A DNA stretch of 64,000 nucleotides from a virus, in the IMG/VR virus record IMGVR_UViG_3300017917_002466, positions 62,001 to 126,000 of that record, one strand, 5' to 3'. The notes beneath the pieces are model-generated. The model was not told the DNA's origin. It did no database searches and saw only the letters and a program-made list of their open reading frames with translations. Every line of letters begins with the position of its first letter. The first letter of the stretch is position 1. This document shows, piece after piece, positions 1 through 64,000 of the stretch. A program made the position numbers and the translations under genes.

Positions 1-81
1 ATTCAAAGATTTTTTAATGTACTTGGATGGGGAAATATTGAAATTGAAGAAAATACTTTGTCAGACTTTATTCAGTTTTAG
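1..81 (+). CDS. 3' end of a truncated upstream gene
   Basis: The window opens inside a reading frame that ends at a TAG at 79-81; only 26 codons are visible. The last residues, LSDFIQF, resemble the end of the DNA methyltransferase at 34559-35476 (LTDFIQF), but 26 residues are too few to assign a family. The next promoter starts 11 bases after the stop. Confidence 0.5.
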   Translation: MQRFFNVLGWGNIEIEENTLSDFIQF

Positions 82-92
82 CTGAAAACCCC

Positions 93-121
93 TTGACAAA
101 ATCTAATGAAAATGTTATCTT
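93..121 (+). promoter_or_regulatory. sigma70-type promoter for uvsX
   Basis: TTGACA at 93-98, a 17-bp spacer, then TATCTT at 116-121 preceded by TG at 113-114 (extended -10). The same arrangement recurs about 20 times in the window. It lies 32 bases before the uvsX start codon. Confidence 0.8.
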
Positions 122-152
122 TAAAGAAATACATTACCATCAAGGAGGTATT

Positions 153-1301
153 ATGCGATCATTATATGATATAATAATTAAAGATAAGGAAACCAAAGAC
201 AGTCCACCACTTTCTTCTTATTTGTTTACAGAAGATGAAAAGATTGAGTTTCTTTCAACTAACGTAATTTCGCTTAATCTTCTTTTTAGTGGAAGAGTTG
301 ACGGTGGAATCCCTAAGGGAAGGATTTCAATGATTTCAGCCCCGTCAATGCTTGGTAAGTCTTTCATTGCATATGGACTTGTTAAGAACGCACAAAAGAA
401 GGGGATGCAGGTTTGTATCATTGATACTGAGAGAGCCTTTAGCTTCCAGTTCGCACAAGCTATCGGAATTGATATTAGTCCAGATAAACTTGTTGTTCTT
501 CAAGAAAATGGAATCGAAGAAGTGTCTGGTATGATTATGACAATCTGTAACGAAATTCCAAAGAATGAAAGAAAAGATGTTCTTTTCATTATTGATAGCT
601 GGGGTTCTTTGGTCACTTCCAAAACACTTAATAATGCACTTGTCGGAAACGATGCCGCAGACTTTACAATTCCAAAGAAGAAAAACAATCTTGCCAATAT
701 CATTCTTAATACCAAAGCAACCTATTTCATTGCCAACCATGTTTATGATAACGTCGGTGGAATGGGAGATACTTTGAGTGTGCCTGGTGGAAGAAAAATC
801 GTATTTAATAGCGAATGTGTTATCTTAGGAAGAAGCCGAGCAAAGGAAAAGAAGTCTGCATCAGACCCAACAATTGTCGGTCATATTATTACAGCTGAAA
901 CATACAAGTCAAGATGGTCTAAGGAAAAGTCTAAGCTTCAGTTTAGAATTAAGGTAGATGGTGGTTTAGATATTTTCTATGGTATACTTGATGATGCACT
1001 TGAAGCAGGAGTTGTAGATTCCCCAGCCGCTGGTTCGTTCCGTAGACCAATTATTAATAAGAACGAAAAGATTAAAGAAGCAAATATTTACAATTCAGAA
1101 TTTTGGCTTCCAATTTTTAAGGAAACCGATTTCAAGAAGTGGCTTGAAGCAAAGTATACATTTAGCAGTCCTTTGGATATTTCCAAAGAATCGGATATTT
1201 TGAACATGCTAAATGGAGAACCAATAGTAGAAAATCTATTAGAAGAAAAGAAGGAAGAAAATACAGAAGAAAAGAAAACTTCATCCAAAAAGAAAAAATA
1301 A
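153..1301 (+). CDS. uvsX: UvsX-like RecA family recombinase
   Basis: RecA-fold strand-exchange protein, the phage recombinase that coats ssDNA and drives recombination-dependent replication. The Walker A motif SAPSMLGKS lies near residue 60 and a Walker B-type strand, VLFIIDSWGS, near residue 145. Length is 382 aa, close to T4 UvsX (391). The frame is open upstream to 93, but the ATG at 153 has an AAGGAGGT Shine-Dalgarno sequence 5 bases away and the earlier region holds the promoter, so 153 is preferred. The C-terminus is an acidic and lysine-rich tail, as in T4 UvsX. The helicase gene starts at the next base after the stop, implying translational coupling. Confidence 0.93.
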   Translation: MRSLYDIIIKDKETKDSPPLSSYLFTEDEKIEFLSTNVISLNLLFSGRVDGGIPKGRISMISAPSMLGKSFIAYGLVKNAQKKGMQVCIIDTERAFSFQFAQAIGIDISPDKLVVLQENGIEEVSGMIMTICNEIPKNERKDVLFIIDSWGSLVTSKTLNNALVGNDAADFTIPKKKNNLANIILNTKATYFIANHVYDNVGGMGDTLSVPGGRKIVFNSECVILGRSRAKEKKSASDPTIVGHIITAETYKSRWSKEKSKLQFRIKVDGGLDIFYGILDDALEAGVVDSPAAGSFRRPIINKNEKIKEANIYNSEFWLPIFKETDFKKWLEAKYTFSSPLDISKESDILNMLNGEPIVENLLEEKKEENTEEKKTSSKKKK

Positions 1302-2720
1302 ATGGATATTATATTTTTTGAAAAAGTTCTAATTAAGTTCTTGTTTATTGATGAAAAGATTAGGGACAAGGTAATTCCATTCCTTGTCCCTGAAATCTTT
1401 GAAGATCACAAGAACATCCAATTGATTAAGTCAATACTTTCTATTCTTGAAAGGTTTGAGCATTTTCCTTCTATTTCAGAAATGAAGCTTGAACTCAATA
1501 ATGAGGAAGTATTCAATCGTCTTATTGAAATAAAGGAAATGGATATTAATGAGTACAAAAAGGAATTCCTTTTAGAACAGATTGAAGAATTTATCAGAAA
1601 TAAGATGGTTCACAATGTCAATGTTGAGATTGTTATGAGTCTTAATAGTGAAGATAATGAATCTCTTAAACAGGCACCAGATAAACTAAGAGAAGCAATT
1701 GCTTTTAGTTTTGACACAAAAGTTGGACTTGACCTTTTTGATGAAGAAGAAAGATTGTATAATCATCTTCATAATAAAGATAGAGTAATTCCAACAAGTA
1801 TCACACAGTTCAATAGACTTATTGAAGGTGGTTTCCACGAGAAATCTTTGACTTTGTTTATGGCAGAAACCAACCTTGGTAAGTCTCTCATTATGACTTC
1901 TCTTGGAGTAGACTGTATTTTAAGGAACAAAAATGTTCTTTATGTCTCTTGTGAAATGTCAGAAGAAAAGATTTCTGAGCGTGTAATGTCAAATATGTTT
2001 GATATTGCAACAGAAGACTTGAAACTTTTGACAAGAAGTAAGTTCCACGAAAAGTTTGAATCAATTAAAAAGCAGGTCAAAAATAAGTTTGTTATCAAGG
2101 AATATCCAACTAAGTCTATCAGTGTAAATCATATTCGTAACTTGGTCAAGGAACTTAAGGTAAGAAAGAAGTTTGTACCAGACATCATCTTCGTTGACTA
2201 TCTTGGTATTATGAACCCTATCTACCGAAACAAGGGAGATAACACATACCTTGAAGTTAAGAGGATTTCAGAAGAACTTCGTGCCGTTGCTGTAGAACTT
2301 GGTCTTCCAATTGTATCCGCAGTTCAAACTAACCGAGGCGGATTTGGAGACGCTGAAATTGAGCTTACAGACATTTCTGACTCTATTGGAACAGCTGCAA
2401 CAGCTGATATAATTATCGGAGTGACTCAATCAGAAGAGTTCAGAAAAATGGGTAAGTTTAATTGGATTATCTTAAAAAACAGATACGGACTGAATAAACA
2501 TACATTCCCTGTTAATGTGGATTATTACAAAATGCGAATATTTGAAGATGCTAATGCACCAACTACTGAAACAGCGGCATCGATTTCTAAGATTCCACCA
2601 AGCGAAAAAGATAAGCAAAAACAAGTTGATAGTACTGTTCAAGACGTGAAGGATATTTTGAATAAAGACTTAAAAGATAAATTTGATAAAATGATTGGTA
2701 AATTTGACGATATTGAATAA
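1302..2720 (+). CDS. gp41: gp41-like replicative DnaB-family helicase
   Basis: Replicative 5'-3' helicase that unwinds the fork and partners the primase at 5487-6476. The 472-aa length matches T4 gp41 (475). A RecA-like core carries Walker A AETNLGKS near residue 190, Walker B IIFVDYLG near residue 305 and a downstream Q-containing motif (AVQTNRGG). The start codon directly follows the uvsX stop with no clear Shine-Dalgarno sequence, so it is probably translated by reinitiation. The last 60 residues are charged and low in complexity. Confidence 0.92.
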   Translation: MDIIFFEKVLIKFLFIDEKIRDKVIPFLVPEIFEDHKNIQLIKSILSILERFEHFPSISEMKLELNNEEVFNRLIEIKEMDINEYKKEFLLEQIEEFIRNKMVHNVNVEIVMSLNSEDNESLKQAPDKLREAIAFSFDTKVGLDLFDEEERLYNHLHNKDRVIPTSITQFNRLIEGGFHEKSLTLFMAETNLGKSLIMTSLGVDCILRNKNVLYVSCEMSEEKISERVMSNMFDIATEDLKLLTRSKFHEKFESIKKQVKNKFVIKEYPTKSISVNHIRNLVKELKVRKKFVPDIIFVDYLGIMNPIYRNKGDNTYLEVKRISEELRAVAVELGLPIVSAVQTNRGGFGDAEIELTDISDSIGTAATADIIIGVTQSEEFRKMGKFNWIILKNRYGLNKHTFPVNVDYYKMRIFEDANAPTTETAASISKIPPSEKDKQKQVDSTVQDVKDILNKDLKDKFDKMIGKFDDIE

Positions 2721-2732
2721 GGAGTTTAAAAA

Positions 2733-3113
2733 ATGTCAAAACACAAAATAGTTTTTGAAAAAGACGAAGAAAAAACCAATGAACAAGAATTTATTAATGA
2801 TATTCAAAAGACCGAGTTCTTTGATTGGTTAAATAAAAATGGTTATTCATTTGAAGATATTAAAGAAATTCTTGATGGCAAAAGAATAAGCGCAGAAGAG
2901 CAAAGTCATTTTAATATTACTCTAAGAAGAGCCAAGAAAGAAATTAATATTAGCTTAACTGAAATAATTGTATATCTTGAAGAATTTTTTGTTAAGTTTA
3001 AGAAAATTCTTACTATTTTAGACGGAGAAACCAAATTTGAGTTGAAGAAAGAACTTTCATCTAACTACAAAATAAAGTTGGATAAAAACAGTTTAAGTCA
3101 AATATTAGGATAG
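2733..3113 (+). CDS. small protein of unknown function in the replication operon
   Basis: 126 aa, charged, mostly helical by composition, with no motif I recognise. A Shine-Dalgarno sequence (AAGGAG) precedes the ATG. It lies between the helicase and the gp59-like loader with short gaps on both sides, so it is co-transcribed with the replisome genes. A role as an accessory or loading factor is guesswork from position alone. Confidence 0.75.
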   Translation: MSKHKIVFEKDEEKTNEQEFINDIQKTEFFDWLNKNGYSFEDIKEILDGKRISAEEQSHFNITLRRAKKEINISLTEIIVYLEEFFVKFKKILTILDGETKFELKKELSSNYKIKLDKNSLSQILG

Positions 3114-3115
3114 TT

Positions 3116-3715
3116 ATGGAAAAGTCAACGTTGATGGTATATTCTGTTATTCAGAATGTTTATACTTTTGTTCAAAGAGATAAAGATATTGATTTATTCA
3201 AAAAAGTATATTATATAAAATTTCAAAAAGCTCCAAAGTTGTTTTTTGAAAATTCTAAACGAATTTATAGTGAAATAGAAAACGGATATTACACATATCA
3301 CGAGCTTGCTATATTTGTGTTATATCGTTGTATGATGGGAGAAAAGAAAATTAATTGGTATGGAATTAGACAGAAGACAGTTAGAGAGGCAATGAAACTT
3401 TTTACAGTTCAAAGACTAAATGAAGACTTAAAAATTATCAAACAAATACATAAAGAACTTAACTTTAAAAGAGGACTTAAAGAATACTTTGAGATCAAAG
3501 AAGATGGTACAAATATTGCTTATATCTTGACAAAAAAAGAAAGGATTTCCCCGATATTTTTTATCAGAAATTTTGATAAAGCCTTGACAAACCAAAATGA
3601 AAATGTTATAATTAATACAAGTAGAGAGTACAAGCAATTCCAAAGAATTGCCAAAAAAATAAAAGAAACCTTAAAAGGAGATTCGTTAGATGAACAAGCA
3701 GAAATTCAAGATTGA
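3116..3715 (+). CDS. gp59: gp59-like helicase loader (probable)
   Basis: 199 aa, directly upstream of and overlapping gp32, the same gene order as 59-32 in T4. Two stretches follow the pattern remembered from T4 gp59: an N-terminal block with HELAIFVLYR followed by an NWYGI segment, and a C-terminal block YIL...ISPIFFIRNFDKAL...SREYKQFQRIAKKI, which parallels the second gp59 domain. In T4 this protein loads gp41 onto gp32-coated forked DNA. Similarity is low, so synteny carries part of the call. A promoter for gp32 lies inside the 3' part of this gene. Confidence 0.62.
   Translation: MEKSTLMVYSVIQNVYTFVQRDKDIDLFKKVYYIKFQKAPKLFFENSKRIYSEIENGYYTYHELAIFVLYRCMMGEKKINWYGIRQKTVREAMKLFTVQRLNEDLKIIKQIHKELNFKRGLKEYFEIKEDGTNIAYILTKKERISPIFFIRNFDKALTNQNENVIINTSREYKQFQRIAKKIKETLKGDSLDEQAEIQD
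3584..3612 (+). promoter_or_regulatory. internal sigma70-type promoter for gp32
   Basis: TTGACA at 3584-3589, a 17-bp spacer and a perfect TATAAT at 3607-3612 with TG at 3604-3605. It lies inside the loader gene, 78 bases before the gp32 start, and would give gp32 extra expression independent of the uvsX operon. Confidence 0.85.
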
Positions 3716-4595
3716 TTGGTCAAAAGCAATGGACAAAATTCGTGAACAGAGTGACAAGAAGGGAGGAAATGGCTTCAAGGACGAAAGAATTTATTATCCT
3801 CAGTTCAATGAAAACGGAACCGCTCAGGCTATCATTCGTTTTCTTCCTTCTCCTGACACTGATATTCCTTATGTTAGTGTTTACACACACTCTATCAAAG
3901 GACCAGGAGGATGGTATATTGAAAATTGTCCAACAACTTTGAAAAAGGAATGCCCGGTTTGTAAGGCCAACTCTGCAATTTGGGACTCTGACCCAGATAC
4001 AGCAAGGTCAAGAAAGAGAAAGCAGAATTATTTTTCCAATATTCTTGTTATCAAAGACCCGCTTAATCCAGAGAATGAAGGCAAAGTCTTCATTTACAAG
4101 TATGGAAAAAAAGTTCACGACAAGATTATGGAAAGACTTCAGCCAGGTACAGACTCTATTGAAGAGCCCGTAATGATCTTTGACTATTACGATGGAGCAG
4201 ACTTCAAGCTCATTATTAAGAGGGTCAAGGTTGGAAGCGTATCAATGCCAAACTATGACAGTTGTGGATTTGATAAGCCTTCACCAGTCGGAACAGACGA
4301 AGAAATTGAGAAGATCAGTAAGTCTCTTTATGGACTTTCTGAGTTTGCCGCCGAAAGTACTTTCAAGAGCTATGATGAGCTTGAGAGTAAGTTTGACAGA
4401 GTTATGGGAAGTAGTGGTTCTGCTCCAAGAGAATCAGCACCAAGACAGTCAAGCGCACCGGCACAGGCATCAAGTAAGCCGGCCCAAGCAAAGGCTGAGC
4501 CAACTACAAAGACTGCCGATGCGACAGTGTTTGCAGGAAATGACGATGAGTTCTTCAATGATCTTCAAAATGAAGATGAAGGCGAAGATAAGTAA
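3690..4595 (+). CDS. gp32: gp32-like single-stranded DNA-binding protein
   Basis: Coats ssDNA during replication and recombination. The 301-aa length equals T4 gp32. It shows the gp32 zinc site: a histidine in VYTHS followed by a CP...ECPVCK cluster (Cys-x8-Cys-x2-Cys). The C-terminal part is Ala/Pro/Ser-rich and ends in an acidic tail (DDEFFNDLQNEDEGEDK), the protein-interaction tail of this family. The start overlaps the loader gene by 26 bases and has an AAAAGGAG Shine-Dalgarno sequence. It has its own promoter at 3584 and a strong terminator at 4626. Confidence 0.93.
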   Translation: MNKQKFKIDWSKAMDKIREQSDKKGGNGFKDERIYYPQFNENGTAQAIIRFLPSPDTDIPYVSVYTHSIKGPGGWYIENCPTTLKKECPVCKANSAIWDSDPDTARSRKRKQNYFSNILVIKDPLNPENEGKVFIYKYGKKVHDKIMERLQPGTDSIEEPVMIFDYYDGADFKLIIKRVKVGSVSMPNYDSCGFDKPSPVGTDEEIEKISKSLYGLSEFAAESTFKSYDELESKFDRVMGSSGSAPRESAPRQSSAPAQASSKPAQAKAEPTTKTADATVFAGNDDEFFNDLQNEDEGEDK

Positions 4596-4625
4596 TTGTT
4601 AGTAGACGAGTGTTCATGTTTGGAC

Positions 4626-4660
4626 AATAGGGGAGTGGAGAAACCTTACTCCCCTATTTT
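4626..4660 (+). terminator. Rho-independent terminator after gp32
   Basis: An 11-bp stem (AATAGGGGAGT, 4626-4636, with ACTCCCCTATT, 4648-4658) closes an 11-nt loop, followed by a short T run. It ends the replication operon before the inserted endonuclease gene. Confidence 0.88.
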
Positions 4661-4683
4661 ATTCAGGACTTAAGCATAAAAAA

Positions 4684-4786
4684 CATAAATACTCATAGGA
4701 TGTGTTGGGACAGAGGCCGTACACCTTTTTTCGCCCTAACGAAATTACCAACCATCTCTTACCGTCAACCTTTAGGGAGGTATCTT
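4684..4786 (+). promoter_or_regulatory. late-type promoter and pseudoknot leader, copy L1
   Basis: A CATAAATA late-promoter variant at 4684-4691 is followed by a leader that folds as a pseudoknot. P1 pairs GATGTGTTGG with CCAACCATC around a small internal loop. GACAG follows the 5' strand of P1, then a small hairpin. The second helix pairs CCCTAA with TTTAGGG, and its 3' strand runs into the GGAGG of the next gene. Five other copies occur in the window with compensating base changes. Confidence 0.7.
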
Positions 4787-5506
4787 ATGAGTATTATTTA
4801 CAAAATAACTAATTTAATTAACGGAAAGATTTACATTGGTCAACATTATACATCAGCAGATGATGGTTATTTGGGTTCTGGTAAATGGATTAAAAGAGCC
4901 ATTAAAAAGTACGGTAAAGAAAACTTCATACGTGAAACAATTGAGTTTTGTACTTCTGCTAATGTAGACGAAAAAGAAGTTTACTGGGTTAATAAGTTGG
5001 GTGCTACTAATCCTAAAGTTGGATATAATATTGATAAAGGCGGAACTGGTCGTTCACCAGGCTATAAACATTCAAAAGAAACCAAAGAAAAACTCAGACA
5101 AATTAATCTCCAAAGAGAAATAAAACCAGAATGGATAGAAAAATTTAAAAAAGTTAGAAAAGGATATAAACACAAAGAAAAAACTAAAAATAAAATATCT
5201 ATTAAACACAAAGGAATTAAACATTCAGAAGAAACTAAGAAATTATTGAGTTTAGTTTTTAAAGGTTTAACTAAAAAGAAATGGACTAAAAAACGAAAAG
5301 AACAAAGAATTAAAGAAACTATAGAAAACAATAAGTCAAAATCAAAATTTTCATACATTTTATCAAATAATGAAGACTTTTGGCAGTTAAATAAAAAACA
5401 AAGATTTATTATCAAAAGACAATTTCAACGTAAAAATACTGACATAATTGTTTATAAAGGTATAACTATTGAAAGGCATCTTAAAAATGAAAACTTTTCA
5501 AATTGA
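4787..5506 (+). CDS. GIY-YIG homing endonuclease, Seg-like
   Basis: Free-standing homing endonuclease of 239 aa. The N-terminal GIY-YIG nuclease domain carries KIYIGQHYTSADDG near residues 13-26; catalytic Arg and Glu lie in the next 60 residues. The C-terminal half is lysine-rich with NUMOD-type helix-turn-helix repeats (SKETKEKLRQ, SEETKKLLSL). The ATG follows GGAGG and makes the N-terminus collinear with the two other GIY-YIG genes that share this leader. It is inserted between gp32 and the primase, and its last 20 bases overlap the primase start. It probably targets homologous phage genomes lacking the insertion. Confidence 0.9.
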   Translation: MSIIYKITNLINGKIYIGQHYTSADDGYLGSGKWIKRAIKKYGKENFIRETIEFCTSANVDEKEVYWVNKLGATNPKVGYNIDKGGTGRSPGYKHSKETKEKLRQINLQREIKPEWIEKFKKVRKGYKHKEKTKNKISIKHKGIKHSEETKKLLSLVFKGLTKKKWTKKRKEQRIKETIENNKSKSKFSYILSNNEDFWQLNKKQRFIIKRQFQRKNTDIIVYKGITIERHLKNENFSN

Positions 5507-6476
5507 AAATAATATTGCTCTTGAAAGACAAATAAGACTAATATTAAGTAGTTTTAATAACGTTACTTATGAAGATAATTATTATCAATTTAGATGTAAT
5601 GTATGTGGCGATAGTAAAAAATCTAAATCTAAAAAAAGAGCTTATATATTAAAAAATAAGCAACCATATATGATGTATTGCCACAACTGTTTTTATAATA
5701 AGCCCGTTTTTATATGGATGAAAGAATTTTTTCCATCTTATTATAAAAGTTATATTAGCGAAATTTTAACAAATAAACAAAAGGCAAAACCTTTGCCAAA
5801 GATAGAGAATCCAAAGGTAAGAAAGAAGTACGAAGAAAAAGAACAGACTAAGTTTTTTATTCCAATACAGAAGGGAATTACACCACTTTTTGCGAAGGCA
5901 ATTAGAACTTGTATTGACAGAAAAATACCAGAAGAAGTTTGGAGTAAGTGGTTTGTTGCAATAGGTGGTAATTATAATAATCGACTGATAATACCATTCT
6001 TTGACAAATTCGGAAAAATATATTATTATCAAGGAAGAGCACTTTTTGACTATATACAACCAAAGTATCTCTCCCGCAAAGGAGATTTCAATAGCATCTA
6101 CAACTACTTCTTGGTTGACAAAGACAAGCCAGTTGTCATACTTGAAGGGCCAATTGATAGTATCTTCGTAGAGAATTCAATTGCACTAACAGGAGTCAAG
6201 ACCGAGGATAAGAAGCTATCGGAATTTCCACACAAGAGATACCTGATTGACTTTGATGCGACGACCGAGGAAACTAAAAAGAAGACTGTAGAGCTTCTTG
6301 GAAAAGGTGAGTATGTATTCTGTTGGAAGAAGTTTATGAAAGCATTCAATCTTCCAATGAAAGATAAGTGGGATATTAATGACGTTTGTATTCATTTGAA
6401 TAGAGGAAAGTTTGCTTATAGTGAGTTAGAACCTTTCTTTACCAATTCACTTTTTGATAAGGTATTTTTTATATGA
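5487..6476 (+). CDS. gp61: gp61-like DNA primase
   Basis: Lagging-strand primase, partner of the gp41 helicase. 330 aa (T4 gp61 is 342). The N-terminal zinc ribbon shows CNVCGDSK... and YCHNC (two CxxC pairs near residues 30-65). The Toprim core is visible as VVILEGPIDS near residue 210, with the acidic YLIDFDA downstream. The ATG at 5487 is chosen over a TTG 18 bases upstream because it opens with the conserved N-terminal region. The gene start lies within the 3' end of the inserted endonuclease gene. Confidence 0.87.
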   Translation: MKTFQIENNIALERQIRLILSSFNNVTYEDNYYQFRCNVCGDSKKSKSKKRAYILKNKQPYMMYCHNCFYNKPVFIWMKEFFPSYYKSYISEILTNKQKAKPLPKIENPKVRKKYEEKEQTKFFIPIQKGITPLFAKAIRTCIDRKIPEEVWSKWFVAIGGNYNNRLIIPFFDKFGKIYYYQGRALFDYIQPKYLSRKGDFNSIYNYFLVDKDKPVVILEGPIDSIFVENSIALTGVKTEDKKLSEFPHKRYLIDFDATTEETKKKTVELLGKGEYVFCWKKFMKAFNLPMKDKWDINDVCIHLNRGKFAYSELEPFFTNSLFDKVFFI

Positions 6477-6664
6477 CCAAAGAACAAAAAGATTTTATTC
6501 AAGCCCTTTTATCTGAAGTGTATGTAAGAAATAAAGAAGGATTAAATACGTTACGAAAAAATGACGATAATCCTTTAGCAGAAGCCGAATATCTTACGAG
6601 AATGAAATTCATTGAGGAAACGTATAAAGAGGTTGAAAGGTATGGTAAGATGGAAAGTCAATAA
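6473..6664 (+). CDS. small protein of unknown function
   Basis: 63 aa, starting with an ATGA overlap on the primase stop, so translation is coupled. Charged and helical by composition; no recognised motif. Its 3' end overlaps the next small gene by 23 bases, as is common in this tightly packed block. Confidence 0.65.
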   Translation: MTKEQKDFIQALLSEVYVRNKEGLNTLRKNDDNPLAEAEYLTRMKFIEETYKEVERYGKMESQ

Positions 6665-6998
6665 GAACGAAAAGGATAATTATGCAAAGCTCAAAAATAT
6701 GACCGATATTTTGAGCCATAAAGAAAGTATCCTTAGAGAGTTCAAAGAAGATGCTCGTCAACGTCTTGATGAGTGGTTTGAAAAACTTGAAAGTGAAAAA
6801 ATCTTTAACTGGTCAGGTTGGTTTGGTTTTTTTGGTTTAATCGCTCTTCCATTAGTAAGAAGAACTTTTCCAACTTTATTTGCAAACCAGATAGTTGGTG
6901 TTCAGGCTATGTCATCACCAGTTGGCCTTGCATATGCTCTGAGAGTATGTTATAATACCAATGACGAGGATGGTTTAAGTGCCAAAAATAACGTATAA
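6642..6998 (+). CDS. short protein with a gp23-type capsid segment
   Basis: 118 aa. Residues 69-101 (LPLVRRTFPTLFANQIVGVQ, then AMSSPVGLAYALR) match the N-terminal-arm region of T4-type major capsid protein gp23, where VRR, a GVQPM block and PTG-FALR are conserved. The 60 residues before it also resemble the gp23 N-terminal helix region, but the rest of a roughly 500-aa capsid protein is missing. The ATG at 6642 has a GAAAGG Shine-Dalgarno sequence. It sits among replication genes, not head genes. It may be a remnant of an inserted capsid gene or a small protein that uses the capsid arm to bind assembling heads. The family match is fairly secure; the function is unknown. Confidence 0.65.
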   Translation: MVRWKVNKNEKDNYAKLKNMTDILSHKESILREFKEDARQRLDEWFEKLESEKIFNWSGWFGFFGLIALPLVRRTFPTLFANQIVGVQAMSSPVGLAYALRVCYNTNDEDGLSAKNNV

Positions 6999-7572
6999 CG
7001 GAATTGACTTTGATTCAGAGGAAGAAAGACTTTTCTATCTTTACCTTGAAGAACTCAAGGCAAATGGATTTGTAAAAGACTATGATTTTCACGTAAAAAG
7101 TTTTGTTTTATCAGAACCAGTAAAATATAACTGGATAAAGAAAATCAAAACTAAACAAAAACAAATGGAAAGTACTTTGTTACAGGGTCATATCTATACA
7201 CCCGATTATTGGATTGAATGGACTCCAAAGGCTCTTGGAATCTTCTACTTTGGTGCTTTTGATGAAGAAAATAAGATGGATGAAATACCATTTATCAACA
7301 ATATTGGTAGTGATGGGAATTATGCAGGAACATATGTTGAAGTTAAACCTTCTTTTGATATGAATAATATGCAGAGGCTATTCGCAATCAATCAAAAGTG
7401 GATGTATCAAGAGTATGGGATATATGTTCAAAAGATAATACCGATAGGTAAACCAAACTGTCTGTTTGCTAAAACATTCGTACCGCAAGAAGCAATGCTA
7501 ACAGCTAAAACAAAACAACCTAAAAAATATAAATTTGAAACTAAATCTCTTGAGGAATTTTTGAAAACATGA
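6979..7572 (+). CDS. probable PD-(D/E)XK nuclease-like protein
   Basis: 197 aa, with a GTG start overlapping the previous gene by 20 bases. The pattern FDSEEERLFYLYLEEL, then YTPDYWIEW and YVEVKPS fits a restriction-endonuclease-like core: a conserved Glu, then Asp in TPDY and ExK in VEVK. Such small nucleases occur in many T4-like genomes near replication genes. Substrate unknown. Confidence 0.6.
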   Translation: MPKITYNGIDFDSEEERLFYLYLEELKANGFVKDYDFHVKSFVLSEPVKYNWIKKIKTKQKQMESTLLQGHIYTPDYWIEWTPKALGIFYFGAFDEENKMDEIPFINNIGSDGNYAGTYVEVKPSFDMNNMQRLFAINQKWMYQEYGIYVQKIIPIGKPNCLFAKTFVPQEAMLTAKTKQPKKYKFETKSLEEFLKT

Positions 7573-7582
7573 TGATAATTTA

Positions 7583-7687
7583 TATAAATAATCATAAGAT
7601 AGATTGGGACAGCTTCGACGGAAGTTTTCTATCCACATTAGAATTACCAATCAATCTCTTACTAATAACCTTATGTGGAGGTATCTT
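7583..7687 (+). promoter_or_regulatory. late promoter and pseudoknot leader, copy L2
   Basis: TATAAATA at 7583-7590. Leader P1 pairs AGAT-A-GATTGG with CCAATC-A-ATCT; GACAG follows; a hairpin CTTC-GACG-GAAG comes next. The second helix pairs CCACAT with ATGTGG, which runs into GGAGG. Compared with L1, both helices have changed sequence but kept pairing. Confidence 0.75.
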
Positions 7688-8542
7688 ATGAGTATTATTT
7701 ACAAAACTACTAATCTAATCAACGGTAAAATTTATGTTGGACAACATAATACATCAGCAGATGATGGTTATTTGGGTTCTGGATTAAAGATTATAAAAGC
7801 TATAAAGAAATATGGCAAAGAAAATTTTAAAAGAGAAATTCTTGAATATTGTACTTCTGCTAATATTGATGAAAAAGAAATTTTTTGGGTTAATAAATTA
7901 GATTCTACAAATCCAGAAGTTGGTTATAATTTAGATTCTGGTGGTACAGGTTCTTTTAGAACAAGAACACAAGATTTTAAAAATAAAATAAGACAAATTA
8001 ATAAAAATATAGGAAAATGGAAAGGTGAAAATAATCCCATGTTTGGAATTAAAAGATGTGGAAAAGAAAATCCAAATTTTGGTAACAAATGGAACGCAGA
8101 TCAAAAACAAAAAATGAGTGTAATTCATAAAGGTAAAAAAATTTCAGAAGAACAAAAAGAAAAACAAAGACAAAGTATGTTAGGTAAAGTTAAAAGCGAA
8201 GAATCCAAAAGAAAACAAAGTCGGTCAATGATTGGAAAAAACATTGGAAAAAACATTGGAAAAATACGAAGTAAAGAATTCAAAGAAAATTTAAGTAAAA
8301 AATTAAAAGGAAAAAAATACTCAGAAGAACATAAACAAAAAATAAGTTTAGCTAAACAAGGTTATAATAATCCTTCGGCTAAATGGATATATGTATTATC
8401 TAATGGAATGAATTTTTATGAATATTTTTCTAAAAAAGAAAGACATAATATTAAAGAAACATTTAGAAGAAAAAAAGTTTTGGAGATTGAATATAAAAAT
8501 GTTATAATACATAAAACAATCAAGGAGGTTGTAAATGATTAA
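7688..8542 (+). CDS. GIY-YIG homing endonuclease with NUMOD3 repeats
   Basis: 284 aa. The N-terminal GIY-YIG domain (KIYVGQHNTSADDG) is nearly identical to the one at 4787. It is followed by several NUMOD3-type DNA-binding repeats of the form GENNPMFG / GKENPNFG and lysine-rich helices. The ATG follows GGAGG at the end of the pseudoknot leader. It is inserted directly before the RNase H gene and overlaps its start by 8 bases; the last codons contain the RNase H promoter and Shine-Dalgarno sequence. Confidence 0.9.
   Translation: MSIIYKTTNLINGKIYVGQHNTSADDGYLGSGLKIIKAIKKYGKENFKREILEYCTSANIDEKEIFWVNKLDSTNPEVGYNLDSGGTGSFRTRTQDFKNKIRQINKNIGKWKGENNPMFGIKRCGKENPNFGNKWNADQKQKMSVIHKGKKISEEQKEKQRQSMLGKVKSEESKRKQSRSMIGKNIGKNIGKIRSKEFKENLSKKLKGKKYSEEHKQKISLAKQGYNNPSAKWIYVLSNGMNFYEYFSKKERHNIKETFRRKKVLEIEYKNVIIHKTIKEVVND
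8480..8508 (+). promoter_or_regulatory. sigma70-type promoter for the RNase H gene
   Basis: TTGGAG at 8480-8485, a 17-bp spacer, and a perfect TATAAT at 8503-8508 with TG at 8500-8501, 26 bases before the rnh start and inside the endonuclease 3' end. Confidence 0.65.
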
Positions 8543-9460
8543 AAGTTCATTATCAGAATTATTTTCGGTTGAAGACCAACAAAAAATTGAAACGAGTCAA
8601 AATAAAATATTAATTTTCGATGGACATAATTTAGCATATAGAACGCTCTTTTCGGCTATCTTTATGAATCCTCAAGATAACGAAAAGTTTTTTTTTTTTG
8701 GAGGCACTTATTTCTAAATAGCTTCTTCAACACCATTGTTAAGTTCAATCCTTCTAAAGTTATCTTGGCGTTTGATACAAAAGGAAGTTGGCGATATAGG
8801 ATTTTCCCAGAGTATAAATCAAATAGAAAAGATGCAAGAGATAAGGCTGTAGTTAACTTTGAGAAGTTCTTTCCAATCTTTGAGGAATTCCGTAGAGACA
8901 TCAAAGAAACTTTTTCATCAATTTATGTTATGGATTATCCACACGCCGAAGCTGATGATATTATTGCTGTACTCTGTCGTGGACAGTTCAAAGAAAATCA
9001 GAATGTCATTGTTTCTACCGATAAAGATTTGCACCAACTTCTGACCGAGAAGAACAACCAACAGTTTGACCCAATCAATAATAAAATCGTTTCTTGTATA
9101 AATCCTCGGAGGGAGCTTGATCTTAAAATCATCACCGGAGATAAGAGTGATGCTATTCCTTCAATCAAGCCAAGAATAGGTCTTGCAACTGCCGAAGGAA
9201 TACTTAAGCAAGGAATTGAAGATTTCTTGGAAGAAGAAGGCAACGAACAATATAAAGATAACTACACGCGAAACTGTGTGCTTATTGATTTCAATTTTAT
9301 TCCAAAGGATTTGGCGGATGGTATAATAAATACCTATTGTACATATCAGATCGGAGCAATAGAAAGTTCCAAGATAATGAACTTTTTCTCTAAAAACCGT
9401 TTAAGTAAGATGATGGATGAGTGGCAAAACTTTGGACCACTTATTAAGTCATTAAAATAG
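8535..9460 (+). pseudogene. rnh: T4-type RNase H / 5' exonuclease, frame broken at a T12 run
   Basis: FEN-family 5'-3' nuclease that removes RNA primers. Two frames together cover the protein: 8535-8699 (LIFDGHNLAYRTLFSA) and then the frame of 8699-9460, which continues WRHLFLNSFFNT...VILAFD, EADDIIAVL, STDKDLHQLL, ITGDKSDAIPS and LIDFNFIP, matching T4 RNase H block by block. The join lies in twelve consecutive T residues (8688-8699). Ten or thirteen Ts would restore one frame of about 308 aa (T4: 305). Either the run is miscounted, or slippage on it makes the full protein, or the gene is inactive. The start has a strong AAGGAGG. Confidence 0.85.
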
Positions 9461-9472
9461 GATGTTAAAATA

Positions 9473-9575
9473 TATAAATACTCATAGATACTTTGAGACA
9501 GCGGATCATTACCGTTTCCTATCCAAGTTAGGATTATCAAAGCATCTCTTACAATAACCTTACTTGGAGGTATCT
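9473..9575 (+). promoter_or_regulatory. late promoter and pseudoknot leader, copy L3
   Basis: TATAAATA at 9473-9480. P1 pairs AGAT-A-CTTTGA with TCAAAG-C-ATCT; GACAG follows, then a CGG...CCG hairpin. The second helix pairs CCAAGT with ACTTGG next to the Shine-Dalgarno GGAGG. Confidence 0.75.
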
Positions 9576-10274
9576 ATGAGTATTATAATTTACAAATCAA
9601 CAAATATTGGTGAAAATCCAGAAAACGGTAAAAGTTATATTGGGTTTACTAAACAAAATTTGAATAAACGTAAAAGACAGCATTTAAATGCCGTTAAAAA
9701 TCATAGCAAATATATTTTTCATCAAGCTATTGACCGTTGGGGATTTGAAAGTTTTTCTTGGAAAATTATAGCAATTGTTGAAAATTCTTTAAAAGAAACA
9801 ACAGAAGTTAAAGCAATAAAAGTTTATAATACTCTAACACCAAATGGTTATAATAGTACAACTGGCGGTGAAGGTGGATTTGAAATGATCGATAAAATAA
9901 AAACAAAAATAAGTAATTCTATACGTGGTGAAAAACATCCCATGTTTGGTAAACATTTTTCACAAAAATCTAAAGAGAAAATGTTTAATGCACAAATTGG
10001 TAAAAAAAATCATTTTTATGGTAAAAAACATTCAATTGAAACAAAAAAGAAAATGAGTGAATCTCAAAGGAAACTTAATAAAGACATATATGGTGAAAAA
10101 AATCCTTTTAATAAATATCATTATTATTGTTCTAATAATAAAAATTATTGGAAAGATTTTACTATAAATGAAAGAACAAGTATTTGTGCAAAATTTAGAA
10201 AAGAAAATAAAGATATAATTATTTACAAAAGTATAATAATTATAAGAAAATTAAAAAATGAAAGAATTTTATAA
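9576..10274 (+). CDS. GIY-YIG homing endonuclease, SegA-like type
   Basis: 232 aa. The GIY-YIG domain here reads GKSYIGFTKQNLNKRKRQH, a different subfamily from the genes at 4787 and 7688, although the leader is the same type. The middle holds NUMOD3-like repeats (GEKHPMFG, GKKNHFYG). The C-terminal 17 bases overlap the head-completion gene. Inserted between rnh and gp4. Confidence 0.9.
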   Translation: MSIIIYKSTNIGENPENGKSYIGFTKQNLNKRKRQHLNAVKNHSKYIFHQAIDRWGFESFSWKIIAIVENSLKETTEVKAIKVYNTLTPNGYNSTTGGEGGFEMIDKIKTKISNSIRGEKHPMFGKHFSQKSKEKMFNAQIGKKNHFYGKKHSIETKKKMSESQRKLNKDIYGEKNPFNKYHYYCSNNKNYWKDFTINERTSICAKFRKENKDIIIYKSIIIIRKLKNERIL

Positions 10275-10710
10275 TGGAGAATATCAGGTTGTCAATAAAC
10301 AAAAATATATTGGTGAAAAAAATCCAAGATATAGAAGTTCATGGGAATGTAGATTTTGTTACTTTTTGGATTTTCAACCAAAAGTTATTCTTTGGGGATA
10401 TGAATGTTTAGTTATCGAATATTTTAATGTTATAGATAAAAAAATACATCGGTATTATCCAGATTTTTATTTTGAAAAACTAGAACAAGATAACTCAATA
10501 AGTAAGTTTGTGGTAGAAGTTAAACCAGCGAATCAGACTGTTCCACCAAAACCACCAAAAAACGGAAATAAAAAAGCACAAAAAAGATATATTTATGAAG
10601 CTCACGAATATGTAAAAAATAAATGTAAATGGGAATCTTCTGAAGAATTTTGTAAAAAACGAGGATTAAAATTTAAAGTCATAACCGAAAATGAACTTTT
10701 TAATAGATAA
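10258..10710 (+). CDS. gp4: gp4-like head completion protein
   Basis: 150 aa, the same length as T4 gp4, a late protein needed to finish DNA-filled heads. Matching blocks: YRSSWECRFCYFLD, then WGYECLVIEYF, HRYYPDFYFE and VEVKPANQTVPPKPP. The PDFY ... VEVKP pair also has the shape of a PD-(D/E)XK nuclease core, in line with suggestions that gp4 trims DNA ends. The start lies within the 3' end of the endonuclease gene. Confidence 0.82.
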   Translation: MKEFYNGEYQVVNKQKYIGEKNPRYRSSWECRFCYFLDFQPKVILWGYECLVIEYFNVIDKKIHRYYPDFYFEKLEQDNSISKFVVEVKPANQTVPPKPPKNGNKKAQKRYIYEAHEYVKNKCKWESSEEFCKKRGLKFKVITENELFNR

Positions 10711-10725
10711 TTAGGAGAATGACAA

Positions 10726-13700
10726 ATGAATCAATACACTTATAAAGAAGCCTACGATCAAACCTTGAGTTATTTTAACGGAGACGAACTTGCAACCGGA
10801 GTGTTTATTGAAAAATATGCACTTAGAGACAAAGAAGGAAATTTACTTGAAAGCAATCCTTCAATGATGTTTAGAAGAATAGCCAAAGAATTTGCGAGAA
10901 TAGAAAAAGGCAAATTTAAGAACCCACTCACCGAAGACCAAATCTTTGAACTTTTTGACCATTTTAAGTACATAGTTCCAGCAGGAAGCCCTCTTTTTGG
11001 TATTGGAAATGAATTCCAAATTATCAGTCTCTCCAATTGCTTCTTCTGTGAAATCCCAGAAGATAGCTACTCGGCTATTCTAAAGGTTGACGAACAGTTC
11101 GTCAATATCTGCAAACGTAGAGGTGGAGTAGGTGTTTGTTTGGACAAATTAAGACCAGAAGGGGTTCAGACCAACAACGCTGCTAGAACCTCCACTGGCA
11201 TAATACCTTTCTTAGAAAGATACTCCAATACAATCAGAGAAGTAGGTCAAGAAGGAAGAAGGGGAGCAGGAATCGCCATTCTTTCAGTTCATCACCCACA
11301 GATTTTAGATTTCGCTACTGTAAAGAACGATGATAAAAAAGTTACTGGACTTAACATTTCTGTTAAGCTTTCAAATGAATTTATGGAAGCTGTTGATAAA
11401 GATACTGAGTATGAAATTCGTTTCCCAGTTGATTACAAAGAAAGGAATGTAAAGCCAATAATCTCCAAAATGGTTAAAGCCAGAGAAGTTTGGAATACCA
11501 TCATTAAGTCGGCTCACAATAGAGGAGAACCGGGTTTGCTTATGTGGGATAATATCACAAGAGAAACTCCAGCCGATGCATACGAAGAATTTGCGAGCAA
11601 GGGGTGTAACCCTTCATTAAGAAAGGGAACCTTAGTTTTAACTAAAGAAGGCCCACGAGAAATTCAAGACTTAGAAAATAAATTTTTTGAAGTATATAAT
11701 TTAGAAGGTAAATATTCTAAAGCAAAATGCAAACTTTCTGGTAAAAATCAAATACTATATGAAGTTTGTTTGAATACTGGAATGATTTATCATTGTACGG
11801 CCGAACATAGATGGGCTACTCGCCGAGGAGAATTAACAACTTTACAAATTCGACCGGGTGATAAATTACCAACTCTTCGAAAAAAAGATATTTTCAATGG
11901 AAATTTGGGCGATTTTGATGATGGATTTTTAATTGGTTGGTTTATTGGGGATGGCTGGAAAGTTATTAGAAAAGATACTAATAGAAATCAATATGGTTTA
12001 ATTTGTTCAGAAAAAGATTTTAATTCCGGTATTGGAAAAGAATTAATAAGAATTCTTCAAGAAAAAACTGGATATAAAGGAGAATTTCATAAAAGGGAAA
12101 GAAAAAATTCAACGTGGTATGAATTAAATACTTGTAATTTAAAAATAGATAATTATTTCAACAAATTTTATAATCCTGATAAAATTAATGGAATTAATAA
12201 AAAGTTAATTTGTGAATCTTCTGAAATTTTTATTAAAGGCTTAATTAATGGTTATTTGTCTTCTGATGGAAACATTTATAAAAATAAAAGAATTTCTTTT
12301 TCATCTTCAATTAAATATAAAAAACTTTTATTAGATATTTCTGAAATTTTGGGATTTTTTGGAATTAAAACAACATTAAAATATATTCCACCAAGAAAAA
12401 TAATTTTTCCAAACGGTAAAGATTATAACAAAAAATATGAAAGATATGATTTGGTTATTAATGACTTATATTCTAAAAAACATTTTGCTACTTTATTTCA
12501 AAGCAAAATTGATTATAAAAATCAAAAATTAGAGGACATTAAAAAATTAAACTATAAACAAAACGTAAAACCAATAGACTATATTTTGGTTAAAAAAGTA
12601 ACTAAAACATCTGTACAAGAAAATGTTTGGGATATAGAAGTATTTGATAAAGATAATTGTTTTTCATTAAGCCATTGTATAACTCATAATTGTAGCGAGT
12701 TGAATCTTAGCGTACTTGATAGTTGTAGGTTAATATCTTTGAACCTTTTCTCATTCGTGGATAATCCTTTTACAACCAAAGCAAAGTTCAATTATGAAAA
12801 GCTTTCAGAAGTTACAATGATAGCACAGAGACTTATGGACGATTTGGTTGATCTTGAGTCTGAAAAGGTTCAGAAAATAATTGATAAAGTTAAGAAAGAC
12901 CCAGAGCCAATGAAAATCAAGAAAGATGAGATTGAACTTTGGGAAACTATAAAAAAGAATAACGATGAAGGTCGCAGAACAGGATTAGGATTTATGGGGT
13001 TGGCAGACGTGTTTGCCGCTTTAGGAATGAAGTATGGAGAAGAAGATTCTATTAGAAAAGTTGAAAAAATCTCCAAAACTATCAAACTTGCAGCATATCG
13101 TTCTTCAGTTGAAATGGCTAAGGAACTTGGTCATTTTAAGTGTTATGATGCAAAGAAAGAAGAAAATCATCCCTTTATCAAGAGAATTGCAAAAGAAGAC
13201 GAACATCTTTACAAAGATATGAGAAAGTATGGAAGAAGAAATGTTGCTCTATTAACAGTTCCTCCTACGGGTAGTATTTCAATAGAAGCCGGAGTTTCTT
13301 CTGGTATTGAGCCTTTGTTTGAAATTTCTTATACTCGCAGAAAGAAAATAAATGACTCTACTAATGAAAGATCAGATTTTACAGATGTAAGTGGAGATAA
13401 GTGGCAAGAGTTTAAAGTATTCCATAATAGAGTAAAGGAATGGATGGAAGTTACTGGAGAAAAGAATGCTGAGAAGTCTCCTTGGTTTGGTTCTTGTGCC
13501 AATGACATAAACTGGGTAAACAGAGTAAAGCTTCAAGGAACTATTCAAAAGCATATCTGTCACTCCATTTCATCAACTATCAATCTTCCGAAAGATGTTT
13601 CAGTTGAATCAGTCGCAAAGATTTATGAAACTGCTTGGAAAGAAGGTTTGAAAGGAATTACTGTCTATCGTGATGGTTGTAGGTCTGGTGTGCTTGTTAA

Positions 13701-14229
13701 GAAAGACGATTGTAATAGGGAAGCTCCTAAGCGTCCAAAAGAACTTCCTTGTGAAATATATCATACCAATATCACAAAGAAGCTTGACAAAGTTAGAACT
13801 TTCAAATATATGGTTATGATTGGCATTATGGAAGACGCGCCATACGAAATCTTTGCTATTGAAAACGGCCAGTACAAACATACCAAAGGAAAGGTTATCA
13901 AGATTAAGAGAGGTCATTATGACTTGGAGTTTGAAAATGGTGAGAAAGTAGAAAATTTTACCAAGGATACAACTGATAATGAAGACTCATTAACAAGAAT
14001 GGTTTCTACATCTTTGAGACATAAAGTTCCAATTCACTTTATTTGTGAGCAGCTAAACAAAGTTGAAGGAGAAATGTTCTGTTTTTCCAAGTCTATCGCA
14101 AGAGCCTTAAAGAAGTACATTAAAGATGGAACTAAGTCAGGAGAAGATTGTCAGAATTGTGGAGCAAGATTAGTTTATGAAAACGGATGCTTCACCTGTA
14201 AATCTTGTGGATTTTCAAAATGTGGTTGA
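10726..14229 (+). CDS. nrdJ: ribonucleotide reductase with an intein, probably class II (B12-dependent)
   Basis: Reduces ribonucleotides to deoxyribonucleotides. The 1167-aa product contains an intein (residues 297-655), leaving about 808 aa of enzyme. Extein motifs: SLSNCFFCEIPEDSYSAI, RRGGVGVCLDKLRP and NAARTSTGIIPF at the N-terminus; the split active site NP / CSELNLSVLDSCRLISLNL; and LLTVPPTGSISIEAGVSSGIEP. The C-terminus carries two CxxC pairs (CQNCG, CKSCG). No small subunit (nrdB) lies nearby, and the C-terminal cysteines and size fit the class II, adenosylcobalamin-dependent enzymes; class I is the alternative. Shine-Dalgarno TAGGAG. Confidence 0.88.
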   Translation: MNQYTYKEAYDQTLSYFNGDELATGVFIEKYALRDKEGNLLESNPSMMFRRIAKEFARIEKGKFKNPLTEDQIFELFDHFKYIVPAGSPLFGIGNEFQIISLSNCFFCEIPEDSYSAILKVDEQFVNICKRRGGVGVCLDKLRPEGVQTNNAARTSTGIIPFLERYSNTIREVGQEGRRGAGIAILSVHHPQILDFATVKNDDKKVTGLNISVKLSNEFMEAVDKDTEYEIRFPVDYKERNVKPIISKMVKAREVWNTIIKSAHNRGEPGLLMWDNITRETPADAYEEFASKGCNPSLRKGTLVLTKEGPREIQDLENKFFEVYNLEGKYSKAKCKLSGKNQILYEVCLNTGMIYHCTAEHRWATRRGELTTLQIRPGDKLPTLRKKDIFNGNLGDFDDGFLIGWFIGDGWKVIRKDTNRNQYGLICSEKDFNSGIGKELIRILQEKTGYKGEFHKRERKNSTWYELNTCNLKIDNYFNKFYNPDKINGINKKLICESSEIFIKGLINGYLSSDGNIYKNKRISFSSSIKYKKLLLDISEILGFFGIKTTLKYIPPRKIIFPNGKDYNKKYERYDLVINDLYSKKHFATLFQSKIDYKNQKLEDIKKLNYKQNVKPIDYILVKKVTKTSVQENVWDIEVFDKDNCFSLSHCITHNCSELNLSVLDSCRLISLNLFSFVDNPFTTKAKFNYEKLSEVTMIAQRLMDDLVDLESEKVQKIIDKVKKDPEPMKIKKDEIELWETIKKNNDEGRRTGLGFMGLADVFAALGMKYGEEDSIRKVEKISKTIKLAAYRSSVEMAKELGHFKCYDAKKEENHPFIKRIAKEDEHLYKDMRKYGRRNVALLTVPPTGSISIEAGVSSGIEPLFEISYTRRKKINDSTNERSDFTDVSGDKWQEFKVFHNRVKEWMEVTGEKNAEKSPWFGSCANDINWVNRVKLQGTIQKHICHSISSTINLPKDVSVESVAKIYETAWKEGLKGITVYRDGCRSGVLVKKDDCNREAPKRPKELPCEIYHTNITKKLDKVRTFKYMVMIGIMEDAPYEIFAIENGQYKHTKGKVIKIKRGHYDLEFENGEKVENFTKDTTDNEDSLTRMVSTSLRHKVPIHFICEQLNKVEGEMFCFSKSIARALKKYIKDGTKSGEDCQNCGARLVYENGCFTCKSCGFSKCG
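11614..12690 (+). other. intein with LAGLIDADG endonuclease inside the reductase
   Basis: Self-splicing protein element, about 359 residues. The N-terminal block is SLRKGTLVLTKEGP (Ser rather than the usual Cys at position 1). A TAEHRW block follows with the conserved His. The LAGLIDADG motifs are LIGWFIGDG and LINGYLSSDG. The C-terminal block CFSLSHCITHN ends in His-Asn, followed by Cys as the first extein residue. The insertion lies between NP and CSE, that is, immediately before the predicted thiyl-radical cysteine, so unspliced enzyme should be inactive. Confidence 0.9.
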
Positions 14230-14254
14230 CAAGTTGAATTGAAAATGTTATCAT
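14226..14254 (+). promoter_or_regulatory. sigma70-type promoter before the 14285 gene
   Basis: TTGACA at 14226-14231 (overlapping the reductase stop), a 17-bp spacer, TATCAT at 14249-14254 with TG at 14246-14247. Confidence 0.8.
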
Positions 14255-14284
14255 ATTTGGGTAACCTATTGAAAGGAGTTTATT

Positions 14285-14596
14285 ATGTTTAAAATCCAAT
14301 TGAAAGATGATTCAGTTCAAATGAGTAAAGAATATTTTATTGATTTTTTAAAGCAATTAAATATTGTTTACTCTGTTAAAAAGAATACTGTAATAATTAA
14401 AACCGCCGAAGAAATTGATGATGAAAGATTTTCCGTTCCTCTTGAACTAGAGGAAAAAGAACTCCTTCATCTTATGTCAATGGCTCATGCAAAAAATCTT
14501 TCTTTCAATGATTTCTGCAACAAAGTTCTTTGTGAAGAAATTGAAAAGCTTGAACAAGCTCAAAAGTCTAAGAAGACAAAGAAAACCAAGAAATGA
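14285..14596 (+). CDS. small protein of unknown function
   Basis: 103 aa with a strong GAAAGGAG Shine-Dalgarno sequence. It ends in a lysine-rich tail (KKTKKTKK). No family recognised. It is the first gene of an operon with ATGA coupling to the dCMP deaminase, which suggests co-expression with nucleotide metabolism. Confidence 0.75.
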   Translation: MFKIQLKDDSVQMSKEYFIDFLKQLNIVYSVKKNTVIIKTAEEIDDERFSVPLELEEKELLHLMSMAHAKNLSFNDFCNKVLCEEIEKLEQAQKSKKTKKTKK

Positions 14597-15081
14597 ATTT
14601 TGACGATTATTATATGAACATGGCTTACCTTGTTGCCATGAAAAGCAAGGATGAGTCAACTCATATCGGAGCGGTTGTTGTAGGTTCCGATAACGAGGTG
14701 CGTTCAGTAGGCTACAATAGTTATCCAAGAGGAATTAATGATAACTTACCAGAGAGGCAAGTTCGTCCCGAAAAGTATTTTTGGTTTGAACATGCCGAAA
14801 GAAACGCTGTGTACAATGCTACTCTTTTAGGAACTTCGCTTAAAGGTTGTAGAATGTATACTAATGGAATTCCTTGTATGGATTGTGCAAGAGCAATAGT
14901 TCAAGCAGGTATTAAAGAAGTTATCATTGATAAAAAGTGGGATGATAATAACGATGATATTTGGATTGAAAACGCCAAAAGAACCAAAATCCTATTTCAA
15001 GAAACCGGAGTTAGTCTTCGTTTTTGGGAAGGAGAACTGGTTTGTATCAAAAGGTTCAAAAGGGGAAAGGTGTTTGAATGA
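14593..15081 (+). CDS. cd: dCMP deaminase
   Basis: Zinc-dependent deaminase converting dCMP to dUMP, a precursor of dTMP. 162 aa. The zinc site is visible as HAERNAV (His and catalytic Glu) near residue 73 and PCMDCARAI near residue 96. The ATGA start overlaps the previous stop. It is followed, also with overlap, by a ThyX-like gene, which would use its product. Confidence 0.9.
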   Translation: MNFDDYYMNMAYLVAMKSKDESTHIGAVVVGSDNEVRSVGYNSYPRGINDNLPERQVRPEKYFWFEHAERNAVYNATLLGTSLKGCRMYTNGIPCMDCARAIVQAGIKEVIIDKKWDDNNDDIWIENAKRTKILFQETGVSLRFWEGELVCIKRFKRGKVFE

Positions 15082-15617
15082 TAATTGAAACTAATGAAAT
15101 CTTTGGTTTTGTTTCGGCTTTTAGAGCTTTAAGACTTCCATTCAAGGGGAAAAGCAAAAGCGATTCTGAAACAAATTCCTTTTGTGATGCAGAAGGATTT
15201 AGTATTATTTTACATTCTGAAATTTCAATTGGACCTAAAGATTTAGCGATTCTCAGAAGTCTTATCAAAAACGGTGACGAACACGCTAAAGTAGTCCGTG
15301 GAATAATCGTATCATGTTCAATAGTTGCTCCTCGCTACTGGTGGCAAGAAATGGATACCTATAGAATAGGACATGAGAGATTGGCTTCGGAGTCAACAAT
15401 GCATGTTGAAGCAAAAGGATTGACAGGAGAAGAACTTCAAAGAGCAAAATCAGAAATTAAAGAAGGTTTAGAACAAGAACGTATTGACGAGTTTTCATAT
15501 CAAACACTAAGAAGAATATACTTTCAGCGCAAATCTCATAGACTTCCTGAATGGAAGATTTTCATTGAATGGATAAAGACTCTTCCATTGGCAAAAGAAC
15601 TTATTTTTATAGAGTAA
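15078..15617 (+). CDS. ThyX-like protein (tentative)
   Basis: 179 aa. The segment VVRGIIVSCSIVAPRYWWQEMDTYRIGHERLASESTMH resembles the central helix region of FAD-dependent thymidylate synthases, with the conserved S...RH..S.S pattern much altered. The C-terminal RRIYFQRKSHRLPEWKIFIEWI also fits an arginine-rich substrate-binding part. The canonical RHRxxS motif is absent, so activity is uncertain; it may be a binding homologue. ATGA coupling to dCMP deaminase supports a role in dTMP supply. Confidence 0.5.
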   Translation: MIIETNEIFGFVSAFRALRLPFKGKSKSDSETNSFCDAEGFSIILHSEISIGPKDLAILRSLIKNGDEHAKVVRGIIVSCSIVAPRYWWQEMDTYRIGHERLASESTMHVEAKGLTGEELQRAKSEIKEGLEQERIDEFSYQTLRRIYFQRKSHRLPEWKIFIEWIKTLPLAKELIFIE

Positions 15618-15632
15618 TAAGGAGATATTAAA

Positions 15633-16001
15633 ATGGAATTCAAAGATTATCAGAAGCTAGCCTCACAGACAGCTATTTACCTTGATAAGTTCAAAATGAT
15701 TTATGAGAGACTTCCAGAACCAGTTATGAAGTATCTTGGACTTTCATATACTGCAAACGGACTTGGAGAAGTTGGAGAGATTCAAGGTAAAGTCAAAAAG
15801 ATTCTTCGTGACCAAGCCGGTAATATCACTGATGCAAACCGAGAAGACTTGAAGAAGGAACTTGGTGATGTAATGTGGTATGTCGCGGCTATGTGTACTG
15901 AACTTGGTCTTTCAATGGATGATGTAGCTCAGGCCAATATTGATAAACTGTTTGACAGAAAGCTAAGAAATAAGATCACAGGATCAGGAGACAACCGATA
16001 A
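15633..16001 (+). CDS. mazG: MazG-like nucleotide pyrophosphohydrolase
   Basis: 122 aa all-alpha NTP pyrophosphatase fold. The metal-binding pattern is visible as NGLGEVGEIQGK (ExxE) near residue 40 and KKELGDVMWYV (ExxD) near residue 75. Such phage enzymes hydrolyse non-canonical dNTPs or alarmones. Start ATG with AAGGAG. It closes the nucleotide-metabolism operon before the clamp promoter. Confidence 0.85.
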   Translation: MEFKDYQKLASQTAIYLDKFKMIYERLPEPVMKYLGLSYTANGLGEVGEIQGKVKKILRDQAGNITDANREDLKKELGDVMWYVAAMCTELGLSMDDVAQANIDKLFDRKLRNKITGSGDNR

Positions 16002-16040
16002 AGACTCTTAAATACAAAGTCAAAATTTCAATCTAAAAAT

Positions 16041-16069
16041 TTGACAAAATAGAAAGAAAATGATATAAT
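16041..16069 (+). promoter_or_regulatory. sigma70-type promoter for the sliding clamp
   Basis: TTGACA at 16041-16046, a 17-bp spacer, a perfect TATAAT at 16064-16069 with TG at 16061-16062. Confidence 0.88.
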
Positions 16070-16100
16070 AATAGAAACAACTTTAACAAGGAGTATTTGT

Positions 16101-16802
16101 ATGGCAAAAGTACAGTATAATGCCGAACTGTTTGACCTTCTAAAAGACCTCACTTCAATCAACATTAATGTTGTTTTTGAAAAGGACGACAAAAGCAATA
16201 TCATTATCAGAAGGGCTGATAGTGAATCAACAATTGCGTATCAGTTGAAGGCTCCAAAGAGCTTCTTTGATTTTGAAGAAGAACAGATTGCCTTTTATAA
16301 CTATCCTGAATTCTATCAGTACTTTAAGGCATTTTCACAACCTGAAATGTCAATTGATGAAAAGAAGATTTTGCTCGTTGAGGGAAGTTCTAAAACTGAA
16401 TATCTTCTTTCAAATCCAGAAAGTATCCCAGCCGGTCCGAAGTCAATTAACTTTAAAGACCCAGATGTGAAAATAAATCTTTCATCTTCAGAGTTAGATG
16501 ATCTATTAAAAATGATCGGACTCATCAACTCCAAGAAAGCACAAGTCTATGGAAATGGCCAGAGCATTACTTTCAAGGTATTCAACAGTCTTCACGATAA
16601 TACTTTTGAAAAGACTTTCAAAGTTGAGAATCTTTCAAAGACAAAGGAAGAAATTGACTTTGTAATGTTCTCTGATACTTTCAAGAATCTCCCCCCAAAG
16701 AGAGATTACGTCATTGAAATTAAAGCTCAAGGATTTATCAAGATTTCCCTTGTTGACGAAAAAGTAAGTCTTGATATTTTCACCGGCCGGGTTAAAAACT
16801 AA
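16101..16802 (+). CDS. gp45: gp45-like sliding clamp
   Basis: DNA polymerase processivity clamp; in T4 the trimer also activates late transcription together with gp33/gp55. 233 aa (T4 gp45: 228). Overall pattern and length fit: the N-terminal beta/alpha repeat, the LSSSELDDLLKMIGLI helix in the second half and the C-terminal beta-rich ISLVDEKVSLDIFTGRV. Own promoter at 16041, Shine-Dalgarno AAGGAG. The late promoters in this window make a clamp-dependent late system likely. Confidence 0.85.
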   Translation: MAKVQYNAELFDLLKDLTSININVVFEKDDKSNIIIRRADSESTIAYQLKAPKSFFDFEEEQIAFYNYPEFYQYFKAFSQPEMSIDEKKILLVEGSSKTEYLLSNPESIPAGPKSINFKDPDVKINLSSSELDDLLKMIGLINSKKAQVYGNGQSITFKVFNSLHDNTFEKTFKVENLSKTKEEIDFVMFSDTFKNLPPKRDYVIEIKAQGFIKISLVDEKVSLDIFTGRVKN

Positions 16803-16820
16803 TAAGGAGAGGATTAACAA

Positions 16821-17555
16821 ATGGAAGAAGTAAAGAAGGAAATTGAACAGACTGCTGAAGTCAAGGAAGTTATTACAGTTGATGAAAATGTTAATGCCAC
16901 CCCAGAGGAAAATCACGTCATAGAGACCGAATCCTCAGATGATGAGTTTGAGTCACAAGAAGGTTTGTGGACTGGGAATACTAAGTATGACGTTCCTGAC
17001 AATGCAGATAAGTTTGTTGATACCAAGGATGGTACAGTTGTTGATAAGGAAGACCTTACTCCTTTTCAGATGATTAAGGCTGTAGCCAAACAGAATAACC
17101 ATAATATTAAAGACCCTGATAAGGGTTGTAGAAAATGTTATGGTAGGGGATATGAAGGAATGGATTCTGAAACAAAGATGCCAATTCCTTGTAGATGCCT
17201 ATTCAGAGGAAAGACCGAAAAAGAAAAAGAAGCTGATATGATGTATGATATGAAAAACAATCCTGGTAAATTAACTGGCTTACAGAAGCGAAGAGTTGCC
17301 AAAGCATTATTTAAACAATTTAAGATTCAGAGAAAAATCATTAATAGACAAAAAATGAATCCTAAATCAGAAAAAACTGAAATAACCGAAGAACAGAAGA
17401 AGTCATACATTGCCAACATTTTGAAGGTCTACGAAGAAACAATGTCTTTAAAGAAGACTGCTCAGAAGGTTAACATTACTTTAACGGAACTCAAGAAAAT
17501 TGTAAAGGAAAGCCGTTCAAAGGTTGAAAAATTGAAAACAAAGGAAAATGAATAA
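16821..17555 (+). CDS. zinc-binding protein of unknown function
   Basis: 244 aa. An acidic N-terminal 90 residues, then a DnaJ-like zinc knuckle (CRKCYGRGYEG ... PCRC, residues ~108-132), then a basic coiled-coil-like C-terminal part ending in a region that could form a helix-turn-helix (MSLKKTAQKVNITLTELKKIV). It lies between clamp and clamp loader with its own Shine-Dalgarno sequence and a terminator after it. A DNA-binding or RNAP-binding role is possible but not shown. Confidence 0.75.
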   Translation: MEEVKKEIEQTAEVKEVITVDENVNATPEENHVIETESSDDEFESQEGLWTGNTKYDVPDNADKFVDTKDGTVVDKEDLTPFQMIKAVAKQNNHNIKDPDKGCRKCYGRGYEGMDSETKMPIPCRCLFRGKTEKEKEADMMYDMKNNPGKLTGLQKRRVAKALFKQFKIQRKIINRQKMNPKSEKTEITEEQKKSYIANILKVYEETMSLKKTAQKVNITLTELKKIVKESRSKVEKLKTKENE

Positions 17556-17557
17556 CT

Positions 17558-17592
17558 ATAAAGGTTGGACTTTCAAAAATGTCCAACCTTTA
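17558..17592 (+). terminator. Rho-independent terminator
   Basis: An 11-bp stem (AAAGGTTGGAC 17560-17570 with GTCCAACCTTT 17581-17591) and a 10-nt loop. The following tract is T-rich but interrupted, so efficiency may be moderate. Confidence 0.75.
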
Positions 17593-17662
17593 TGACTCTT
17601 TCTTTTACCTTTTATAACTTGGTATATTTTAGATGAGTTTATACCAAGATTGGAGTTTAGAA

Positions 17663-18637
17663 ATGCTTGAAAAAACAAACGAGAATAAAGCAAAAAAACA
17701 GAAAAGATTTTCTCTTTGGGTCGAGCGCTACCGCCCAATTACAGTAAGTCAGATTATTCTTCCCAAAGAAGTCAAAGCTTTTTTCCTGAAGCTTGTTGAA
17801 GAAAAGGAGGTTCCGAATCTCCTTCTTTATTCTTCAAGCCCCGGTGTCGGTAAGACGACAATGGCAAAGGCTTTGGTTAATGATATTAAGTCTGATTATA
17901 TCTATATCAATATGTCGTTGGAGAGCGGTATTGATACTTTGAGGAATCGTATTTCTAAATTCGCAACTTCATACTCAATGTTTGGAGAAAACGAAGGCGG
18001 AAAGAAAATTTGTATATTGGACGAGTTTGACGGTTCAACCCCGGCTCTCCAAGCAGCTATGAGAGGATTTATGGAAGAGTTTCAGGATAGCTGCCGATTC
18101 GTTCTCACCTGTAACTATATCACCAAAATCATAGAACCCTTGAAGTCAAGATGTCAACAGATTGATTTCAATATGATGGACATAAAGTCTCAAGAACAAT
18201 GTAAACCACTTATTATAAGTAGACTTTTGGGAATATTGAAGAATGAAAAGGTTGATTTTAAAAACGAAACCATTCAGAAGATTGTTGATACTTTCTATCC
18301 AGATGTTCGTAGAATGATTAATCTTCTTCAGCAATATTCCAAAAATAATGGTATAATTGATGGTGGTATTTTTGATGTTGAAAAGGTGGATACTGAATTC
18401 TATCAGATGATTTTGAATAAGAAACTCACCGACGCAAGAAGGTATGTCATTGAACGTAATTACAACTTTGATGAAATGTACAGAAACCTTTTTGATAATA
18501 TGGTTCCTATGCTTGATAAGCCAAAACAAGCACAGGCTATTTTAGTTATAGCCGAATATGCTTTTCGTTCAGTTCACGTTTTGGACAAAGAAATAAACTT
18601 CACAGCCTGTTTAATAGAATTAATGTCAATTTTATAG
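17663..18637 (+). CDS. gp44: gp44-like clamp loader ATPase
   Basis: AAA+ clamp-loader large subunit that opens gp45. About 324 aa (T4: 319). Walker A SSPGVGKTT near residue 65, Walker B ICILDEFDG near residue 120, the SRC arginine finger as LKSRCQQ. The frame is open from 17633, but the ATG at 17663 has GGAG at a good distance and starts just before the conserved RYRP block. T4 places gp62 next; here a gp62-like gene is 2.5 kb downstream. Confidence 0.92.
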   Translation: MLEKTNENKAKKQKRFSLWVERYRPITVSQIILPKEVKAFFLKLVEEKEVPNLLLYSSSPGVGKTTMAKALVNDIKSDYIYINMSLESGIDTLRNRISKFATSYSMFGENEGGKKICILDEFDGSTPALQAAMRGFMEEFQDSCRFVLTCNYITKIIEPLKSRCQQIDFNMMDIKSQEQCKPLIISRLLGILKNEKVDFKNETIQKIVDTFYPDVRRMINLLQQYSKNNGIIDGGIFDVEKVDTEFYQMILNKKLTDARRYVIERNYNFDEMYRNLFDNMVPMLDKPKQAQAILVIAEYAFRSVHVLDKEINFTACLIELMSIL

Positions 18638-18662
18638 AAAATTGTTTAACAAAGGAGATTTT

Positions 18663-18851
18663 ATGATGACAGATCAAGAAAAAATTGATTTAAAAAATGA
18701 AATTGAAAAAGCAGAAAAGACTTTAAAATTAATGGAACAAAATGCTGAAAAAATTAAAATAGAAGATCGAGATGGTTCTTATTGGAGAATTTTAAAAGCA
18801 AACGAAAGTTTTGAAAAACATATTGAATATATGAAGAATTTGTTAAAATAG
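18663..18851 (+). CDS. small coiled-coil protein of unknown function
   Basis: 62 aa, strong AAAGGAG Shine-Dalgarno sequence. Heptad-like and highly charged (KNEIEKAEKTLKLMEQ). No family recognised. It lies in the run between gp44 and the glycosyltransferase-like gene. Confidence 0.7.
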   Translation: MMTDQEKIDLKNEIEKAEKTLKLMEQNAEKIKIEDRDGSYWRILKANESFEKHIEYMKNLLK

Positions 18852-18862
18852 GAGAAAAGTAA

Positions 18863-19639
18863 ATGGCTAATATCAAATGCATTGTACCAAGACTTAATAA
18901 TCAAAAGTTTCAAATATTTACAGAACCATCTATGAAAAAGATAAGTTCACAAGTACTTCAAATTTTTGATAAAGACCCTACTAAACCTGAAAATATATTT
19001 AAAAAGTATAATGCTGGTATTGAAGCAGTTATACAAAATGGTCTTGAAGATGGGGATATTGTAATTTTCTTACACGAGGACGTTGGTATTATAGACAACC
19101 TTTTTCGAGAAAAAATTGAACTTCTTTTTCAAGAAAAAAATGATGTTGCTATTGTCGGAATAGCTGGTGCTGTTGAAATTACTGAACGTCTAGGCTGGTG
19201 GATGACAACTCCAGATAAAATGAGAGGCCATTTAATACAGGGGAAAGCTGATGGTGGTCAAGGAGAAGGATTTCATTTACAAAAAGGCCCTATAGGATAT
19301 TTTGATGACTTAGTAGCTATAGATGGTTGTATGATGATAACTCAAGGAAGATTTATTAAAGAAGGCTTAAGATTTGACGATCAGACTTTTACTTCTGGTA
19401 ACGATTTTTATGATATAGATTTTGGACTGAAGGCTTTAGAAATGGGATATAAAATTTCTGTAGCTGATATTCTTATTTTTCATCAATCTTCTGGTATGGG
19501 AGTCTTTAATGAAGCTTGGAAAAATAATGGAAAAATATTAATTGAAAAATGGACGAGTAAAGGTTATAAATTACCATTTACGAGAGATCAGTTTAAAATG
19601 AAAGAAGTTAATAACGAAATCGTGGAGATTAACATATGA
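18863..19639 (+). CDS. GT-A fold glycosyltransferase-like protein (StrF-type)
   Basis: 258 aa. The pattern KYNAGIEAVI ... DGDIVIFLHEDVGI contains a DxD-like metal site (HEDV) typical of GT-A fold glycosyltransferases of the StrF type. A later block, VAIDGCMMI ... DFYDIDFGLKALEMGYKI, fits the acceptor side. It may modify DNA or a virion glycan; no base-modification pathway is seen nearby. The next gene overlaps its end. Confidence 0.7.
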   Translation: MANIKCIVPRLNNQKFQIFTEPSMKKISSQVLQIFDKDPTKPENIFKKYNAGIEAVIQNGLEDGDIVIFLHEDVGIIDNLFREKIELLFQEKNDVAIVGIAGAVEITERLGWWMTTPDKMRGHLIQGKADGGQGEGFHLQKGPIGYFDDLVAIDGCMMITQGRFIKEGLRFDDQTFTSGNDFYDIDFGLKALEMGYKISVADILIFHQSSGMGVFNEAWKNNGKILIEKWTSKGYKLPFTRDQFKMKEVNNEIVEINI

Positions 19640-19854
19640 AAAGTATATCAGGTATCTTCAATAAGAAATATGCTTGGGAAATCAATGGGCTTTACAAAAT
19701 AAGAAAGTTTAAAGAGGGGATTGATTTCTTTGAATTCTATTGTAAGCTAGATTTATACAAAGAAGATCATAAACCATCTTTTCAGTTATGGTTTGAGATT
19801 TTCAATTTTTTGGTATTGGATATTCACATTTATAATATGTTTCACTTAGAATAA
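19636..19854 (+). CDS. small protein of unknown function
   Basis: 72 aa, ATG overlapping the glycosyltransferase stop by 4 bases. Aromatic-rich, no motif recognised. Followed by a late promoter for the lysozyme. Confidence 0.6.
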   Translation: MKSISGIFNKKYAWEINGLYKIRKFKEGIDFFEFYCKLDLYKEDHKPSFQLWFEIFNFLVLDIHIYNMFHLE

Positions 19855-19866
19855 TAAGTTTATTTA

Positions 19867-19912
19867 TATAAATACTCATAAGATGTGTACAGAATATTAA
19901 AGGAAAAAAATA
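19867..19912 (+). promoter_or_regulatory. late promoter with a shortened leader before the lysozyme
   Basis: TATAAATA at 19867-19874, followed by CTCATAAGATGTGTACAG, which matches the first 20 bases of the pseudoknot leaders (compare L1/L2) but lacks everything downstream. It appears to be a deletion derivative of that leader. The start codon follows an AAAGGAAA ribosome site. Confidence 0.65.
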
Positions 19913-20458
19913 ATGGATAAAATATTTGAGATTGCACTTAAAATGACTTTACAATTTGAAGGCGGATATTCAAATAATCCTAAAGACCCTGGTGGAGAAA
20001 CAAATAAAGGAATTATTAAAGCTATTTATGACTCTTATAGAAAATCTAAAAAACTTCCTTTTCAATCTGTTAAAAATATAACTGATGATGAAGTAAAAGA
20101 AATCTATTATAATAACTATTGGTTAAAAGCTTCTTGTGATAAAATCCCCGATAAAGTAGCAGTTATTCATTTTGATACTGCTGTAAATTGTGGAGTCGGT
20201 CAAGCTAATAAATTTCTTCAAAGATGTTTGAGAGTTGTTAGTGATGGGGTAATAGGAAATAAAACTATTGAAGAAATGAAAAAAGTTAAAGATAAAATTG
20301 GGCTTACTGAATTCGTCAAAAATTATTTAACAATGAGAAAAAACTATTATACTTTAATTTCAGAAAAAAATACTAATCTTAAAGTCTTTCTAAAAGGTTG
20401 GAATAATAGAATTGCTTTATTAGAAACATCAGTCAATCAAGACACTTTTTATTGTTAA
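19913..20458 (+). CDS. GH108-type lysozyme (endolysin)
   Basis: Peptidoglycan hydrolase for host lysis. 181 aa. The catalytic block LQFEGGYSNNPKDPGGETNKG is near the N-terminus (Glu in EGGY), followed by a YYNNYW block and the C-terminal peptidoglycan-binding half (RVVSDGVIGNKTI). No signal peptide is visible, so a holin is needed; none is obvious next to it. The late promoter upstream fits lysis timing. Confidence 0.9.
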   Translation: MDKIFEIALKMTLQFEGGYSNNPKDPGGETNKGIIKAIYDSYRKSKKLPFQSVKNITDDEVKEIYYNNYWLKASCDKIPDKVAVIHFDTAVNCGVGQANKFLQRCLRVVSDGVIGNKTIEEMKKVKDKIGLTEFVKNYLTMRKNYYTLISEKNTNLKVFLKGWNNRIALLETSVNQDTFYC

Positions 20459-20468
20459 GGAGGAAATC

Positions 20469-20711
20469 ATGAATTGGATACAGAAAACAGCAGTTAAGGT
20501 TGTATGGCCAATGGTAAAGAAGTTTCTTCTTGAACATATCAAGAGCGAAGAGTCACAGAAGAAGTATGTAGATATTATTAATAGGAAACTTGATATTCCT
20601 AATCTTTCAGAGGAAGCCGAGACAAAGCTTCTTAATCAAGTTTATGACGCAGGTCAAGAAGCCTTAGTTGAAATCATCAATAATTTTGATGTTGAAAAGT
20701 TGGATAAATAA
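20469..20711 (+). CDS. small protein of unknown function
   Basis: 80 aa, AAGGAGG Shine-Dalgarno sequence, 10 bases after the lysozyme stop. Starts with an amphipathic segment (WIQKTAVKVVWPMVKKFLLEHI) that could lie on a membrane. A lysis role is conceivable from position, but there is no clear membrane-spanning segment. Confidence 0.65.
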   Translation: MNWIQKTAVKVVWPMVKKFLLEHIKSEESQKKYVDIINRKLDIPNLSEEAETKLLNQVYDAGQEALVEIINNFDVEKLDK

Positions 20712-21209
20712 ATGTTAAAGTTAATTGGATATTGGTCTGAAACCAATAATCATATTGATAAATTGAGAAAAGAATTATCAAAACGTCTCCCCGAAGGATA
20801 CGGGGAGATGTATTTGAATAGCTTTAAAAATGACCCACCAAGACCTCCTTCACCATATATTCATCCTTCTATAATAGTTGACAAGCAATTCTGGAAATGT
20901 TATAATAAAGATAAGGTTATAAAGTATTTACAAGAAGGTAAAATAGTAAATCAATATAGAGGATATTCTGGTTGTCGTTTATGTAAACAGACTCTTGGTA
21001 CTTGTGAAAAAACTGATGGCATTTGGTGTTGGCCTGATAAAATGGAACATTATATTGAAAAACACGATGTAAAGCTTCCATCGGTATTTTTAGAATATTT
21101 GGAAGAAAAAGAATTTGAAATAGGCGAAATAGAAGTTGAAAGAATTGAAGAAATTGACGAAACCTTTTGGAAGGAATGGTGTAAATGCCAGAACTATTTG
21201 ACTATTTGA
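20712..21209 (+). CDS. protein of unknown function with a Cys/His cluster
   Basis: 165 aa, ATG immediately after the previous stop. A central CRLCKQTLGTCEKTDGIWCWPDKMEHYIEKH block has four Cys and two His and could bind zinc. It overlaps the gp62-like gene by 25 bases. No family recognised beyond being a phage protein. Confidence 0.7.
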   Translation: MLKLIGYWSETNNHIDKLRKELSKRLPEGYGEMYLNSFKNDPPRPPSPYIHPSIIVDKQFWKCYNKDKVIKYLQEGKIVNQYRGYSGCRLCKQTLGTCEKTDGIWCWPDKMEHYIEKHDVKLPSVFLEYLEEKEFEIGEIEVERIEEIDETFWKEWCKCQNYLTI

Positions 21210-21589
21210 AAGCATTAACCGAAAGAAACGAATTTCTTGATTTTGATAATGAAGAAGTCAGTAAAGACTATCAGCCATTTATGATTAATAGGTTTGTATC
21301 AATGGCTGAAGTCTTTACGCAAGTCGTTAATGAAATCAACCGATATTCTGATATTCCAAAAGAAACTCATTTTCGTTATTTATTTTCAGTTCTGCCAAAG
21401 AGAAGGCAGTTCTTTAAGTACATCAAAAAGAAGAAAGATTTGACTCAAGATGAAAAGTTAATCATCGCCCATTATTTTGAAGTTGGTCTTACAGATGCAG
21501 AAAGATACATTCAAATGCTTGACGAAAACCAAATAAAAGAGATTTTAGACATTCATCGTTACGGAAAAAATAGTTTAGCAGGTATATAA
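21185..21589 (+). CDS. gp62: gp62-like clamp loader small subunit (probable)
   Basis: 134 aa. The pattern DYQPFMINRFVSMAEVFTQVVNEINRY ... HFRYLFSVLPKRRQFFKYIKKKK follows the gp62 family of divergent T4-like phages (PF-INR-S, then an LP-RR-Y-K block). In T4 gp62 is 187 aa, so this is short. It partners gp44 in clamp loading. Not adjacent to gp44; a block of six genes separates them. Confidence 0.6.
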   Translation: MPELFDYLKALTERNEFLDFDNEEVSKDYQPFMINRFVSMAEVFTQVVNEINRYSDIPKETHFRYLFSVLPKRRQFFKYIKKKKDLTQDEKLIIAHYFEVGLTDAERYIQMLDENQIKEILDIHRYGKNSLAGI

Positions 21590-21592
21590 ATA
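21585..21592 (+). promoter_or_regulatory. late promoter TATAAATA
   Basis: TATAAATA octamer overlapping the gp62-like stop region, 22 bases before the ATG at 21614 with AAAGGAGG between them. Confidence 0.65.
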
Positions 21593-21613
21593 CTTCCAAC
21601 AAAGGAGGTATTC

Positions 21614-22174
21614 ATGTACTATAAACCACCAAAAACGGATAATAAAGATCAATGGGTTCCAATCGTAGTGAAAAGTAAAGATTGGTTGGTTGGATATATA
21701 AGCGGAATACAAATGATTGAATCAATCATTTCAAACTCCCTTGAAGAAAATGGAATGGAAATTGACTTTCGTGGATTAGAATTATGCTTAGACAGTTCCC
21801 GATTTAATGATATAATGGAAGATGGAAAAAGAGAGTCTGAATGTACCACTAAAGAAATTAAAAAGTATTATGAAAGGATAATTGACCAAAAAATAGATAT
21901 GATTAAAGAACAACACCCCGACAATGAGCAAGTTTTTGAAAATTATTTTTTAGAAGTAGAGTGTTCTTGTGGGTTAGGAATTTTCTTGTTTAAAACATCA
22001 AAAGAAGTTCCAGAAAAACAATTTAGATGTTCAATATGTGGAAGAGTGGTTATAGATTATACTGAAAAAAATGATGAAGAATTTCAATACGAAGGTAATG
22101 CTTCAAATAGAGTCCAACTAATCGCAGAAGAATTATCTAAAAAAATGGAAAAAGAAGATGACGACGAAGATTAA
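21614..22174 (+). CDS. zinc-ribbon protein of unknown function
   Basis: 186 aa. The C-terminal part has a CSCG ... CSICG pair (residues ~117-143), a zinc ribbon. The C-terminus is acidic. Late promoter and strong Shine-Dalgarno sequence upstream. No function can be assigned. Confidence 0.75.
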   Translation: MYYKPPKTDNKDQWVPIVVKSKDWLVGYISGIQMIESIISNSLEENGMEIDFRGLELCLDSSRFNDIMEDGKRESECTTKEIKKYYERIIDQKIDMIKEQHPDNEQVFENYFLEVECSCGLGIFLFKTSKEVPEKQFRCSICGRVVIDYTEKNDEEFQYEGNASNRVQLIAEELSKKMEKEDDDED

Positions 22175-22197
22175 ATTTAAAACATAAGGAGAGTTTT

Positions 22198-22368
22198 ATG
22201 GTTATTCCAAAGAAAGTGAAATGTGTACATTGTAGTTCAGTAGTTGAACAAAACGGTTCTTGTTCGTGTGGAAAAGTTAAGGTCACTAATGGAACCATCA
22301 CCGAAGGAAGTTTAGGAAAAGACTACGTTGATGTTTCTGCCCAGATTCTTAATGAATCAGTTGCCTAA
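22198..22368 (+). CDS. 56-aa zinc-ribbon-like protein
   Basis: ATG at 22198 preceded by AAGGAGAG. Contains CVHCSS and a CSCG pair, then a short Gly/Thr-rich end. It lies between the zinc-ribbon gene and the dNMP kinase in the same run. Confidence 0.65.
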   Translation: MVIPKKVKCVHCSSVVEQNGSCSCGKVKVTNGTITEGSLGKDYVDVSAQILNESVA

Positions 22369-22393
22369 TTAACAAGTTCATTCGGAGGTTGAT

Positions 22394-23098
22394 ATGAAAA
22401 AAGTCGTGTTGATGAGCGGAAAAATCCACTGTGGAAAAAATCAATTCGCCCAGTTTCTCAAAGAAGAATTCAGGAATAAAGGTCTAAAGGTTTCCGAAGA
22501 CCTTTTTGCACGTTCTCTTAAAGACGGATGCAAAGAAGACTTTCGTAAGTTGACTAATGTCTTAGAAAGCATCTGTGAAGAAGTTAAATCCAAGATTGGA
22601 CTTTTTGTTGACCAAAGAGCCCATATGTTGAGCCCAAATATTGTCAAGGATATTGACAATTCTCTAGATAAGCTCAAGATTAAAGACGAGAACTGGTACG
22701 AAGACAAGACCGATATTACTCGTAATATTCTTCAGCTTTATGGTACTGAAATTTTCCGTAAAAGAGTAGACGAGAATTGGTGGGTCAAGCAGGTAAGGAA
22801 CCGATGTATCGCCTCAAACGACGATGTTATCATTGTCACAGACTGTAGGTTCCCAAATGAAATTACCGAAATGTTGTGTGATGATTATGAAACTGTAGTC
22901 ATTAGAATTAATAGAGATATAAATACTAATGAACAGATATCATCTCACGATTCTGAAACAGCCCTTAATAATTGGGAAATGTGGAACTATATTATTAACA
23001 ATAATGGTAATTTACAAACTTTAAAAGAATCAGCAAAAACAGTATGTGAAGATATACTACAAGAAAAATATGATTCTAACTACTTATTTAATAATTAA
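22394..23098 (+). CDS. gp1: deoxynucleoside monophosphate kinase (gp1-like)
   Basis: Phosphorylates dNMPs to dNDPs, the step after dCMP deaminase. 234 aa (T4 gp1: 241). P-loop variant MSGKIHCGKNQFA at the N-terminus; the family block SSHDSETALNNW near residue 185; DCRFPNEI near residue 155. Shine-Dalgarno CGGAGG. The 3' end is overlapped by an inserted HNH gene. Confidence 0.9.
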   Translation: MKKVVLMSGKIHCGKNQFAQFLKEEFRNKGLKVSEDLFARSLKDGCKEDFRKLTNVLESICEEVKSKIGLFVDQRAHMLSPNIVKDIDNSLDKLKIKDENWYEDKTDITRNILQLYGTEIFRKRVDENWWVKQVRNRCIASNDDVIIVTDCRFPNEITEMLCDDYETVVIRINRDINTNEQISSHDSETALNNWEMWNYIINNNGNLQTLKESAKTVCEDILQEKYDSNYLFNN

Positions 23099-23771
23099 TA
23101 TTAATGGAAGAACTTTTTCTTATTGGAAAAATAAAGGTTATATTATTCCAACATATAAAGATAAATTTGGACGAATAAGAGTTCAAAGAAATACTAAAAT
23201 AGAAGTCAAAGTTTCTGATTTGCCAAAAGGAAGTCATATTAAAGTTCTTTGTAAGTGTGATAATTGTGGAAAAGAAAGAATATTAAAATTTGCACAATAT
23301 AATCCAATATGTAAAAGTTGTAATTTACATTCTTATCAAAAAGACTTAAATCCAAATTGGAAAAATGGTTTTCCGAAATGTAAAATTTGTGGTTCAATAT
23401 TAAAAGACCGAAGGTCAAGTTTTTGTGTTGATTGTCTTTGGAAACAACAAGTTGGTTCAAAGCATCCAAAATATAACCACAAATTAACTGAAAAAGAAAG
23501 AAAATTATCTCATAATCGTGGTCTTAATTCAAAAAATTATTTTTGGAAAAAAGAAGTTCTACAAAGAGATAACCATACTTGTCAAAAATGTAGTTCAAAA
23601 GAATATCTTCAAGTTCATCATATTGACAATTTTAACGAAAATATTCAAAGACGTTATGATATAAATAATGGTATAACGCTTTGTAAGAAATGTCATAAAT
23701 TAATTCATAAAATTTTTGGAAATAAAACCAATACAAACCACTTAGAAAAATTTCTTTCAAAAATAATATAA
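23070..23771 (+). CDS. HNH homing endonuclease
   Basis: About 233 aa; the start is chosen by alignment with the related gene at 50622. N-terminal zinc-finger modules (CDNCGKERI, CKSC, CKICG, CVDC), then the HNH core LQRDNHTCQKC ... LQVHHIDNF ... ITLCKKCHKLIH. The first 29 bases overlap the kinase gene, so no separate promoter is seen. Inserted directly after the dNMP kinase. Confidence 0.85.
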   Translation: MILTTYLIININGRTFSYWKNKGYIIPTYKDKFGRIRVQRNTKIEVKVSDLPKGSHIKVLCKCDNCGKERILKFAQYNPICKSCNLHSYQKDLNPNWKNGFPKCKICGSILKDRRSSFCVDCLWKQQVGSKHPKYNHKLTEKERKLSHNRGLNSKNYFWKKEVLQRDNHTCQKCSSKEYLQVHHIDNFNENIQRRYDINNGITLCKKCHKLIHKIFGNKTNTNHLEKFLSKII

Positions 23772-23783
23772 GGAGAGGGAAAT

Positions 23784-24182
23784 ATGGGAGCTTTTAAAGA
23801 TTTCGTAAACCAGAAGCTAAATGAAGAAGCCAAAAAGGTTTCAAGCAATCTTCTAAAGAACATCATAGACGTTCTCAAAGAGTACATCGCAACAGAGTAC
23901 GATTTGACAGAAGACGAGAAGATGCAGATTATCAATAATATGCAGATTGGAGTAGAAGAGCATGACAAGGGTATCTTGAAGAAAGGCCCTCGCTTTATTG
24001 CTACTTCAAACTATGATGAAGGTGAAGGAAAGTCAGTTCCAGTCGAAATCGTTATTGAGATTGTAACCGACAAGATTGGCCAGAAGCAAGAAGTTGCTCC
24101 AGCCGAAGAACCATCAGTACCAGATGAAGTTGCTGATGAAGGTGGAGAAGAAAGCACTGAGGGCAGTGGAGAGGAAGAGTAA
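23784..24182 (+). CDS. acidic protein of unknown function, possibly virion-internal
   Basis: 132 aa. The N-terminus GAFKDFVNQKLNEEAKKVS is amphipathic; the last 40 residues are Glu/Pro-rich. The start block resembles those of the genes at 37849 and 38851, which may be head-targeted. Shine-Dalgarno AAGGAGAGG. Confidence 0.6.
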   Translation: MGAFKDFVNQKLNEEAKKVSSNLLKNIIDVLKEYIATEYDLTEDEKMQIINNMQIGVEEHDKGILKKGPRFIATSNYDEGEGKSVPVEIVIEIVTDKIGQKQEVAPAEEPSVPDEVADEGGEESTEGSGEEE

Positions 24183-24185
24183 TTC

Positions 24186-24548
24186 GTGATCAAACTTAAT
24201 TTTTTAAACGAATACTATGGTTCAAAAAAACCTATTGAATCTCTTGAAGTTAATGAACTCTTAGAAATTTTAAAAAATTTTAAAAAAAGAGAAATTCAAA
24301 AACATAAAAATAATGAAAAATTTCAAACAACTAAGATAGATAAAGCTATTGAAACTACAAGTAAGCTTAATTTAAAAGGAATTTCTCTTTTAACTAAATG
24401 GATAGATATATTAAAAGAAAATGGATATTGGGAAGATAGTGACCCAATGATAGAACTTTCTAATAGATATGGCTCACAAGTTTTTGATATATATATTAAA
24501 CATAGCTCGGAAGTCCCTGTATTTATAAGAAAGGGAGTGGATTTCTAA
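24186..24548 (+). CDS. protein of unknown function
   Basis: 120 aa with a GTG start 4 bases after the previous stop; GGAAGAG-type ribosome site within the previous gene. Charged, helical composition, no family recognised. Confidence 0.6.
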   Translation: MIKLNFLNEYYGSKKPIESLEVNELLEILKNFKKREIQKHKNNEKFQTTKIDKAIETTSKLNLKGISLLTKWIDILKENGYWEDSDPMIELSNRYGSQVFDIYIKHSSEVPVFIRKGVDF

Positions 24549-24761
24549 ATGTCAATCTTCAATGATATTGAAAAGGATATAATGTACGAAGTACTTCAAA
24601 AATGTGCTATAGATTATGCAAAGATTCACGGAGAAGATGAAAAAAATGAAGATGTAATCCTTATTAATAAGTTTCTTGAAAATATTACAAGATTTGACCT
24701 TGTAGAAGCCATTGTAGACAAACTAAAAGAAAAAGGTTACCAAATTTCTCAAAAGACTTGA
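24549..24761 (+). CDS. small acidic protein of unknown function
   Basis: 70 aa, ATG directly after the preceding stop, with GGGAGTGG upstream. Last gene before the tRNA region; the tRNA promoter overlaps its stop codon. Confidence 0.6.
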   Translation: MSIFNDIEKDIMYEVLQKCAIDYAKIHGEDEKNEDVILINKFLENITRFDLVEAIVDKLKEKGYQISQKT

Positions 24762-24786
24762 CAGACTTAGGAAAATGATATATATT
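24758..24786 (+). promoter_or_regulatory. sigma70-type promoter
   Basis: TTGACA at 24758-24763 and TATATT at 24781-24786, 17-bp spacer. First of two tandem promoters feeding the tRNA array. Confidence 0.75.
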
Positions 24787-24907
24787 AGATGAATATAGAT
24801 TTAAAAAAAATACCTATTAAGCTTCCAATCTTGAAGATAGATGGAGAAGAAATCAAAATTTTGGGCTTATTTAAAATCAAATATAAGAAAAAATTTTTAA
24901 AAAAACC

Positions 24908-24936
24908 TTGACAAACTCGTGAAAATATGTTATATT
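24908..24936 (+). promoter_or_regulatory. sigma70-type promoter for the tRNA array
   Basis: TTGACA 24908-24913, 17-bp spacer, TATATT 24931-24936 with TG at 24928-24929. No gene is needed between 24787 and 24992; the stretch holds only these promoters. Confidence 0.85.
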
Positions 24937-24992
24937 AAGAAGGTCGATGAAAAAAGGTCAGAAACTATAAATAGTAATAGAAAGAAATAATA

Positions 24993-25068
24993 GCGGGAGG
25001 CTAGGCCCAGTGGTCTGGAAAGTCTCATAAGCTTTCAACCTACGTGCAACTCGTAGTCCACGCAACCA
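24993..25068 (+). tRNA. tRNA-Met(CAT), imperfect
   Basis: Anticodon stem AAAGT/GCTTT with loop CTCATAA (anticodon CAT) and T stem CTACG/CGTAG. The acceptor pairs only with a bulged A. ACCA at the end. It may be degenerate, or a tRNA-Ile2. Confidence 0.6.
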
Positions 25069-25084
25069 AATAAAGGAAAACATT

Positions 25085-25210
25085 ATGAAAAACATTATCT
25101 GTAAACAGCAACTCTCAAAGCATGAAGCAAGTTATATTGCCATGCCTGAATTATGCTCTTGGTTTAATGCCAATAATACAGATAGACCAGGAGCAAAAAG
25201 GGAAACCTGA
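25085..25210 (+). CDS. 41-aa peptide of unknown function
   Basis: ATG at 25085 with AAAGGAAA upstream, stop at 25208, followed within 25 bases by a strong terminator. The product starts MKNIICKQQLSKHEASYIAM; no family recognised. Placed between the first tRNA and the main array. Confidence 0.5.
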   Translation: MKNIICKQQLSKHEASYIAMPELCSWFNANNTDRPGAKRET

Positions 25211-25233
25211 CTAATAATTTATCTTTAGGATAA

Positions 25234-25276
25234 AAAGGGAGTTGGGTAAAAACAACCGACTCCCTTTCTTTTTGTA
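25234..25276 (+). terminator. Rho-independent terminator
   Basis: AAAGGGAGTTGG pairs with CCGACTCCCTTT around a 10-nt loop, followed by CTTTTTG. The main tRNA array resumes after it, so a further promoter is needed. Confidence 0.85.
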
Positions 25277-25394
25277 CTGATGATCTTTGACAATTCGGGA
25301 ATTGATAAGCACTTTGTTGTGAAAAACACAACTAAAATGTAATTCTAAGCGACACCTGCTTTAAGTGGTGTGACAATATGAGAGAATATATTTT
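25277..25394 (+). other. non-coding stretch with hairpins before the main tRNA array
   Basis: No gene. A TTGACA at 25288 has no good -10. Two hairpins are visible: GTTGTG-AAAA-CACAAC and ACACC-...-GGTGT, enclosed by GAATT ... AATTC. It starts with the same CTTTGACAA string seen before R-elements at 41661 and 41978, but lacks the R-element loop. Confidence 0.4.
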
Positions 25395-25468
25395 GCCCCC
25401 AAAGCATTAAGGTGATGCACTTGGCTCTTAACCAAGAGAAGAAGGTTCAATACCTTTTGGGGGTACCA
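25395..25468 (+). tRNA. tRNA-Lys(CTT)
   Basis: Acceptor GCCCCCA/TGGGGGT, anticodon stem CTTGG/CCAAG with loop CTCTTAA. CCA encoded. Confidence 0.9.
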
Positions 25469-25476
25469 AATTTTTT

Positions 25477-25562
25477 GGCGCGGATGGTAAGTGGTTGAAA
25501 TCAAACGGCTGTAACCCGTTCGCCTCACGGCTATGTAGGTTAAAATCCTACCCGCGTCACCA
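25477..25562 (+). tRNA. tRNA-Tyr(GTA)
   Basis: Acceptor GGCGCGG/CCGCGTC, anticodon stem AACGG/CCGTT with loop CTGTAAC, long variable arm as expected for bacterial Tyr. CCA encoded. Confidence 0.92.
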
Positions 25563-25570
25563 AATTATAT

Positions 25571-25644
25571 AGGCTATTGGTGTAATAGAAACACATTTCT
25601 CTCCAAAAGAAAAGACAAGGGAGCATAACCTTTATAGCCTGCCA
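25571..25644 (+). tRNA. tRNA-Trp(CCA)
   Basis: Acceptor AGGCTAT/ATAGCCT, G73, anticodon stem TTTCT/AGAAA with loop CTCCAAA, CCA encoded. Confidence 0.85.
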
Positions 25645-25651
25645 ATTTTTT

Positions 25652-25726
25652 GCTTCCAAGGTGTTAAGGTTGCATTTCCGTCTTTTAAGCGGTAGGGTCT
25701 TGGTTCAAGTCCAAGTGGAAGCACCA
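25652..25726 (+). tRNA. tRNA-Lys(TTT)
   Basis: Acceptor GCTTCCA/TGGAAGC, loop CTTTTAA, T arm TTGGTTCAAGTCCAA. CCA encoded. The anticodon stem has one mismatch. Confidence 0.85.
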
Positions 25727-25733
25727 AGTTTGT

Positions 25734-25810
25734 GGAACTGTAGCATAATTGGCTAGTGCACCACATTGTCAATGTGGGTTATGCGGGTTCAAATCCCGTC
25801 GGTTCCGCCA
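25734..25810 (+). tRNA. tRNA-Asp(GTC)
   Basis: Acceptor GGAACTG/CGGTTCC, G73, anticodon stem CCACA/TGTGG with loop TTGTCAA. CCA encoded. Confidence 0.92.
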
Positions 25811-25818
25811 TAAGTTAC

Positions 25819-25902
25819 ACCCTCGTCGCCTAGTGGTAATGGCACCAGACTTTTAATCTGACGAGCGCAAGCTCTTCACAGGTTCAAATCCTGTCGGGGG
25901 TA
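25819..25902 (+). tRNA. tRNA with TTT anticodon and a long variable arm
   Basis: Acceptor ACCCTCG/CGGGGGT, loop CTTTTAA (anticodon TTT, Lys), but the variable arm is long with its own stem (GAGC-GCAA-GCTC), as in Leu/Ser/Tyr tRNAs. The 3' end reads ACTA, not ACCA. Amino-acid identity is uncertain. Confidence 0.75.
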
Positions 25903-25914
25903 CTAAAAAGTTAT

Positions 25915-26001
25915 TCCAGAGTATGCAAACTGACAGGGCGGCTTGACTGTTAATCAAGTGTGGGAAACCATCTGTAGGTTTAAATCCTACCTCTGGAGCC
26001 A
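25915..26001 (+). tRNA. tRNA-Asn(GTT) with a long variable arm
   Basis: Acceptor TCCAGAG/CTCTGGA, G73, anticodon stem CTTGA/TCAAG with loop CTGTTAA; variable arm with TGG-GAAA-CCA. Class II shape is unusual for Asn. CCA encoded. Confidence 0.82.
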
Positions 26002-26036
26002 AATATTAACATTTACGGAATAATAAAAAGATATAA

Positions 26037-26112
26037 GGGTCTGTAGCTACAATGATAGAGCGCGAGCCCGTTAAGCTCGGAGATGTCAGTTTAACTCTGA
26101 CCGGACCCTCCA
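26037..26112 (+). tRNA. tRNA-Asn(GTT), second copy
   Basis: Acceptor GGGTCTG/CGGACCC, anticodon stem CGAGC/GCTCG with loop CCGTTAA. Position 33 is C rather than T, which may impair decoding. CCA encoded. Confidence 0.75.
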
Positions 26113-26118
26113 AATCAA

Positions 26119-26193
26119 GCAGTGTAGGCAGATCGGCTATGCGTCACTCTTCCAAAGTGAATCTGGTGAGTTCAACTCTCGCACACTGCACCA
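26119..26193 (+). tRNA. tRNA-Gly(TCC)
   Basis: Acceptor GCAGTGT/ACACTGC, anticodon stem TCACT/AGTGA with loop CTTCCAA. CCA encoded. Confidence 0.92.
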
Positions 26194-26200
26194 AAATTTC

Positions 26201-26274
26201 GGGGGTTTCTTCTAGTGGAAAGAAAACTGTCTCTGAAGCAGATAACGGTGGTTCAATTCCATCAACCCTCGCCA
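26201..26274 (+). tRNA. tRNA-Gln(CTG)
   Basis: Acceptor GGGGGTT/AACCCTC, G73, loop CTCTGAA, T arm TGGTTCAATTCCA. CCA encoded. Confidence 0.83.
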
Positions 26275-26280
26275 AAAAGT

Positions 26281-26460
26281 TTTTAGAAGAAAGCTGGGAA
26301 ACAGAGGTTCAAATCCTCTACTGAAGTTGATTTATAGAAGTATGCTGAATTTACTGGCAGGTAAATATAAGCAGAAAATATAAATCCTTTACAAATCAAA
26401 GCCTGCCAGCCGAGATAAGTAAAGTTCAGTTCATCTAGTGGGAGAATACCTGGCGTATTA
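26281..26460 (+). other. tRNA fragments and a hairpin between tRNA-Gln and tRNA-His
   Basis: No complete gene. An isolated T arm (AGAGGTTCAAATCCTCT) lies near 26305-26321 and an isolated D-arm-like piece (CATCTAGTGGGAGAATACC) near 26433-26451. Between them CTGGCAGG pairs with CCTGCCAG across a 45-nt A-rich loop. These look like remains of deleted tRNA genes. Confidence 0.5.
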
Positions 26461-26461
26461 T

Positions 26462-26536
26462 GGTGGTATTGGTGTAGTAGAAGCATCTGATCCTGTGAAG
26501 ATCAAGGGTTCGGAGCATATCCGAAATATCACCCCA
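26462..26536 (+). tRNA. tRNA-His(GTG)
   Basis: Acceptor GTGGTAT/ATATCAC with an encoded extra G-1 facing C73, the His hallmark. Anticodon stem TGATC/GATCA with loop CTGTGAA. CCA encoded. Confidence 0.92.
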
Positions 26537-26544
26537 AAATTTAT

Positions 26545-26633
26545 TAGGAAGTAGGCCCGTAATTGGTAGCGGTCTTGTTCTGGAAACAAGTGGCAATATG
26601 CTCCTGGGAGTTCGAGTCTCCCCTTCCTAACCA
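26545..26633 (+). tRNA. tRNA-Ser(GGA), probable
   Basis: Acceptor TAGGAAG/CTTCCTA, long variable arm, T arm GGGAGTTCGAGTCTCCC. Strict pairing of CTTGT/ACAAG puts TGG at the anticodon with C33; shifting one base gives T33 and GGA, which fits the class II arm. CCA encoded. Confidence 0.7.
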
Positions 26634-26641
26634 AGAATTAT

Positions 26642-26716
26642 GCCGCCGTAGCCAAGTAGAAGGTGATGCCTCTGCAAAAGGTAATCTTTGGGGCGCAACT
26701 CCCCACGGTGGCTCCA
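26642..26716 (+). tRNA. tRNA-Cys(GCA)
   Basis: Acceptor GCCGCCG/CGGTGGC, anticodon stem TGCCT/AGGTA with loop CTGCAAA. CCA encoded. Confidence 0.9.
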
Positions 26717-26756
26717 AATTATTTTCACCAATCTGTGATTTTTTATCATCAAAAGA

Positions 26757-26793
26757 TATAAATACCTCTGATGGGTAAACCAAAAGAGGATTT
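26757..26793 (+). promoter_or_regulatory. late promoter and ribosome-site hairpin for the HNH gene
   Basis: TATAAATA at 26757-26764, directly followed by CCTCT (26765-26769), which pairs with AGAGG (26785-26789), the Shine-Dalgarno sequence. The hairpin would mask translation. Confidence 0.7.
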
Positions 26794-27423
26794 ATGGACT
26801 TAGAAAATAAAAGATACCAATATCTAAAAGACTGGAGAAAAAGAACTAAGCAAAGAATGGTTGATGCTTTTGATGGAAAATGTGGAATTTGTGGATATAA
26901 TAAATGTAAAGAAGCATTAGAATTTCATCATATTGATCCAACAAAAAAAGATTTTACTATTTCAAAAAACAAATTTAACAATTGGGAAAAATTAGTTAAA
27001 GAATTAAAAAAATGTATCTGTATTTGTTCAAATTGTCATAAAGAAATTCATAATGAAATAATTAAAATTCCAATTGATGTTAAAAAATTTAATGAAAATT
27101 ATAATGAATATAGAGTAGAAAAAGAAATTAATTATATTGAATGTCCAGTTTGTAAAAAATTAATGGAAGATACACGTAATTATTGTTCGATGGATTGTTT
27201 TAATAAGATTAGAGAAAAAGTAGATTGGAAAATATTTGATTTAAATAAAATGATTTTAACATCATCTATTTTAGAAATTTCTAAAATAGTTGGAGTTTCA
27301 AATACATCTATTCAAAAAAGACTAAAAAAATTAAATCTTCCTTTTAAAAGAAAAGATATTTTAAAATATAAAATGGATGCTGGCGTGGCTGGTAGTGACG
27401 GTTTGTCTGATAAACAAATGTAG
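26794..27423 (+). CDS. HNH homing endonuclease inside the tRNA array
   Basis: 209 aa. HNH core CGICGYNKCKEALEFHHIDP ... CICICSNCHKEIHNEI at the N-terminal half; a further CPVCKK ... YCSMDCF zinc site; a C-terminal helix-turn-helix (SILEISKIVGVSNTSIQKRLKKLNLP). The reading frame runs 49 bases into the tRNA-Ile gene, so the last 16 residues are encoded by tRNA sequence. This overlap suggests the element inserted next to, and may recognise, tRNA-Ile. Confidence 0.87.
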   Translation: MDLENKRYQYLKDWRKRTKQRMVDAFDGKCGICGYNKCKEALEFHHIDPTKKDFTISKNKFNNWEKLVKELKKCICICSNCHKEIHNEIIKIPIDVKKFNENYNEYRVEKEINYIECPVCKKLMEDTRNYCSMDCFNKIREKVDWKIFDLNKMILTSSILEISKIVGVSNTSIQKRLKKLNLPFKRKDILKYKMDAGVAGSDGLSDKQM

Positions 27424-27451
27424 CGAAGTTCGATTCTTCGGGCATCCACCA
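27375..27451 (+). tRNA. tRNA-Ile(GAT)
   Basis: Acceptor GGATGCT/GGCATCC, anticodon stem TTTGT/ACAAA with loop CTGATAA. CCA encoded. Its 5' two thirds overlap the end of the HNH reading frame. Confidence 0.9.
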
Positions 27452-27457
27452 AATTGT

Positions 27458-27540
27458 ACCTTGAGCGTAAAGTCGTACATGGCAGAACTCCGGACTCTGC
27501 TGTTATGTAAAACGTGGTGAAAATCCCATCCAAGGTGCCA
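27458..27540 (+). tRNA. tRNA-Arg(CCG), probable
   Basis: Acceptor ACCTTGA with CCAAGGT (one mismatch), G73, loop CTCCGGA (anticodon CCG) on a stem with one mismatch; the variable region is long. CCA encoded. Confidence 0.6.
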
Positions 27541-27546
27541 AATTAT

Positions 27547-27622
27547 GCCGCTTGAGCAAGTGTGGTCATTGCATCAGTTTGAAGAACTGACTAACACGGT
27601 TCGATTCCGTGGGGCGGCACCA
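27547..27622 (+). tRNA. tRNA-Phe(GAA)
   Basis: Acceptor GCCGCTT/GGGCGGC, anticodon stem TCAGT/ACTGA with loop TTGAAGA. CCA encoded. Confidence 0.92.
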
Positions 27623-27628
27623 AGTTTT

Positions 27629-27636
27629 TATAAATA
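27629..27636 (+). promoter_or_regulatory. late promoter TATAAATA
   Basis: Octamer 94 bases before the ATG of the 27730 gene; an AAGGAG ribosome site with a TTG-started 8-codon frame (MKILKPGT) whose stop overlaps that ATG lies between. Confidence 0.6.
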
Positions 27637-27729
27637 CAAGTAGAAGTTTGGTCCTCAAAAGAAAGATTCAATTTAACCAAAAAGTTACTGAACAAGGAGA
27701 AATCTATTGAAAATACTTAAACCAGGAAC

Positions 27730-27948
27730 ATGAATACAAAAAACCGTTTTGATTTTTTGTTATGTTATTTGGGTAGACACAACTGGAAGAACGAAAGACC
27801 TAAACCTTTATTAACAATGTTCGGTTTAATTATTACATTTGAGAAATATAGATATTGTCAAAGGTGCTTAAAAAGACAAATCTGGGAAGACATTTACGGT
27901 GATTTAAATAAGATTGGAGAATGGATAGACTGTAAAAAGAATTCATAG
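27730..27948 (+). CDS. small Cys-containing protein, DUF1660-like
   Basis: 72 aa. The pattern LCYLGRHNW ... YRYCQRCLKRQIW resembles small phage/prophage proteins with one CxxC pair and conserved LGRH-W. The start may be translationally coupled to the 8-codon frame just upstream. The stop overlaps the next tRNA by two bases. Confidence 0.65.
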   Translation: MNTKNRFDFLLCYLGRHNWKNERPKPLLTMFGLIITFEKYRYCQRCLKRQIWEDIYGDLNKIGEWIDCKKNS

Positions 27949-28020
27949 TGGTGTAGAATAATGTAGTTCCCCTCGTTTTCAGCGAGAAATGTGCGGGTTC
28001 AAGTCTCGTCGCCACTACCA
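27947..28020 (+). tRNA. tRNA-Glu(TTC)
   Basis: Acceptor AGTGGTG/CGCCACT, anticodon stem CTCG/CGAG with loop TTTTCAG. CCA encoded. Confidence 0.82.
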
Positions 28021-28027
28021 AATTTAT

Positions 28028-28103
28028 GCTCCCATCGTCTAACGGTTTAGGATGCCAGATTTTCAATCTGAGAACGTGAGTTCAACTCTCACTGGGAGTA
28101 CCA
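28028..28103 (+). tRNA. tRNA-Glu(TTC), second copy
   Basis: Acceptor GCTCCCA/TGGGAGT, stem CAGA/TCTG with loop TTTTCAA. CCA encoded. Confidence 0.87.
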
Positions 28104-28109
28104 AGTTAT

Positions 28110-28185
28110 GCCGTTCAAGCAATTGAAGTCAATGCGCTTGCCTGAAGAGCAAGATAATCCGGGGCAGTACCGGGGGGCGGCACCA
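28110..28185 (+). tRNA. tRNA-Phe(GAA), second copy
   Basis: Acceptor GCCGTTC/GGGCGGC with two G-T pairs, anticodon stem CTTGC/GCAAG with loop CTGAAGA. CCA encoded. Confidence 0.85.
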
Positions 28186-28186
28186 C

Positions 28187-28221
28187 GGAAAATGCGGGGT
28201 CGAATCCCGTCACCACTACCA
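28187..28221 (+). pseudogene. 3' half of a tRNA
   Basis: T arm GCGGGGTCGAATCCCGT followed by CACCACTACCA, matching the 3' end of the tRNA-Glu at 27947-28020. No 5' half precedes it; a duplication remnant. Confidence 0.65.
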
Positions 28222-28242
28222 AATTACCGAAGGACATAATTT

Positions 28243-28250
28243 TATAAATA
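28243..28250 (+). promoter_or_regulatory. late promoter TATAAATA
   Basis: Octamer only 5 bases before the ATG at 28256. If transcription starts 5-6 bases downstream of the octamer, as in T4, the mRNA would be leaderless. Confidence 0.6.
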
Positions 28251-28255
28251 TAAGT

Positions 28256-28582
28256 ATGAAATGCTTATTTTTACATAAAGGATGTCCATATAATTATAAT
28301 CAACATAACTTACAACATTCTTATGGTTGGATAAGTCCAGATGGTATTTTTTATGGTTGTGAAAAATATGAGCATATAAAAAGATCAGAGTTCTTACTAC
28401 CTAATTATCCAAATTCGGAAGCTAAATTAGAATATGACAGATGGATAAAAGTTTCAGAAGAATTAAATGATAAAATAATATGTTTTGGAAAAGTTACACA
28501 AGCACAAATAGATATATTATCAGATTGGTGTATTGTGCATTGCTTTAAATTTCCACACGAATATATCGATAATTTTCTATAA
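28256..28582 (+). CDS. protein of unknown function
   Basis: 108 aa, Cys- and Trp-containing (CLFLHKGCPYNYN ... HSYGWISPDGIFYGCEKYEH). The G-WI-PDG-FY-C--Y-H pattern is seen in small phage proteins of unknown role. No Shine-Dalgarno sequence; see the adjacent late promoter. Confidence 0.7.
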   Translation: MKCLFLHKGCPYNYNQHNLQHSYGWISPDGIFYGCEKYEHIKRSEFLLPNYPNSEAKLEYDRWIKVSEELNDKIICFGKVTQAQIDILSDWCIVHCFKFPHEYIDNFL

Positions 28583-28635
28583 CATAGTTCATAAATACCA
28601 TTGATGCTATTTACGACATCAACGGGGGAAATAGA

Positions 28636-28815
28636 TTGGAAATTATTTTAGTTTTATCCATAGCAGTATTTTTAGCAAGTGGACTAAGTTTTTATTTTGG
28701 AATGTTGTTTGAAGGATTGAGATGGTCTGAAAAAACAAATATTAACGGAAAAATAATATCTTTTATGGGTAATCAATATAAAGTAACAAAAATACTTTTA
28801 AAACCAAAAGAATAG
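28636..28815 (+). CDS. 59-aa single-pass membrane protein
   Basis: TTG start with GGGGGAAA upstream. Residues 3-25 (ILVLSIAVFLASGLSFYFGMLF) form one membrane helix; the rest is short and basic. A CATAAATA late-promoter variant lies at 28590. Function unknown. Confidence 0.5.
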   Translation: MEIILVLSIAVFLASGLSFYFGMLFEGLRWSEKTNINGKIISFMGNQYKVTKILLKPKE

Positions 28816-28836
28816 GACGATTAAAAATTTTAAAAT

Positions 28837-28912
28837 CGGGATGTGGCGCAGCGAGTAGCGCGCTCGCTTTGGGAGCGAGTGGTCGCCGGGGCGGAGCCGG
28901 CCATCCCGACCA
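28837..28912 (+). tRNA. tRNA-Pro(TGG)
   Basis: Acceptor CGGGATG/CATCCCG, anticodon stem CTCGC/GCGAG with loop TTTGGGA. CCA encoded. Far more GC-rich than its neighbours, suggesting recent capture from a bacterial genome. Confidence 0.95.
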
Positions 28913-28929
28913 AGTTTCAAAAATTCTAA

Positions 28930-28985
28930 AGGATGAGTTCAGCAATCAAAAATTCTTATTAAAAAAGAAAACAAGTTCATCCTGT
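28930..28985 (+). ncRNA. R-element copy R1 (in the tRNA array)
   Basis: Closing stem AGGATGA (28930-28936) with TCATCCT (28977-28983), followed by GTG. Conserved loop block GTTCAGCAATCAAAA just inside the stem, then a short A-rich interior. No coding potential. Confidence 0.7.
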
Positions 28986-28993
28986 GAATCAAT

Positions 28994-29080
28994 GGAAGGT
29001 TAGAGCGTAATTAGTAGCGTGTCGGTCTTGAAAACCGAACCCGAAAGGGCCTGGGGATGCGATTTCCTCACCTTCCGCCA
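28994..29080 (+). tRNA. tRNA-Ser(TGA)
   Basis: Acceptor GGAAGGT/ACCTTCC, G73, anticodon stem TCGGT/ACCGA with loop CTTGAAA, long variable arm. CCA encoded. Confidence 0.93.
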
Positions 29081-29086
29081 ATTTTT

Positions 29087-29161
29087 GGGGGATTAGTTTA
29101 TTCAGGAAAACATAAGCCTTGCAAGCTTAAAAGCCCGGAGCGTAGCCGGGATTCTCCACCA
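29087..29161 (+). tRNA. tRNA-Ala(TGC)
   Basis: Acceptor GGGGGAT/ATTCTCC, anticodon stem TAAGC/GCTTA with loop CTTGCAA, T arm CCCGG/CCGGG. CCA encoded. Confidence 0.88.
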
Positions 29162-29167
29162 AATTAT

Positions 29168-29242
29168 ACCAAGTGGCAGGTCAGCATCTGAGGACGTCTC
29201 ATAAGCGTTCTGAATAGGGGTCAGCACCCTAACTTGGTACCA
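29168..29242 (+). tRNA. tRNA-Met(CAT)
   Basis: Acceptor ACCAAGT/ACTTGGT, anticodon stem GACGT/GCGTT with loop CTCATAA, T arm AGGG/CCCT. CCA encoded and followed at once by an AAAGGAG ribosome site. Confidence 0.87.
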
Positions 29243-29256
29243 AAGGAGTAACTTAT

Positions 29257-29564
29257 ATGCCAAAAGCCACAAAGGAAAATCAACCTTAACAGTTGTAGGT
29301 GAAACTGAAGATGGTAAGAAAGTTGTCAGAGGATTGTTTTTAATAAGCACTTCAATAACTGGATTACCTTTAGAAGATTGCTTAGAAATTTTGAAAAAGA
29401 ATAATCTTGTGGTAGATTGGATAGACTTTATAGAAGATGCTATCAAGTATAAATGGAAGATGGAAAGAACATTGATAAAGATAGAAACATCAGTTGAAGA
29501 AGTTTACGGAAAAGAATATTGTCAAGAAGTAATGAAAAGAATTAAAGGATGGGTTCAGCAATAA
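29257..29564 (+). pseudogene. small gene with an early frameshift
   Basis: AAAGGAG at 29242-29248 points to the ATG at 29257, whose frame stops after 10 codons (MPKATKENQP). The coding-like sequence GKSTLTVVGETEDGKKVVRG... continues in another frame to a stop at 29562, with no in-frame start except a poorly placed TTG at 29334. So the gene is broken early, or the sequence has an indel there. Its last codons contain the 5' part of R-element R2. Function unknown. Confidence 0.55.
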
Positions 29565-29665
29565 AAATCCATTACAAGGCGCGTGTCGGTGGTTCGATTC
29601 CATCCGCTCCCACATTACTGGAGTGTAGCTCAGTTGGTAGAGCAGCAAAAAAAAGTCCATCCTGA
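29546..29665 (+). ncRNA. R-element copy R2 enclosing a permuted tRNA-Val
   Basis: Closing stem AGGATGG (29546-29552) with CCATCCT (29657-29663); loop block GGTTCAGCAATAAAAA. The interior holds a tRNA in reversed half order: a 3' half (29571-29614: anticodon loop ATTACAA, T arm GGTGGTTCGATTCCATC, acceptor CGCTCC) and then a 5' half (29620-29646: GGAGTG acceptor, D arm GCTCAGTTGGTAGAGC). GGAGTG pairs with CGCTCC. Read circularly the body is tRNA-Val(TAC)-like. Confidence 0.7.
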
Positions 29666-29678
29666 ATTTATGTAAAAT

Positions 29679-29757
29679 GCCAAGTTCGCATAGCGGTCGA
29701 TTGCGCCTCTCTTGTAAGGAGGAATTACCGGGGGTTCGACTCCCTCACTTGGCTCCA
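29679..29757 (+). tRNA. tRNA-Thr(TGT)
   Basis: Acceptor GCCAAGT/ACTTGGC, anticodon stem CCTCT/GGAGG with loop CTTGTAA. CCA encoded. Confidence 0.92.
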
Positions 29758-29771
29758 GACTATAAAACAGA

Positions 29772-29832
29772 AGACTGGTTCCAGCAAACCAAAACTATTT
29801 GCTTGTTAAGCAAACAAAGTAATCCAGTCTGA
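29772..29832 (+). ncRNA. R-element copy R8
   Basis: Closing stem AGACTGG (29772-29778) with CCAGTCT (29824-29830); loop block TTCCAGCAAACCAAAA (one extra C). The interior is a hairpin TTTGC-TTGTTAA-GCAAA, which has the 5-bp stem and 7-nt loop of an anticodon arm with GTT at the anticodon position. Confidence 0.65.
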
Positions 29833-29860
29833 GTTTAAATTTTTTAAAAAATAATAAATC

Positions 29861-29950
29861 GGTAAAATGGGCGAGTGGTTTATGCCAGCACACTGCTAAC
29901 GTGCCGGGCCCTAAAAAGCTCCACAGGTTCGAATCCTGTTTTTACCGCCA
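29861..29950 (+). tRNA. tRNA-Ser(GCT)
   Basis: Acceptor GGTAAAA/TTTTACC, G73, loop CTGCTAA, long variable arm. CCA encoded. Confidence 0.9.
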
Positions 29951-29957
29951 AATAAAC

Positions 29958-30034
29958 GCACCCATAGTTCAGATAGCAAGAATACGTTCTTGGTAAGAAT
30001 GAGGCGGTTGGTGCAAGTCCAACTGGGTGCTCCA
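29958..30034 (+). tRNA. tRNA-Thr(GGT)
   Basis: Acceptor GCACCCA/TGGGTGC, anticodon stem CGTTC/GAATG with loop TTGGTAA. CCA encoded. Confidence 0.92.
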
Positions 30035-30037
30035 TAT

Positions 30038-30111
30038 GCCACTATAGCTTAATGTAAAGCCTTCGCCTCGTAAGCGAAAAGATTTCATTTCAAATATGAA
30101 TAGTGGCTCCA
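30038..30111 (+). tRNA. tRNA-Thr(CGT)
   Basis: Acceptor GCCACTA/TAGTGGC, anticodon stem TTCGC/GCGAA with loop CTCGTAA, T arm TTCAT/ATGAA. CCA encoded. Confidence 0.92.
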
Positions 30112-30120
30112 AAGATAAAT

Positions 30121-30199
30121 ACCTGTGTATCTCACCAGTCTTCTAAACTGTGTAAGAGTAATTGGATTAATGTGGGTTCAAGTCCCATCACAGGTTCCA
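30121..30199 (+). tRNA. tRNA-Arg(TCT) lacking a normal D arm
   Basis: Acceptor ACCTGTG/CACAGGT and T arm TGTGGGTTCAAGTCCCATC are sound. The anticodon arm CCAGT-CTTCTAA-ACTGT begins only 7 bases after the acceptor, leaving no D arm, while about 22 bases separate it from the T arm. Total length is normal. Either a rearranged or defective tRNA. Confidence 0.6.
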
Positions 30200-30227
30200 C
30201 CTGACAATCAAGGAGAAATATCATATA

Positions 30228-30431
30228 ATGAAACGTAGAGATTTTCTAGGATTTACAATAGCATCCTTACTCTTAGTAGGATGTGCAGCTAGCCCAAATA
30301 TTATATATTATGTTGAGTCAGAGAAAGAAGTTGAATCGATGAGAAAACGATTAGAAGAAAGGGGTGAAAAAGTAGTTGATGTGAAGTTTGATAAAATAAG
30401 TAATTTGTATATCATTAAAATTAAAAAATAA
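30228..30431 (+). CDS. small lipoprotein
   Basis: 67 aa. Signal peptide MKRRDFLGFTIASLLLVGC with lipobox LVGC (Cys19 lipidated), leaving a 48-residue periplasmic or surface part with a short beta-like end. In phages, small lipoproteins of this kind often change the host surface (for example superinfection exclusion); here that is inference. AAGGAG upstream. Sits within the tRNA array. Confidence 0.7.
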   Translation: MKRRDFLGFTIASLLLVGCAASPNIIYYVESEKEVESMRKRLEERGEKVVDVKFDKISNLYIIKIKK

Positions 30432-30445
30432 TTTAAGAAAGAAAA

Positions 30446-30922
30446 ATGAATAAGCAAAATACTAATAAACTTATAAAAAAACATAGATATATGTTTGATG
30501 AATTATTCAGAAGCCGATTAATCAAAAAAGAACAAGATAGATTGGCAGATGAATTTTCAGAAGCTAAAATTGAAGACGATGAAATAAAAATTGCTCAAAT
30601 AATGGAAGAACAAAGACAAGTTGGTTCTTATTATCCAATAGCCTTTGGTTTTGAATGTGGTGATGGATGGTATAAACTTCTTGATGATTTAATGACAGAA
30701 ATTGAAAAAATAGATACAGAAAAGAAGGTTGAAGTTCATCAAGTAAAAGAAAAATCTGGTGGATTAAGATTTTATGCCGAGAATACTTCAAATGAAATAG
30801 AAGATATTATCAGCCGATATATGGATAGATCATATCAAACTTGTGAAATTTGTGGGCAACCAGGAAAAACAAACAAAAAAGGATGGTTGAGAACGGCTTG
30901 TAAGGAACACGAAAGAAATTAA
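30446..30922 (+). CDS. conserved phage protein of unknown function
   Basis: 158 aa. Pattern FGFECGDGWYKLLDDL ... VHQVKEKSGGLRFY ... CEICGQPGKT ... WLRTACKEH is shared by a family of phage proteins with a C-terminal zinc site. Role unknown. 14 bases after the lipoprotein. Confidence 0.75.
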   Translation: MNKQNTNKLIKKHRYMFDELFRSRLIKKEQDRLADEFSEAKIEDDEIKIAQIMEEQRQVGSYYPIAFGFECGDGWYKLLDDLMTEIEKIDTEKKVEVHQVKEKSGGLRFYAENTSNEIEDIISRYMDRSYQTCEICGQPGKTNKKGWLRTACKEHERN

Positions 30923-30930
30923 GAGATTAA

Positions 30931-31016
30931 GCGGTCGTGGAGGAATGGCAGACTCACAAGGCTAAGAACCTTGTGGAAGAAATTCCGTGAGGGTTCAACT
31001 CCCTCCGACCGCACCA
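30931..31016 (+). tRNA. tRNA-Leu(AAG)
   Basis: Acceptor GCGGTCG/CGACCGC, anticodon stem CAAGG/CCTTG with loop CTAAGAA, long variable arm. CCA encoded. A34 in a Leu tRNA is uncommon and would need conversion to inosine for wide decoding. Confidence 0.9.
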
Positions 31017-31105
31017 AATAAAAATATCAAAGAAGCTTTGGAAAAATTAAAACTTACATATAATGGTGGAAATTTCGTAAGAGCAAAGAAAATATTAAAT
31101 GATAT

Positions 31106-31182
31106 GCTGGGGTAGCCCAATTGGTAGAGGCGATTTGTTTAGAGCGAATATGTTGTGGGTTCGAATCCCATCTCCAGTACCA
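31106..31182 (+). tRNA. tRNA with TAG anticodon (Leu CTA) but a short variable arm
   Basis: Acceptor GCTGGGG/CTCCAGT, anticodon stem ATTTG/CGAAT with loop TTTAGAG (anticodon TAG), variable region only 5 nt (ATGTT). Leu tRNAs normally have a long arm. CCA encoded. Confidence 0.78.
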
Positions 31183-31190
31183 AGATTTAA

Positions 31191-31265
31191 GCAGTGTTGG
31201 CCTAATAGTTGGGCGCTAGCCTTCCAAGCTGGTTCAAGTGGGAGCGTTACCCACACACTGCTCCA
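31191..31265 (+). tRNA. tRNA-Gly(TCC), second copy
   Basis: Acceptor GCAGTGT/ACACTGC, anticodon stem CTAGC/GCTGG with loop CTTCCAA, T arm GTGGG/CCCAC. CCA encoded. Confidence 0.9.
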
Positions 31266-31272
31266 AGTTTAT

Positions 31273-31366
31273 GCTAAGATGGTGGAATGGAAAGACACGG
31301 TAGCTTCAGAAGCTACTGAGAACCTTGCTAGTTCTCGTGTAGGTTCGAATCCTGCTCTTAGCACCA
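31273..31366 (+). tRNA. tRNA-Leu(CAG)
   Basis: Acceptor GCTAAGA/TCTTAGC, anticodon stem GTAGC/GCTAC with loop TTCAGAA, long variable arm. CCA encoded. Confidence 0.93.
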
Positions 31367-31374
31367 GAAATTAA

Positions 31375-31449
31375 GCTCTTGTAGTGTAACGTATAGCACG
31401 AGTCGCGTCGAACGATTTAGTGAGGGTTAGATTCCTTCCAAGAGCGCCA
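31375..31449 (+). tRNA. tRNA-Arg(TCG)
   Basis: Acceptor GCTCTTG/CAAGAGC, stem AGTCG/CGATT with loop CGTCGAA. Position 33 is G rather than T. CCA encoded. Confidence 0.75.
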
Positions 31450-31453
31450 ATAC

Positions 31454-31525
31454 ACTTCCTTAGTGAAAAGGAAATAATATTACCCTACGAAGGTAAAGTT
31501 GATGGTTCAAATCCATCAGGAAGTA
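31454..31525 (+). tRNA. tRNA-Arg(ACG)
   Basis: Acceptor ACTTCCT/AGGAAGT, anticodon stem TTACC/GGTAA with loop CTACGAA. No CCA encoded (ends AGTATA). A34 is normal for this bacterial isoacceptor. Confidence 0.83.
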
Positions 31526-31529
31526 TATT

Positions 31530-31667
31530 TTTATAATGTAACTCTCTATGACAATTAGCACAAACAAGAATACATTTATCTAGTTCTTTTTGAAAAATAT
31601 CCCAAATTCTATATTTGGCCTTTGAAAGAGAGAATTCTTTTTTATTCTGGTCTAAAAGGTGTACCAA
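31530..31667 (-). pseudogene. remnant of an HNH endonuclease
   Basis: Minus-strand frame reading EFSLSKAKYRIWDIFQKELDKCILVCANCHRELHYKN, the C-terminal end of an HNH domain (CILVCANCHRELH). The rest of the gene is missing and the frame runs on into tRNA antisense sequence. An old endonuclease insertion that was deleted. Confidence 0.6.
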
Positions 31668-31684
31668 AAAATTATGGAGAAATT

Positions 31685-32074
31685 ATGAATAAATTTAAAA
31701 GTGTAGTTATTAGATCAGCAGAAAATAATATTCACAATAAACAACTAAGAAAAAGAGTTGAATATAGTCTTTCCGCTGACTTTGAATATATACCCAGAGA
31801 AATTGTTGTTTTGATAATTGTCAATGGTAAATATTATTTGAAAAGTAAAAAGGGTGATTATGTAGATGATAAAACTAAAGTTAATGTAGATGCTTTGATT
31901 TATAATAATATTTACTATGCTTATATTTTGGAAAAGCAAAAAAATAAATCAATTACTTTTAAAAAAAAAGAAGACGTTAAAGACAAGAATAAGTATAAAA
32001 ATAAAAATGCCATCGCATTGATTCCTAAAAAATGGATTGAAGATGGAACTATTGTTCTTGATAAAAAAGTATGA
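31685..32074 (+). CDS. protein of unknown function
   Basis: 129 aa from the ATG at 31685, which has TGGAGAA upstream; a longer frame to 31622 lacks a ribosome site and overlaps the HNH remnant. Lysine-rich C-terminal half. No family recognised. Confidence 0.65.
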   Translation: MNKFKSVVIRSAENNIHNKQLRKRVEYSLSADFEYIPREIVVLIIVNGKYYLKSKKGDYVDDKTKVNVDALIYNNIYYAYILEKQKNKSITFKKKEDVKDKNKYKNKNAIALIPKKWIEDGTIVLDKKV

Positions 32075-32075
32075 T

Positions 32076-32149
32076 GCTCCTATCAGCTAACGGTAGGCTT
32101 CCAAACCTTCAATCTGAGAATTAAGTTTCAACTTCCCATAGGAGTACCA
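32076..32149 (+). pseudogene. degenerate tRNA-Glu
   Basis: The acceptor GCTCCTA/TAGGAGT is intact and the sequence parallels the tRNA-Glu at 28028, but the anticodon stem (CCAAA against TCTGA) and T stem no longer pair well. CCA encoded. Probably inactive. Confidence 0.55.
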
Positions 32150-32156
32150 AGTTTAT

Positions 32157-32233
32157 GCGCCTGTAATTCAGTAGAATAGAATAATGGTTTTCTAAACCAT
32201 AAGTCACAGGTTTGAATCCTGTCAGGCGTACCA
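32157..32233 (+). tRNA. tRNA-Arg(TCT), second copy
   Basis: Acceptor GCGCCTG/CAGGCGT, anticodon stem ATGGT/ACCAT with loop TTTCTAA. CCA encoded. Well formed, unlike the copy at 30121. Confidence 0.9.
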
Positions 32234-32241
32234 AATAACAT

Positions 32242-32316
32242 ACAGCTATAGTACAATGGATAGTGCACTAGTTTCCTAAACCTGAAATTCTGGTTCGATT
32301 CCAGATAGCTGTACCA
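32242..32316 (+). tRNA. tRNA-Arg(CCT)
   Basis: Acceptor ACAGCTA/TAGCTGT, loop TTCCTAA (anticodon CCT); two mismatches in the anticodon stem. CCA encoded. Confidence 0.75.
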
Positions 32317-32337
32317 AATTTTATCTCTTTTTATCAT

Positions 32338-32422
32338 AGGAGCCAAGGCAACTGGTTGTGGCCGCCAGTCTTATAAGCTGGGAAACTAAACGAGGTGGGT
32401 TCAATTCCCACGGCTCCTACCA
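32338..32422 (+). tRNA. tRNA-Ile(TAT) with an extended variable region
   Basis: Acceptor AGGAGCC/GGCTCCT, anticodon stem CCAGT/GCTGG with loop CTTATAA; 13-nt variable region. CCA encoded. Confidence 0.85.
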
Positions 32423-32426
32423 AAAA

Positions 32427-32434
32427 TATAAATA
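32427..32434 (+). promoter_or_regulatory. late promoter TATAAATA
   Basis: Octamer 26 bases before the ATG at 32460, with GGAGGGTGA between them. Confidence 0.65.
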
Positions 32435-32459
32435 TTTTCAAATATACAATGGAGGGTGA

Positions 32460-32669
32460 ATGGCACACATCTGCGAATTTTTTCCTTGTCATAAACTAAT
32501 TGATGGGTTTAATTGTAAAAATTGTTATTGCCCACTTTATGACCATACCGATTGTCAACATTTTGGTGGGGAACCTAAATTTCTTTACTCAAAAGGGGAG
32601 AAAATAAAAGACTGTTCAGATTGTATTCTCCCTCATAAGCCAGACTTTAAAATACAAACAAGATATTGA
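32460..32669 (+). CDS. cysteine-rich small domain protein
   Basis: 69 aa with ten Cys. The pattern CEFFPCHK ... [12 protein letters not shown] ... [11 protein letters not shown] matches the Cys-rich small domain family (FFPCH, NC-CYCPLY, K-CS-C--PH). Function of the family is unknown; it probably binds metal. Late promoter and strong Shine-Dalgarno sequence upstream. Confidence 0.82.
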
Positions 32670-32694
32670 CATTTTACAAGGATGATATTATATT
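32666..32694 (+). promoter_or_regulatory. sigma70-type promoter inside the tRNA array
   Basis: TTGACA 32666-32671, 17-bp spacer, TATATT 32689-32694; the next tRNA starts 9 bases later. Confidence 0.8.
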
Positions 32695-32702
32695 AATAAT
32701 AT

Positions 32703-32778
32703 GCCTGTTTCTTCTAGTGGTATAGGAAGTTTGCCTTACAAGCAGAAAACGATGGTTCGATTCCATCAATAGGCACCA
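32703..32778 (+). tRNA. tRNA-Val(TAC)
   Basis: Acceptor GCCTGTT/AATAGGC, anticodon stem TTTGC/GCAGA with loop CTTACAA. CCA encoded. An intact Val(TAC), so the permuted one at 29546 is not the only source. Confidence 0.9.
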
Positions 32779-32785
32779 AATATTT

Positions 32786-32856
32786 ACTCGTTTAGTTCAA
32801 CGGAAGAATATCTGTTTGACGTACAGAAGACAATAGTTCAACTCTATTAACGAGTA
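32786..32856 (+). tRNA. tRNA-Val(GAC)
   Basis: Acceptor ACTCGTT/AACGAGT, anticodon stem TCTGT/ACAGA with loop TTGACGT. No CCA encoded. Confidence 0.85.
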
Positions 32857-32917
32857 TAAAAACAAATTATGATTCGTTAAATTATGGTAATGGACAAAAA
32901 ACTAAACATAAAAATAA

Positions 32918-32991
32918 GCGGAAGTAGTTCAACGGTAGAATGCGACTTTGCCAAGGTTGAGACAGGAGTTCAACTCTCCTTTTCCGCACCA
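32918..32991 (+). tRNA. tRNA-Gly(GCC)
   Basis: Acceptor GCGGAAG/TTTCCGC, anticodon stem CGACT/GGTTG with loop TTGCCAA. CCA encoded. Confidence 0.88.
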
Positions 32992-32997
32992 AATTAC

Positions 32998-33074
32998 TGG
33001 GGTGTTGCCTAATGGATCAAGGCGCGGGTCTTTGAAGCCTGTCCGTGAAGGTTCAATTCCTTCCACCCCAACCA
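32998..33074 (+). tRNA. tRNA-Gln(TTG)
   Basis: Acceptor TGGGGTG/CACCCCA, anticodon stem CGGGT/GCCTG with loop CTTTGAA. CCA encoded. Confidence 0.92.
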
Positions 33075-33130
33075 GATAAACATAAATATTAATATAGGAT
33101 TTGATTTTGAACATTTTAAAGGAGGTTTGT

Positions 33131-33433
33131 ATGAAGATGGTTCCGTTGTACAATAAGTTGATTGTTGAACTTCTTCCCGAAGAGTCCGAAAAGAGATCAG
33201 CAACAGGTTTAATTCTTCCGGGAAAAATTTCTCCGTATTACAGGGGAAAGGTGACTGGTGTTGGTAAAGGTCATTATCAAAATGCTCAAAGAATTCCAAT
33301 GGATGTTAAGGAAGGAGATATTGTAGTCTTCTTAAAGAACTGTGGAATGGGAATTGAGTTTGATAACGGAAATAACCCAACAAAGCTTATTTTGGATGAT
33401 ACAAATATTTACGCAGTAGAGGAAAACGACTAA
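33131..33433 (+). CDS. groES: GroES-like co-chaperonin
   Basis: 100 aa. Cpn10 family: N-terminal VPLYNKLIVELLPEE, mobile-loop region around ATGLILPGK, then GKVTGVGKG and VKEGDIVVFLKNCGMGIE, ending in the final beta strand. T4 encodes a functional analogue (gp31) for folding the capsid protein. The ATG at 33131 has AAAGGAGG upstream. Its position inside the tRNA array is notable. Confidence 0.87.
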   Translation: MKMVPLYNKLIVELLPEESEKRSATGLILPGKISPYYRGKVTGVGKGHYQNAQRIPMDVKEGDIVVFLKNCGMGIEFDNGNNPTKLILDDTNIYAVEEND

Positions 33434-33488
33434 ATTGTCACAGCCAAACTGGGAATTTTAGATCAAAAATAAAAAAATTGTATATAAA

Positions 33489-33573
33489 TGCTCTGGTGGT
33501 GGAATTGGTATACACATCACGCTTAAGACGTGATGCCCGTAAGGGATTGGGGGTTCAACTCCCCCCCAGAGTA
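33489..33573 (+). tRNA. tRNA-Leu(TAA)
   Basis: Acceptor GCTCTGG/CCAGAGT, anticodon stem TCACG/CGTGA with loop CTTAAGA, long variable arm. 3' end reads ACTA. Confidence 0.9.
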
Positions 33574-33583
33574 CTAAATTAAT

Positions 33584-33663
33584 GCTCCGGTAGCCCAACT
33601 TTGGTAGAGGCCGTAAGCTCAAACCTTACGTTAGTGTGGGTCCGAATCCCATCCGGAGTACCA
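33584..33663 (+). tRNA. tRNA-Leu(CAA) with a short variable arm
   Basis: Acceptor GCTCCGG/CCGGAGT, anticodon stem GTAAG/CTTAC with loop CTCAAAC. The body resembles the TAG-anticodon tRNA at 31106, including the short variable region. CCA encoded. Last tRNA of the array. Confidence 0.83.
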
Positions 33664-33683
33664 CAAATTTAAGGGGAGACTTT

Positions 33684-33950
33684 ATGCATCCTCACAACCG
33701 CAGAGAAAGAGAACTTATCGGAAGACTAAAAGGAATCAAAAGAGCAAAAGGATACTGGAACGATTTCAAATGGGAGCAAGATAAAAAGAAAGTTGAAGAT
33801 TTGCTTAAAAGTAATGCACAGATAAGACAAGATACAACTAAGCTTTGTTCTTGTGCGATGTGCGGAAATCCAAGAAATAAACTTAACGAAAAAACAAGAC
33901 AAGAAGTAAAAGACGAAGAATTTGTAGAATCGGAAATGGAAAACCTGTAG
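33684..33950 (+). CDS. small Cys-containing protein of unknown function
   Basis: 88 aa from an ATG with GGGGAG upstream. The C-terminal half TKLCSCAMCGNPRNKLNEKTRQE is a motif (C-C--CGNPR--...T-QE) found in small bacterial and phage proteins of unknown role. Confidence 0.7.
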   Translation: MHPHNRRERELIGRLKGIKRAKGYWNDFKWEQDKKKVEDLLKSNAQIRQDTTKLCSCAMCGNPRNKLNEKTRQEVKDEEFVESEMENL

Positions 33951-34008
33951 AGGATATTTTAATTGAAAAATCGTCAGGTAAAATGTACCCTTCCGCCAAA
34001 GGAAACAG

Positions 34009-34341
34009 ATGCAAACGTCGTACTTTGCAATCTCATATAGTTTACCAAACGCAATATCCATTGCGGCCAAGTCACCAGACTTTTATACCGGCCGAGTTTA
34101 TCTTCCCCTCGCACCTACTTGGGATATTTTTTCAGAATACCAAAAGAACCACGATATTCACATTTATACTGAAAGATATATCTGTGAAATTCTCGCACCA
34201 TTAGATGCCCAACAACTCTTTGACGATCTTGGTAGATATTCAATCTTACTTTGTTGGGAAGCACCAGACAAATTTTGTCATAGAAGAATCGTAGCTAAAT
34301 GGCTAGAAGATTCACTAGGAGTTAAAATACCAGAACTCTAA
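34009..34341 (+). CDS. DUF488-like protein
   Basis: 110 aa. The C-terminal block LLCWEAPDKFCHRRIVAKWLED follows the DUF488 pattern (LLC-E----CHR--VA-WL). Start ATG with AAAGGAAA. Function of DUF488 proteins is not established. Confidence 0.7.
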   Translation: MQTSYFAISYSLPNAISIAAKSPDFYTGRVYLPLAPTWDIFSEYQKNHDIHIYTERYICEILAPLDAQQLFDDLGRYSILLCWEAPDKFCHRRIVAKWLEDSLGVKIPEL

Positions 34342-34353
34342 CAGGAGGTTTCT

Positions 34354-34515
34354 ATGAACACTTTCGGTAATATCTCAGTCGGTACAAAATTCATTTTCAA
34401 GGGAAGATTTTATACCAAGATAGATTCAACGACTGGAGTTTCAATACAAGCCAACTTAGAGAAAGTACATTTTTTTGCCGGGAGTGAAACAATAGAGGTT
34501 GACAATCAGAGTTGA
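34354..34515 (+). CDS. 53-aa protein of unknown function
   Basis: ATG at 34354 with ACAGGAGG upstream, stop TGA at 34513. Starts MNTFGNISVGTKFIFKGRFYTKID, the pattern of a small beta protein seen in phages (VGTKF---G--Y-KI). The methyltransferase promoter overlaps its end. Confidence 0.7.
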   Translation: MNTFGNISVGTKFIFKGRFYTKIDSTTGVSIQANLEKVHFFAGSETIEVDNQS

Positions 34516-34527
34516 AAATATTATATT
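34499..34527 (+). promoter_or_regulatory. sigma70-type promoter for the methyltransferase
   Basis: TTGACA 34499-34504, 17-bp spacer, TATATT 34522-34527; the ATG with GGAGG is 32 bases downstream. Confidence 0.83.
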
Positions 34528-34558
34528 AATAGTGATGTTCAATTGATGGAGGTTTATA

Positions 34559-35476
34559 ATGGACGATAAGTTTTTCAAAGCTTGTGTGAATGATATTGTT
34601 CTTGGAAGTAATGTAGAAGTTTTAGCCAAGTTTCCAAATGAATGTTTGGACTTGACGGTGACTTCTCCACCATATGACGGAATCAGAAACTATAACAACA
34701 AGCTTGACACAAATCAACCGCTTATCGGAAGTTATTCATTTCCATTTGAGGAATTAGCCAAACAACTATTCCGAACTACCAAAATAGGTGGAGTAGTTGT
34801 TTGGAATGTGGCTGACCAGACTGTAGAAGGTTTTGATGGTGGAACGACAGAAACTGGTAACTCTTTCAGAATGGCTCTTTACTTTCAGCAGATCGGTTTC
34901 AATATTCACGATACGATGATTTACAAGAAGCCGGGCGTAAGATTCCCTGACAAGACCAGATACCATCAGACATTTGAGTATATGTTTATCTTGTCAAAGG
35001 GAAAACCAAAAGCAATACATTTTATCTGTGACAAAGAAAACAAGAGCTATGACCCTCATAAGTTCTGGGCAAAGGAAAGGAACAAGAGGGAAAAGGAAGA
35101 TGGATATACAGTTTGTGATACCTTCACAAAGACCGTTGAAAAGATGGGAAGAAGGCATAATGTTTGGGAAATTAATCCTGAGCAATCTTGCGGAAGCGAT
35201 GTAACAGAATGGAACTGGCATCCAGCCATTTTTCCATCAAAGCTTGCAAGAGATCATATCACGTCTTGGTCAAACGAAGGAGACATTGTTCTTGATCCTT
35301 TTTCTGGCTCAGGAACAACAGCAATACAAGCAAAGATTCTCAAAAGAAACTATATTGGTATAGAAATCAATCAAGAATATGTTGAGAAGTCTAAGAAAAG
35401 AGTTGAGAGTTATTCAACGGCTGACAATCAGATTGCCGATAAAGATGGAGTCCTCACTGACTTCATTCAATTCTAA
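34559..35476 (+). CDS. DNA methyltransferase (beta class, N4-C or N6-A)
   Basis: 305 aa. Catalytic motif IV TSPPYDG near residue 36 precedes the SAM-binding motif I DPFSGSGTT near residue 247, the beta-class order shared by N4-cytosine and some N6-adenine enzymes. It probably protects phage DNA from host restriction or marks it. A second, unrelated-looking beta-class enzyme is at 51207. Shine-Dalgarno TGGAGG. Confidence 0.9.
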   Translation: MDDKFFKACVNDIVLGSNVEVLAKFPNECLDLTVTSPPYDGIRNYNNKLDTNQPLIGSYSFPFEELAKQLFRTTKIGGVVVWNVADQTVEGFDGGTTETGNSFRMALYFQQIGFNIHDTMIYKKPGVRFPDKTRYHQTFEYMFILSKGKPKAIHFICDKENKSYDPHKFWAKERNKREKEDGYTVCDTFTKTVEKMGRRHNVWEINPEQSCGSDVTEWNWHPAIFPSKLARDHITSWSNEGDIVLDPFSGSGTTAIQAKILKRNYIGIEINQEYVEKSKKRVESYSTADNQIADKDGVLTDFIQF

Positions 35477-35503
35477 TTGCCGAATTGTGAGTGGGTTAGA
35501 AAG

Positions 35504-35511
35504 TATAAATA
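35504..35511 (+). promoter_or_regulatory. late promoter TATAAATA
   Basis: Octamer 43 bases before the GTG start of the ATP-grasp gene. Confidence 0.65.
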
Positions 35512-35554
35512 ATTACGAGCCATCATCTAATCAACTCATCAAAAGAGGCAAACA

Positions 35555-36952
35555 GTGCTAACAGATTTTGTAAAGAAGAAAGAAGACAACAAGATAAATG
35601 TTGTTACTTTGACGGAAAAGAATCCAGCCGATTCTGATGGTTTATATCCATCAGCCAAGAAACTTAAGTATGCTTGTGAAAGACGAGGTTTTCCTTTCAT
35701 ACCAATTTTGATTCCGGGTGCTTCTTATGTTTCTGAAATTGACTGGCATAATCCAAATATAGTAATCAGAAATGTCAAGACTAAAAAGATAATTGAGCTT
35801 CCACCAGAGAATACAGTAGTAATCATTAGAGGCTCTGTTATCAACGATCATAACATTTCCTCAATGCTTACTTATATGGAAGCGAAAGGTTTATTTGTAA
35901 TAAACAACAAAGAATCAATTCAACTTTGTGCAAACAAGTTTAATACCACAGTTAAACTTATGACAGGTGGAGTTCCGGTTCCAAGAACTTGTTTGATTAA
36001 CAATATTAAGGAACTAGACGAAGCATTAGAAAAGATTGGTGGTCAATTCCCGATTGTCTTAAAGACACTAAGAGGTAGTGCAGGTATCGGCGTAAGCCGA
36101 GTTGACTCCAGAGAAAGCTTGAATGGAGTGTTGCAGGCTCTTTGGAAGCATCGTGCGCAGCTTTTGATACAAGAGTTTCTTGAATGTGATTTTGACGTAA
36201 GAACGATTGTAATGGATGGTAAAGTTGTTTCGTGTATGAGAAGGAATAAGATTGGTGGAGACTTTAGAAGTAACTTCTCACTCGGTGGAACAGTTGAGCC
36301 GTACAAACTTACAAAGGAAGAAGAAAGGGTTGTATTAGATTCTGCTAGACTTTGTGGAACATTCTTCTGTGGTGTAGACCATATGGTTGTTAAAGGAAAG
36401 CCATTGGTCATTGAGGTCAATGCATCACCCGGAAGTAAAGGAATGGAAAAGGCAACAGGAAACAATATAATTGAAATTCTATTAGATTACATAGCAAATA
36501 AGAATAATTGGAAAAAACCAAATACTGAAATTGGATATTTAGAAAAGGTTGAGTTTCCTGAAATTGGAATTAAACTTGATGCAACATCAGATACCGGAAA
36601 CGGAATGTACAATGTTCTTGATGCAACAGAAATTAAGCTTATCGGTGACGTTGTATCATTTAAAACTGGTGGTAAGAAAGTAGTTAAGAAGTTGCAGGGA
36701 GTTGTTGATGTTCAAGTTGGTGGAATGAGAGACTACACAGAAAAAAGGCCAATAGTTAAGTTTGATATTAAGATGAAGAATTTTGAAAAGAAAGAAGTAG
36801 TATTCACACTTGACGAAAGACCAAAGAATTTGTCACCGATTTTATTGTCAAGAGAATTTTTAGCAGATTTAGGAGTAACAGTTAACCCACGTTTGAAGTT
36901 CACCCTTGGAGAAGGCGTTAACTTCAAAGATTTTAGAGAAATGTTTTTATAA
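35555..36952 (+). CDS. RimK-like ATP-grasp ligase fused to a RimB-like protease domain
   Basis: 465 aa. Residues ~90-310 form an ATP-grasp ligase of the RimK type (FPIVLKTLRGSAGIGVSRVD; LLIQEFLECDFDVRTIV; PLVIEVNASPGSKGMEKATG). Residues ~325-465 form a RimB/PF05618-like aspartic-peptidase-fold domain (KLDATSDTGNGMYNVLDA, then SFKTGG and RPIVKFDI). Bacterial RimK adds glutamates to the ribosomal protein S6 C-terminus; RimB trims them. A phage fusion could remodel host ribosomes; the substrate is not shown by sequence. GTG start with AGAGG; late promoter upstream. Confidence 0.8.
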   Translation: MLTDFVKKKEDNKINVVTLTEKNPADSDGLYPSAKKLKYACERRGFPFIPILIPGASYVSEIDWHNPNIVIRNVKTKKIIELPPENTVVIIRGSVINDHNISSMLTYMEAKGLFVINNKESIQLCANKFNTTVKLMTGGVPVPRTCLINNIKELDEALEKIGGQFPIVLKTLRGSAGIGVSRVDSRESLNGVLQALWKHRAQLLIQEFLECDFDVRTIVMDGKVVSCMRRNKIGGDFRSNFSLGGTVEPYKLTKEEERVVLDSARLCGTFFCGVDHMVVKGKPLVIEVNASPGSKGMEKATGNNIIEILLDYIANKNNWKKPNTEIGYLEKVEFPEIGIKLDATSDTGNGMYNVLDATEIKLIGDVVSFKTGGKKVVKKLQGVVDVQVGGMRDYTEKRPIVKFDIKMKNFEKKEVVFTLDERPKNLSPILLSREFLADLGVTVNPRLKFTLGEGVNFKDFREMFL

Positions 36953-36986
36953 AAGAAAGAAAATGGAAAGAAATGGAGAAAATGTT

Positions 36987-37625
36987 ATGAGTCAAGAATG
37001 TCTTAAATTAAATTCTGCATATATGCCAGTTGACATTATCGACTGGGAAGAAGCCGTAACCCTTTGGACGGCGAAGAAGGCCGAAATTGTTTCCACTTAT
37101 GAAGACAGATTGCTTCACACTGGAAACAGATTCACCAAGCCAGAATTTGGTGCTGCTGAGCGTTTTATGCGAGCAACCTATGACCACAACCTAGAGTCTT
37201 GGAAGACCGTAATTGAAATGCCGGCTGTTATCAGACTCTTTGAGTTCATTGCTCCAAAGAGGCATATTAAGTTCTTTGAATCTTTTACTCGCCAGAATGT
37301 TTATGAAAGAGACGGTGGAAAGTGTATGTACTGCGGTCAAGAAGTTTCTCGCAATAAATTTACATTTGACCACGTAATTCCTAAATCACGCGGAGGACAT
37401 ACTAATTGGAATAATATAGTATGCTGTTGTTTAAAGTGTAACTCAAAAAAGGATAACAGAACTCCAGAAGAAGCTGGTATGAGGCTTATCAAGAAGCCGT
37501 TTGCCCCTGTTATTGCCGATAACTTCAACTCTGGTATGATTAAGAGACTGAAAGGAATATCTAGAATCTTTAATAACCAGAAATGGCTATCGTACGTGTA
37601 TTGGAACGTTGAACTGAAGGATTAG
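36987..37625 (+). CDS. HNH endonuclease
   Basis: 212 aa from an ATG with GGAGAA upstream. N-terminal block LKLNSAYMPVDIIDWEEAVTLW is typical of a widespread HNH family; the nuclease core is YERDGGKCMYCGQ ... FDHVIPKSRGGHTNWNNIVCCCLKCNSKK. This family occurs in phages near packaging or accessory genes and is not necessarily homing. A terminator follows. Confidence 0.87.
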   Translation: MSQECLKLNSAYMPVDIIDWEEAVTLWTAKKAEIVSTYEDRLLHTGNRFTKPEFGAAERFMRATYDHNLESWKTVIEMPAVIRLFEFIAPKRHIKFFESFTRQNVYERDGGKCMYCGQEVSRNKFTFDHVIPKSRGGHTNWNNIVCCCLKCNSKKDNRTPEEAGMRLIKKPFAPVIADNFNSGMIKRLKGISRIFNNQKWLSYVYWNVELKD

Positions 37626-37630
37626 GTTAC

Positions 37631-37663
37631 AGGGAGCTATAAAAAGCTCCCTTAATCTTATTT
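37631..37663 (+). terminator. Rho-independent terminator
   Basis: AGGGAGCT (37631-37638) pairs with AGCTCCCT (37645-37652); a T-rich tract follows. Confidence 0.75.
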
Positions 37664-37715
37664 TCCTCTTTTTCTTGTTTACATATTCGGCAAGTTTTTA
37701 ACATAATATAACTCC

Positions 37716-37790
37716 TATAAATAATGTGAAGAGACAGCCACTCTATAACTCCAGTGGTTGGTTAGGTATCTCACTACCTAACCTTATCTC
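37716..37790 (+). promoter_or_regulatory. late promoter and leader-like hairpins, copy L6
   Basis: TATAAATA 37716-37723, then GTGAAGA-GACAG as in the endonuclease leaders, a CCACT...AGTGG hairpin and an 8-bp helix GGTTAGGT/ACCTAACC enclosing the TCTCAC that can pair with GTGA. The same order of parts as L1-L5, but the second helix does not reach a ribosome site; the next gene has a second late promoter. Confidence 0.55.
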
Positions 37791-37803
37791 TTATTAGTAT
37801 TTA

Positions 37804-37811
37804 TATAAATA
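37804..37811 (+). promoter_or_regulatory. late promoter TATAAATA
   Basis: Octamer 38 bases before the ATG at 37849. Confidence 0.7.
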
Positions 37812-37848
37812 CATATAAAGATTTATATTTATTAAATAAGGATTAAGA

Positions 37849-38835
37849 ATGTACACTTTCGCACAACACTATTATCTTCAAGAAAAGCTTTCATCAGACA
37901 TTAGAAGGGCTCTTACAGCTAATCTTTTCAAAAAAAGAAAAGTTGGAGTTGATCTTGGTCGTGGAAAATATAAAATCGTTATAGAAGCTGAAGCAAGAAT
38001 TTTTGCTGAAGTTTTAGATAGTCTTCAAAGCGGTGCTAAAGCTTTTTTTACAGGTCAAAAAGAGAAAAGAGCCTTATTTGGATTTAAAAAGAAAGGAGGA
38101 TATGGATTATCCGCAACTCTTAAAAAGCTTTCTGGAACTGATATTAAAGGAGTTTACGAAGGTGAAATTGATAGTGGAGAAAATAAAATCCAAGGTAATC
38201 CAATTTCTTCCCTTGTCTTTGAAGTTCAGAATGGTGCAAAGATTGCCTTTATAACCACAGAAGAAGACGAAAATATTAGATATTATATTTCTACAAATAC
38301 AAAAGGAAATGATTTTTTCCGTGAAAATCTTGGAACTACTCTCGAACAAATTCGTGCTGAATCTATTGCAAAAGGAATAAACATAGATTTAAAGAAAAAA
38401 TCTAAAAGTGAAGAAAAACCTTTTAAAAAAGAACCAACAGAAGAATATCCAGAAGATGAAGAAGAACCAGAAGAAAATGAATATGGAATAATGGATATTT
38501 CATTAAAAGATATGAATAATATTGAAAGTGACTGGGGCGACGGTAAAAAAGGTTTAATTAAAGGTGGTTCATATGAATTTAAAAATAAATTCAAAAAAGA
38601 AAGACGAGAAAACTTTGGATTTAATAATAATTATGATGGATATAAATACTTTGACAGTGTAGGAAATGCTGTTTATCTTATTGATATGGGTGATGGTAAA
38701 AATGCGTCCATTGGTTTTAAAGATAAATCTTCTTATAATTGGGCAAAAAGAATCGGATTGTTAAATATTTGGAAACTTGGATCAATTGATTCGAGAATAC
38801 ATTGGGAAAACGGAAATATAGAAAATTTACCATAA
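37849..38835 (+). CDS. late protein of unknown function, possible internal virion protein
   Basis: 328 aa. The N-terminus MYTFAQHYYLQEKLSSDI resembles that of the next gene (NFSNHYFREEQVNEKLSDI), suggesting a shared sorting signal, as T4 internal head proteins have. The middle has a highly acidic stretch (EEYPEDEEEPEENEY); the C-terminal repeat-like region has Tyr/Gly-rich beta pattern (YKYFDSVGNAVYLIDMGDG). Two late promoters upstream. Function inferred only from these hints. Confidence 0.75.
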   Translation: MYTFAQHYYLQEKLSSDIRRALTANLFKKRKVGVDLGRGKYKIVIEAEARIFAEVLDSLQSGAKAFFTGQKEKRALFGFKKKGGYGLSATLKKLSGTDIKGVYEGEIDSGENKIQGNPISSLVFEVQNGAKIAFITTEEDENIRYYISTNTKGNDFFRENLGTTLEQIRAESIAKGINIDLKKKSKSEEKPFKKEPTEEYPEDEEEPEENEYGIMDISLKDMNNIESDWGDGKKGLIKGGSYEFKNKFKKERRENFGFNNNYDGYKYFDSVGNAVYLIDMGDGKNASIGFKDKSSYNWAKRIGLLNIWKLGSIDSRIHWENGNIENLP

Positions 38836-38850
38836 TTGGAGTAAGTATCT

Positions 38851-40134
38851 ATGAATTTCAGTAATCATTATTTTAGAGAAGAACAAGTTAATGAAAAATT
38901 AAGTGATATTATTAGTAAAGGGCCAACTGGTGCAATTAAAGCAGTTACTCAAAGAGCCGGTCAGGGTGCTCTTAATGTTTTAAGAGGCGCGACTGGTAGA
39001 ATGAAGACTGCTGTTTTTGAACCAGGTTGGTTAAAAGTTCTTAGACCAACTAATCAAGCAAATTATAAGAAATCTATTGATATTTACTCTAATTGGAAAA
39101 ATAAAAAAACTAAGCTAGGTCCTAAGCAAAACTTTTCAGTTGTTGATGTTAAAAATGGTAAACTTGGAACATATAGTAAAGATGATTTTATTGATTTACT
39201 TGGAAGATATGATGCAAAAGTTAAATCAACTGAAATTAATATGGATGCAAATATCCCCCCAAGAATTACTGTCTATATGTTAAGTAATAAAGGAAAAGTT
39301 ATTTTCTTTGATTTACCAGTTGGTGAAGATGGTAAGAAAAGATATTATGCAATGGGATTAGATAATAAAGCAGAACGTGCATTTACATTAATTCACGGAA
39401 TGCGTTTTGAAGATTTTATTATGGACCCAAGCGAAGAAGCCGACACAGGAGACAAAGAAGAACCAAAGACTGCCGCAAAAAGAGGAACTTTAAAATTCAA
39501 ATATGAAGTTCCACCAGATCAATATAAAAAGCTTATTCCAAAAGCCCCGATTAAGTTAGCAGCTTCTTATGAATATCCAAGCCTTCTTGATATTTTTGAA
39601 GAAGACGTTTTACATGAGAAAGCATTAGAAGTTGATGGAAAGAAAGCCGTTATGACAAAGAACGGAGAATGGTATAGACTTACTGCAAAAGGTAAAAAAC
39701 CATATAATACGCCTATTAGTACTTTCAAAGATAATCTTATAGCAGTTAATTCAAAAGGTGAACCAGATGAAGCACTTCAAGGTGAACTTGATAAAGAAAT
39801 AGCAAAGTATAAAGAAGCCGAGGGAGATCGGGGAACAGAAGATAAGAAAGATACTACTGTTGGAAATGAAGAAGGCTCTCTTTATGCAGATTTAAAAGAT
39901 GAAATTGATATAAATAATCCACCTTCCAAAGTTAAACCAAGTCAAATAACTAAAAATGGTTGGAGATTTATGCTTAAAAATGGTGGAATAGTTTTCATTT
40001 ATCAAACCACCGACGATAAGAATATGATAGGTTTTGACGATAAGGCAAAAAAAGTTGTTGATGCAAAAGACCTTATTAATAAATATAAGCTAAAAATTTC
40101 AAAAGAAACCCCAGAAACAGAATCACCGGAGTAA
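38851..40134 (+). CDS. late protein of unknown function, related at its ends to the preceding one
   Basis: 427 aa. Shares the N-terminal HY--E---EKLSD block with the 37849 product; contains repeated units of the form WY/RFML-KNG-----DDKN-IGFDDKA (near residues 270 and 375), similar to the YLIDMGDGKNASIGFKDK unit of the preceding protein. Acidic linkers. TGGAGTAAG ribosome site. Probably a paralogue made by duplication. Confidence 0.75.
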   Translation: MNFSNHYFREEQVNEKLSDIISKGPTGAIKAVTQRAGQGALNVLRGATGRMKTAVFEPGWLKVLRPTNQANYKKSIDIYSNWKNKKTKLGPKQNFSVVDVKNGKLGTYSKDDFIDLLGRYDAKVKSTEINMDANIPPRITVYMLSNKGKVIFFDLPVGEDGKKRYYAMGLDNKAERAFTLIHGMRFEDFIMDPSEEADTGDKEEPKTAAKRGTLKFKYEVPPDQYKKLIPKAPIKLAASYEYPSLLDIFEEDVLHEKALEVDGKKAVMTKNGEWYRLTAKGKKPYNTPISTFKDNLIAVNSKGEPDEALQGELDKEIAKYKEAEGDRGTEDKKDTTVGNEEGSLYADLKDEIDINNPPSKVKPSQITKNGWRFMLKNGGIVFIYQTTDDKNMIGFDDKAKKVVDAKDLINKYKLKISKETPETESPE

Positions 40135-40137
40135 AAT

Positions 40138-40497
40138 ATGGAAAACAATTGGAGAAATAACTATTACAATAAGGCCAACGATCTTTTTGAAAGATTGATG
40201 GATGAACAACCAGAAGATGCTCCGGCCGAAGTTCCAGAAGCTGGTACTGAAGAAGTTCCTGCCGAGGAAACTACTCCAAAGGAAGAAGAAAAAGGCAAAG
40301 ATAGTAAAATTGAAATATATTACAACAATCTTAATAAAGAGACTCAAGATGTTCTTATGAATGCATTGAGAGAATCTCTTAATGCAACTGAAGATGATAA
40401 AATTACTACTGAAAAAATTGAAGAAACATTATCAAAAACTCCATTAGTAACTTTAATAGCAGATGAACTTGTAAGAAAACTTAAAATAGAGGTTTAA
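40138..40497 (+). CDS. acidic protein of unknown function
   Basis: 119 aa. Short N-terminal helix (NNWRNNYYNKANDLFERLM), a Glu/Pro-rich linker, then a helical C-terminal domain. ATG 3 bases after the previous stop; GGAGT upstream. Similar composition to the 23784 product. Confidence 0.7.
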   Translation: MENNWRNNYYNKANDLFERLMDEQPEDAPAEVPEAGTEEVPAEETTPKEEEKGKDSKIEIYYNNLNKETQDVLMNALRESLNATEDDKITTEKIEETLSKTPLVTLIADELVRKLKIEV

Positions 40498-40502
40498 GAA
40501 AT

Positions 40503-41006
40503 ATGTCATTAACTAAAGTTCACTCAGATGATAAATACGATTATTATTTAAGTCCAGCTTTTGGAAATAATCAAGCTTTATATAATATTGTTCCAAAAGG
40601 ATCGAAACCCCCAACAGGTGGTTATAGAAATATGCAATACATAGAAAACATTAAACATGCTAAATTTCCAGAAAGATATCAACCAACATCTCATGGAATG
40701 TCTAATTTATATACAAAAAAGGAGAATAAAATGTCAGAAAATAAAATAAAAAATACATATATGGATAAAGCTAATTATATTCTTGCTAAAGAAGATTATG
40801 AAATGGATGATGAAAACGATATTGGCGTCGAAACCGCTAAGTCAATTCTTTCAACATACATTGATAGATGTGTAGAAGAAGGCACTAAAGAACTAGGTGA
40901 CGAGTATGGTTTGGACGATGTAGAAGGAAGTTATGAGATTGTCCAAGGAGAGATTGAGAGAATCGCTGGACAGCTTCAGAATTATTTGAAGAAGGGAGTT
41001 CAATAA
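40503..41006 (+). CDS. protein of unknown function
   Basis: 167 aa. N-terminal half beta-like (DDKYDYYLSPAFGNNQALYNIVPKG), then an internal ATG with a GGAG site (near 40731) that could start a 91-aa shorter form: NTYMDKANYILAKEDYEMDDEND... Helical acidic C-terminus. Last gene of the late block. Confidence 0.65.
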   Translation: MSLTKVHSDDKYDYYLSPAFGNNQALYNIVPKGSKPPTGGYRNMQYIENIKHAKFPERYQPTSHGMSNLYTKKENKMSENKIKNTYMDKANYILAKEDYEMDDENDIGVETAKSILSTYIDRCVEEGTKELGDEYGLDDVEGSYEIVQGEIERIAGQLQNYLKKGVQ

Positions 41007-41009
41007 GAC

Positions 41010-41038
41010 TTGACATCTTTCCGGTAAAATGATATAAT
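41010..41038 (+). promoter_or_regulatory. sigma70-type promoter for hsp20
   Basis: TTGACA 41010-41015, 17-bp spacer, perfect TATAAT 41033-41038 with TG at 41030-41031. A late octamer TATAAATA lies just downstream at 41042-41049, so the gene can be read by both systems. Confidence 0.87.
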
Positions 41039-41041
41039 TTG

Positions 41042-41135
41042 TATAAATAGATTTTAGAGAAGGTTCACAGGCGGAACCTTAACCGAGGCATCTTAGGAGC
41101 CTCACAAACATAATAACCATTTAAGGAGGTTAAGT
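41042..41135 (+). promoter_or_regulatory. late promoter and structured leader of hsp20
   Basis: TATAAATA 41042-41049. The leader holds AAGGTT...AACCTT and GAGGC...GCCTC hairpins. Its segment TTCACAGGCGGAAC (41064-41077) is perfectly complementary to 41579-41592 just after the gene. Confidence 0.7.
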
Positions 41136-41570
41136 ATGAACTACCTAACAACTCGCTCGCATGATTTACCATCACTTTTTAACGACCTATTTTTCAGAGA
41201 CTTTTTTGGCGATGATTTTTTTAGCCCGCTTCCTGCATTGAAGAAAATTGATTATCCTGTTGACATTTATGAAACGGAAGAAGGCTTGAATCTTGATATT
41301 GCCGCTGTTGGACTTGATAAGCCAGATGTGAAAATAGACATTAAGGATGATGTTCTTACTATTTCACACGCAAAAGAAGCCTCTACTGAAAAAGAAGGGA
41401 AGTATGCCTATCGTGGCATCACCCAGAAATCTTTCAAGTTGGCTTGGCGTATCAATGAGAAGTTTGATTTAACAAAGACCAAAGCTTCTCTTGAAAAGGG
41501 ACTTTTGAAAATCACTATTCCTGTGGCACCTGAAAAGAAAGCCAAAGAAATAGAAGTTCAGATTCAATAA
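41136..41570 (+). CDS. hsp20: Hsp20 small heat-shock protein
   Basis: 144 aa alpha-crystallin-domain chaperone that keeps unfolding proteins soluble. N-terminal DLPSLFNDLFFRDFF; domain core PVDIYETEEGLNLDIAAVGLDKPDVKIDIKDDVLTIS; C-terminal LEKGLLKITIPV plus the K-IEVQIQ tail. AAGGAGG upstream. Similar genes are known in cyanophages. The 5' and 3' flanks can pair with each other over 14 bases. Confidence 0.9.
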   Translation: MNYLTTRSHDLPSLFNDLFFRDFFGDDFFSPLPALKKIDYPVDIYETEEGLNLDIAAVGLDKPDVKIDIKDDVLTISHAKEASTEKEGKYAYRGITQKSFKLAWRINEKFDLTKTKASLEKGLLKITIPVAPEKKAKEIEVQIQ

Positions 41571-41578
41571 ATTGTACT

Positions 41579-41599
41579 GTTCCGCCTGTGAATTTTTTT
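41579..41599 (+). terminator. 3' arm plus T7 run after hsp20, complementary to the hsp20 leader
   Basis: GTTCCGCCTGTGAA (41579-41592) followed by TTTTTTT. It lacks a local 5' arm; the only matching arm is in the leader 500 bases upstream. It looks like a terminator hairpin split by the hsp20 gene. Confidence 0.6.
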
Positions 41600-41611
41600 G
41601 AAAAAAAGACC

Positions 41612-41640
41612 TTGACAGACTCGTTGAAAGAATATATTAG
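41612..41640 (+). promoter_or_regulatory. sigma70-type promoter for the R-element array
   Basis: TTGACA 41612-41617; TATATT at 41633-41638 (15-bp spacer) or TATTAG at 41635 (17 bp). The first R-element begins about 40 bases downstream. Confidence 0.7.
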
Positions 41641-41679
41641 ATGCATAGATGAAAAAGTTCTTTGACAAATGATTCCAGA

Positions 41680-41815
41680 AGAGTAGGTTCTGCAATCAAA
41701 ATAATACTTAAAGGAAGTCCCAATGTCATAGCCGGGGACACAAAATAATCGGTTGTGGTGGACTTTTATTAATTGAGAAAGTTAGTTCTAAAAGAAATAA
41801 TCTGACTACTCTGGG
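41680..41815 (+). ncRNA. R-element copy R0
   Basis: Closing stem AGAGTAG (41680-41686) with CTACTCT (41806-41812); loop block GTTCTGCAATCAAAA. The interior carries GTCCC...GGGAC and further A/U-rich hairpins. A CTTTGACAAA string precedes it. Non-coding. Confidence 0.7.
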
Positions 41816-41836
41816 AATTACTAAATTATGGCTTAA

Positions 41837-41969
41837 AGGATGGGTTCGGCAAACCAAAATAGCCCGAAAGGGCATCAAGGTAGCCGTCAATAAAAGGCGG
41901 CGGAGAGGAAGTTAAACTTGCAAAGGCTTCCCTCTCTAAAATAAAAAAGAAACCTTTCTAACATCCTGT
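41837..41969 (+). ncRNA. R-element copy R3
   Basis: Closing stem AGGATG (41837-41842) with CATCCT (41962-41967), followed by GT. Loop block GGTTCGGCAAACCAAAA. Interior hairpins GCCC-GAAA-GGGC, GCCG...CGGC and GAGAGG...CCTCTC. Confidence 0.75.
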
Positions 41970-41996
41970 AGCTTATTCTTTGACAAACGCATCTAA

Positions 41997-42134
41997 AGGA
42001 TGAATTCGGCAACCAAATTTGATGCGAAAGCATCACTATAACAGGTTATAAGCTGCGACACCGAAAGGTGACCAGATACTAACCAAGGTTTTTTGGAGAC
42101 TTTTCCCTAAATAAAAATCTTTCAAGCATCCTGT
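41997..42134 (+). ncRNA. R-element copy R4
   Basis: Closing stem AGGATG (41997-42002) with CATCCT (42127-42132), then GTG. Loop block ATTCGGCAACCAAAT. Interior hairpins GATGC-GAAA-GCATC and CACC-GAAA-GGTG. CTTTGACAAA precedes it. Confidence 0.75.
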
Positions 42135-42152
42135 GATGTTTTCAAAAAGACC

Positions 42153-42181
42153 TTGACAAACTTGTGAGAAGATATTATATT
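42153..42181 (+). promoter_or_regulatory. sigma70-type promoter inside the R-element array
   Basis: TTGACA 42153-42158, 17-bp spacer, TATATT 42176-42181. Would transcribe R5-R7 and the Ro-like gene. Confidence 0.83.
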
Positions 42182-42230
42182 AAGAAAGAGGGCAGAAAAT
42201 TTCGGTAAAATGATATATACATATTCGGGA

Positions 42231-42321
42231 AGGATAGATTCAGCAAACTAAAAGGAAAATAGCTCGCAAGAGCTTATTTGGTTCAAATCCAAAAACGTCG
42301 CAAGACGAAAAACTATCCTGT
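42231..42321 (+). ncRNA. R-element copy R5
   Basis: Closing stem AGGATAG (42231-42237) with CTATCCT (42313-42319), then GTG. Loop block ATTCAGCAAACTAAAA. The interior has AGCTC-GCAA-GAGCT, a T-arm-like TTTGGTTCAAATCCAAA and CGTC-GCAA-GACG. Confidence 0.75.
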
Positions 42322-42342
42322 GACCTACAAGATAATAAATGA

Positions 42343-42401
42343 AGGGTGAGTTCAGCAACTCAAAAACAAACAACTCATAATTGTTAAAAAGTTCACCCTG
42401 T
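42343..42401 (+). ncRNA. R-element copy R6
   Basis: Closing stem AGGGTGA (42343-42349) with TCACCCT (42393-42399), then GT. Loop block GTTCAGCAACTCAAAA. Short interior. Confidence 0.75.
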
Positions 42402-42435
42402 TTTTTCTACAGTTCGGATTGAAAGAAAGTTTTGA

Positions 42436-42486
42436 AGGTTGGATTCCGCAATTAAAATCCATAATTAGGAAAAAAGACCAACCTGT
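42436..42486 (+). ncRNA. R-element copy R7
   Basis: Closing stem AGGTTGG (42436-42442) with CCAACCT (42478-42484), then GT. Loop block ATTCCGCAATTAAAA. Shortest copy, 28 bases before the Ro-like start codon. Confidence 0.75.
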
Positions 42487-42513
42487 AACCTTTAATGTTT
42501 AGGAGGCCCGCAA

Positions 42514-43986
42514 ATGGCTAAGACTCGCACGAACGAAGGCGCAATTCAGTACGACCACTCTCTCGACCACGCAGTTGAGTTCTTCTCAAAGGCCGGTTCA
42601 ATTTATTCCAAGAAGGCAAAGGGCAAGCGCCCATTCTACGGCAACGAGCAGTCCGCTCTTGAGCTTTTCAAGGCCGTCTGGTGCTCAGGTAACCACGAAA
42701 TGGCTATGAAGCTTATGTTCTGGCTTCGTGACTGCCGTGGTGGAGCAGGAAACCGTTCCGCTTTCCGTGATTGTTTGAAGTGGGTTACTGAGACTGACCC
42801 GCGCTGGGTTAAGGCCAACATTGGTCTTGTTCCTGAGCTTGGTCGTTGGGACGACCTTCGTGTTCTTAACGGAACTGATGCTGAGGCCGTTGCGACTAAG
42901 ATTTGGGCTGAGGCAGTTGCCAAGAAGGACGGTCTTGCCTGTAAGTGGGCTGACCGTTCAGACACCAACATTCTTCGTGAGCTTCGTAAGGCGAAGATTG
43001 TCAAGGACATTGGCGAATTCCGTCGTCTTCTTGCGGCTGGCCGTAAGAACATTGTTGAGCGTGCAATGTGTTCAGACCGTTGGAACGAGATTGAGTATCC
43101 TCACGTTCCTTCTGTTGCAATGAGCCGTTACACCAAGGCTTTCAACAAGCACGACGAAGCCCGCTTCTCCAAGTTCAAGGAGAAGGTTCAGAAGGGTGAG
43201 GCTAAGATCAATGCAAGCGTATTGTTCCCTCACGACCTTGTTCGTACCTTGAAGGCTGATGGAGACTGTGAGATTGCAGATGCACAGTTCAATGCAATGC
43301 CAAACTGGGTCGGTGATAGCAAGCTTCGTATCATCACTCTTTGTGACTCTTCGGGTTCAATGGGTTGTGATATTGGTGGAAGCGTACAGGCAATTGATGT
43401 TTCAACTTCATTGTCATTGTACTGCTCAGACCGTATTCCAAAGGATTCTCCGTTCCACCGTAAGTTCATCCAGTTTGAGTCTGAGTCCAAGTTGACTGAC
43501 TGGGCTGGTATGACTTTCTCCGAGGCTTATGGCTACGGTAAGAAGGTAACTTCTCGTCGTCGTGGATTCGGATATGGTCAGGGAATCTTTGATGGTGCTT
43601 GTGGTGGTACTCGTATTGACACTGCACTTGATATGTTGCTCAACCACGCCAAGATGTTCAAGGCTACGAATGAGCAGGTTCCGAATATGATTCTTATTAT
43701 CTCTGATATGCAGTTCCACGGCGTACCAGATGGAACCAACGGCAAGACTGTTGTTGAGCATTGCCTTGAGAAGTGGGAAAAGGCCGGATACACTCGTCCA
43801 AAGATTGTTTACTGGAACCTTTCTGGTTATGCCGGTTCACCAGCAACAGTCACTCACAAGGACGTTGGTATGGTTTCTGGATTCTCTCCGAGCATCCTTG
43901 AAGCCATTATGAAGGCCGAAGACTTCACTCCAATGGGTATTATGCTCAAGAAACTTGAGAAGTACAAGGTTGCTATCCCCCAGTAA
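42514..43986 (+). CDS. Ro60/TROVE-like (DUF2828) protein with a vWA domain
   Basis: 490 aa. The N-terminal two thirds are alpha-helical with the DUF2828/TROVE-type block LMFWLRDCRGGAGNRSAFRDCLKW ... LVPELGRWDDL, the region that forms the RNA-binding ring in Ro proteins. The C-terminal third is a von Willebrand A domain with MIDAS motif DSSGSMG near residue 278 and ISDMQF near residue 395. Ro proteins bind misfolded RNAs and Y RNAs, often with a nuclease. Directly preceded by six R-elements. Its GC content and codon use are clearly higher than in neighbouring genes. AGGAGG upstream; strong terminator downstream. Confidence 0.82.
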   Translation: MAKTRTNEGAIQYDHSLDHAVEFFSKAGSIYSKKAKGKRPFYGNEQSALELFKAVWCSGNHEMAMKLMFWLRDCRGGAGNRSAFRDCLKWVTETDPRWVKANIGLVPELGRWDDLRVLNGTDAEAVATKIWAEAVAKKDGLACKWADRSDTNILRELRKAKIVKDIGEFRRLLAAGRKNIVERAMCSDRWNEIEYPHVPSVAMSRYTKAFNKHDEARFSKFKEKVQKGEAKINASVLFPHDLVRTLKADGDCEIADAQFNAMPNWVGDSKLRIITLCDSSGSMGCDIGGSVQAIDVSTSLSLYCSDRIPKDSPFHRKFIQFESESKLTDWAGMTFSEAYGYGKKVTSRRRGFGYGQGIFDGACGGTRIDTALDMLLNHAKMFKATNEQVPNMILIISDMQFHGVPDGTNGKTVVEHCLEKWEKAGYTRPKIVYWNLSGYAGSPATVTHKDVGMVSGFSPSILEAIMKAEDFTPMGIMLKKLEKYKVAIPQ

Positions 43987-44002
43987 GCTGCAAGGCTTAG
44001 GG

Positions 44003-44040
44003 AAACGGTTTAACTCCCAAAAGGGGTTAAACCGTTTTTT
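44003..44040 (+). terminator. Rho-independent terminator after the Ro-like gene
   Basis: A stem of at least 12 bp (AAACGGTTTAAC pairing with GTTAAACCGTTT), short loop, then a T6 run. Confidence 0.93.
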
Positions 44041-44046
44041 AGTTTT

Positions 44047-44054
44047 TATAAATA
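44047..44054 (+). promoter_or_regulatory. late promoter TATAAATA
   Basis: Octamer 15 bases before the ATG at 44070; GGGTGA serves as the ribosome site. Confidence 0.7.
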
Positions 44055-44069
44055 CATCGGGTGAAAAAT

Positions 44070-44408
44070 ATGCAAACTGCTATCTTCATACTTTTATGTT
44101 TAGCAGTTCTTTTGATGTTTGCCATCTACGATAAAGTTTGTAAGAAAGAAGAACCAACTAAACCAGAAAACTTACAAGCTGGTCAAGGCAATCCAAAAGA
44201 ATTGGAAATTTTTCGCCAGGGTCTTCAGCAAGGCTGGATACATGTAAGTATTTCGTTATACAAAATGTGGAATGAACTTGAGATTTTGGATTTTGATACA
44301 CTTCAATCTAAGCTACAACAGACATTAGAATTACTTGCTAAAGACCCAAACGAACTAAATAAATGGGCCGAAAAGTTTAAGGAATATTTAAAGGAGCAAG
44401 GAAAGTGA
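44070..44408 (+). CDS. membrane-anchored protein of unknown function
   Basis: 112 aa. One N-terminal membrane helix (AIFILLCLAVLLMFAIY) and a helical acidic rest. A GTG 9 bases upstream is a possible alternative start but would sit too close to the late transcription start. Confidence 0.7.
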   Translation: MQTAIFILLCLAVLLMFAIYDKVCKKEEPTKPENLQAGQGNPKELEIFRQGLQQGWIHVSISLYKMWNELEILDFDTLQSKLQQTLELLAKDPNELNKWAEKFKEYLKEQGK

Positions 44409-44779
44409 CAATAAGAATCAAAAAGAGCTATAGAAAAGAAGAAGAAAGTTCTTTCAAAAAAGTACTTGTCAAACTATTCTCCGAAAAGATTCAAGATACA
44501 AACTTCGCCCAAAAGCTTTACGATTGCCTTTGCAATACTATCTGGTACAATAAAATAAACAAAGATATATACTCTTGTAGTTTTAGAACAGCCGGTGGAA
44601 TAGTTGCAGATTTAAGAAACAAAGGAGAAGATTACTCAGATTTCTTTTGCAATTCTTTCAGTGGTGAAGGAGCTTACCACAAAGAAATATATGAACCATT
44701 AAACCAATCAGGATACCAAGCGATTCAATATAAAAAATTTGATAATTTACAAAAATATAATTTTATAGGAAAACTATAA
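44405..44779 (+). CDS. protein of unknown function
   Basis: 124 aa, GTG start overlapping the previous stop (GTGA), with AAGGA upstream. Contains FRTAGGIVADLRNKGEDYSDFFCNSFSGEG, which suggests a compact alpha/beta domain. No family recognised. Confidence 0.7.
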   Translation: MTIRIKKSYRKEEESSFKKVLVKLFSEKIQDTNFAQKLYDCLCNTIWYNKINKDIYSCSFRTAGGIVADLRNKGEDYSDFFCNSFSGEGAYHKEIYEPLNQSGYQAIQYKKFDNLQKYNFIGKL

Positions 44780-45219
44780 TGAACTTAGCACTAACAATTA
44801 TTCTTACTCTTCTCATAGTTGGCTTATTCTTCCTTCTAAGATTTCTTTCAAAACTCATAACAGGTCTTGGACATCTACTTGAAAAGTTTGTAGAAATCAA
44901 CCAAGAGTTCTACGAAGGCCAAAAGAATATTGCTAAGAAAGACAGAGAAATTTTAGATGGAGTAGTTAAACAAACAGCCGAACTTAGCATTCTTAGAAGA
45001 TACTCTACCCAAATAAACCTCGCATCCAAAACTCTTACTGAAATAATCAAGAATCTTAGAGAAAGCCAGAAATCAATTAAAGAAGCCACAGAAGAACTTA
45101 CCGTAAGTAAGTCTATCGCATCTTCTCTTGCATTAGTTTCTAATAATATAAAGATATTAGATAAGATGAGTGGAGAGTTAAAAGGTTCTATTGAACACTT
45201 AAAGAAGGAGAAGAAATAA
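44779..45219 (+). CDS. membrane-anchored coiled-coil protein
   Basis: 146 aa. An N-terminal membrane helix (LTIILTLLIVGLFFLLRFL), then about 110 residues of heptad-rich coiled coil. ATG overlaps the previous stop by one base. A spanin- or tether-like role is possible but unsupported. Confidence 0.72.
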   Translation: MNLALTIILTLLIVGLFFLLRFLSKLITGLGHLLEKFVEINQEFYEGQKNIAKKDREILDGVVKQTAELSILRRYSTQINLASKTLTEIIKNLRESQKSIKEATEELTVSKSIASSLALVSNNIKILDKMSGELKGSIEHLKKEKK

Positions 45220-45488
45220 TGCCCACTAATACCTATTCGTGTCCAGAATGTAACTTTAAAGAAGAATATTTTGAAAGCTTCTCAATCGCAAAAGACCAAT
45301 GGCATCCCGAAGTCTGTCCCTGTTGCGGTAAAGGAAAATTAGAGAAAGTCTTTGATATGGTAGGTGGCCACGGTGGGTTCGATGTAGTTGGCGGTTTTGA
45401 TTATCAGTATGGCAAAAAAGCTTGGAAAAAGAATCTTAATGAATCTGATAAGGCAAAGGTTCTAACAGGTCAAAAAAATCCTTACTAG
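45219..45488 (+). CDS. FmdB-like zinc-ribbon protein
   Basis: 89 aa. YSCPECNFKEE ... CPCCGKGKLEKVF is the FmdB-type zinc ribbon; a Gly-rich tail follows. ATG overlaps the previous stop (TAATG). Confidence 0.72.
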   Translation: MPTNTYSCPECNFKEEYFESFSIAKDQWHPEVCPCCGKGKLEKVFDMVGGHGGFDVVGGFDYQYGKKAWKKNLNESDKAKVLTGQKNPY

Positions 45489-45489
45489 A

Positions 45490-45497
45490 TATAAATA
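45490..45497 (+). promoter_or_regulatory. TATAAATA octamer abutting the 45498 start
   Basis: The octamer ends one base before the ATG of the next gene. A T4-style start site would fall inside the coding region, so it may not serve that gene. Confidence 0.35.
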
Positions 45498-46043
45498 ATG
45501 TATAATTCATCATTACTTGGAAGACAAATCATCAATTCAGTTATTAGCGATGGATGTGATTTATCAACAGCTTTCAATCGTGTATTAGGTTATTTTGACC
45601 CCAACAAGGGAAGGAACTTCAGGTCAAGAATACTTGATTGTTCATACTCCCTTATGCTTTCCGAAAAAGATTCAATACTTTTCCATATTGACAAAACCAA
45701 AAATCTAACTGGTACAGTATCAAATAATAGGTTTGATATAATAGTCTATGAACCACCGCGCAATCAAAACTTCTACAAAGATGCACTCAACTCCTCAAAA
45801 GCCTTCTCCAATCTAGTCAAACAAGAAGGTATAGTAATCGTAAAGATGAATGATTTCAAGGAAAAGGGCTCTAATAGATTACAAGGTAGTTTTGAAGTGT
45901 GGGACGTTTTTTCAGATGCAGGATTTTATTTATTTGACAATATAGTTTATAACTTCTTTAAGCCTTCAAACACTTGTGAAGTTTATGATAGAGCCCAAAT
46001 AGTTCATATTTATTTTATGATATTCAAAAAGAAGGAGGATTAA
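45498..46043 (+). CDS. methyltransferase-fold-like protein
   Basis: 181 aa. Pattern RSRILDCSYSLML ... FDIIVYEPPRN ... FSNLVKQEGIVIVKMNDF ... IVHIYFMIFKKK matches the order of a SAM-dependent methyltransferase with EPP in place of the catalytic (D/N)PP(Y/F). It may be an inactive relative of DNA methylases. No Shine-Dalgarno sequence. Confidence 0.6.
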   Translation: MYNSSLLGRQIINSVISDGCDLSTAFNRVLGYFDPNKGRNFRSRILDCSYSLMLSEKDSILFHIDKTKNLTGTVSNNRFDIIVYEPPRNQNFYKDALNSSKAFSNLVKQEGIVIVKMNDFKEKGSNRLQGSFEVWDVFSDAGFYLFDNIVYNFFKPSNTCEVYDRAQIVHIYFMIFKKKED

Positions 46044-46045
46044 AA

Positions 46046-46204
46046 ATGAAGTGTAACTTTTGTCGAAAGGAATATACTTATGAAAGTGTTAGAAAGAAGT
46101 ATGGAACAGTTCATTTTGCAGAATACGGAGTTTGTTCAGAAGATTGTTATACAAAGCTTCTAACTGGTGAGCAACCAATTGAGGAACCAAAAGAAAATAA
46201 ATAA
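46046..46204 (+). CDS. 52-aa zinc-binding protein
   Basis: ATG with AAGGAGG upstream. CNFC and CSEDC pairs suggest one zinc. Last gene of the rightward block; it converges on the minus-strand tRNA. Confidence 0.7.
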   Translation: MKCNFCRKEYTYESVRKKYGTVHFAEYGVCSEDCYTKLLTGEQPIEEPKENK

Positions 46205-46205
46205 A

Positions 46206-46280
46206 ACGCCTGTAGCAGGGATCGAACCCGCGCAGACAGAAATTTAGAGTTTCCCGCTCTAGCCGCTGAGCTATACAGGC
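46206..46280 (-). tRNA. amber suppressor-type tRNA (anticodon CTA)
   Basis: Minus strand. Acceptor GCCTGTA/TACAGGC, D arm GCTC/GAGC, anticodon stem GGAAA/TTTCT with loop CTCTAAA, so anticodon CTA at positions 34-36, reading UAG. T arm GCGGGTTCGATCCCTGC, G73; no CCA encoded. All arms are intact. The amino acid cannot be read from sequence; G73 would allow Gln. It lies apart from the main array, at the 3' end of the leftward operon. Confidence 0.87.
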
Positions 46281-46284
46281 TTTT

Positions 46285-46614
46285 TTATTTCGTTGCTAAA
46301 GAAAGACCTCTCAAATAATTTCTATATCCATTCTTTCCATCGTCAAAAAGACAGATAGCCGTTGGCAAAGTACTTTGAAGATCAGGCTCATAAAACACTG
46401 AGCATGTCACCTTACCATTGATGGAAATAAGAAGGTCATTTAATGCTAACCCATTAAAGACAGAAAGACAGATAAGGTATCCGTTATTCCATTGCCTAAA
46501 CAGGTCAGGATGCTCTAAGGCAAAGGAGGCCAATGAATGACCTCCCTGAATATACTTGAAACTAAGGTCTTCTCGAAGAATAATATACATTCTGGGATCA
46601 AGAGGCAAGCTCAT
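46285..46614 (-). CDS. PTH2-like peptidyl-tRNA hydrolase (tentative)
   Basis: 109 aa from the ATG at 46614, which has AGGAGG 7 bases upstream; a longer frame lacks such a site. The pattern RMYIILREDLSFKYIQGGHSLASFALEHPD ... GYLICLSVF ... TCSVFYEPDLQSTLPTAICLF resembles the PTH2 fold (beta-strand, G--A--A-HA helix, E-----TA). PTH2 enzymes release peptides from stalled peptidyl-tRNA. It lies next to the suppressor tRNA, which fits a tRNA-related role. Confidence 0.5.
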   Translation of the reverse strand: MSLPLDPRMYIILREDLSFKYIQGGHSLASFALEHPDLFRQWNNGYLICLSVFNGLALNDLLISINGKVTCSVFYEPDLQSTLPTAICLFDDGKNGYRNYLRGLSLATK

Positions 46615-46945
46615 CTTGGAGCCTCCTGATATAAGCCCAATCAAGCGAATTATTCTCTCTAACCTTTCTTTCAATTTGTTCATAACTTCTACCTTTCATT
46701 AAAGCATATATAATGAGTTTATGTCTGGCTTGAAACTTTAGTTCTTTTCTTTTAGACTCTAAGTTCCAAAGATTTTGCCATTCTCCATTAGGTTTACCCC
46801 AACAGTAGCAAATATTCTTTTTACTGATTTCAGACTGTTGTTCTTTGTATTGATGCTTTGAAGACTTTATCTCTTTTGCGAGAGACTTAAGCTCATTTTT
46901 GAGAGCTATATACTTTTCTTTGCTGATTACTATTGTAGTTTCCAT
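46598..46945 (-). CDS. protein of unknown function
   Basis: 115 aa. N-terminal coiled coil (YIALKNELKSLAKEIK), a YCWGKPNGEWQNLW block, basic C-terminus. AAGGAG upstream. Overlaps the PTH2-like gene by 17 bases. Confidence 0.68.
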   Translation of the reverse strand: METTIVISKEKYIALKNELKSLAKEIKSSKHQYKEQQSEISKKNICYCWGKPNGEWQNLWNLESKRKELKFQARHKLIIYALMKGRSYEQIERKVRENNSLDWAYIRRLQDELAS

Positions 46946-47026
46946 AATTCATACTCCTTATTGGTTTAAGTTCACAATTCACGAATAGCAAATGAATTGG
47001 AGTATGATTACGGAGGCTTGAAGACT

Positions 47027-47182
47027 TTAAGCTATATAAACCCGATTACCTACCTCATATTGTCTTTCCTTAGGCTTATTGTTATTAGCCTTTTTCTCAT
47101 TCTTGACTTTTTCAATACGATAAGTTGTCACTGGGTATTTAGTTCCCCAACGACGTACTTCTCTCATTACATCAGTGACCAT
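47027..47182 (-). CDS. 51-aa basic protein of unknown function
   Basis: ATG overlaps the stop of the preceding small gene (TAATG); AGGAATC upstream. Product MVTDVMREVRRWGTKYPVTTY ..., lysine-rich. No family recognised. Confidence 0.6.
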   Translation of the reverse strand: MVTDVMREVRRWGTKYPVTTYRIEKVKNEKKANNNKPKERQYEVGNRVYIA

Positions 47183-47334
47183 TAGATTCCTAAAGCATTA
47201 TCTTCGGAATAGTCATTCCAGAACTTTGGAACATTTACGTTCTTCTTGCCAACAGTTTTGACAATCTTCAAAACAGCAAGAATAGCGGCGGCAACACCAA
47301 CTCCGATTACAACAGCCTTAACGACTTTCTTCAT
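47182..47334 (-). CDS. 50-aa single-pass membrane protein
   Basis: MKKVVKAVVIGVGVAAAILAV: one membrane helix, then a short soluble tail. GAGGGT ribosome site and a promoter (47375-47403) immediately upstream. Confidence 0.65.
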   Translation of the reverse strand: MKKVVKAVVIGVGVAAAILAVLKIVKTVGKKNVNVPKFWNDYSEDNALGI

Positions 47335-47374
47335 AGAACTACCCTCACAGATTAAAGTTTAACCAATACTATTA

Positions 47375-47403
47375 ATATATATCATTCTACCAATTTTGTC
47401 AAG
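47375..47403 (-). promoter_or_regulatory. sigma70-type promoter (minus strand)
   Basis: TTGACA (complement of 47398-47403) and a TATATA/TATATT-type -10 at about 47375-47381. Reads the small membrane protein and genes to its left. Confidence 0.75.
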
Positions 47404-47407
47404 TCTA

Positions 47408-48115
47408 TTAATTATAAAGATTATAAGATTTTAATAAGTCTCTAAAATATTTTCTACATTTATTATATTTTTTAGAAAGATAAGAAATTAATCCTCTTTT
47501 ATTACCAAAGATTTTGATTTCGGATTTTAACCATTCTTTTTCTTTATATTCAATTTCTTTTTGACTTAAAAGTTTATCAGAGATTTCTTTTGACAAGTTA
47601 TAAGCTTTTTTACGCCCAATTTTTAATTTTGTACAAATATAATAAATAGAAAATCCCTGATTATAAAAGTTAATAAATTTTTTAATAACATCTTCATCTA
47701 TATTTTTATATTTTCCATTTTTATTTCCTAAATGATTTTTTCTATTTATTTCTGATTTTCCAGCAATTCTTAACTTTTCTAAAGTTTCTTTTTTATAAAT
47801 TCCTACTTTACCTTTATTCCACGGATTTGTACCTTGTCTAAAATTACCGTTTCCAAAAGTACAAATATTATAACCAATATTTGGATTTGTAGCACTTAAT
47901 TGATTTATCCAATAAGTTTCTCTTTCGTTTACGTCAGCAGAAGTACAAAATTCAATTGTCGTCCTTTGAAATTTTTCTTTACCATATTTCTTTAATGCTT
48001 TTTGAAAAACTTTACCAGAACCTAAATAACCATCATCTGCTGATGTATAATGTTGTCCAATATAAATTTTTAAGTTCTCTAAACATAAAGTTTCGTAGAT
48101 AATATAAGTACTCAT
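47408..48115 (-). CDS. GIY-YIG homing endonuclease
   Basis: 235 aa. N-terminal GIY-YIG domain KIYIGQHYTSADDGYLGSG nearly identical to the genes at 4787 and 7688; C-terminal helix-turn-helix (GFSIYYICTKLKIGRKKAYNL). ATG follows GGAGG at the end of leader L4. Inserted downstream of RtcB in the leftward block. Confidence 0.9.
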   Translation of the reverse strand: MSTYIIYETLCLENLKIYIGQHYTSADDGYLGSGKVFQKALKKYGKEKFQRTTIEFCTSADVNERETYWINQLSATNPNIGYNICTFGNGNFRQGTNPWNKGKVGIYKKETLEKLRIAGKSEINRKNHLGNKNGKYKNIDEDVIKKFINFYNQGFSIYYICTKLKIGRKKAYNLSKEISDKLLSQKEIEYKEKEWLKSEIKIFGNKRGLISYLSKKYNKCRKYFRDLLKSYNLYN

Positions 48116-48220
48116 AGGAACCTCCCATAAAGGATTATTGTATGAGATGGGCTGGTAATCCAGTTATGGGCAGGAAAAGGGAGCTACCCTCTGTCCCAAC
48201 TCATCCTATAAGTATTTATA
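48116..48220 (-). promoter_or_regulatory. late promoter and pseudoknot leader, copy L4
   Basis: TATAAATA on the minus strand (48213-48220). P1 pairs GATGAGTTGG with CCAGCCCATC; GACAG follows, then AGGG...CCCT hairpin. The second helix CCCATAA/TTATGGG runs into the Shine-Dalgarno sequence. Confidence 0.75.
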
Positions 48221-48221
48221 T

Positions 48222-49535
48222 TTAATCCCTATCATAACCATCACCAGCCTTCATATTCAGAATTGGTATAATTCTGTTTATGATTTTAGCTGTTGGCTCA
48301 ATAGCTTTTTCAATTATTTCTGGATTTTTATAAGCTAAAGGAGACTCGTCTTTTGGTTTTTGTGATGCGTAAACTCCTTTCATAGCTTCGTTAGCCATTT
48401 CATCAGTAATAGTTTTTTTAGCTTGCGATCTTGACATTAGTCTTCCAAATCCGTGCGGAGCCGAGCAATTCCATTCAGTATTTGATTTCCCCTCACAAAT
48501 TAAAGAACCAAAAGAAGGACTTCCGGGAATAATCATTCTCTCACCCTTATAAGAACGGATAGAACCCTTACGGATAATGAAGTCACGGAAGTCAATAAAG
48601 TTATGGACAGTCTCAATCCTGTCAATCTCGTTGACTCCAAGAATCTTCAAAATGGCTGAGGCGATATAAGCCCTATTGACTTCCGCATACTTCTGTGCGA
48701 AAATCATATCATACAAGTATCCGTTTGCATTCTCACCCTCTAGGTACTGAAGCTCGTCGGAAACAATAGCATCCAAACCAAGCTCAGCACGAGCCTTCTT
48801 GATTTGAGCCTTGATTTCCATACCAGTATAGGTCTTACGGATTTCATCAATACGAGACTTCAACAAATCCTGCTTATCCTTACGGACAACAGAAGAAGCC
48901 ATATTCTGCCAATAGTCACATACACACTTTCCAAAGTTACGAGAACCAGTGTGAATTACAATCCAATAGTTACCATTGTCGTCCTTTCCAATTTCAATGA
49001 AGTGGTTACCCCCACCAAGCGAACCAAGTGACTTAACAGCACGACCAAGGTTAGCACCAATGTCATTGCACTTCTGAACGAACCAACGATAGTCATATCC
49101 ATCAAAGTACGAGTTGGTTCCAAACTTCTGATTGTAGGCCAATGAGAAGTTATGAGCCAATCCACGAACTTCGCGGTATGGGAAATCCCTTTCCATATTG
49201 AGAACGGACTTATCGTGAGTCTCAATACCAAAAGGAACTGACTGACGAATCTTGTGGTCAAGCTGTTCCAAAGCGATAGGAAGGTTCTGGCCGATGTTGA
49301 TTGCCAACATTCCACAGCCAATATCCACAGAAACAACGGCGGGAATTATCTTCTCTGACATTTCCATTGTAAATCCAATACAGCTAGACTTACCAGAATG
49401 ACAGTCAGGCATAATAGCAATAGGATTAGTAAAAGCAGGATGATTAGACATTTGAGTAATTTGAGCAACACAAGACTCCTCAACATTGTCAATCATTACT
49501 TTAGCCTTCGTATACTTACCAACAATCTCAAACAT
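48222..49535 (-). CDS. rtcB: RtcB-like RNA ligase
   Basis: 437 aa from an ATG 6 bases after GGAGG. RtcB joins 2',3'-cyclic phosphate or 3'-phosphate ends to 5'-OH ends, in tRNA splicing and RNA repair, using GTP and Mn. Signature motifs: IMPDCHSGK near residue 42, VDIGCGM near 70, SLGGGNHFIEI near 165 and a C-terminal CSAPHGFGRLMSR containing the guanylylated-His region. In Enterobacteria rtcB shares an operon with rsr (Ro) and Y RNAs; this phage also encodes a Ro-like protein, 5 kb away. Confidence 0.93.
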   Translation of the reverse strand: MFEIVGKYTKAKVMIDNVEESCVAQITQMSNHPAFTNPIAIMPDCHSGKSSCIGFTMEMSEKIIPAVVSVDIGCGMLAINIGQNLPIALEQLDHKIRQSVPFGIETHDKSVLNMERDFPYREVRGLAHNFSLAYNQKFGTNSYFDGYDYRWFVQKCNDIGANLGRAVKSLGSLGGGNHFIEIGKDDNGNYWIVIHTGSRNFGKCVCDYWQNMASSVVRKDKQDLLKSRIDEIRKTYTGMEIKAQIKKARAELGLDAIVSDELQYLEGENANGYLYDMIFAQKYAEVNRAYIASAILKILGVNEIDRIETVHNFIDFRDFIIRKGSIRSYKGERMIIPGSPSFGSLICEGKSNTEWNCSAPHGFGRLMSRSQAKKTITDEMANEAMKGVYASQKPKDESPLAYKNPEIIEKAIEPTAKIINRIIPILNMKAGDGYDRD

Positions 49536-49548
49536 TACCATCCTCCAA

Positions 49549-49812
49549 TTATATTCTATTTATTGAATAAGAGACTTTACCGTTAATAGCCTTCATTTCT
49601 GTTACCCATTCTTCTCTTTTTCTTTTCCGACTTATATTTTTTCTTTCCCAATAAACTTCAATCTTATTACCACACTTTTTACATAAATGAAAAGTAAATG
49701 AAGGATCGGAAGGATGACAACCAGGAATATGATCCAAATTGATAGTATTTGTTTCATAAATAGTATTACATTTACCACATTGAATGTCTATTTCTTCACC
49801 TATAAATCCCAT
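49549..49812 (-). CDS. zinc-ribbon protein of unknown function
   Basis: 87 aa. IQCGKCNTIYE ... FHLCKKCGNKIEVYW: two CxxC pairs. Located just upstream of rtcB. Role unknown. Confidence 0.68.
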   Translation of the reverse strand: MGFIGEEIDIQCGKCNTIYETNTINLDHIPGCHPSDPSFTFHLCKKCGNKIEVYWERKNISRKRKREEWVTEMKAINGKVSYSINRI

Positions 49813-49873
49813 ATTTCCTCAATTCTATAAGTTTAATATACAACACGGCCGGGGGAAAGTCAAGGGGAATCTT

Positions 49874-50470
49874 CTAAACCCAATATTGTTCCCACTCCAA
49901 TAGATTCTTGAAAGGAGAATAGTGCTTCTGACCCTCAATGACTAAGTGCCAATTTTCCCAAGGAGCTTCTATCGTAGGAAACCAACCTTTCTTCTTTGCA
50001 TTTTTTATTGCTTCTTCTGGGCTTTGCCCGTTGATAAGATTCAAGGTCATAAATGCACCAAAGTATGGTTGTACATTGTTCCTTTCACAAATTCCAAATC
50101 CGTGTTCAAGAATCTGGCGAACTCCATCCTTACCGATATGACCTTCTTGATAGATGCTATAAAGCCTTCCACTATGAATGAAGTTGTGGCAAGAGTGACA
50201 AAGGGCTACGATTTCTCTTAGTTCAATTCTTCCAGTTTCCCATTCAATATTGTAGTCTTCGTGGGCTTCTAACCACTTATGAAAGTCCGCATTGATTTTA
50301 GGAACACCGCAAGCCCAACATCTATAGTCATGTTTAGCGTAGGCTTTCTGTCTTTGTTCATCCCACCACCATCTACCGAGAATCGTTCTTGGATTCAAAG
50401 TGTGTAAAGGTTTTGGTATATTCGGTGAGGCTAATAGCGATGGCCTCCAAAAGTTAGAAGAAATTTCCAT
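49874..50470 (-). CDS. HNH-like protein
   Basis: 198 aa from the ATG at 50470 (AGAGGGT upstream). YRCWACGVPK ... LEAHEDYNI ... LREIVALCHSCHNFIHSGR is an HNH-type zinc/nuclease domain; the C-terminal 70 residues are a conserved phage extension. Its wide presence as an ordinary phage gene suggests a resident role rather than homing. Confidence 0.72.
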   Translation of the reverse strand: MEISSNFWRPSLLASPNIPKPLHTLNPRTILGRWWWDEQRQKAYAKHDYRCWACGVPKINADFHKWLEAHEDYNIEWETGRIELREIVALCHSCHNFIHSGRLYSIYQEGHIGKDGVRQILEHGFGICERNNVQPYFGAFMTLNLINGQSPEEAIKNAKKKGWFPTIEAPWENWHLVIEGQKHYSPFKNLLEWEQYWV

Positions 50471-50486
50471 AATTAAACCCTCTAAT

Positions 50487-50515
50487 AAGATAACATTTTC
50501 ATATTGTTTTGTCAA
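50487..50515 (-). promoter_or_regulatory. sigma70-type promoter (minus strand)
   Basis: TTGACA (complement of 50510-50515), 17-bp spacer, TATCTT (complement of 50487-50492) with an extended -10 TG. 17 bases before the HNH-like gene. Confidence 0.83.
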
Positions 50516-50518
50516 AAG

Positions 50519-50621
50519 TATAAATATATTTGTGTAGAGAGACAGCGACTGATCCTCGTTTCTTTGCCTTAACCAAGGATTATCTCTATACATTACCTCA
50601 ATTCCTGTTAAGGAGGATTTT
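50519..50621 (+). promoter_or_regulatory. late promoter and pseudoknot leader, copy L5
   Basis: TATAAATA 50519-50526, divergent from the minus-strand promoter. P1 TGT-AGAGA with TCTCT-AT-ACA; GACAG; a CGA...TCG hairpin. The second helix CCTTAAC/GTTAAGG includes the Shine-Dalgarno AAGGAGG. Confidence 0.75.
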
Positions 50622-51227
50622 GTGATAATTTCAAAAACCGTTTTAATTACTTTGAATCCAAGAAATATTAGACACTATGAAAGTCTAGGTTATAAAATAC
50701 CAAAATATACTGATAACAAAAACCGATCATGTATTCAAAAAGAAACTAAAATAAAAGTCAAAGTTTCCGATTTACATAAAAATAGCCACATCAAAGTTTT
50801 TTGTAAATGTGACAAATGTGGGAAAGAAAGAACTATAGAATTTAATGCATATAGAAACTTTTGCGTTCCATGTTCAAGACCTGTTTTTCACGGAGAAAAT
50901 CATCCGTGTTGGAATCCTAATTTAACTCAAAAAGAAAGATTAACTGGTAAAAATAGAATTCTATTATCAGGATATAATAAAGCCGAAAAACTCGCAAAAC
51001 AAAGAGATGGTAAATGTTTAATTTGTGGATCAACTAAAAAATTACAGGGACATCATATTCAAGATTTTAAGCATTATTTAGAGCTAAGATGTGATTCTGA
51101 TAATATAGTTACATTATGTTTTGAACATCATAATGCAAAAAATGGTAAAAGCATTCATAGCATATACGGTAGATTTCCAACTAAAGAAAACTGGGAAGAA
51201 TTTTATTTAAAATATCATGTCTCTTAA
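50622..51227 (+). CDS. HNH homing endonuclease
   Basis: 201 aa, GTG start after AAGGAGG. Same architecture as the gene at 23070: N-terminal KIKVKVSDLHKNSHIKVFCKCDKCGKER zinc finger, then HNH core (AKQRDGKCLICG ... LQGHHIQDF ... IVTLCFEHHN). It is the only rightward gene in a leftward block, showing it is an insertion. Its 3' end overlaps the methyltransferase by 21 bases. Confidence 0.87.
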   Translation: MIISKTVLITLNPRNIRHYESLGYKIPKYTDNKNRSCIQKETKIKVKVSDLHKNSHIKVFCKCDKCGKERTIEFNAYRNFCVPCSRPVFHGENHPCWNPNLTQKERLTGKNRILLSGYNKAEKLAKQRDGKCLICGSTKKLQGHHIQDFKHYLELRCDSDNIVTLCFEHHNAKNGKSIHSIYGRFPTKENWEEFYLKYHVS

Positions 51228-51983
51228 AGAACAATTCTGTCTATCAACATAATCTTGTATACGATTAGTTGCGATTTTATGATAATTTTTTGAAATCTCA
51301 AAACCGATAAAATTTCTTTTAAGTTTAGCACAAACAAGTCCAGTTGTTCCAGAACCACTAAAAGGGTCTAAAACAGTGTCACCAATCCAGGTCAAAAGCT
51401 TTATAGCTTTATAAGGAATATCTTCACTAAAGCAAACTTTAGTTAATGGCTGTGTTTCTGCTCGGTAACTCCAAACCCCTGAAGTATACTCAACAAATTC
51501 TTCTTTAGTTAAATCGGTTTTTCCTTTTTCTAATTTTTTAGGAATTTCTTTATAAGATAAAATAACACATTCTTCAGCATTATGGCAGTATGGCATTGAA
51601 GGAGACATCCAGCTTCCCCATGCTGTAAACTTAGCTCTTTGAGTTGCTATTTCATTCAATCTAATTATTCCACTCCAATTAAAACCTATTAAATCCATTA
51701 TTTGCCAATAATGAGAAGCAATAAAAACTCTTTGATGATTTTTTGCTTTCATGTTCACTTCAAAAGGAACATTGATAGCAATACGACCATCGGGCTTCAA
51801 AACACGATAGCATTCGGATAGCCACTTCCGGACCCAAGTAAAGTATTCATTCTTCGGAATATTATCATTCCAAGAGTCATATTCTATTGAAACATTGTAA
51901 GGTGGAGAAGTACAAATCAAGTCAATAGAATTATCTTCAAGAGTTTTGAAGCCATCAAGGATGTCACAGTTTAGTATTTTCAT
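51207..51983 (-). CDS. DNA methyltransferase (beta class)
   Basis: 258 aa. Motif IV CTSPPYNVSIEYD near residue 28, motif I DPFSGSGTT near residue 212. Likely N4-cytosine or N6-adenine methylation. Followed upstream in the same operon by small genes and a PD-(D/E)XK nuclease. Confidence 0.9.
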   Translation of the reverse strand: MKILNCDILDGFKTLEDNSIDLICTSPPYNVSIEYDSWNDNIPKNEYFTWVRKWLSECYRVLKPDGRIAINVPFEVNMKAKNHQRVFIASHYWQIMDLIGFNWSGIIRLNEIATQRAKFTAWGSWMSPSMPYCHNAEECVILSYKEIPKKLEKGKTDLTKEEFVEYTSGVWSYRAETQPLTKVCFSEDIPYKAIKLLTWIGDTVLDPFSGSGTTGLVCAKLKRNFIGFEISKNYHKIATNRIQDYVDRQNCSLRDMIF

Positions 51984-52272
51984 TCAAATTTCCTTTTGTC
52001 AAATCTTCAATTTCTTTTTGAATTTTGAAATCATCAATTATGGCATCAACACATTCTTCTTTTGTTTTATGAAACCATATCCAATTTCCAACTTTAAAAT
52101 TTTGTGATTTCATCATTTCAGTATCATTTGCATTACTTATTTTAATTTGATTTTCGTGTCTATAAACGTAATACTTTGTTCCATCAATATCATCGGTTAC
52201 TATTCCTTCATTTTCTTGAAGAATATAACCAAAAGTTCTAGCAAAAATTCTTAAAGATTGTTGTATATCCAT
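51964..52272 (-). CDS. protein of unknown function
   Basis: 102 aa; ATG overlaps the preceding stop (TGATG) and has AAGGAG 5 bases upstream. Overlaps the methyltransferase start by 20 bases. No family recognised. Confidence 0.65.
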   Translation of the reverse strand: MDIQQSLRIFARTFGYILQENEGIVTDDIDGTKYYVYRHENQIKISNANDTEMMKSQNFKVGNWIWFHKTKEECVDAIIDDFKIQKEIEDLTKGNLNENTKL

Positions 52273-52472
52273 CACCACTCCTTATAATCCGAAAGATCAA
52301 TTTCTTCTCCACAGGCACACTTAACTTTTATTATTGTACCAAGTCCTGTTGGAGTAAAACTGAAAGTCAATCTTCCACCAATAGCACCACAGTCCTCTTT
52401 CAGTTTACATTTGTGGTTTTTATCCCAAATAGCAAACTGTTCATCCATATCTTCATCTAAAGCAAATATCAT
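52272..52472 (-). CDS. small protein of unknown function with a Cys pair
   Basis: 66 aa. Ends VKCACGEEIDLSDYKEW, suggesting a half zinc ribbon. ATG overlaps the GMP reductase-like stop by 4 bases. Confidence 0.62.
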   Translation of the reverse strand: MIFALDEDMDEQFAIWDKNHKCKLKEDCGAIGGRLTFSFTPTGLGTIIKVKCACGEEIDLSDYKEW

Positions 52473-53506
52473 AGATTTACCCTCGTCTTACTTTCTTCCC
52501 ATCCTTGCTGGGTTATTTCAAGGAACTTTACACTTCTCTTGAATTCTTTCCAGTTACGACAACCCGCATAGTAAGCAACAGCAGATTGAAGATTGCCAAG
52601 GATATTATTTACCACTTCTTCAGTTTCTCCGGTATATGGAATCAGACCAGATACTCCTTCAATTGAAACAACAGACTTCTTACTCTTGAGTTTCTCATTG
52701 GCTTCCTTTGAAGCCATTCCACTATATCTGACAAACTTCTGACCATCAACTTCAACCTTTGCTCCATTGGAAAGACTAGTTGCAGCCAACATCTTTCCAA
52801 GCATGACCAAATCTGCTCCTGCGGCCATGGCTTTACAAATATCTCCTGAACTTTCTATTCCACCATCCGCAACGATACAGGCTTCATCCTTAACACTCGC
52901 ACAATCCATTACCGAAGTTAGTGTCGGAATACCAAACCCCGTATTCAAACGAGTCGAACAGATACTTCCTCCACCAATACCAACCCTTATGAAGTTTGCA
53001 CCAGCTTCTTGAAGCCTACGGAATCCACTCCTAGTAGCAACATTACCGGCCATAATATTCGACCAATTTGCAGCTTTTATATACTTGACAGTATCAACTG
53101 TCGATTTAGTATCACCATTGGCAACATCAACAAGAAAACTAAAGACATTACCAGTCCTGGCACGGTAGTCGATTAGTTTATCAATCCAATCCTTCCACTT
53201 AGCCACATTACCAACCGATACAAAACACCTCAATTCATTTTGAATATCACAGTCCTCAAAGAACTTAATCTGTTCTTCTGGTGAGTTGAACCAACGATGA
53301 ATCGTGGTTGGGCATCTAAGTCTATCCATGAACTTAATCAAATCCACAGAACATACCTTATCCATAGGAGCATTGATTATCGGATAAACACCTGCGAGGC
53401 AACCACAATCTACTTTAATATCCGCATCGCTCAAATGTTCAAGCTCAGAACAACGAGGACAAAGAAGAACATCATTGTAACTAAGGACTCTACGAATATC
53501 GTTCAT
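52469..53506 (-). CDS. guaC: IMPDH/GMP reductase family enzyme, GuaC-like
   Basis: 345 aa from an ATG with AAGGAG upstream. TIM barrel with the phosphate and thiolate loop GIGGGSICSTR near residue 190, GNVATRSGFRRLQEAGA before it and VADGGIESSGDI after. No CBS domains; length and C-terminal layout (NILGNLQSAVAYYAGC) fit GMP reductase (about 347 aa) better than IMP dehydrogenase. Would shift purines between GMP and IMP. ATGA-coupled with a phosphoribosyltransferase. Confidence 0.82.
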   Translation of the reverse strand: MNDIRRVLSYNDVLLCPRCSELEHLSDADIKVDCGCLAGVYPIINAPMDKVCSVDLIKFMDRLRCPTTIHRWFNSPEEQIKFFEDCDIQNELRCFVSVGNVAKWKDWIDKLIDYRARTGNVFSFLVDVANGDTKSTVDTVKYIKAANWSNIMAGNVATRSGFRRLQEAGANFIRVGIGGGSICSTRLNTGFGIPTLTSVMDCASVKDEACIVADGGIESSGDICKAMAAGADLVMLGKMLAATSLSNGAKVEVDGQKFVRYSGMASKEANEKLKSKKSVVSIEGVSGLIPYTGETEEVVNNILGNLQSAVAYYAGCRNWKEFKRSVKFLEITQQGWEESKTRVNL

Positions 53507-53916
53507 GCTAGCTCCTTCTCGTATGGAAAATGAATCCACCCTGTATTTTCTTCAACAAAAATATCCGGAAACACTCTACATTTTTTATGCTTAAACAAAG
53601 TTGCAACTACTATGTCCATATTCTTTCTAATAGAAATTAAGTCAATAATAGTCTTACCTGTATCAACAAGGTCGTCTACGATAAGAACAGTTCCATCTTT
53701 ACCATCCATAAAGTTGCTTAGAATGGGAACTTCTAAAGAATGAGATATGATAACTGCCGGAATCAAACCTCCCCTTGGAACACCATACACATAATCAATC
53801 TTTTTGCCAGATTCTTTAATTAGAACAATAAGCTTCAAAATCATCAGAATATAATCATTCCAAGTAAGCTTCATTTGTACGTTTGAACTAAAGGTTCTTT
53901 CAGTTGATTCATTCAT
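53503..53916 (-). CDS. purine phosphoribosyltransferase-like protein
   Basis: 137 aa. PRPP-binding loop VLIVDDLVDTGKT near residue 82 and the substrate-side YGVPRGGLIPAVI. Resembles xanthine/guanine phosphoribosyltransferases (Gpt). Together with GuaC it forms a purine-salvage pair. The ATG at 53916 is preferred over a TTG two codons earlier. Confidence 0.83.
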   Translation of the reverse strand: MNESTERTFSSNVQMKLTWNDYILMILKLIVLIKESGKKIDYVYGVPRGGLIPAVIISHSLEVPILSNFMDGKDGTVLIVDDLVDTGKTIIDLISIRKNMDIVVATLFKHKKCRVFPDIFVEENTGWIHFPYEKELA

Positions 53917-54533
53917 ATGCAAACTTCCTCAGTAGTAAATTTGATATTCTTTATTCGGGTTTGGACTTTACCCATTACGATTGTCTTTTGAATTTTACCA
54001 ATTAAATTATTTGGAGCAAACAACTGAATACCTGTACTAGTTACACAATTATTGCGCCAATTTGCAGACTTCAAAATGCCACAATTGACAGAATAGAAAA
54101 ATCCTTTTATCAACCCACGATTTCTTGAACGATTTGAAATCACTCTATCATTATCAAGCTTATAACCAACTAAAATATAATTGCCACATTTCTTATAAGG
54201 ATTTTTAATCGTTGTTCCAGTTCCACAAAATACAAGACTCTTTTGCTTATTTTCTTTAGTGGTCTTCATTTCAAAACGGGTTCCGTCAATAAGAAAGTCA
54301 GCATCATGCTCTTGAATAATCTGACAAGGAATCTTTCTACTCTTGCAGACTTTAAAGAAAACCATTTCAAAGAAGTTTCCAACTCCAGAATGATTCTTTT
54401 GAAAAGCCTCTCCAACATCATACCCCATACTACTTGACCAGTACAAGGGAATGTGGGATTCTTTTTGAAATGTATTAACCAGTTCTTCTGCAAAACTACG
54501 ACTTGTAATTTGATTGAAATATCTTTTTCTCAC
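53913..54533 (-). CDS. PD-(D/E)XK nuclease-like protein
   Basis: 206 aa. FFEMVFFKVC ... QEHDADFLIDGTRFEMKTT: Glu, then Asp and ExK spaced as in type II restriction enzymes. ATGA overlaps with genes on both sides. It could be a restriction-like nuclease paired with the operon's methyltransferase, or a host-DNA-degrading enzyme; sequence alone cannot tell. Confidence 0.62.
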   Translation of the reverse strand: MRKRYFNQITSRSFAEELVNTFQKESHIPLYWSSSMGYDVGEAFQKNHSGVGNFFEMVFFKVCKSRKIPCQIIQEHDADFLIDGTRFEMKTTKENKQKSLVFCGTGTTIKNPYKKCGNYILVGYKLDNDRVISNRSRNRGLIKGFFYSVNCGILKSANWRNNCVTSTGIQLFAPNNLIGKIQKTIVMGKVQTRIKNIKFTTEEVCI

Positions 54534-55567
54534 TTGAACTCGGTGCCTCCTTTACGAGTAAGATACTGGTCAAAAACATATTTGAGTATAACTCTTCCAA
54601 CTTTAGCATCAAATCTTTCAAGTACTGGTTTGATAACAACACCTTCCATAATGTTGTCTGCACCGGCAATCTGAGATTTACTATTGCTAAATTTCATAAC
54701 TTCAGACATAGAAAAAGGACCACGATAAAGAACTGGTACAACATCAACATTGAAGCGACCACAAGTTCCAATCATTGCAGGATAGTCCATATACTTTGCA
54801 CCAACACGAATATCAAAGCAACGATAACCAAAATCTCCCTGTTTGAATCCATAATGCAAGTCCTGAATCCAACCAAAGATTTCACCAAACATAATGACCG
54901 GCAAGTTCCCATTTTCATTGGAAACAGTTTTGACAAGCTCTTTCATATTATCACTAAAAACACTCCACCAACGGCTCTGAGCATTTTCTTTCTTCCTCAT
55001 AGTATGAGAACCAACCATAAACTCGCCACCAATATAAGCACATCTATGATTCGCTCCGTGGAGCTTCTCAGTCATAACAACATCCTCACCTTCAAGAATG
55101 ATGTTAGGAAAATTCCTCATATTCTGAATGTCGGTGTACTTCTCCAATAGAACGTGAGGTCTTTCGGCATCTTCATTGTTGAAGATAGGCGGTGGTTCCC
55201 ACTTAGTAACTCCAAATCCTTCTGTCAGGTCAGTACCTTCACCAAAGTTCCTCTTGTCAAAAGGAGGCGGGTAGATATAGTCTTCTCCCTTATCCTTATT
55301 CCAAAGTAGCCCATAAGATGGCTCACCACGAAGCTTAGCAGCACAAACCCTTCCATTATGAAGATATTTGGTTACTCCAATAGCTTCAGAAAGCCTTTCG
55401 GGAAGAACCGAATCAAGAGGAAAGTAAACAACAAGTTCGCCGGCTTTGAATTCGCCTTTACGAACTACAGTCTGCCATCCTTTGACAATAGCAAGTTCAA
55501 GAGCATCAGCATTTGGATGCACTTTGATTTCATCAATCTTTACAACTTCAACCTTTAGTTCAGACAT
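54530..55567 (-). CDS. DraRnl/Rnl5-type RNA ligase
   Basis: 345 aa. An N-terminal OB-like domain (residues 1-130: IKVHPNADALELAIVKGWQTVV; LVVYFPLDSVLPE) is followed by a nucleotidyltransferase domain with motif I TEKLHGANHR near residue 168 (nucleotidyl-Lys), motif IV EGVVIKP and motif V LKYVF. This domain order is that of Deinococcus RNA ligase. Such ligases seal 3'-OH/5'-phosphate nicks, complementary to RtcB chemistry. Confidence 0.87.
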   Translation of the reverse strand: MSELKVEVVKIDEIKVHPNADALELAIVKGWQTVVRKGEFKAGELVVYFPLDSVLPERLSEAIGVTKYLHNGRVCAAKLRGEPSYGLLWNKDKGEDYIYPPPFDKRNFGEGTDLTEGFGVTKWEPPPIFNNEDAERPHVLLEKYTDIQNMRNFPNIILEGEDVVMTEKLHGANHRCAYIGGEFMVGSHTMRKKENAQSRWWSVFSDNMKELVKTVSNENGNLPVIMFGEIFGWIQDLHYGFKQGDFGYRCFDIRVGAKYMDYPAMIGTCGRFNVDVVPVLYRGPFSMSEVMKFSNSKSQIAGADNIMEGVVIKPVLERFDAKVGRVILKYVFDQYLTRKGGTEFK

Positions 55568-56747
55568 TTACCTTCTCCATTTTACAGTTTTTGATTACAG
55601 TATTTTTTACACCACGAAATTCCCCGTGGTCTTTAACAGTTCCAGTTATCTTAACAGTGTCTCCCTTTTCTTCTTCAAAATCTTTAGAAGTCCACCAGTT
55701 AAGAACATTGCCATTCTTATCAATCATTTCAACAAGCCGAGTAAATCCCCAGCTTGTTTCCATTGCACGAATATTGTTTATCTTAACTTCAGTGACTATC
55801 CTTTCTCCAATTTCTCCAACGTGATTACTGTTGATAGGAACTTCAGCAGCCTTTCCAAATCCCTCAACATTCTTCATATAGTCAAAGACAGCCCAAGCAA
55901 GATAACCATGTTGTGGCCGATACATTTCAAAAGCCACACAAACATTATTCGTGAATGTATCTTGATTCTTCTTGCCTTTCCAGTAATCAACCATCTTCTG
56001 GTAATCAAACTTCTCAGCAAGCTTAATAACATTACCAAATTCACTTCTAATATTGTCAACATAACTAACTGAATTCAGATTCAAAGAAAGGTCCATGTAA
56101 TGGTCAGCTTCAGAAGTTGTTCCACCACCACGTATATAATGGCCATCCCGTGTGATGATGCCATAACAGAGCTTACAGAAAGTTTCCTTATTGAAAGGAT
56201 GAGACTTCTTCCAATACAAGTCAGTCAAACCTCTAAGGAAACCATCAACATCACCATTTGAGAAAAACGAAAAAAGATTGCAAATCTTATTAGTTACATC
56301 AATCCCAAAATATTCTTTGGAACAAGTGCTGGCGATCATCAACTCTTCACCAGTTGACTTCCTGAATAGATGTACTGTCTTCCTAAAACGGTGAGTTTCA
56401 CAGTGGTCGCATCTGAAAGCAGCTTTGAAATAAGGAGAGAAGTCTTCTTCAATCATTGAGAAGACTTGGTTTTCTTTTTCGTCACCAATCTCTTTCTTCA
56501 ATGTTGCAACGTACTCGTAACCCTTCCACTTGATAACCGGCACCTTAACAGTAATATCATAAACGCAAACAGTCACCGGATACGTCAGACCGATTGTAGA
56601 AGTTTTCATAACTTCTTTTTCGGTCTTAGTCCAAGTGACTAGAGTGGAATATTTCTTATTGAATTTCTGAGCTAACTTTTCAAGTTCCTTAATGATGGAT
56701 GCATCCATATCATAAGGACTCTCAATCGTAAACTTTGAAGAATTCAT
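55560..56747 (-). CDS. phage protein of unknown function with zinc site and OB-like end
   Basis: 395 aa. CDHCETHRFRKTVHLFR ... IASTCSKEYFG is a Cys/His site; a second pair CKLCYGI follows. The C-terminal DTVKITGTVKDHGEFRGVKNTVIKNCK reads as an OB-fold strand set seen in a family of phage proteins. Overlaps the RNA ligase by 8 bases, so likely co-expressed and perhaps nucleic-acid binding. Confidence 0.72.
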   Translation of the reverse strand: MNSSKFTIESPYDMDASIIKELEKLAQKFNKKYSTLVTWTKTEKEVMKTSTIGLTYPVTVCVYDITVKVPVIKWKGYEYVATLKKEIGDEKENQVFSMIEEDFSPYFKAAFRCDHCETHRFRKTVHLFRKSTGEELMIASTCSKEYFGIDVTNKICNLFSFFSNGDVDGFLRGLTDLYWKKSHPFNKETFCKLCYGIITRDGHYIRGGGTTSEADHYMDLSLNLNSVSYVDNIRSEFGNVIKLAEKFDYQKMVDYWKGKKNQDTFTNNVCVAFEMYRPQHGYLAWAVFDYMKNVEGFGKAAEVPINSNHVGEIGERIVTEVKINNIRAMETSWGFTRLVEMIDKNGNVLNWWTSKDFEEEKGDTVKITGTVKDHGEFRGVKNTVIKNCKMEKVNV

Positions 56748-56764
56748 TCTTACCTCCTGTTTAT

Positions 56765-56793
56765 AATATAATACAAAGGAGACAAAAAGTCAA
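56765..56793 (-). promoter_or_regulatory. sigma70-type promoter (minus strand)
   Basis: TTGACT (complement of 56788-56793), 17-bp spacer, TATATT (complement of 56765-56770). Starts the operon running to 51207. Confidence 0.8.
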
Positions 56794-56795
56794 GA

Positions 56796-56996
56796 TCATT
56801 CTTTTTCAGAACAGGGGACTTGTTTACCAAGAGAGTCTAAAATTGGAGTTATAGTATCTTCACCAACAACGGGCTGAACAAAATCACTTTTTTCCCCAGA
56901 AAAAGCATTATATTTAATAAGAGGGATTGTAAATAAACCGAATACTAAAATCAAAATTAATCCCACAAGTAAAGAAGTAATTGTTTCGCCTTTCAT
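56796..56996 (-). CDS. small membrane protein of unknown function
   Basis: 66 aa; one membrane helix near the N-terminus (ITSLLVGLILILVFGLFTIPLI), then an acidic tail. ATGA-coupled to the preceding gene. Confidence 0.68.
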   Translation of the reverse strand: MKGETITSLLVGLILILVFGLFTIPLIKYNAFSGEKSDFVQPVVGEDTITPILDSLGKQVPCSEKE

Positions 56997-57265
56997 TCAT
57001 CAACTCTTTCAATGATATTTTTAACACTTTCAAAAAATTCATGAGCTAACTCTTCAAATGGTCTTTCTGAAAGATTGATTTCATCCACGGCTTTAGTAAT
57101 TGCATTTTTAAGTTCATCATATTTTTCTTTCCAATGAATCATTCTAGACTTAGCCGCGTTTAAATCGTCCTTCAAATCCTTACACTCATCACAAGGCATT
57201 TCTTCAGCTATCTTTCTAATTGATGATATAATATTACCCATTTCTGGATGTTTAGATATTTCCAT
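56993..57265 (-). CDS. small coiled-coil protein of unknown function
   Basis: 90 aa. Contains CDECKDLKDDLNAAKSRMIHWKEKYDELK: a Cys pair and a heptad region. TGAGGC precedes the start. Confidence 0.65.
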   Translation of the reverse strand: MEISKHPEMGNIISSIRKIAEEMPCDECKDLKDDLNAAKSRMIHWKEKYDELKNAITKAVDEINLSERPFEELAHEFFESVKNIIERVDE

Positions 57266-57277
57266 TTATTGCCTCAT

Positions 57278-57385
57278 TTAATTTTTAAAATATTCTTTTA
57301 AATTATCAATAGTTAATTCAATAAGTAATTGATTTAGTAAAAATAATAAAAACAAAATTTTTAAAATCTTTTTAATTAATATCAT
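57278..57385 (-). CDS. 35-aa hydrophobic peptide
   Basis: MILIKKILKILFLLFLLNQLL followed by a short polar end; start overlaps the end of the HD hydrolase gene. No ribosome site; would rely on coupling. Fills what is otherwise a 106-base gap. Confidence 0.35.
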   Translation of the reverse strand: MILIKKILKILFLLFLLNQLLIELTIDNLKEYFKN

Positions 57386-57920
57386 ACTGTTCAATATTTT
57401 TTCTTATTTTTGCAATAAGTTTAAACTGCTGAGGAGTTAAAGGTCTTTCATATTCCTCTAACCCGTCCATAATAAATTTAGTTTCAGAAGCATATTTCTG
57501 AACGAATGAAGGGTTGGCCATTACAAAATCTGAGACATTGGTAAGTCTGTCGGCAAGCTTTATTGTTAATGCATCGGAAGACATAGTATTCATCTTATTA
57601 AGAAGAAATTGCCCTTTCTTAGATTTATCCAAATCAGTTGGGTTAGTAAGTTCCTTGACAAGAGAAGCTACGGATTGTCCAAATATTTCTTGAAGTTCTT
57701 CTAATGAAACACCACTATCCTCAACAACATCGTGAAGCCAAGCAGCAGCAACCATTTCCGAACTACCACCAACTTGGTCAACGATTCCAGCAACCATTGC
57801 TGGATGTGTAATATAAGGAATTTTACCAAACTTCCTAAACTGACCTTCGTGTTTGAAAGTGGCGAATTCCTTAGCCTTATTTACTAGTTCTTTCCCTGAC
57901 AAAAAATTCTTTAGACTCAT
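57372..57920 (-). CDS. HD-domain hydrolase, small alarmone hydrolase-like
   Basis: 182 aa. HEGQFRKFGKIPYITHPAMVAGIV ... AAAWLHDVVEDSG ... KLADRLTNVSDF is the RelA/SpoT-type HD hydrolase pattern (His, HD and the distal Asp). Single-domain members (MESH1-like) remove the 3' pyrophosphate from (p)ppGpp. A phage copy could blunt the stringent response or alarmone-based defence. Confidence 0.83.
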   Translation of the reverse strand: MSLKNFLSGKELVNKAKEFATFKHEGQFRKFGKIPYITHPAMVAGIVDQVGGSSEMVAAAWLHDVVEDSGVSLEELQEIFGQSVASLVKELTNPTDLDKSKKGQFLLNKMNTMSSDALTIKLADRLTNVSDFVMANPSFVQKYASETKFIMDGLEEYERPLTPQQFKLIAKIRKNIEQYDIN

Positions 57921-58101
57921 TTATTATTTCTACCTCTGCGTTGTTTCCAAAAAATGTAAAAACACCAAATTGACTCAAACCAATACAATAACTTTTATTT
58001 TGTATACTTTGACTAGACCATTTGTCATTAACCTTCTTATACCAAACACCTTTCTTAATAAAAGAAGTTCCTTTTTCCAATTCGCCAATTTTGGTCTTCA
58101 T
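57877..58101 (-). CDS. small protein of unknown function
   Basis: 74 aa, beta-rich (GTSFIKKGVWYKKVNDKWSSQ), GGGTTAA upstream. Overlaps the HD hydrolase start by 44 bases, which is long but within what is seen here. Confidence 0.58.
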   Translation of the reverse strand: MKTKIGELEKGTSFIKKGVWYKKVNDKWSSQSIQNKSYCIGLSQFGVFTFFGNNAEVEIINESKEFFVRERTSK

Positions 58102-58115
58102 AAATTAACCCACTT

Positions 58116-58778
58116 TTATTTATAAGTTAAACTGTACTCTTTAAAAAACTTCTTTATCTCTTGTGGAATTTGAATTCGTGGATACTTTCTCCATCCAAGC
58201 ACATCGAGAATCTTTTTACGACTGGTCGTTGCAAGATAAGCCTGTATTTCATCTTCAACAACAATTTGGTCATATCCTAATGAAGTCAAAGAATAAAAAG
58301 CATCATCATACAAGTTTTTTGACAGTTTATGAATTAGCTGACGCATCCTTACTTGATAACCCGCATCAAAGTACCAGAAGGCATGTGCAGTTTCGTGTTC
58401 AATAGTTTCCTTATTAGTCTTTCCTTTACAGGCCCCAATAATATAGAACCTTCCTTCAAAATTCGGAATCAGATTGCGAATAGAAGAAACAAGAAGATTT
58501 TCCTTGGCACTCATACTATACTTAAAATGTTCTATGAATGATTTGAATACTGAAGAAGGAATATTGAATCCACTCCAATCCGTAAAATAAGTAAAATTGC
58601 CTTTATCTTCTGCATAAGTGTCCATATATTCTTCAAGAGAAAAGTATTTACCACAAATATTCTCATAAGAAGACTCATAGAACTCTTGTGGGCGTAAGAA
58701 CATTGAGCAAAGAGAATACTGAGAATCAGCTTCTACAAGAATGATACCTTTACGAATTTGTGTAAATGAGTAGTTCAT
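58116..58778 (-). CDS. putative zinc metallopeptidase
   Basis: 220 aa. IEHETAHAFWYF has the HExxH zinc site with Glu catalytic (HETAH); a downstream Glu (VVEDEIQAYLA) could be the third ligand, as in gluzincin-like enzymes. No signal peptide. Substrate unknown. Confidence 0.7.
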   Translation of the reverse strand: MNYSFTQIRKGIILVEADSQYSLCSMFLRPQEFYESSYENICGKYFSLEEYMDTYAEDKGNFTYFTDWSGFNIPSSVFKSFIEHFKYSMSAKENLLVSSIRNLIPNFEGRFYIIGACKGKTNKETIEHETAHAFWYFDAGYQVRMRQLIHKLSKNLYDDAFYSLTSLGYDQIVVEDEIQAYLATTSRKKILDVLGWRKYPRIQIPQEIKKFFKEYSLTYK

Positions 58779-58816
58779 TTTGGATTATGCTTTTTTAGAG
58801 AATATAGTTCTCTCAT

Positions 58817-59287
58817 CTACCAAGACCTTTCAACGGTTTCATCGGGCAGAGGAACCCAGTCAGGATCATAATTCGGGTCAATAACATACAGTGGTGGATT
58901 TGTAACAGGCATTCCCCACTGATTCGGGGAGAACCGTATCGCAATTTTATTCGAGTCTTTCATCAATTCAATCTGAACTTCTTCGGACTTATCACGAATG
59001 AAGATTGGTCCTTCTGAGCTTCGGACTCTGGATATCTTTTGATTCAGACGATGGGTTGCTTGTATGACAGCAGGCGTAACCTTCTTTTCTTTGGTTACCT
59101 TTGGAGTAGGATTATTGGTATTACCAAGATACTTTACAAGGGTAGCATGTACCGTTTGTACAGACATACCCAATTCATCAGCTACCCTTTTCTTATCCTG
59201 AGCGGTAAGAGTGACCTTTCCTTGGTCATAAAGAGTACGAACAACTTCAGCCTTAGAACCGTATTCTTTGTTCCAATATGTAAACAT
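58817..59287 (-). CDS. protein with an N-terminal helix-turn-helix
   Basis: 156 aa. Residues ~28-52 (TAQDKKRVADELGMSVQTVHATLVKYL) fit a helix-turn-helix, so DNA binding is likely; a basic linker and a Pro-rich C-terminus follow. Could be a transcription regulator for this early-type block. Confidence 0.65.
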   Translation of the reverse strand: MFTYWNKEYGSKAEVVRTLYDQGKVTLTAQDKKRVADELGMSVQTVHATLVKYLGNTNNPTPKVTKEKKVTPAVIQATHRLNQKISRVRSSEGPIFIRDKSEEVQIELMKDSNKIAIRFSPNQWGMPVTNPPLYVIDPNYDPDWVPLPDETVERSW

Positions 59288-59307
59288 ATTAACTCCTTTC
59301 TTCTTAT

Positions 59308-59336
59308 AATATAATACAAGAAAAAAGGTTTGTCAA
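59308..59336 (-). promoter_or_regulatory. sigma70-type promoter (minus strand)
   Basis: TTGACA (complement of 59331-59336), 17-bp spacer, TATATT (complement of 59308-59313); AAAGGAG and the HTH gene start follow within 26 bases. Confidence 0.85.
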
Positions 59337-59355
59337 GGAAAATGATTTGTAGCTG

Positions 59356-59643
59356 TTATACTATTTTTTTGGATACGTCTTCTGCCTTCTGCATCAACTT
59401 TCTTGTGGCAACATGACCAACAATCAATTCAAGGCTAAGCTTGCCAGATTCAATGGCATCAACCAACATCTTATAAAATGGCGTTGTTCCCATTGACCTC
59501 TCTATATTGACATACTTTGATGCTTCATCAGACCTCATACAAGCATAGCCTTGTTTCTCAAGCCATGCTCTGACCTCGTCTTCACCAATTTGTTTAAGTA
59601 AAGACTCGCTGTCAAAAGAAACATTCATTGAAACTAATGACAT
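59356..59643 (-). CDS. protein of unknown function
   Basis: 95 aa, AAGGAG upstream, 11 bases after the phosphoesterase stop. Helical; no family recognised. Confidence 0.65.
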   Translation of the reverse strand: MSLVSMNVSFDSESLLKQIGEDEVRAWLEKQGYACMRSDEASKYVNIERSMGTTPFYKMLVDAIESGKLSLELIVGHVATRKLMQKAEDVSKKIV

Positions 59644-59654
59644 AAGTATTCTCC

Positions 59655-60296
59655 TTACTGTGGAATGTTCACGATTTGTTTGCTAATATCAATAGTCTCC
59701 AGTTCGTCCAAACACACAAAAGTACAACCATCAATGTTCTTTCTCCACGACATATGGTGGTGAGCAAAGAACCAGTACGACGGCTTTCTCGACAGAAACA
59801 TTTCATCCAAAGCCTGCGAAGTCCTTGTAGGAATTATTCGACCCGGATGAAGGTAGTTGAGAATGAAGGTTGGACAGTCGTGCGAACAAACGATTTCTGG
59901 CTCAACTTCCTTATATTTATTAATAGCATCACAAAGTTCTTTCTGTGAAAGTTGTTCATTCCTCCACCACGAAACATTCTCAGTTCTCCAATTTTGGTCA
60001 ATCGACCAAGCTCCACCGACGAAGAAAAGCTTATTAAAGATTCTACCGATAAAGCTTCCTTCTAGAATACCATAGTCACCCGCATAGTTTTTATGTTTAC
60101 AAGAAACATTCGGATTATCGTGATTGCCTCTTAACCAATAATGTTTTCCTGAAATATCGTTTAAAATAAGTTCCTGACTTTCCGGAAATCCTACTCCCAT
60201 ATCACCAAGTTGCAGTGAAAAATTGGGATTTAATTTTTTTAAAATATTTCTATAATTTTCAAATAATCCATGCACATCACCAATTAAAAGAAACAT
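59655..60296 (-). CDS. calcineurin-like metallophosphoesterase
   Basis: 213 aa. Metal-site motifs in order: IGDVHG (GDxHG), LGDMG (GDxxx), RGNHDN (GNHD), CSHDCP and FAHHHMS (xHxH). Phage members include protein and RNA 2',3'-cyclic phosphatases; the substrate cannot be told from sequence. A 2',3'-cyclic-phosphate role would connect with the RNA ligases. Confidence 0.87.
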   Translation of the reverse strand: MFLLIGDVHGLFENYRNILKKLNPNFSLQLGDMGVGFPESQELILNDISGKHYWLRGNHDNPNVSCKHKNYAGDYGILEGSFIGRIFNKLFFVGGAWSIDQNWRTENVSWWRNEQLSQKELCDAINKYKEVEPEIVCSHDCPTFILNYLHPGRIIPTRTSQALDEMFLSRKPSYWFFAHHHMSWRKNIDGCTFVCLDELETIDISKQIVNIPQ

Positions 60297-60303
60297 AATT
60301 ACC

Positions 60304-60561
60304 TCACATATTTTTGATAAAGTCGTCCACAGACTGAATCTGACCCAACATAATTTGCAAGTTCAAAATGTCGTCCTTTTGAATCACTTTTTCCCGATTC
60401 GTCTTAGGAAGATCGAAGTGCTTTATTTGATTACTTTCACCACGTATAATTTTTTCGTTGCGATTGACCGTTCTTTCAAACATTCGCTTCGCTTCGTCAA
60501 TGTTCTGTTGACACCACTCGTTTAAGTCATCCGGCAATCTATTTGCACCAAAATTTTTCAT
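60304..60561 (-). CDS. protein of unknown function
   Basis: 85 aa from the ATG at 60561; an ATG three codons earlier abuts AAAAGG and is less likely. Charged, helical. First gene of its operon. Confidence 0.62.
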   Translation of the reverse strand: MKNFGANRLPDDLNEWCQQNIDEAKRMFERTVNRNEKIIRGESNQIKHFDLPKTNREKVIQKDDILNLQIMLGQIQSVDDFIKNM

Positions 60562-60593
60562 ATCTTCCATCCTTTTCGTTACTGTCTAACAAT

Positions 60594-60622
60594 AATATAA
60601 TACATTGTGGGCAAAATGTCAA
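60594..60622 (-). promoter_or_regulatory. sigma70-type promoter (minus strand)
   Basis: TTGACA (complement of 60617-60622), 17-bp spacer, TATATT (complement of 60594-60599). The 60623-60671 stretch upstream holds only a perfect palindrome CATAAATATTTATG near 60632-60645, possibly an operator or two overlapping late octamer variants. Confidence 0.83.
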
Positions 60623-60671
60623 GGAGTAATATCATAAATATTTATGTAACGAGAGAACAATTAAATGAGTT

Positions 60672-61559
60672 TTAACAAGGTAAATCTTTTTCGTTGGTGC
60701 CACGAAATATTTCTGGAACTCCCCTAACAATCATTTTTCCCTTATTATTTCTTTCAATAGTATAATTTGGATTATACCAGTCTTCAATAATATTTCCAAT
60801 AACAGTCGGGAAATGCCAACAAGCTATTACATCACCACCCTTTGGCCAAACGTCAGCCATATCAAATCCACGGATAAAAATATTCCTATACCCAGACATA
60901 CAGGAACAAATTTTACCGTGCTTATATTCAGGGTCAACTAGTAAATGGTCAAGATTAGTATACTTCGCATATTCTTCTTGACTTAATCCTCTATCTACTC
61001 CTTTGAAGTCCTGAATTTTGAAATGTACTCCTTTGGAAAGCCAATATCTTTTATTATTAAATATCAAGTCCCTATTTTCTTTTATCAATAATTCTTTAAT
61101 ATAAACTGGAATACCCATTTGTTTAACAAGTAAAACATTCTGTTCATATCTCTCTTGAAGAATAGGACTATCCTTCAAACAAGCTCTATGATAAGTAAAT
61201 CCTATTCGGTGGAACTTATGTACATATGGCTCAAGTCTTTTTATAACTAAAGGGTCACAAATACCATTAGAAAGAATATCAATCCTTTCCTTATCCATAA
61301 AATTAAGTATGGAATAAACATCATCAACATTTTGTGGACAAAATGGTTCACCACCGAAAAGATGCATAACAATATCAGTTGCATCTTTCAAATGCTTATT
61401 TCTCCATTTTCTGTAATCTTCAAAAGTGAAGGGACGCTTATCACGCCACTTATTATTGCCGATATTGTTATCAACGTATTGATAAAATTCTTGATTAAAG
61501 CAGTAAAAACAACGCAGATTACAGTGTAAAGAAATTGGAAATCCAATATAGTATTTCAT
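60672..61559 (-). CDS. radical SAM protein
   Basis: 295 aa. Cluster motif LHCNLRCFYCFNQ (Cx3Cx2C) near residue 15 binds the [4Fe-4S] cluster; VMHLFGGEPF (GGEP-type SAM contact) near residue 65. C-terminal Cys residues (CSCMSG, CWHFP) suggest a SPASM-like extra site. Several large phages carry such enzymes; the substrate, perhaps a peptide or nucleoside, is unknown. Confidence 0.87.
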   Translation of the reverse strand: MKYYIGFPISLHCNLRCFYCFNQEFYQYVDNNIGNNKWRDKRPFTFEDYRKWRNKHLKDATDIVMHLFGGEPFCPQNVDDVYSILNFMDKERIDILSNGICDPLVIKRLEPYVHKFHRIGFTYHRACLKDSPILQERYEQNVLLVKQMGIPVYIKELLIKENRDLIFNNKRYWLSKGVHFKIQDFKGVDRGLSQEEYAKYTNLDHLLVDPEYKHGKICSCMSGYRNIFIRGFDMADVWPKGGDVIACWHFPTVIGNIIEDWYNPNYTIERNNKGKMIVRGVPEIFRGTNEKDLPC

Positions 61560-61786
61560 TACTCATCCAACTTGCGGTTAGACCAAGTAATTATTTCATT
61601 AATATGAGGACTTGAAATTTCCTCAAACTCTCCTTCAAAGGTTTGCCAGATAGCATCAATCAAACTATCATCACCAGAAATAGTGACTGATTGATCCCCA
61701 ACTTCTTTTACCCAAATGTTTTCTTCATTACAAGTAAGTTCAAATCCTTTTTTGCGTAGCTTTTGTTGAATGACAGATGAAAACAT
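61559..61786 (-). CDS. protein of unknown function
   Basis: 75 aa, immediately upstream of the radical SAM gene and overlapping it by one base. Acidic C-terminal half. It could be a substrate or carrier for the radical SAM enzyme, but no leader-peptide features are evident. Confidence 0.65.
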   Translation of the reverse strand: MFSSVIQQKLRKKGFELTCNEENIWVKEVGDQSVTISGDDSLIDAIWQTFEGEFEEISSPHINEIITWSNRKLDE

Positions 61787-61787
61787 A

Positions 61788-62177
61788 TTATGTCTCCTTG
61801 TTACCTTCCTCTCTGAGCTTATCTTTAATTAAATTAATAATTTCCTGTAATTCGGGAGGAAGATTGTCATAGTTTTCTTCCAATTCTTCGATAACAGACA
61901 TTGAAACATCGGCGATAGCGCGATCTTCAAGACTTTTAATCAAACTTGTTGCTTCAACCAAACCCAATCTTTTAAACATAACGGCTTTGTTACTTTCATT
62001 CAAAGTCATAACACTTTTGAACAAAGCAATCTCTAGCCCCTGTGCAGTTATATTATTCTGATTGCGAAAAGTTGCGAATGATTCAGCATCAGAAATAACA
62101 GACCTACGGAAAATATTTACCATACTTTCCAAAGCATCTTCACAATGCTTATCCCAGACTTTCGTTACGTCTTTCAT
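61788..62177 (-). CDS. protein of unknown function
   Basis: 129 aa, helical and acidic; GAAAGGAG upstream and own promoter. No family recognised. Confidence 0.7.
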   Translation of the reverse strand: MKDVTKVWDKHCEDALESMVNIFRRSVISDAESFATFRNQNNITAQGLEIALFKSVMTLNESNKAVMFKRLGLVEATSLIKSLEDRAIADVSMSVIEELEENYDNLPPELQEIINLIKDKLREEGNKET

Positions 62178-62197
62178 TTAAATCTCCTTTCAATATG

Positions 62198-62226
62198 AAT
62201 ATAACATATTCTTTCAAACTAATCAA
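62198..62226 (-). promoter_or_regulatory. sigma70-type promoter (minus strand)
   Basis: TTGATT (complement of 62221-62226), 17-bp spacer, TATATT (complement of 62198-62203) with extended -10 TG. Confidence 0.78.
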
Positions 62227-62235
62227 GCTCTACTA

Positions 62236-62598
62236 TTATTTATCTATAGCTTTGTCTGAATTCTTGAATTCCATTCTCTCGTTCTCTTTCATATTACGAA
62301 GTCCTTTTCTTTTCTCAATGTCAAACTTAACATCATTGAGAATAAGCGCACTCAAGAAGCGAATGGATTCTTTTTCGTGCTGATAAATCTCCTTCGCAAT
62401 CTTCTTGCTTCTTTTCTGCAACATTTGCAGAACAGTTTCCCTCATAGGATGCTTGACAAGAATATCCGACCATCCACTAAAAGAATCCTCATCTTCATAG
62501 TCCTGTACAGCCATTTCAGGATAAAGATCATCCCAAATACGAACTTTGAGAGTTAGGTATTCAGGGACTGGAGGCTTCACAAACTTTTTCTTAGCCAT
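62236..62598 (-). CDS. protein of unknown function
   Basis: 120 aa. Starts MAKKKFVKPPVPEYLTLKVRIWDDLYPEM; basic helical middle. Overlaps the next gene's stop by one base. Confidence 0.65.
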   Translation of the reverse strand: MAKKKFVKPPVPEYLTLKVRIWDDLYPEMAVQDYEDEDSFSGWSDILVKHPMRETVLQMLQKRSKKIAKEIYQHEKESIRFLSALILNDVKFDIEKRKGLRNMKENERMEFKNSDKAIDK

Positions 62599-62903
62599 TA
62601 GAACTTCCTCACTTCTGCAAGTTCAACTTTGATACCGGCCTTATGAAGTGCAATACTGTTCAGAATATGTGCGGAGAATCCTTCGGGGAAGTTCACTTCA
62701 CCCAACTGGGCTCCCATAAAATCCGCACACATAACACAAAAGAATCCGCAGTCATTATTGCTAGGATATTCGGTGGGACAAGGAAGATCAGTTCTTCCAA
62801 GTGTCTTCAACACACAGCTATCATCATAAACCTTCGGGAAGATACCGCTGTTGTTAAGGACTTCCAAGATGTCTTTCAGAGCCGGATTGCTAGGACCTTT
62901 CAT
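62598..62903 (-). CDS. protein of unknown function
   Basis: 101 aa with several Cys (DSCVLKTL, LPCPTEYPSNNDCGFFCVMCADFMG) that may bind metal. ATGA-coupled on its 5' side. Confidence 0.65.
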   Translation of the reverse strand: MKGPSNPALKDILEVLNNSGIFPKVYDDSCVLKTLGRTDLPCPTEYPSNNDCGFFCVMCADFMGAQLGEVNFPEGFSAHILNSIALHKAGIKVELAEVRKF

Positions 62904-63136
62904 TGTAGGACTTCTTTCTTCTTCTGTTGGGGAATATCTTTCTTGTTAGCCACATCTATCAATCTTGAAAAGTAAACCATCACATCAACAATCTGTTGAG
63001 CGCCAACTTCTCCCTTATCAGCCCTTTTATCCATATCTTCTATCATAAACTTCAGACGAAGAAATCTTCCACCACCGTCTGCACCGGCCATACAGTCCAT
63101 AATGTTATCAAAATGCTTTTGTGTTTCTTTTCTCAT
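62900..63136 (-). CDS. protein of unknown function
   Basis: 78 aa, helical; promoter directly upstream, weak ribosome site. Ends in a basic QQKKKEV tail. Confidence 0.6.
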   Translation of the reverse strand: MRKETQKHFDNIMDCMAGADGGGRFLRLKFMIEDMDKRADKGEVGAQQIVDVMVYFSRLIDVANKKDIPQQKKKEVLQ

Positions 63137-63142
63137 ATTCTT

Positions 63143-63171
63143 AATATAAACCCAAAAAACGATTTTGTCAA
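63143..63171 (-). promoter_or_regulatory. sigma70-type promoter (minus strand)
   Basis: TTGACA (complement of 63166-63171), 17-bp spacer, TATATT (complement of 63143-63148). It overlaps the stop of the upstream gene and lies 6 bases before the next start. Confidence 0.83.
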
Positions 63172-63485
63172 TACAAATCTTCGCTCAGCAATGTCTTTGT
63201 AATGCCACTATCCTCAATTTGTCCATTATCAACAGCCAACTTATAGGCTTCCTGTCGGTTCAAGAATCTATCATAGCTTGTAACAAATCCCTGCACATTC
63301 TCAATATGTACTGGTGGTTCAGTCTCAGGTCTTCCCTCAATGATCCTTCTTGTCATAAAGCAGTTATGATGCCTTCGACCACAAACAACATAACCACTCG
63401 TTATATTCTTTGGCTGATGAAGGTATTCCTTTCCATCCTTAAAATGAATGGCTGCACAGAGAATATATTCTATCTTATCTTCCAT
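63168..63485 (-). CDS. conserved phage protein (GRRHHNC family)
   Basis: 105 aa. ILCAAIHFKDGKEYLHQPKNITSGYVVCGRRHHNCF ... FVTSYDRFLNRQEAYKLAVDNGQI ... LLSEDLY is a pattern shared by many phage and some bacterial proteins. Function unknown. Confidence 0.8.
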   Translation of the reverse strand: MEDKIEYILCAAIHFKDGKEYLHQPKNITSGYVVCGRRHHNCFMTRRIIEGRPETEPPVHIENVQGFVTSYDRFLNRQEAYKLAVDNGQIEDSGITKTLLSEDLY

Positions 63486-63487
63486 TT

Positions 63488-63694
63488 TTACTCCAGTCTC
63501 GGATGATAATTTTCACACTTATCATTCACAAGAGGCTTACCACATTCATCACAACAAGATACCTTCCTAAAGTAACTACCACAGCTACAAGTCAACACAA
63601 AGTAATAATCCGTATAAACCTGTACACCATTCACCTGATGTTCTTTACTTTCAGTCATTCTTTTATTACCAGCCAAGCACATCAGTACTTGCAT
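63488..63694 (-). CDS. zinc-ribbon protein of unknown function
   Basis: 68 aa. CSCGSYFRKVSCCDECGKPL holds two Cys pairs. AAGGGGGT upstream of the ATG at 63694. Confidence 0.65.
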   Translation of the reverse strand: MQVLMCLAGNKRMTESKEHQVNGVQVYTDYYFVLTCSCGSYFRKVSCCDECGKPLVNDKCENYHPRLE

Positions 63695-63733
63695 ATTCTA
63701 CCCCCTTAAAAACCATATCTCCTTTCTCCCTTC

Positions 63734-63762
63734 AATATAAACCAAAGTCCATAGATTGTCAA
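63734..63762 (-). promoter_or_regulatory. sigma70-type promoter (minus strand)
   Basis: TTGACA (complement of 63757-63762), 17-bp spacer, TATATT (complement of 63734-63739). Confidence 0.83.
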
Positions 63763-63769
63763 GAAGCCA

Positions 63770-64000
63770 ATTTATTTTTACAAGGTTCCCAAAGGGATTC
63801 CTTAACAATTTCCTAGAAAAAGGGGGGAGGGGTCATTGGATGGATTTTAGAACTAATAAAGGTCAAAGAGAAAGGGCTTTTGTGGAATTCAAAGATTTTG
63901 GGGGAAAAACAAGAACAAAAAAGGCTTTCAAAGATTTTGAGGAAAAACGGGCTTGATAGTCAAGGCTCGGAAAATCCGAACCCCCTATTTTCCCGATTTT
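63770..64000. other. homopolymer-rich end of the window without a clear gene
   Basis: Runs of G and A interrupt any reading frame of normal composition. TTCAAAGATTTTG occurs twice 43 bases apart (near 63889 and 63932), and ATTCAAAGATTTT also opens the window. No reliable gene or RNA seen; sequence quality may be low here. Confidence 0.4.

Follow-up and report, generated by a model that had tools for sequence, protein, structure and literature searches.

The window analysed here, 64,000 nucleotides long, spans bases 62001-126000 in a virus record of 253,664 bp that was itself analysed in full. The genes and features considered are the following.

25395-33663, plus strand: tRNA array, 35 ARAGORN tRNAs and further Rfam tRNA matches
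46207-46280, minus strand: tRNA(CUA) gene found by ARAGORN, anticodon CTA, reads UAG
46285-46683, minus strand: predicted divergent PTH2-type peptidyl-tRNA hydrolase, a 132-aa ORF recognised by phrog_1866, profile and fold
46598-46945, minus strand: 115-aa coiled-coil-like ORF that overlaps the beginning of the PTH2 ORF; first gene of a conserved cassette
48222-49541, minus strand: RtcB RNA ligase (PF01139, 7e-59)
54530-55567, minus strand: RNA ligase with an RNA_ligase domain (PF09414, 2e-22)

A first-pass annotation had described an intact amber suppressor-type tRNA on the minus strand, outside the array. ARAGORN and Rfam both recover this gene, with its start at 46207 rather than 46206. It scores 55.8 bits against Rfam RF00005 (E 9.1e-10), well above the curated cut-off of 29, and is among the top third of the 34 tRNAs detected there. 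As read from the sequence, the acceptor stem has 7 bp (GCCTGTA/TACAGGC), the D stem 4 bp, and the anticodon and T stems 5 bp each; the D loop is 8 nt long, the variable loop 6 nt, and the T loop is TTCGATC. The CUA triplet lies within a 7-nt anticodon loop, CUCUAAA, with U33 and A37 present, which is the anatomy of an amber suppressor. Position 73 is a G, compatible with Gln-type charging, CCA is not encoded, and a T-rich run lies 3' of the gene. The gene stands alone, 12.5 kb from the array, and is the single CTA tRNA among the 36 ARAGORN tRNAs of the whole record. Three Rfam matches (25571-25641, 26037-26109 and 30121-30196) are absent from the ARAGORN list. ARAGORN calls the gene tRNA-Pyl, but this is only its name for CUA and the identity was rejected: the anticodon is common to both, whereas pylT has a 6-bp anticodon stem, a minimal D loop and a 3-nt variable loop, against 5 bp, 8 nt and 6 nt here. 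A consensus tRNA pattern searched across IMG/VR gave no match.

The conserved partner of this tRNA, absent from the earlier annotation, is the PTH2 gene immediately upstream, whose stop codon is 4 nt from the tRNA start. The ORF matches phrog_1866 (8.6e-6), a family that also takes the canonical PTH2s of XacN1 and Atu_ph07 (6.8e-37 and 4.2e-37). The gathering score of PF01981 (23 bits) is not reached: the window protein has no match and two orthologues score 15.7 and 17.0, while homologues in LR756501, LR756500 and LR756502 exceed it (31.9, 30.0 and 26.3 bits). Because the Pfam cut-off was missed, the ORF was named PTH2-like from its fold and phrog_1866. A profile of its own subfamily (A6) matched PDB structures of PTH2 at 5e-4 and 1e-3, and at 7e-21 once two canonical rows were included. 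An AlphaFold2 model, built from window and fetched-locus proteins only, had a pLDDT of 84.7, and Foldseek ranks 1-15 contained nothing but PTH2-type structures, the best E being 3.8e-6, before a drop to 0.33 at the next match. On this modelling the ORF is a divergent PTH2, with predicted hydrolase activity. Its modelled fold is that of PTH2 (PF01981, phrog_1866) and it keeps the conserved columns Q, H and T, but it belongs to a divergent subfamily with an EPDL motif, in which the canonical lysine and D-x-G-x-T are not universal. An internal ATG (46612-46614, MSLPLDPRMY) is its more conserved start. The record also holds a canonical PTH2 outside the window (173727-173942), which is whole in a related phage, G001 (120536-120958); since the record's own copy retains only about 69 codons, the divergent PTH2 is the only complete one seen there.

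The ORF at 46598-46945 had no confident Pfam or PHROG match. A possible homology with the ORF upstream of PTH2 in Lak phages was unsupported (hhalign probability 10%). The RtcB gene lies 1.3 kb upstream of the cassette on the same strand, and a homing-endonuclease-like gene (phrog_314, 47408-48115) is found between them. RtcB and the RNA ligase, both RNA-repair genes, are on the cassette strand, and the phage has a large tRNA array. Elsewhere in the window, a DUF2828/DUF7788 protein (42514-43986) carries a von Willebrand-like DSSGSM motif and is GC-richer than its surroundings; a stretch of about 940 bases lacking any clear ORF precedes it, and Rfam gave no family there in a search for a neighbouring Y RNA.

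The first-pass annotation had suggested that UAG recoding, if real, would concern late genes outside the window, and that the rest of the genome should be scanned for in-frame TAG. Over the whole record, greedy ORF coverage went from 0.885 with code 11 to 0.895 once TAG was read as sense; TGA or TAA readthrough gave 0.901 and 0.912, no less than TAG as sense. The collapse of coding density under code 11, with recovery when TAG is sense, that marks code 15 was not seen. TAG works as an ordinary stop: of the 261 ORFs that reach 100 aa, 22 are terminated by it. Outside the window the large gene blocks, late ones among them, stay open when read with code 11. Extensions on either side of in-frame stops were set against the ORFs of G001, G002 (a second related phage) and LR745206: no segment behind a TAG aligned as an orthologue's continuation, in agreement with the earlier remark that several genes end in TAG without useful extension. 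No conserved readthrough of other genes was found in G000-G002, nor any UAG target in this phage, whose PTH2 has no TAG. The record uses the standard code. CUA tRNAs do recode late genes in Lak and crAss-like phages (PMC8346664), but the whole-record ORF comparison, in which no orthologue alignment crosses a TAG, refutes such recoding for the 253,664 bases of the record, and we consider the idea that this tRNA serves late structural genes outside the window in the manner of code-15 phages to have almost no chance of being right.

Only two close relatives of the PTH2 ORF were found in IMG/VR, in G001 (L013, 264 kb) and G002 (L014, 224 kb), with PTH2 proteins 62% and 57% identical to that of the window. 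The order ORF-PTH2-tRNA(CUA) is common to both, the CTA tRNA lying at most about 10 nt behind PTH2, and orthologues of the front ORF (56% and 31%) lie directly upstream of PTH2. As both relatives have the same pair and the same front ORF, the cassette has been conserved through considerable protein divergence, and that the tRNA(CUA) keeps its place in both of these diverged relatives puts it beyond chance. The standard code applies in all three phages, which carry 27-48 tRNAs with a single CTA tRNA apiece; the G002 tRNA is irregular (C33, U73). At a further locus (L029), the frame of a PTH2 homologue (5001-5493) is apparently broken by one extra base, and a tRNA-Glu occupies the place of the tRNA(CUA) behind it.

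Two distant phages, LR756501 (735,411 bp) and LR756500 (462,018 bp, of which 460,000 were analysed), were found via PTH2 protein homology alone, and therefore count as replicates. Both use the standard code (coverage 0.933 versus 0.934 with TAG as sense, and 0.902 versus 0.901, respectively), as does LR745206 genome-wide. In both, every tRNA(CUA) gene is less than 2.2 kb from PTH2: the two CTA tRNAs of LR756501 lie 2.05 and 2.13 kb behind it on the same strand, with the next tRNA 320 kb off, and the sole CTA tRNA of LR756500 lies 776 nt behind it, again on the same strand. In all five genomes with the pair, the CUA tRNA is the nearest tRNA to PTH2, that is, it ranks 1 of 36, 48, 27 and 26, and 1 and 2 of 59 in LR756501. 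If tRNA positions are exchangeable, the chance of the linkage in LR756501 and LR756500 is 1/1711 x 1/26, or about 2e-5. In all Lak-type loci examined, a UUA tRNA is the sole tRNA near PTH2, about 600 nt in front of it on the same strand, and this tRNA, 78% identical to that of the window, is its best match among the 124 tRNAs compared. Stop-anticodon tRNAs are thus linked with this PTH2 subfamily. The linkage is not universal, as the two CUA tRNAs of XacN1 are far from its canonical PTH2. XacN1 and Atu_ph07 were set aside as further cases, their annotated PTH2s (XacN1 ORF295 and one of two in Atu_ph07) being canonical and open. Discriminator bases vary among the phage stop-anticodon tRNAs; judging from these differences and the C33/U73 of G002, some of the linked tRNAs may be separate in origin, and their charging is uncertain.

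In five huge phages, LR745206, LR756504, LR756502 (these three 634-642 kb), LR756500 and LR756501, the PTH2 gene itself carries a TAG in frame shortly behind its ATG (TAG in brackets below).

LR745206, 338158-338511: MNN(TAG)I
LR756504: MT(TAG)I
LR756502: MKN(TAG)I
LR756500: MK(TAG)I
LR756501: MS(TAG)I

The codon directly after this TAG is always ATT (Ile). The first three homologues, with the TAG at codon 3-4, are found around position 8000 of L021, L023 and L025, respectively. In LR756501, a second TAG lies within the domain (...AQEFP(TAG)IYEQW...), and a Pfam genome search independently gave this PTH2 domain over the cut-off with one TAG inside. A Shine-Dalgarno-like AAGGAG is placed 9 nt before the LR756501 ATG, and none of the TAG-bearing PTH2 genes has another usual start codon before the domain. 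All six in-frame PTH2 stops are TAG, though TAG makes up only about 14% of the stops upstream of ORFs. As no start codon can bypass the mid-domain TAG of LR756501, either the UAG is decoded or the gene is dead, and apart from its in-frame TAGs the gene has no defect. Despite its PTH2 TAG, LR745206 has no CUA tRNA over its entire length, and pattern and partial scans of LR756504 and LR756502 found none either. For the LR745206 gene, an AUU start and readthrough are equally likely.

Start-proximal TAG is slightly enriched more broadly (53/477 compared to 174/2747, p 2.6e-4), but a broad use of such TAGs was rejected, nearly all cases having an ordinary start a few codons later. Two further instances were seen behind PTH2 genes. 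In LR745206, a second gene 0.7 kb behind PTH2 (L021:8992-9582) starts ATG AAT ACT TAG ATT, with an ordinary ATG ten codons after this TAG-bearing start; in LR756500, around 111483 (L057, reverse strand), a frame of about 15 codons begins ATG AAA TAG ATT and resembles the PTH2 start. RF-1 domain proteins of 174-180 codons, ArfB- or PrfH-like in size, were seen in LR756501 (358528-358854), LR745206 (48139-48459), LR756504 (568928-569242) and LR756502 (107309-107629); none was found in G000-G002 or LR756500.

Several explanations other than a coupled function were weighed. The start-proximal TAGs may not be read at all, translation beginning at the AUU after the TAG, as in infC, with ATG-x-TAG acting as a regulatory minigene. 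The invariable Ile codon fits this, as does the motif that LR745206 retains without a CUA tRNA, and two-codon minigenes are known to provoke peptidyl-tRNA drop-off. Yet the AAGGAG of LR756501 is spaced for the ATG, and its mid-domain TAG is beyond the reach of any alternative start; we regard this explanation as possible but doubtful. Somewhat less probable is that the suppressor works but neighbours PTH2 merely within a block of translation genes that moved together. Jumbo phages carry many such genes, L029 has a tRNA-Glu in the same position, and XacN1 lacks the linkage. Against this, the genomes have 26-59 tRNAs each, yet the one adjoining PTH2 reads a stop, even as the anticodon changes between CUA and UUA, and PTH2 itself bears TAGs.

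The tRNA could instead counter host defence: alongside RtcB and the RNA ligase, it would replace tRNAs that anticodon nucleases have cleaved, or act as a decoy for them; the large tRNA set and both repair enzymes of the window would suit such a role. A CUA anticodon substitutes for no host tRNA, however, and the conserved neighbour is PTH2 rather than a ligase, which makes this improbable. A functionless, neutral anticodon mutant of an ordinary tRNA is more improbable still: no UAG target is known here and the G002 copy is irregular, but position and anticodon are kept in three phages whose neighbouring proteins are only about 60% identical.

We lean, by a modest degree, towards a conserved two-gene module in which a functional amber-suppressor tRNA and a divergent PTH2 couple readthrough to peptidyl-tRNA recycling. 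Decoding of UAG is likely; the coupling itself we infer. The tRNA(CUA) would be charged by a host synthetase and would compete with RF1 at UAG. The outcome would be extended proteins, ribosomes that run on, and peptidyl-tRNA that drops off and is recycled by PTH2. The tRNA and the hydrolase would be made together because the latter would recycle the peptidyl-tRNA released by this competition. In the window phage, the coupling would be by co-transcription, given the 4 nt between the two genes; in LR756501 and LR756500, amber gating would take its place, so that full-length PTH2 appears only while the suppressor tRNA is active. More tentatively, the suppressor tRNA could be a regulator, UAG-gated PTH2 being translated only if the tRNA(CUA) or tRNA(UUA) beats the release factor. 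This would form a feedback circuit between readthrough and recycling, of which the window operon would be the co-transcribed version. Amber gating of PTH2, if true, would add a new mode of phage gene control. The literature found on jumbo-phage suppressor tRNAs makes no mention of a PTH2 connection, and the conserved pair suggests that these 'purposeless' tRNAs have a function not described before.

Known systems resemble this locus in part. With the code-15 Lak and crAss-like phages, the window phage shares a phage-encoded CUA tRNA, but it uses the standard code, without genome-wide or late-gene TAG recoding. With Lak phages it also shares a PTH2 of the same subfamily next to a tRNA that has a stop anticodon. 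In 51 of 51 Lak genomes there is a TAA-type suppressor tRNA without TAA recoding (PMC8346664), and like the window tRNA it reads a stop that is not recoded, is of similar sequence and lies near PTH2; it differs in its UUA anticodon, in its place upstream of PTH2 and in belonging to a TAG-recoded phage. XacN1 is, like the window phage, a standard-code jumbo phage with a large tRNA set, and no target for its tandem tRNA-Sup(CUA) genes was found among 18 amber-ending genes (PMC5852040); unlike those of the window, they are unlinked to PTH2, and the XacN1 PTH2 is canonical and without TAG. For such orphan suppressor tRNAs, in XacN1 (PMC5852040) as in Lak phages (PMC8346664), the link to PTH2 provides a concrete and testable partner.
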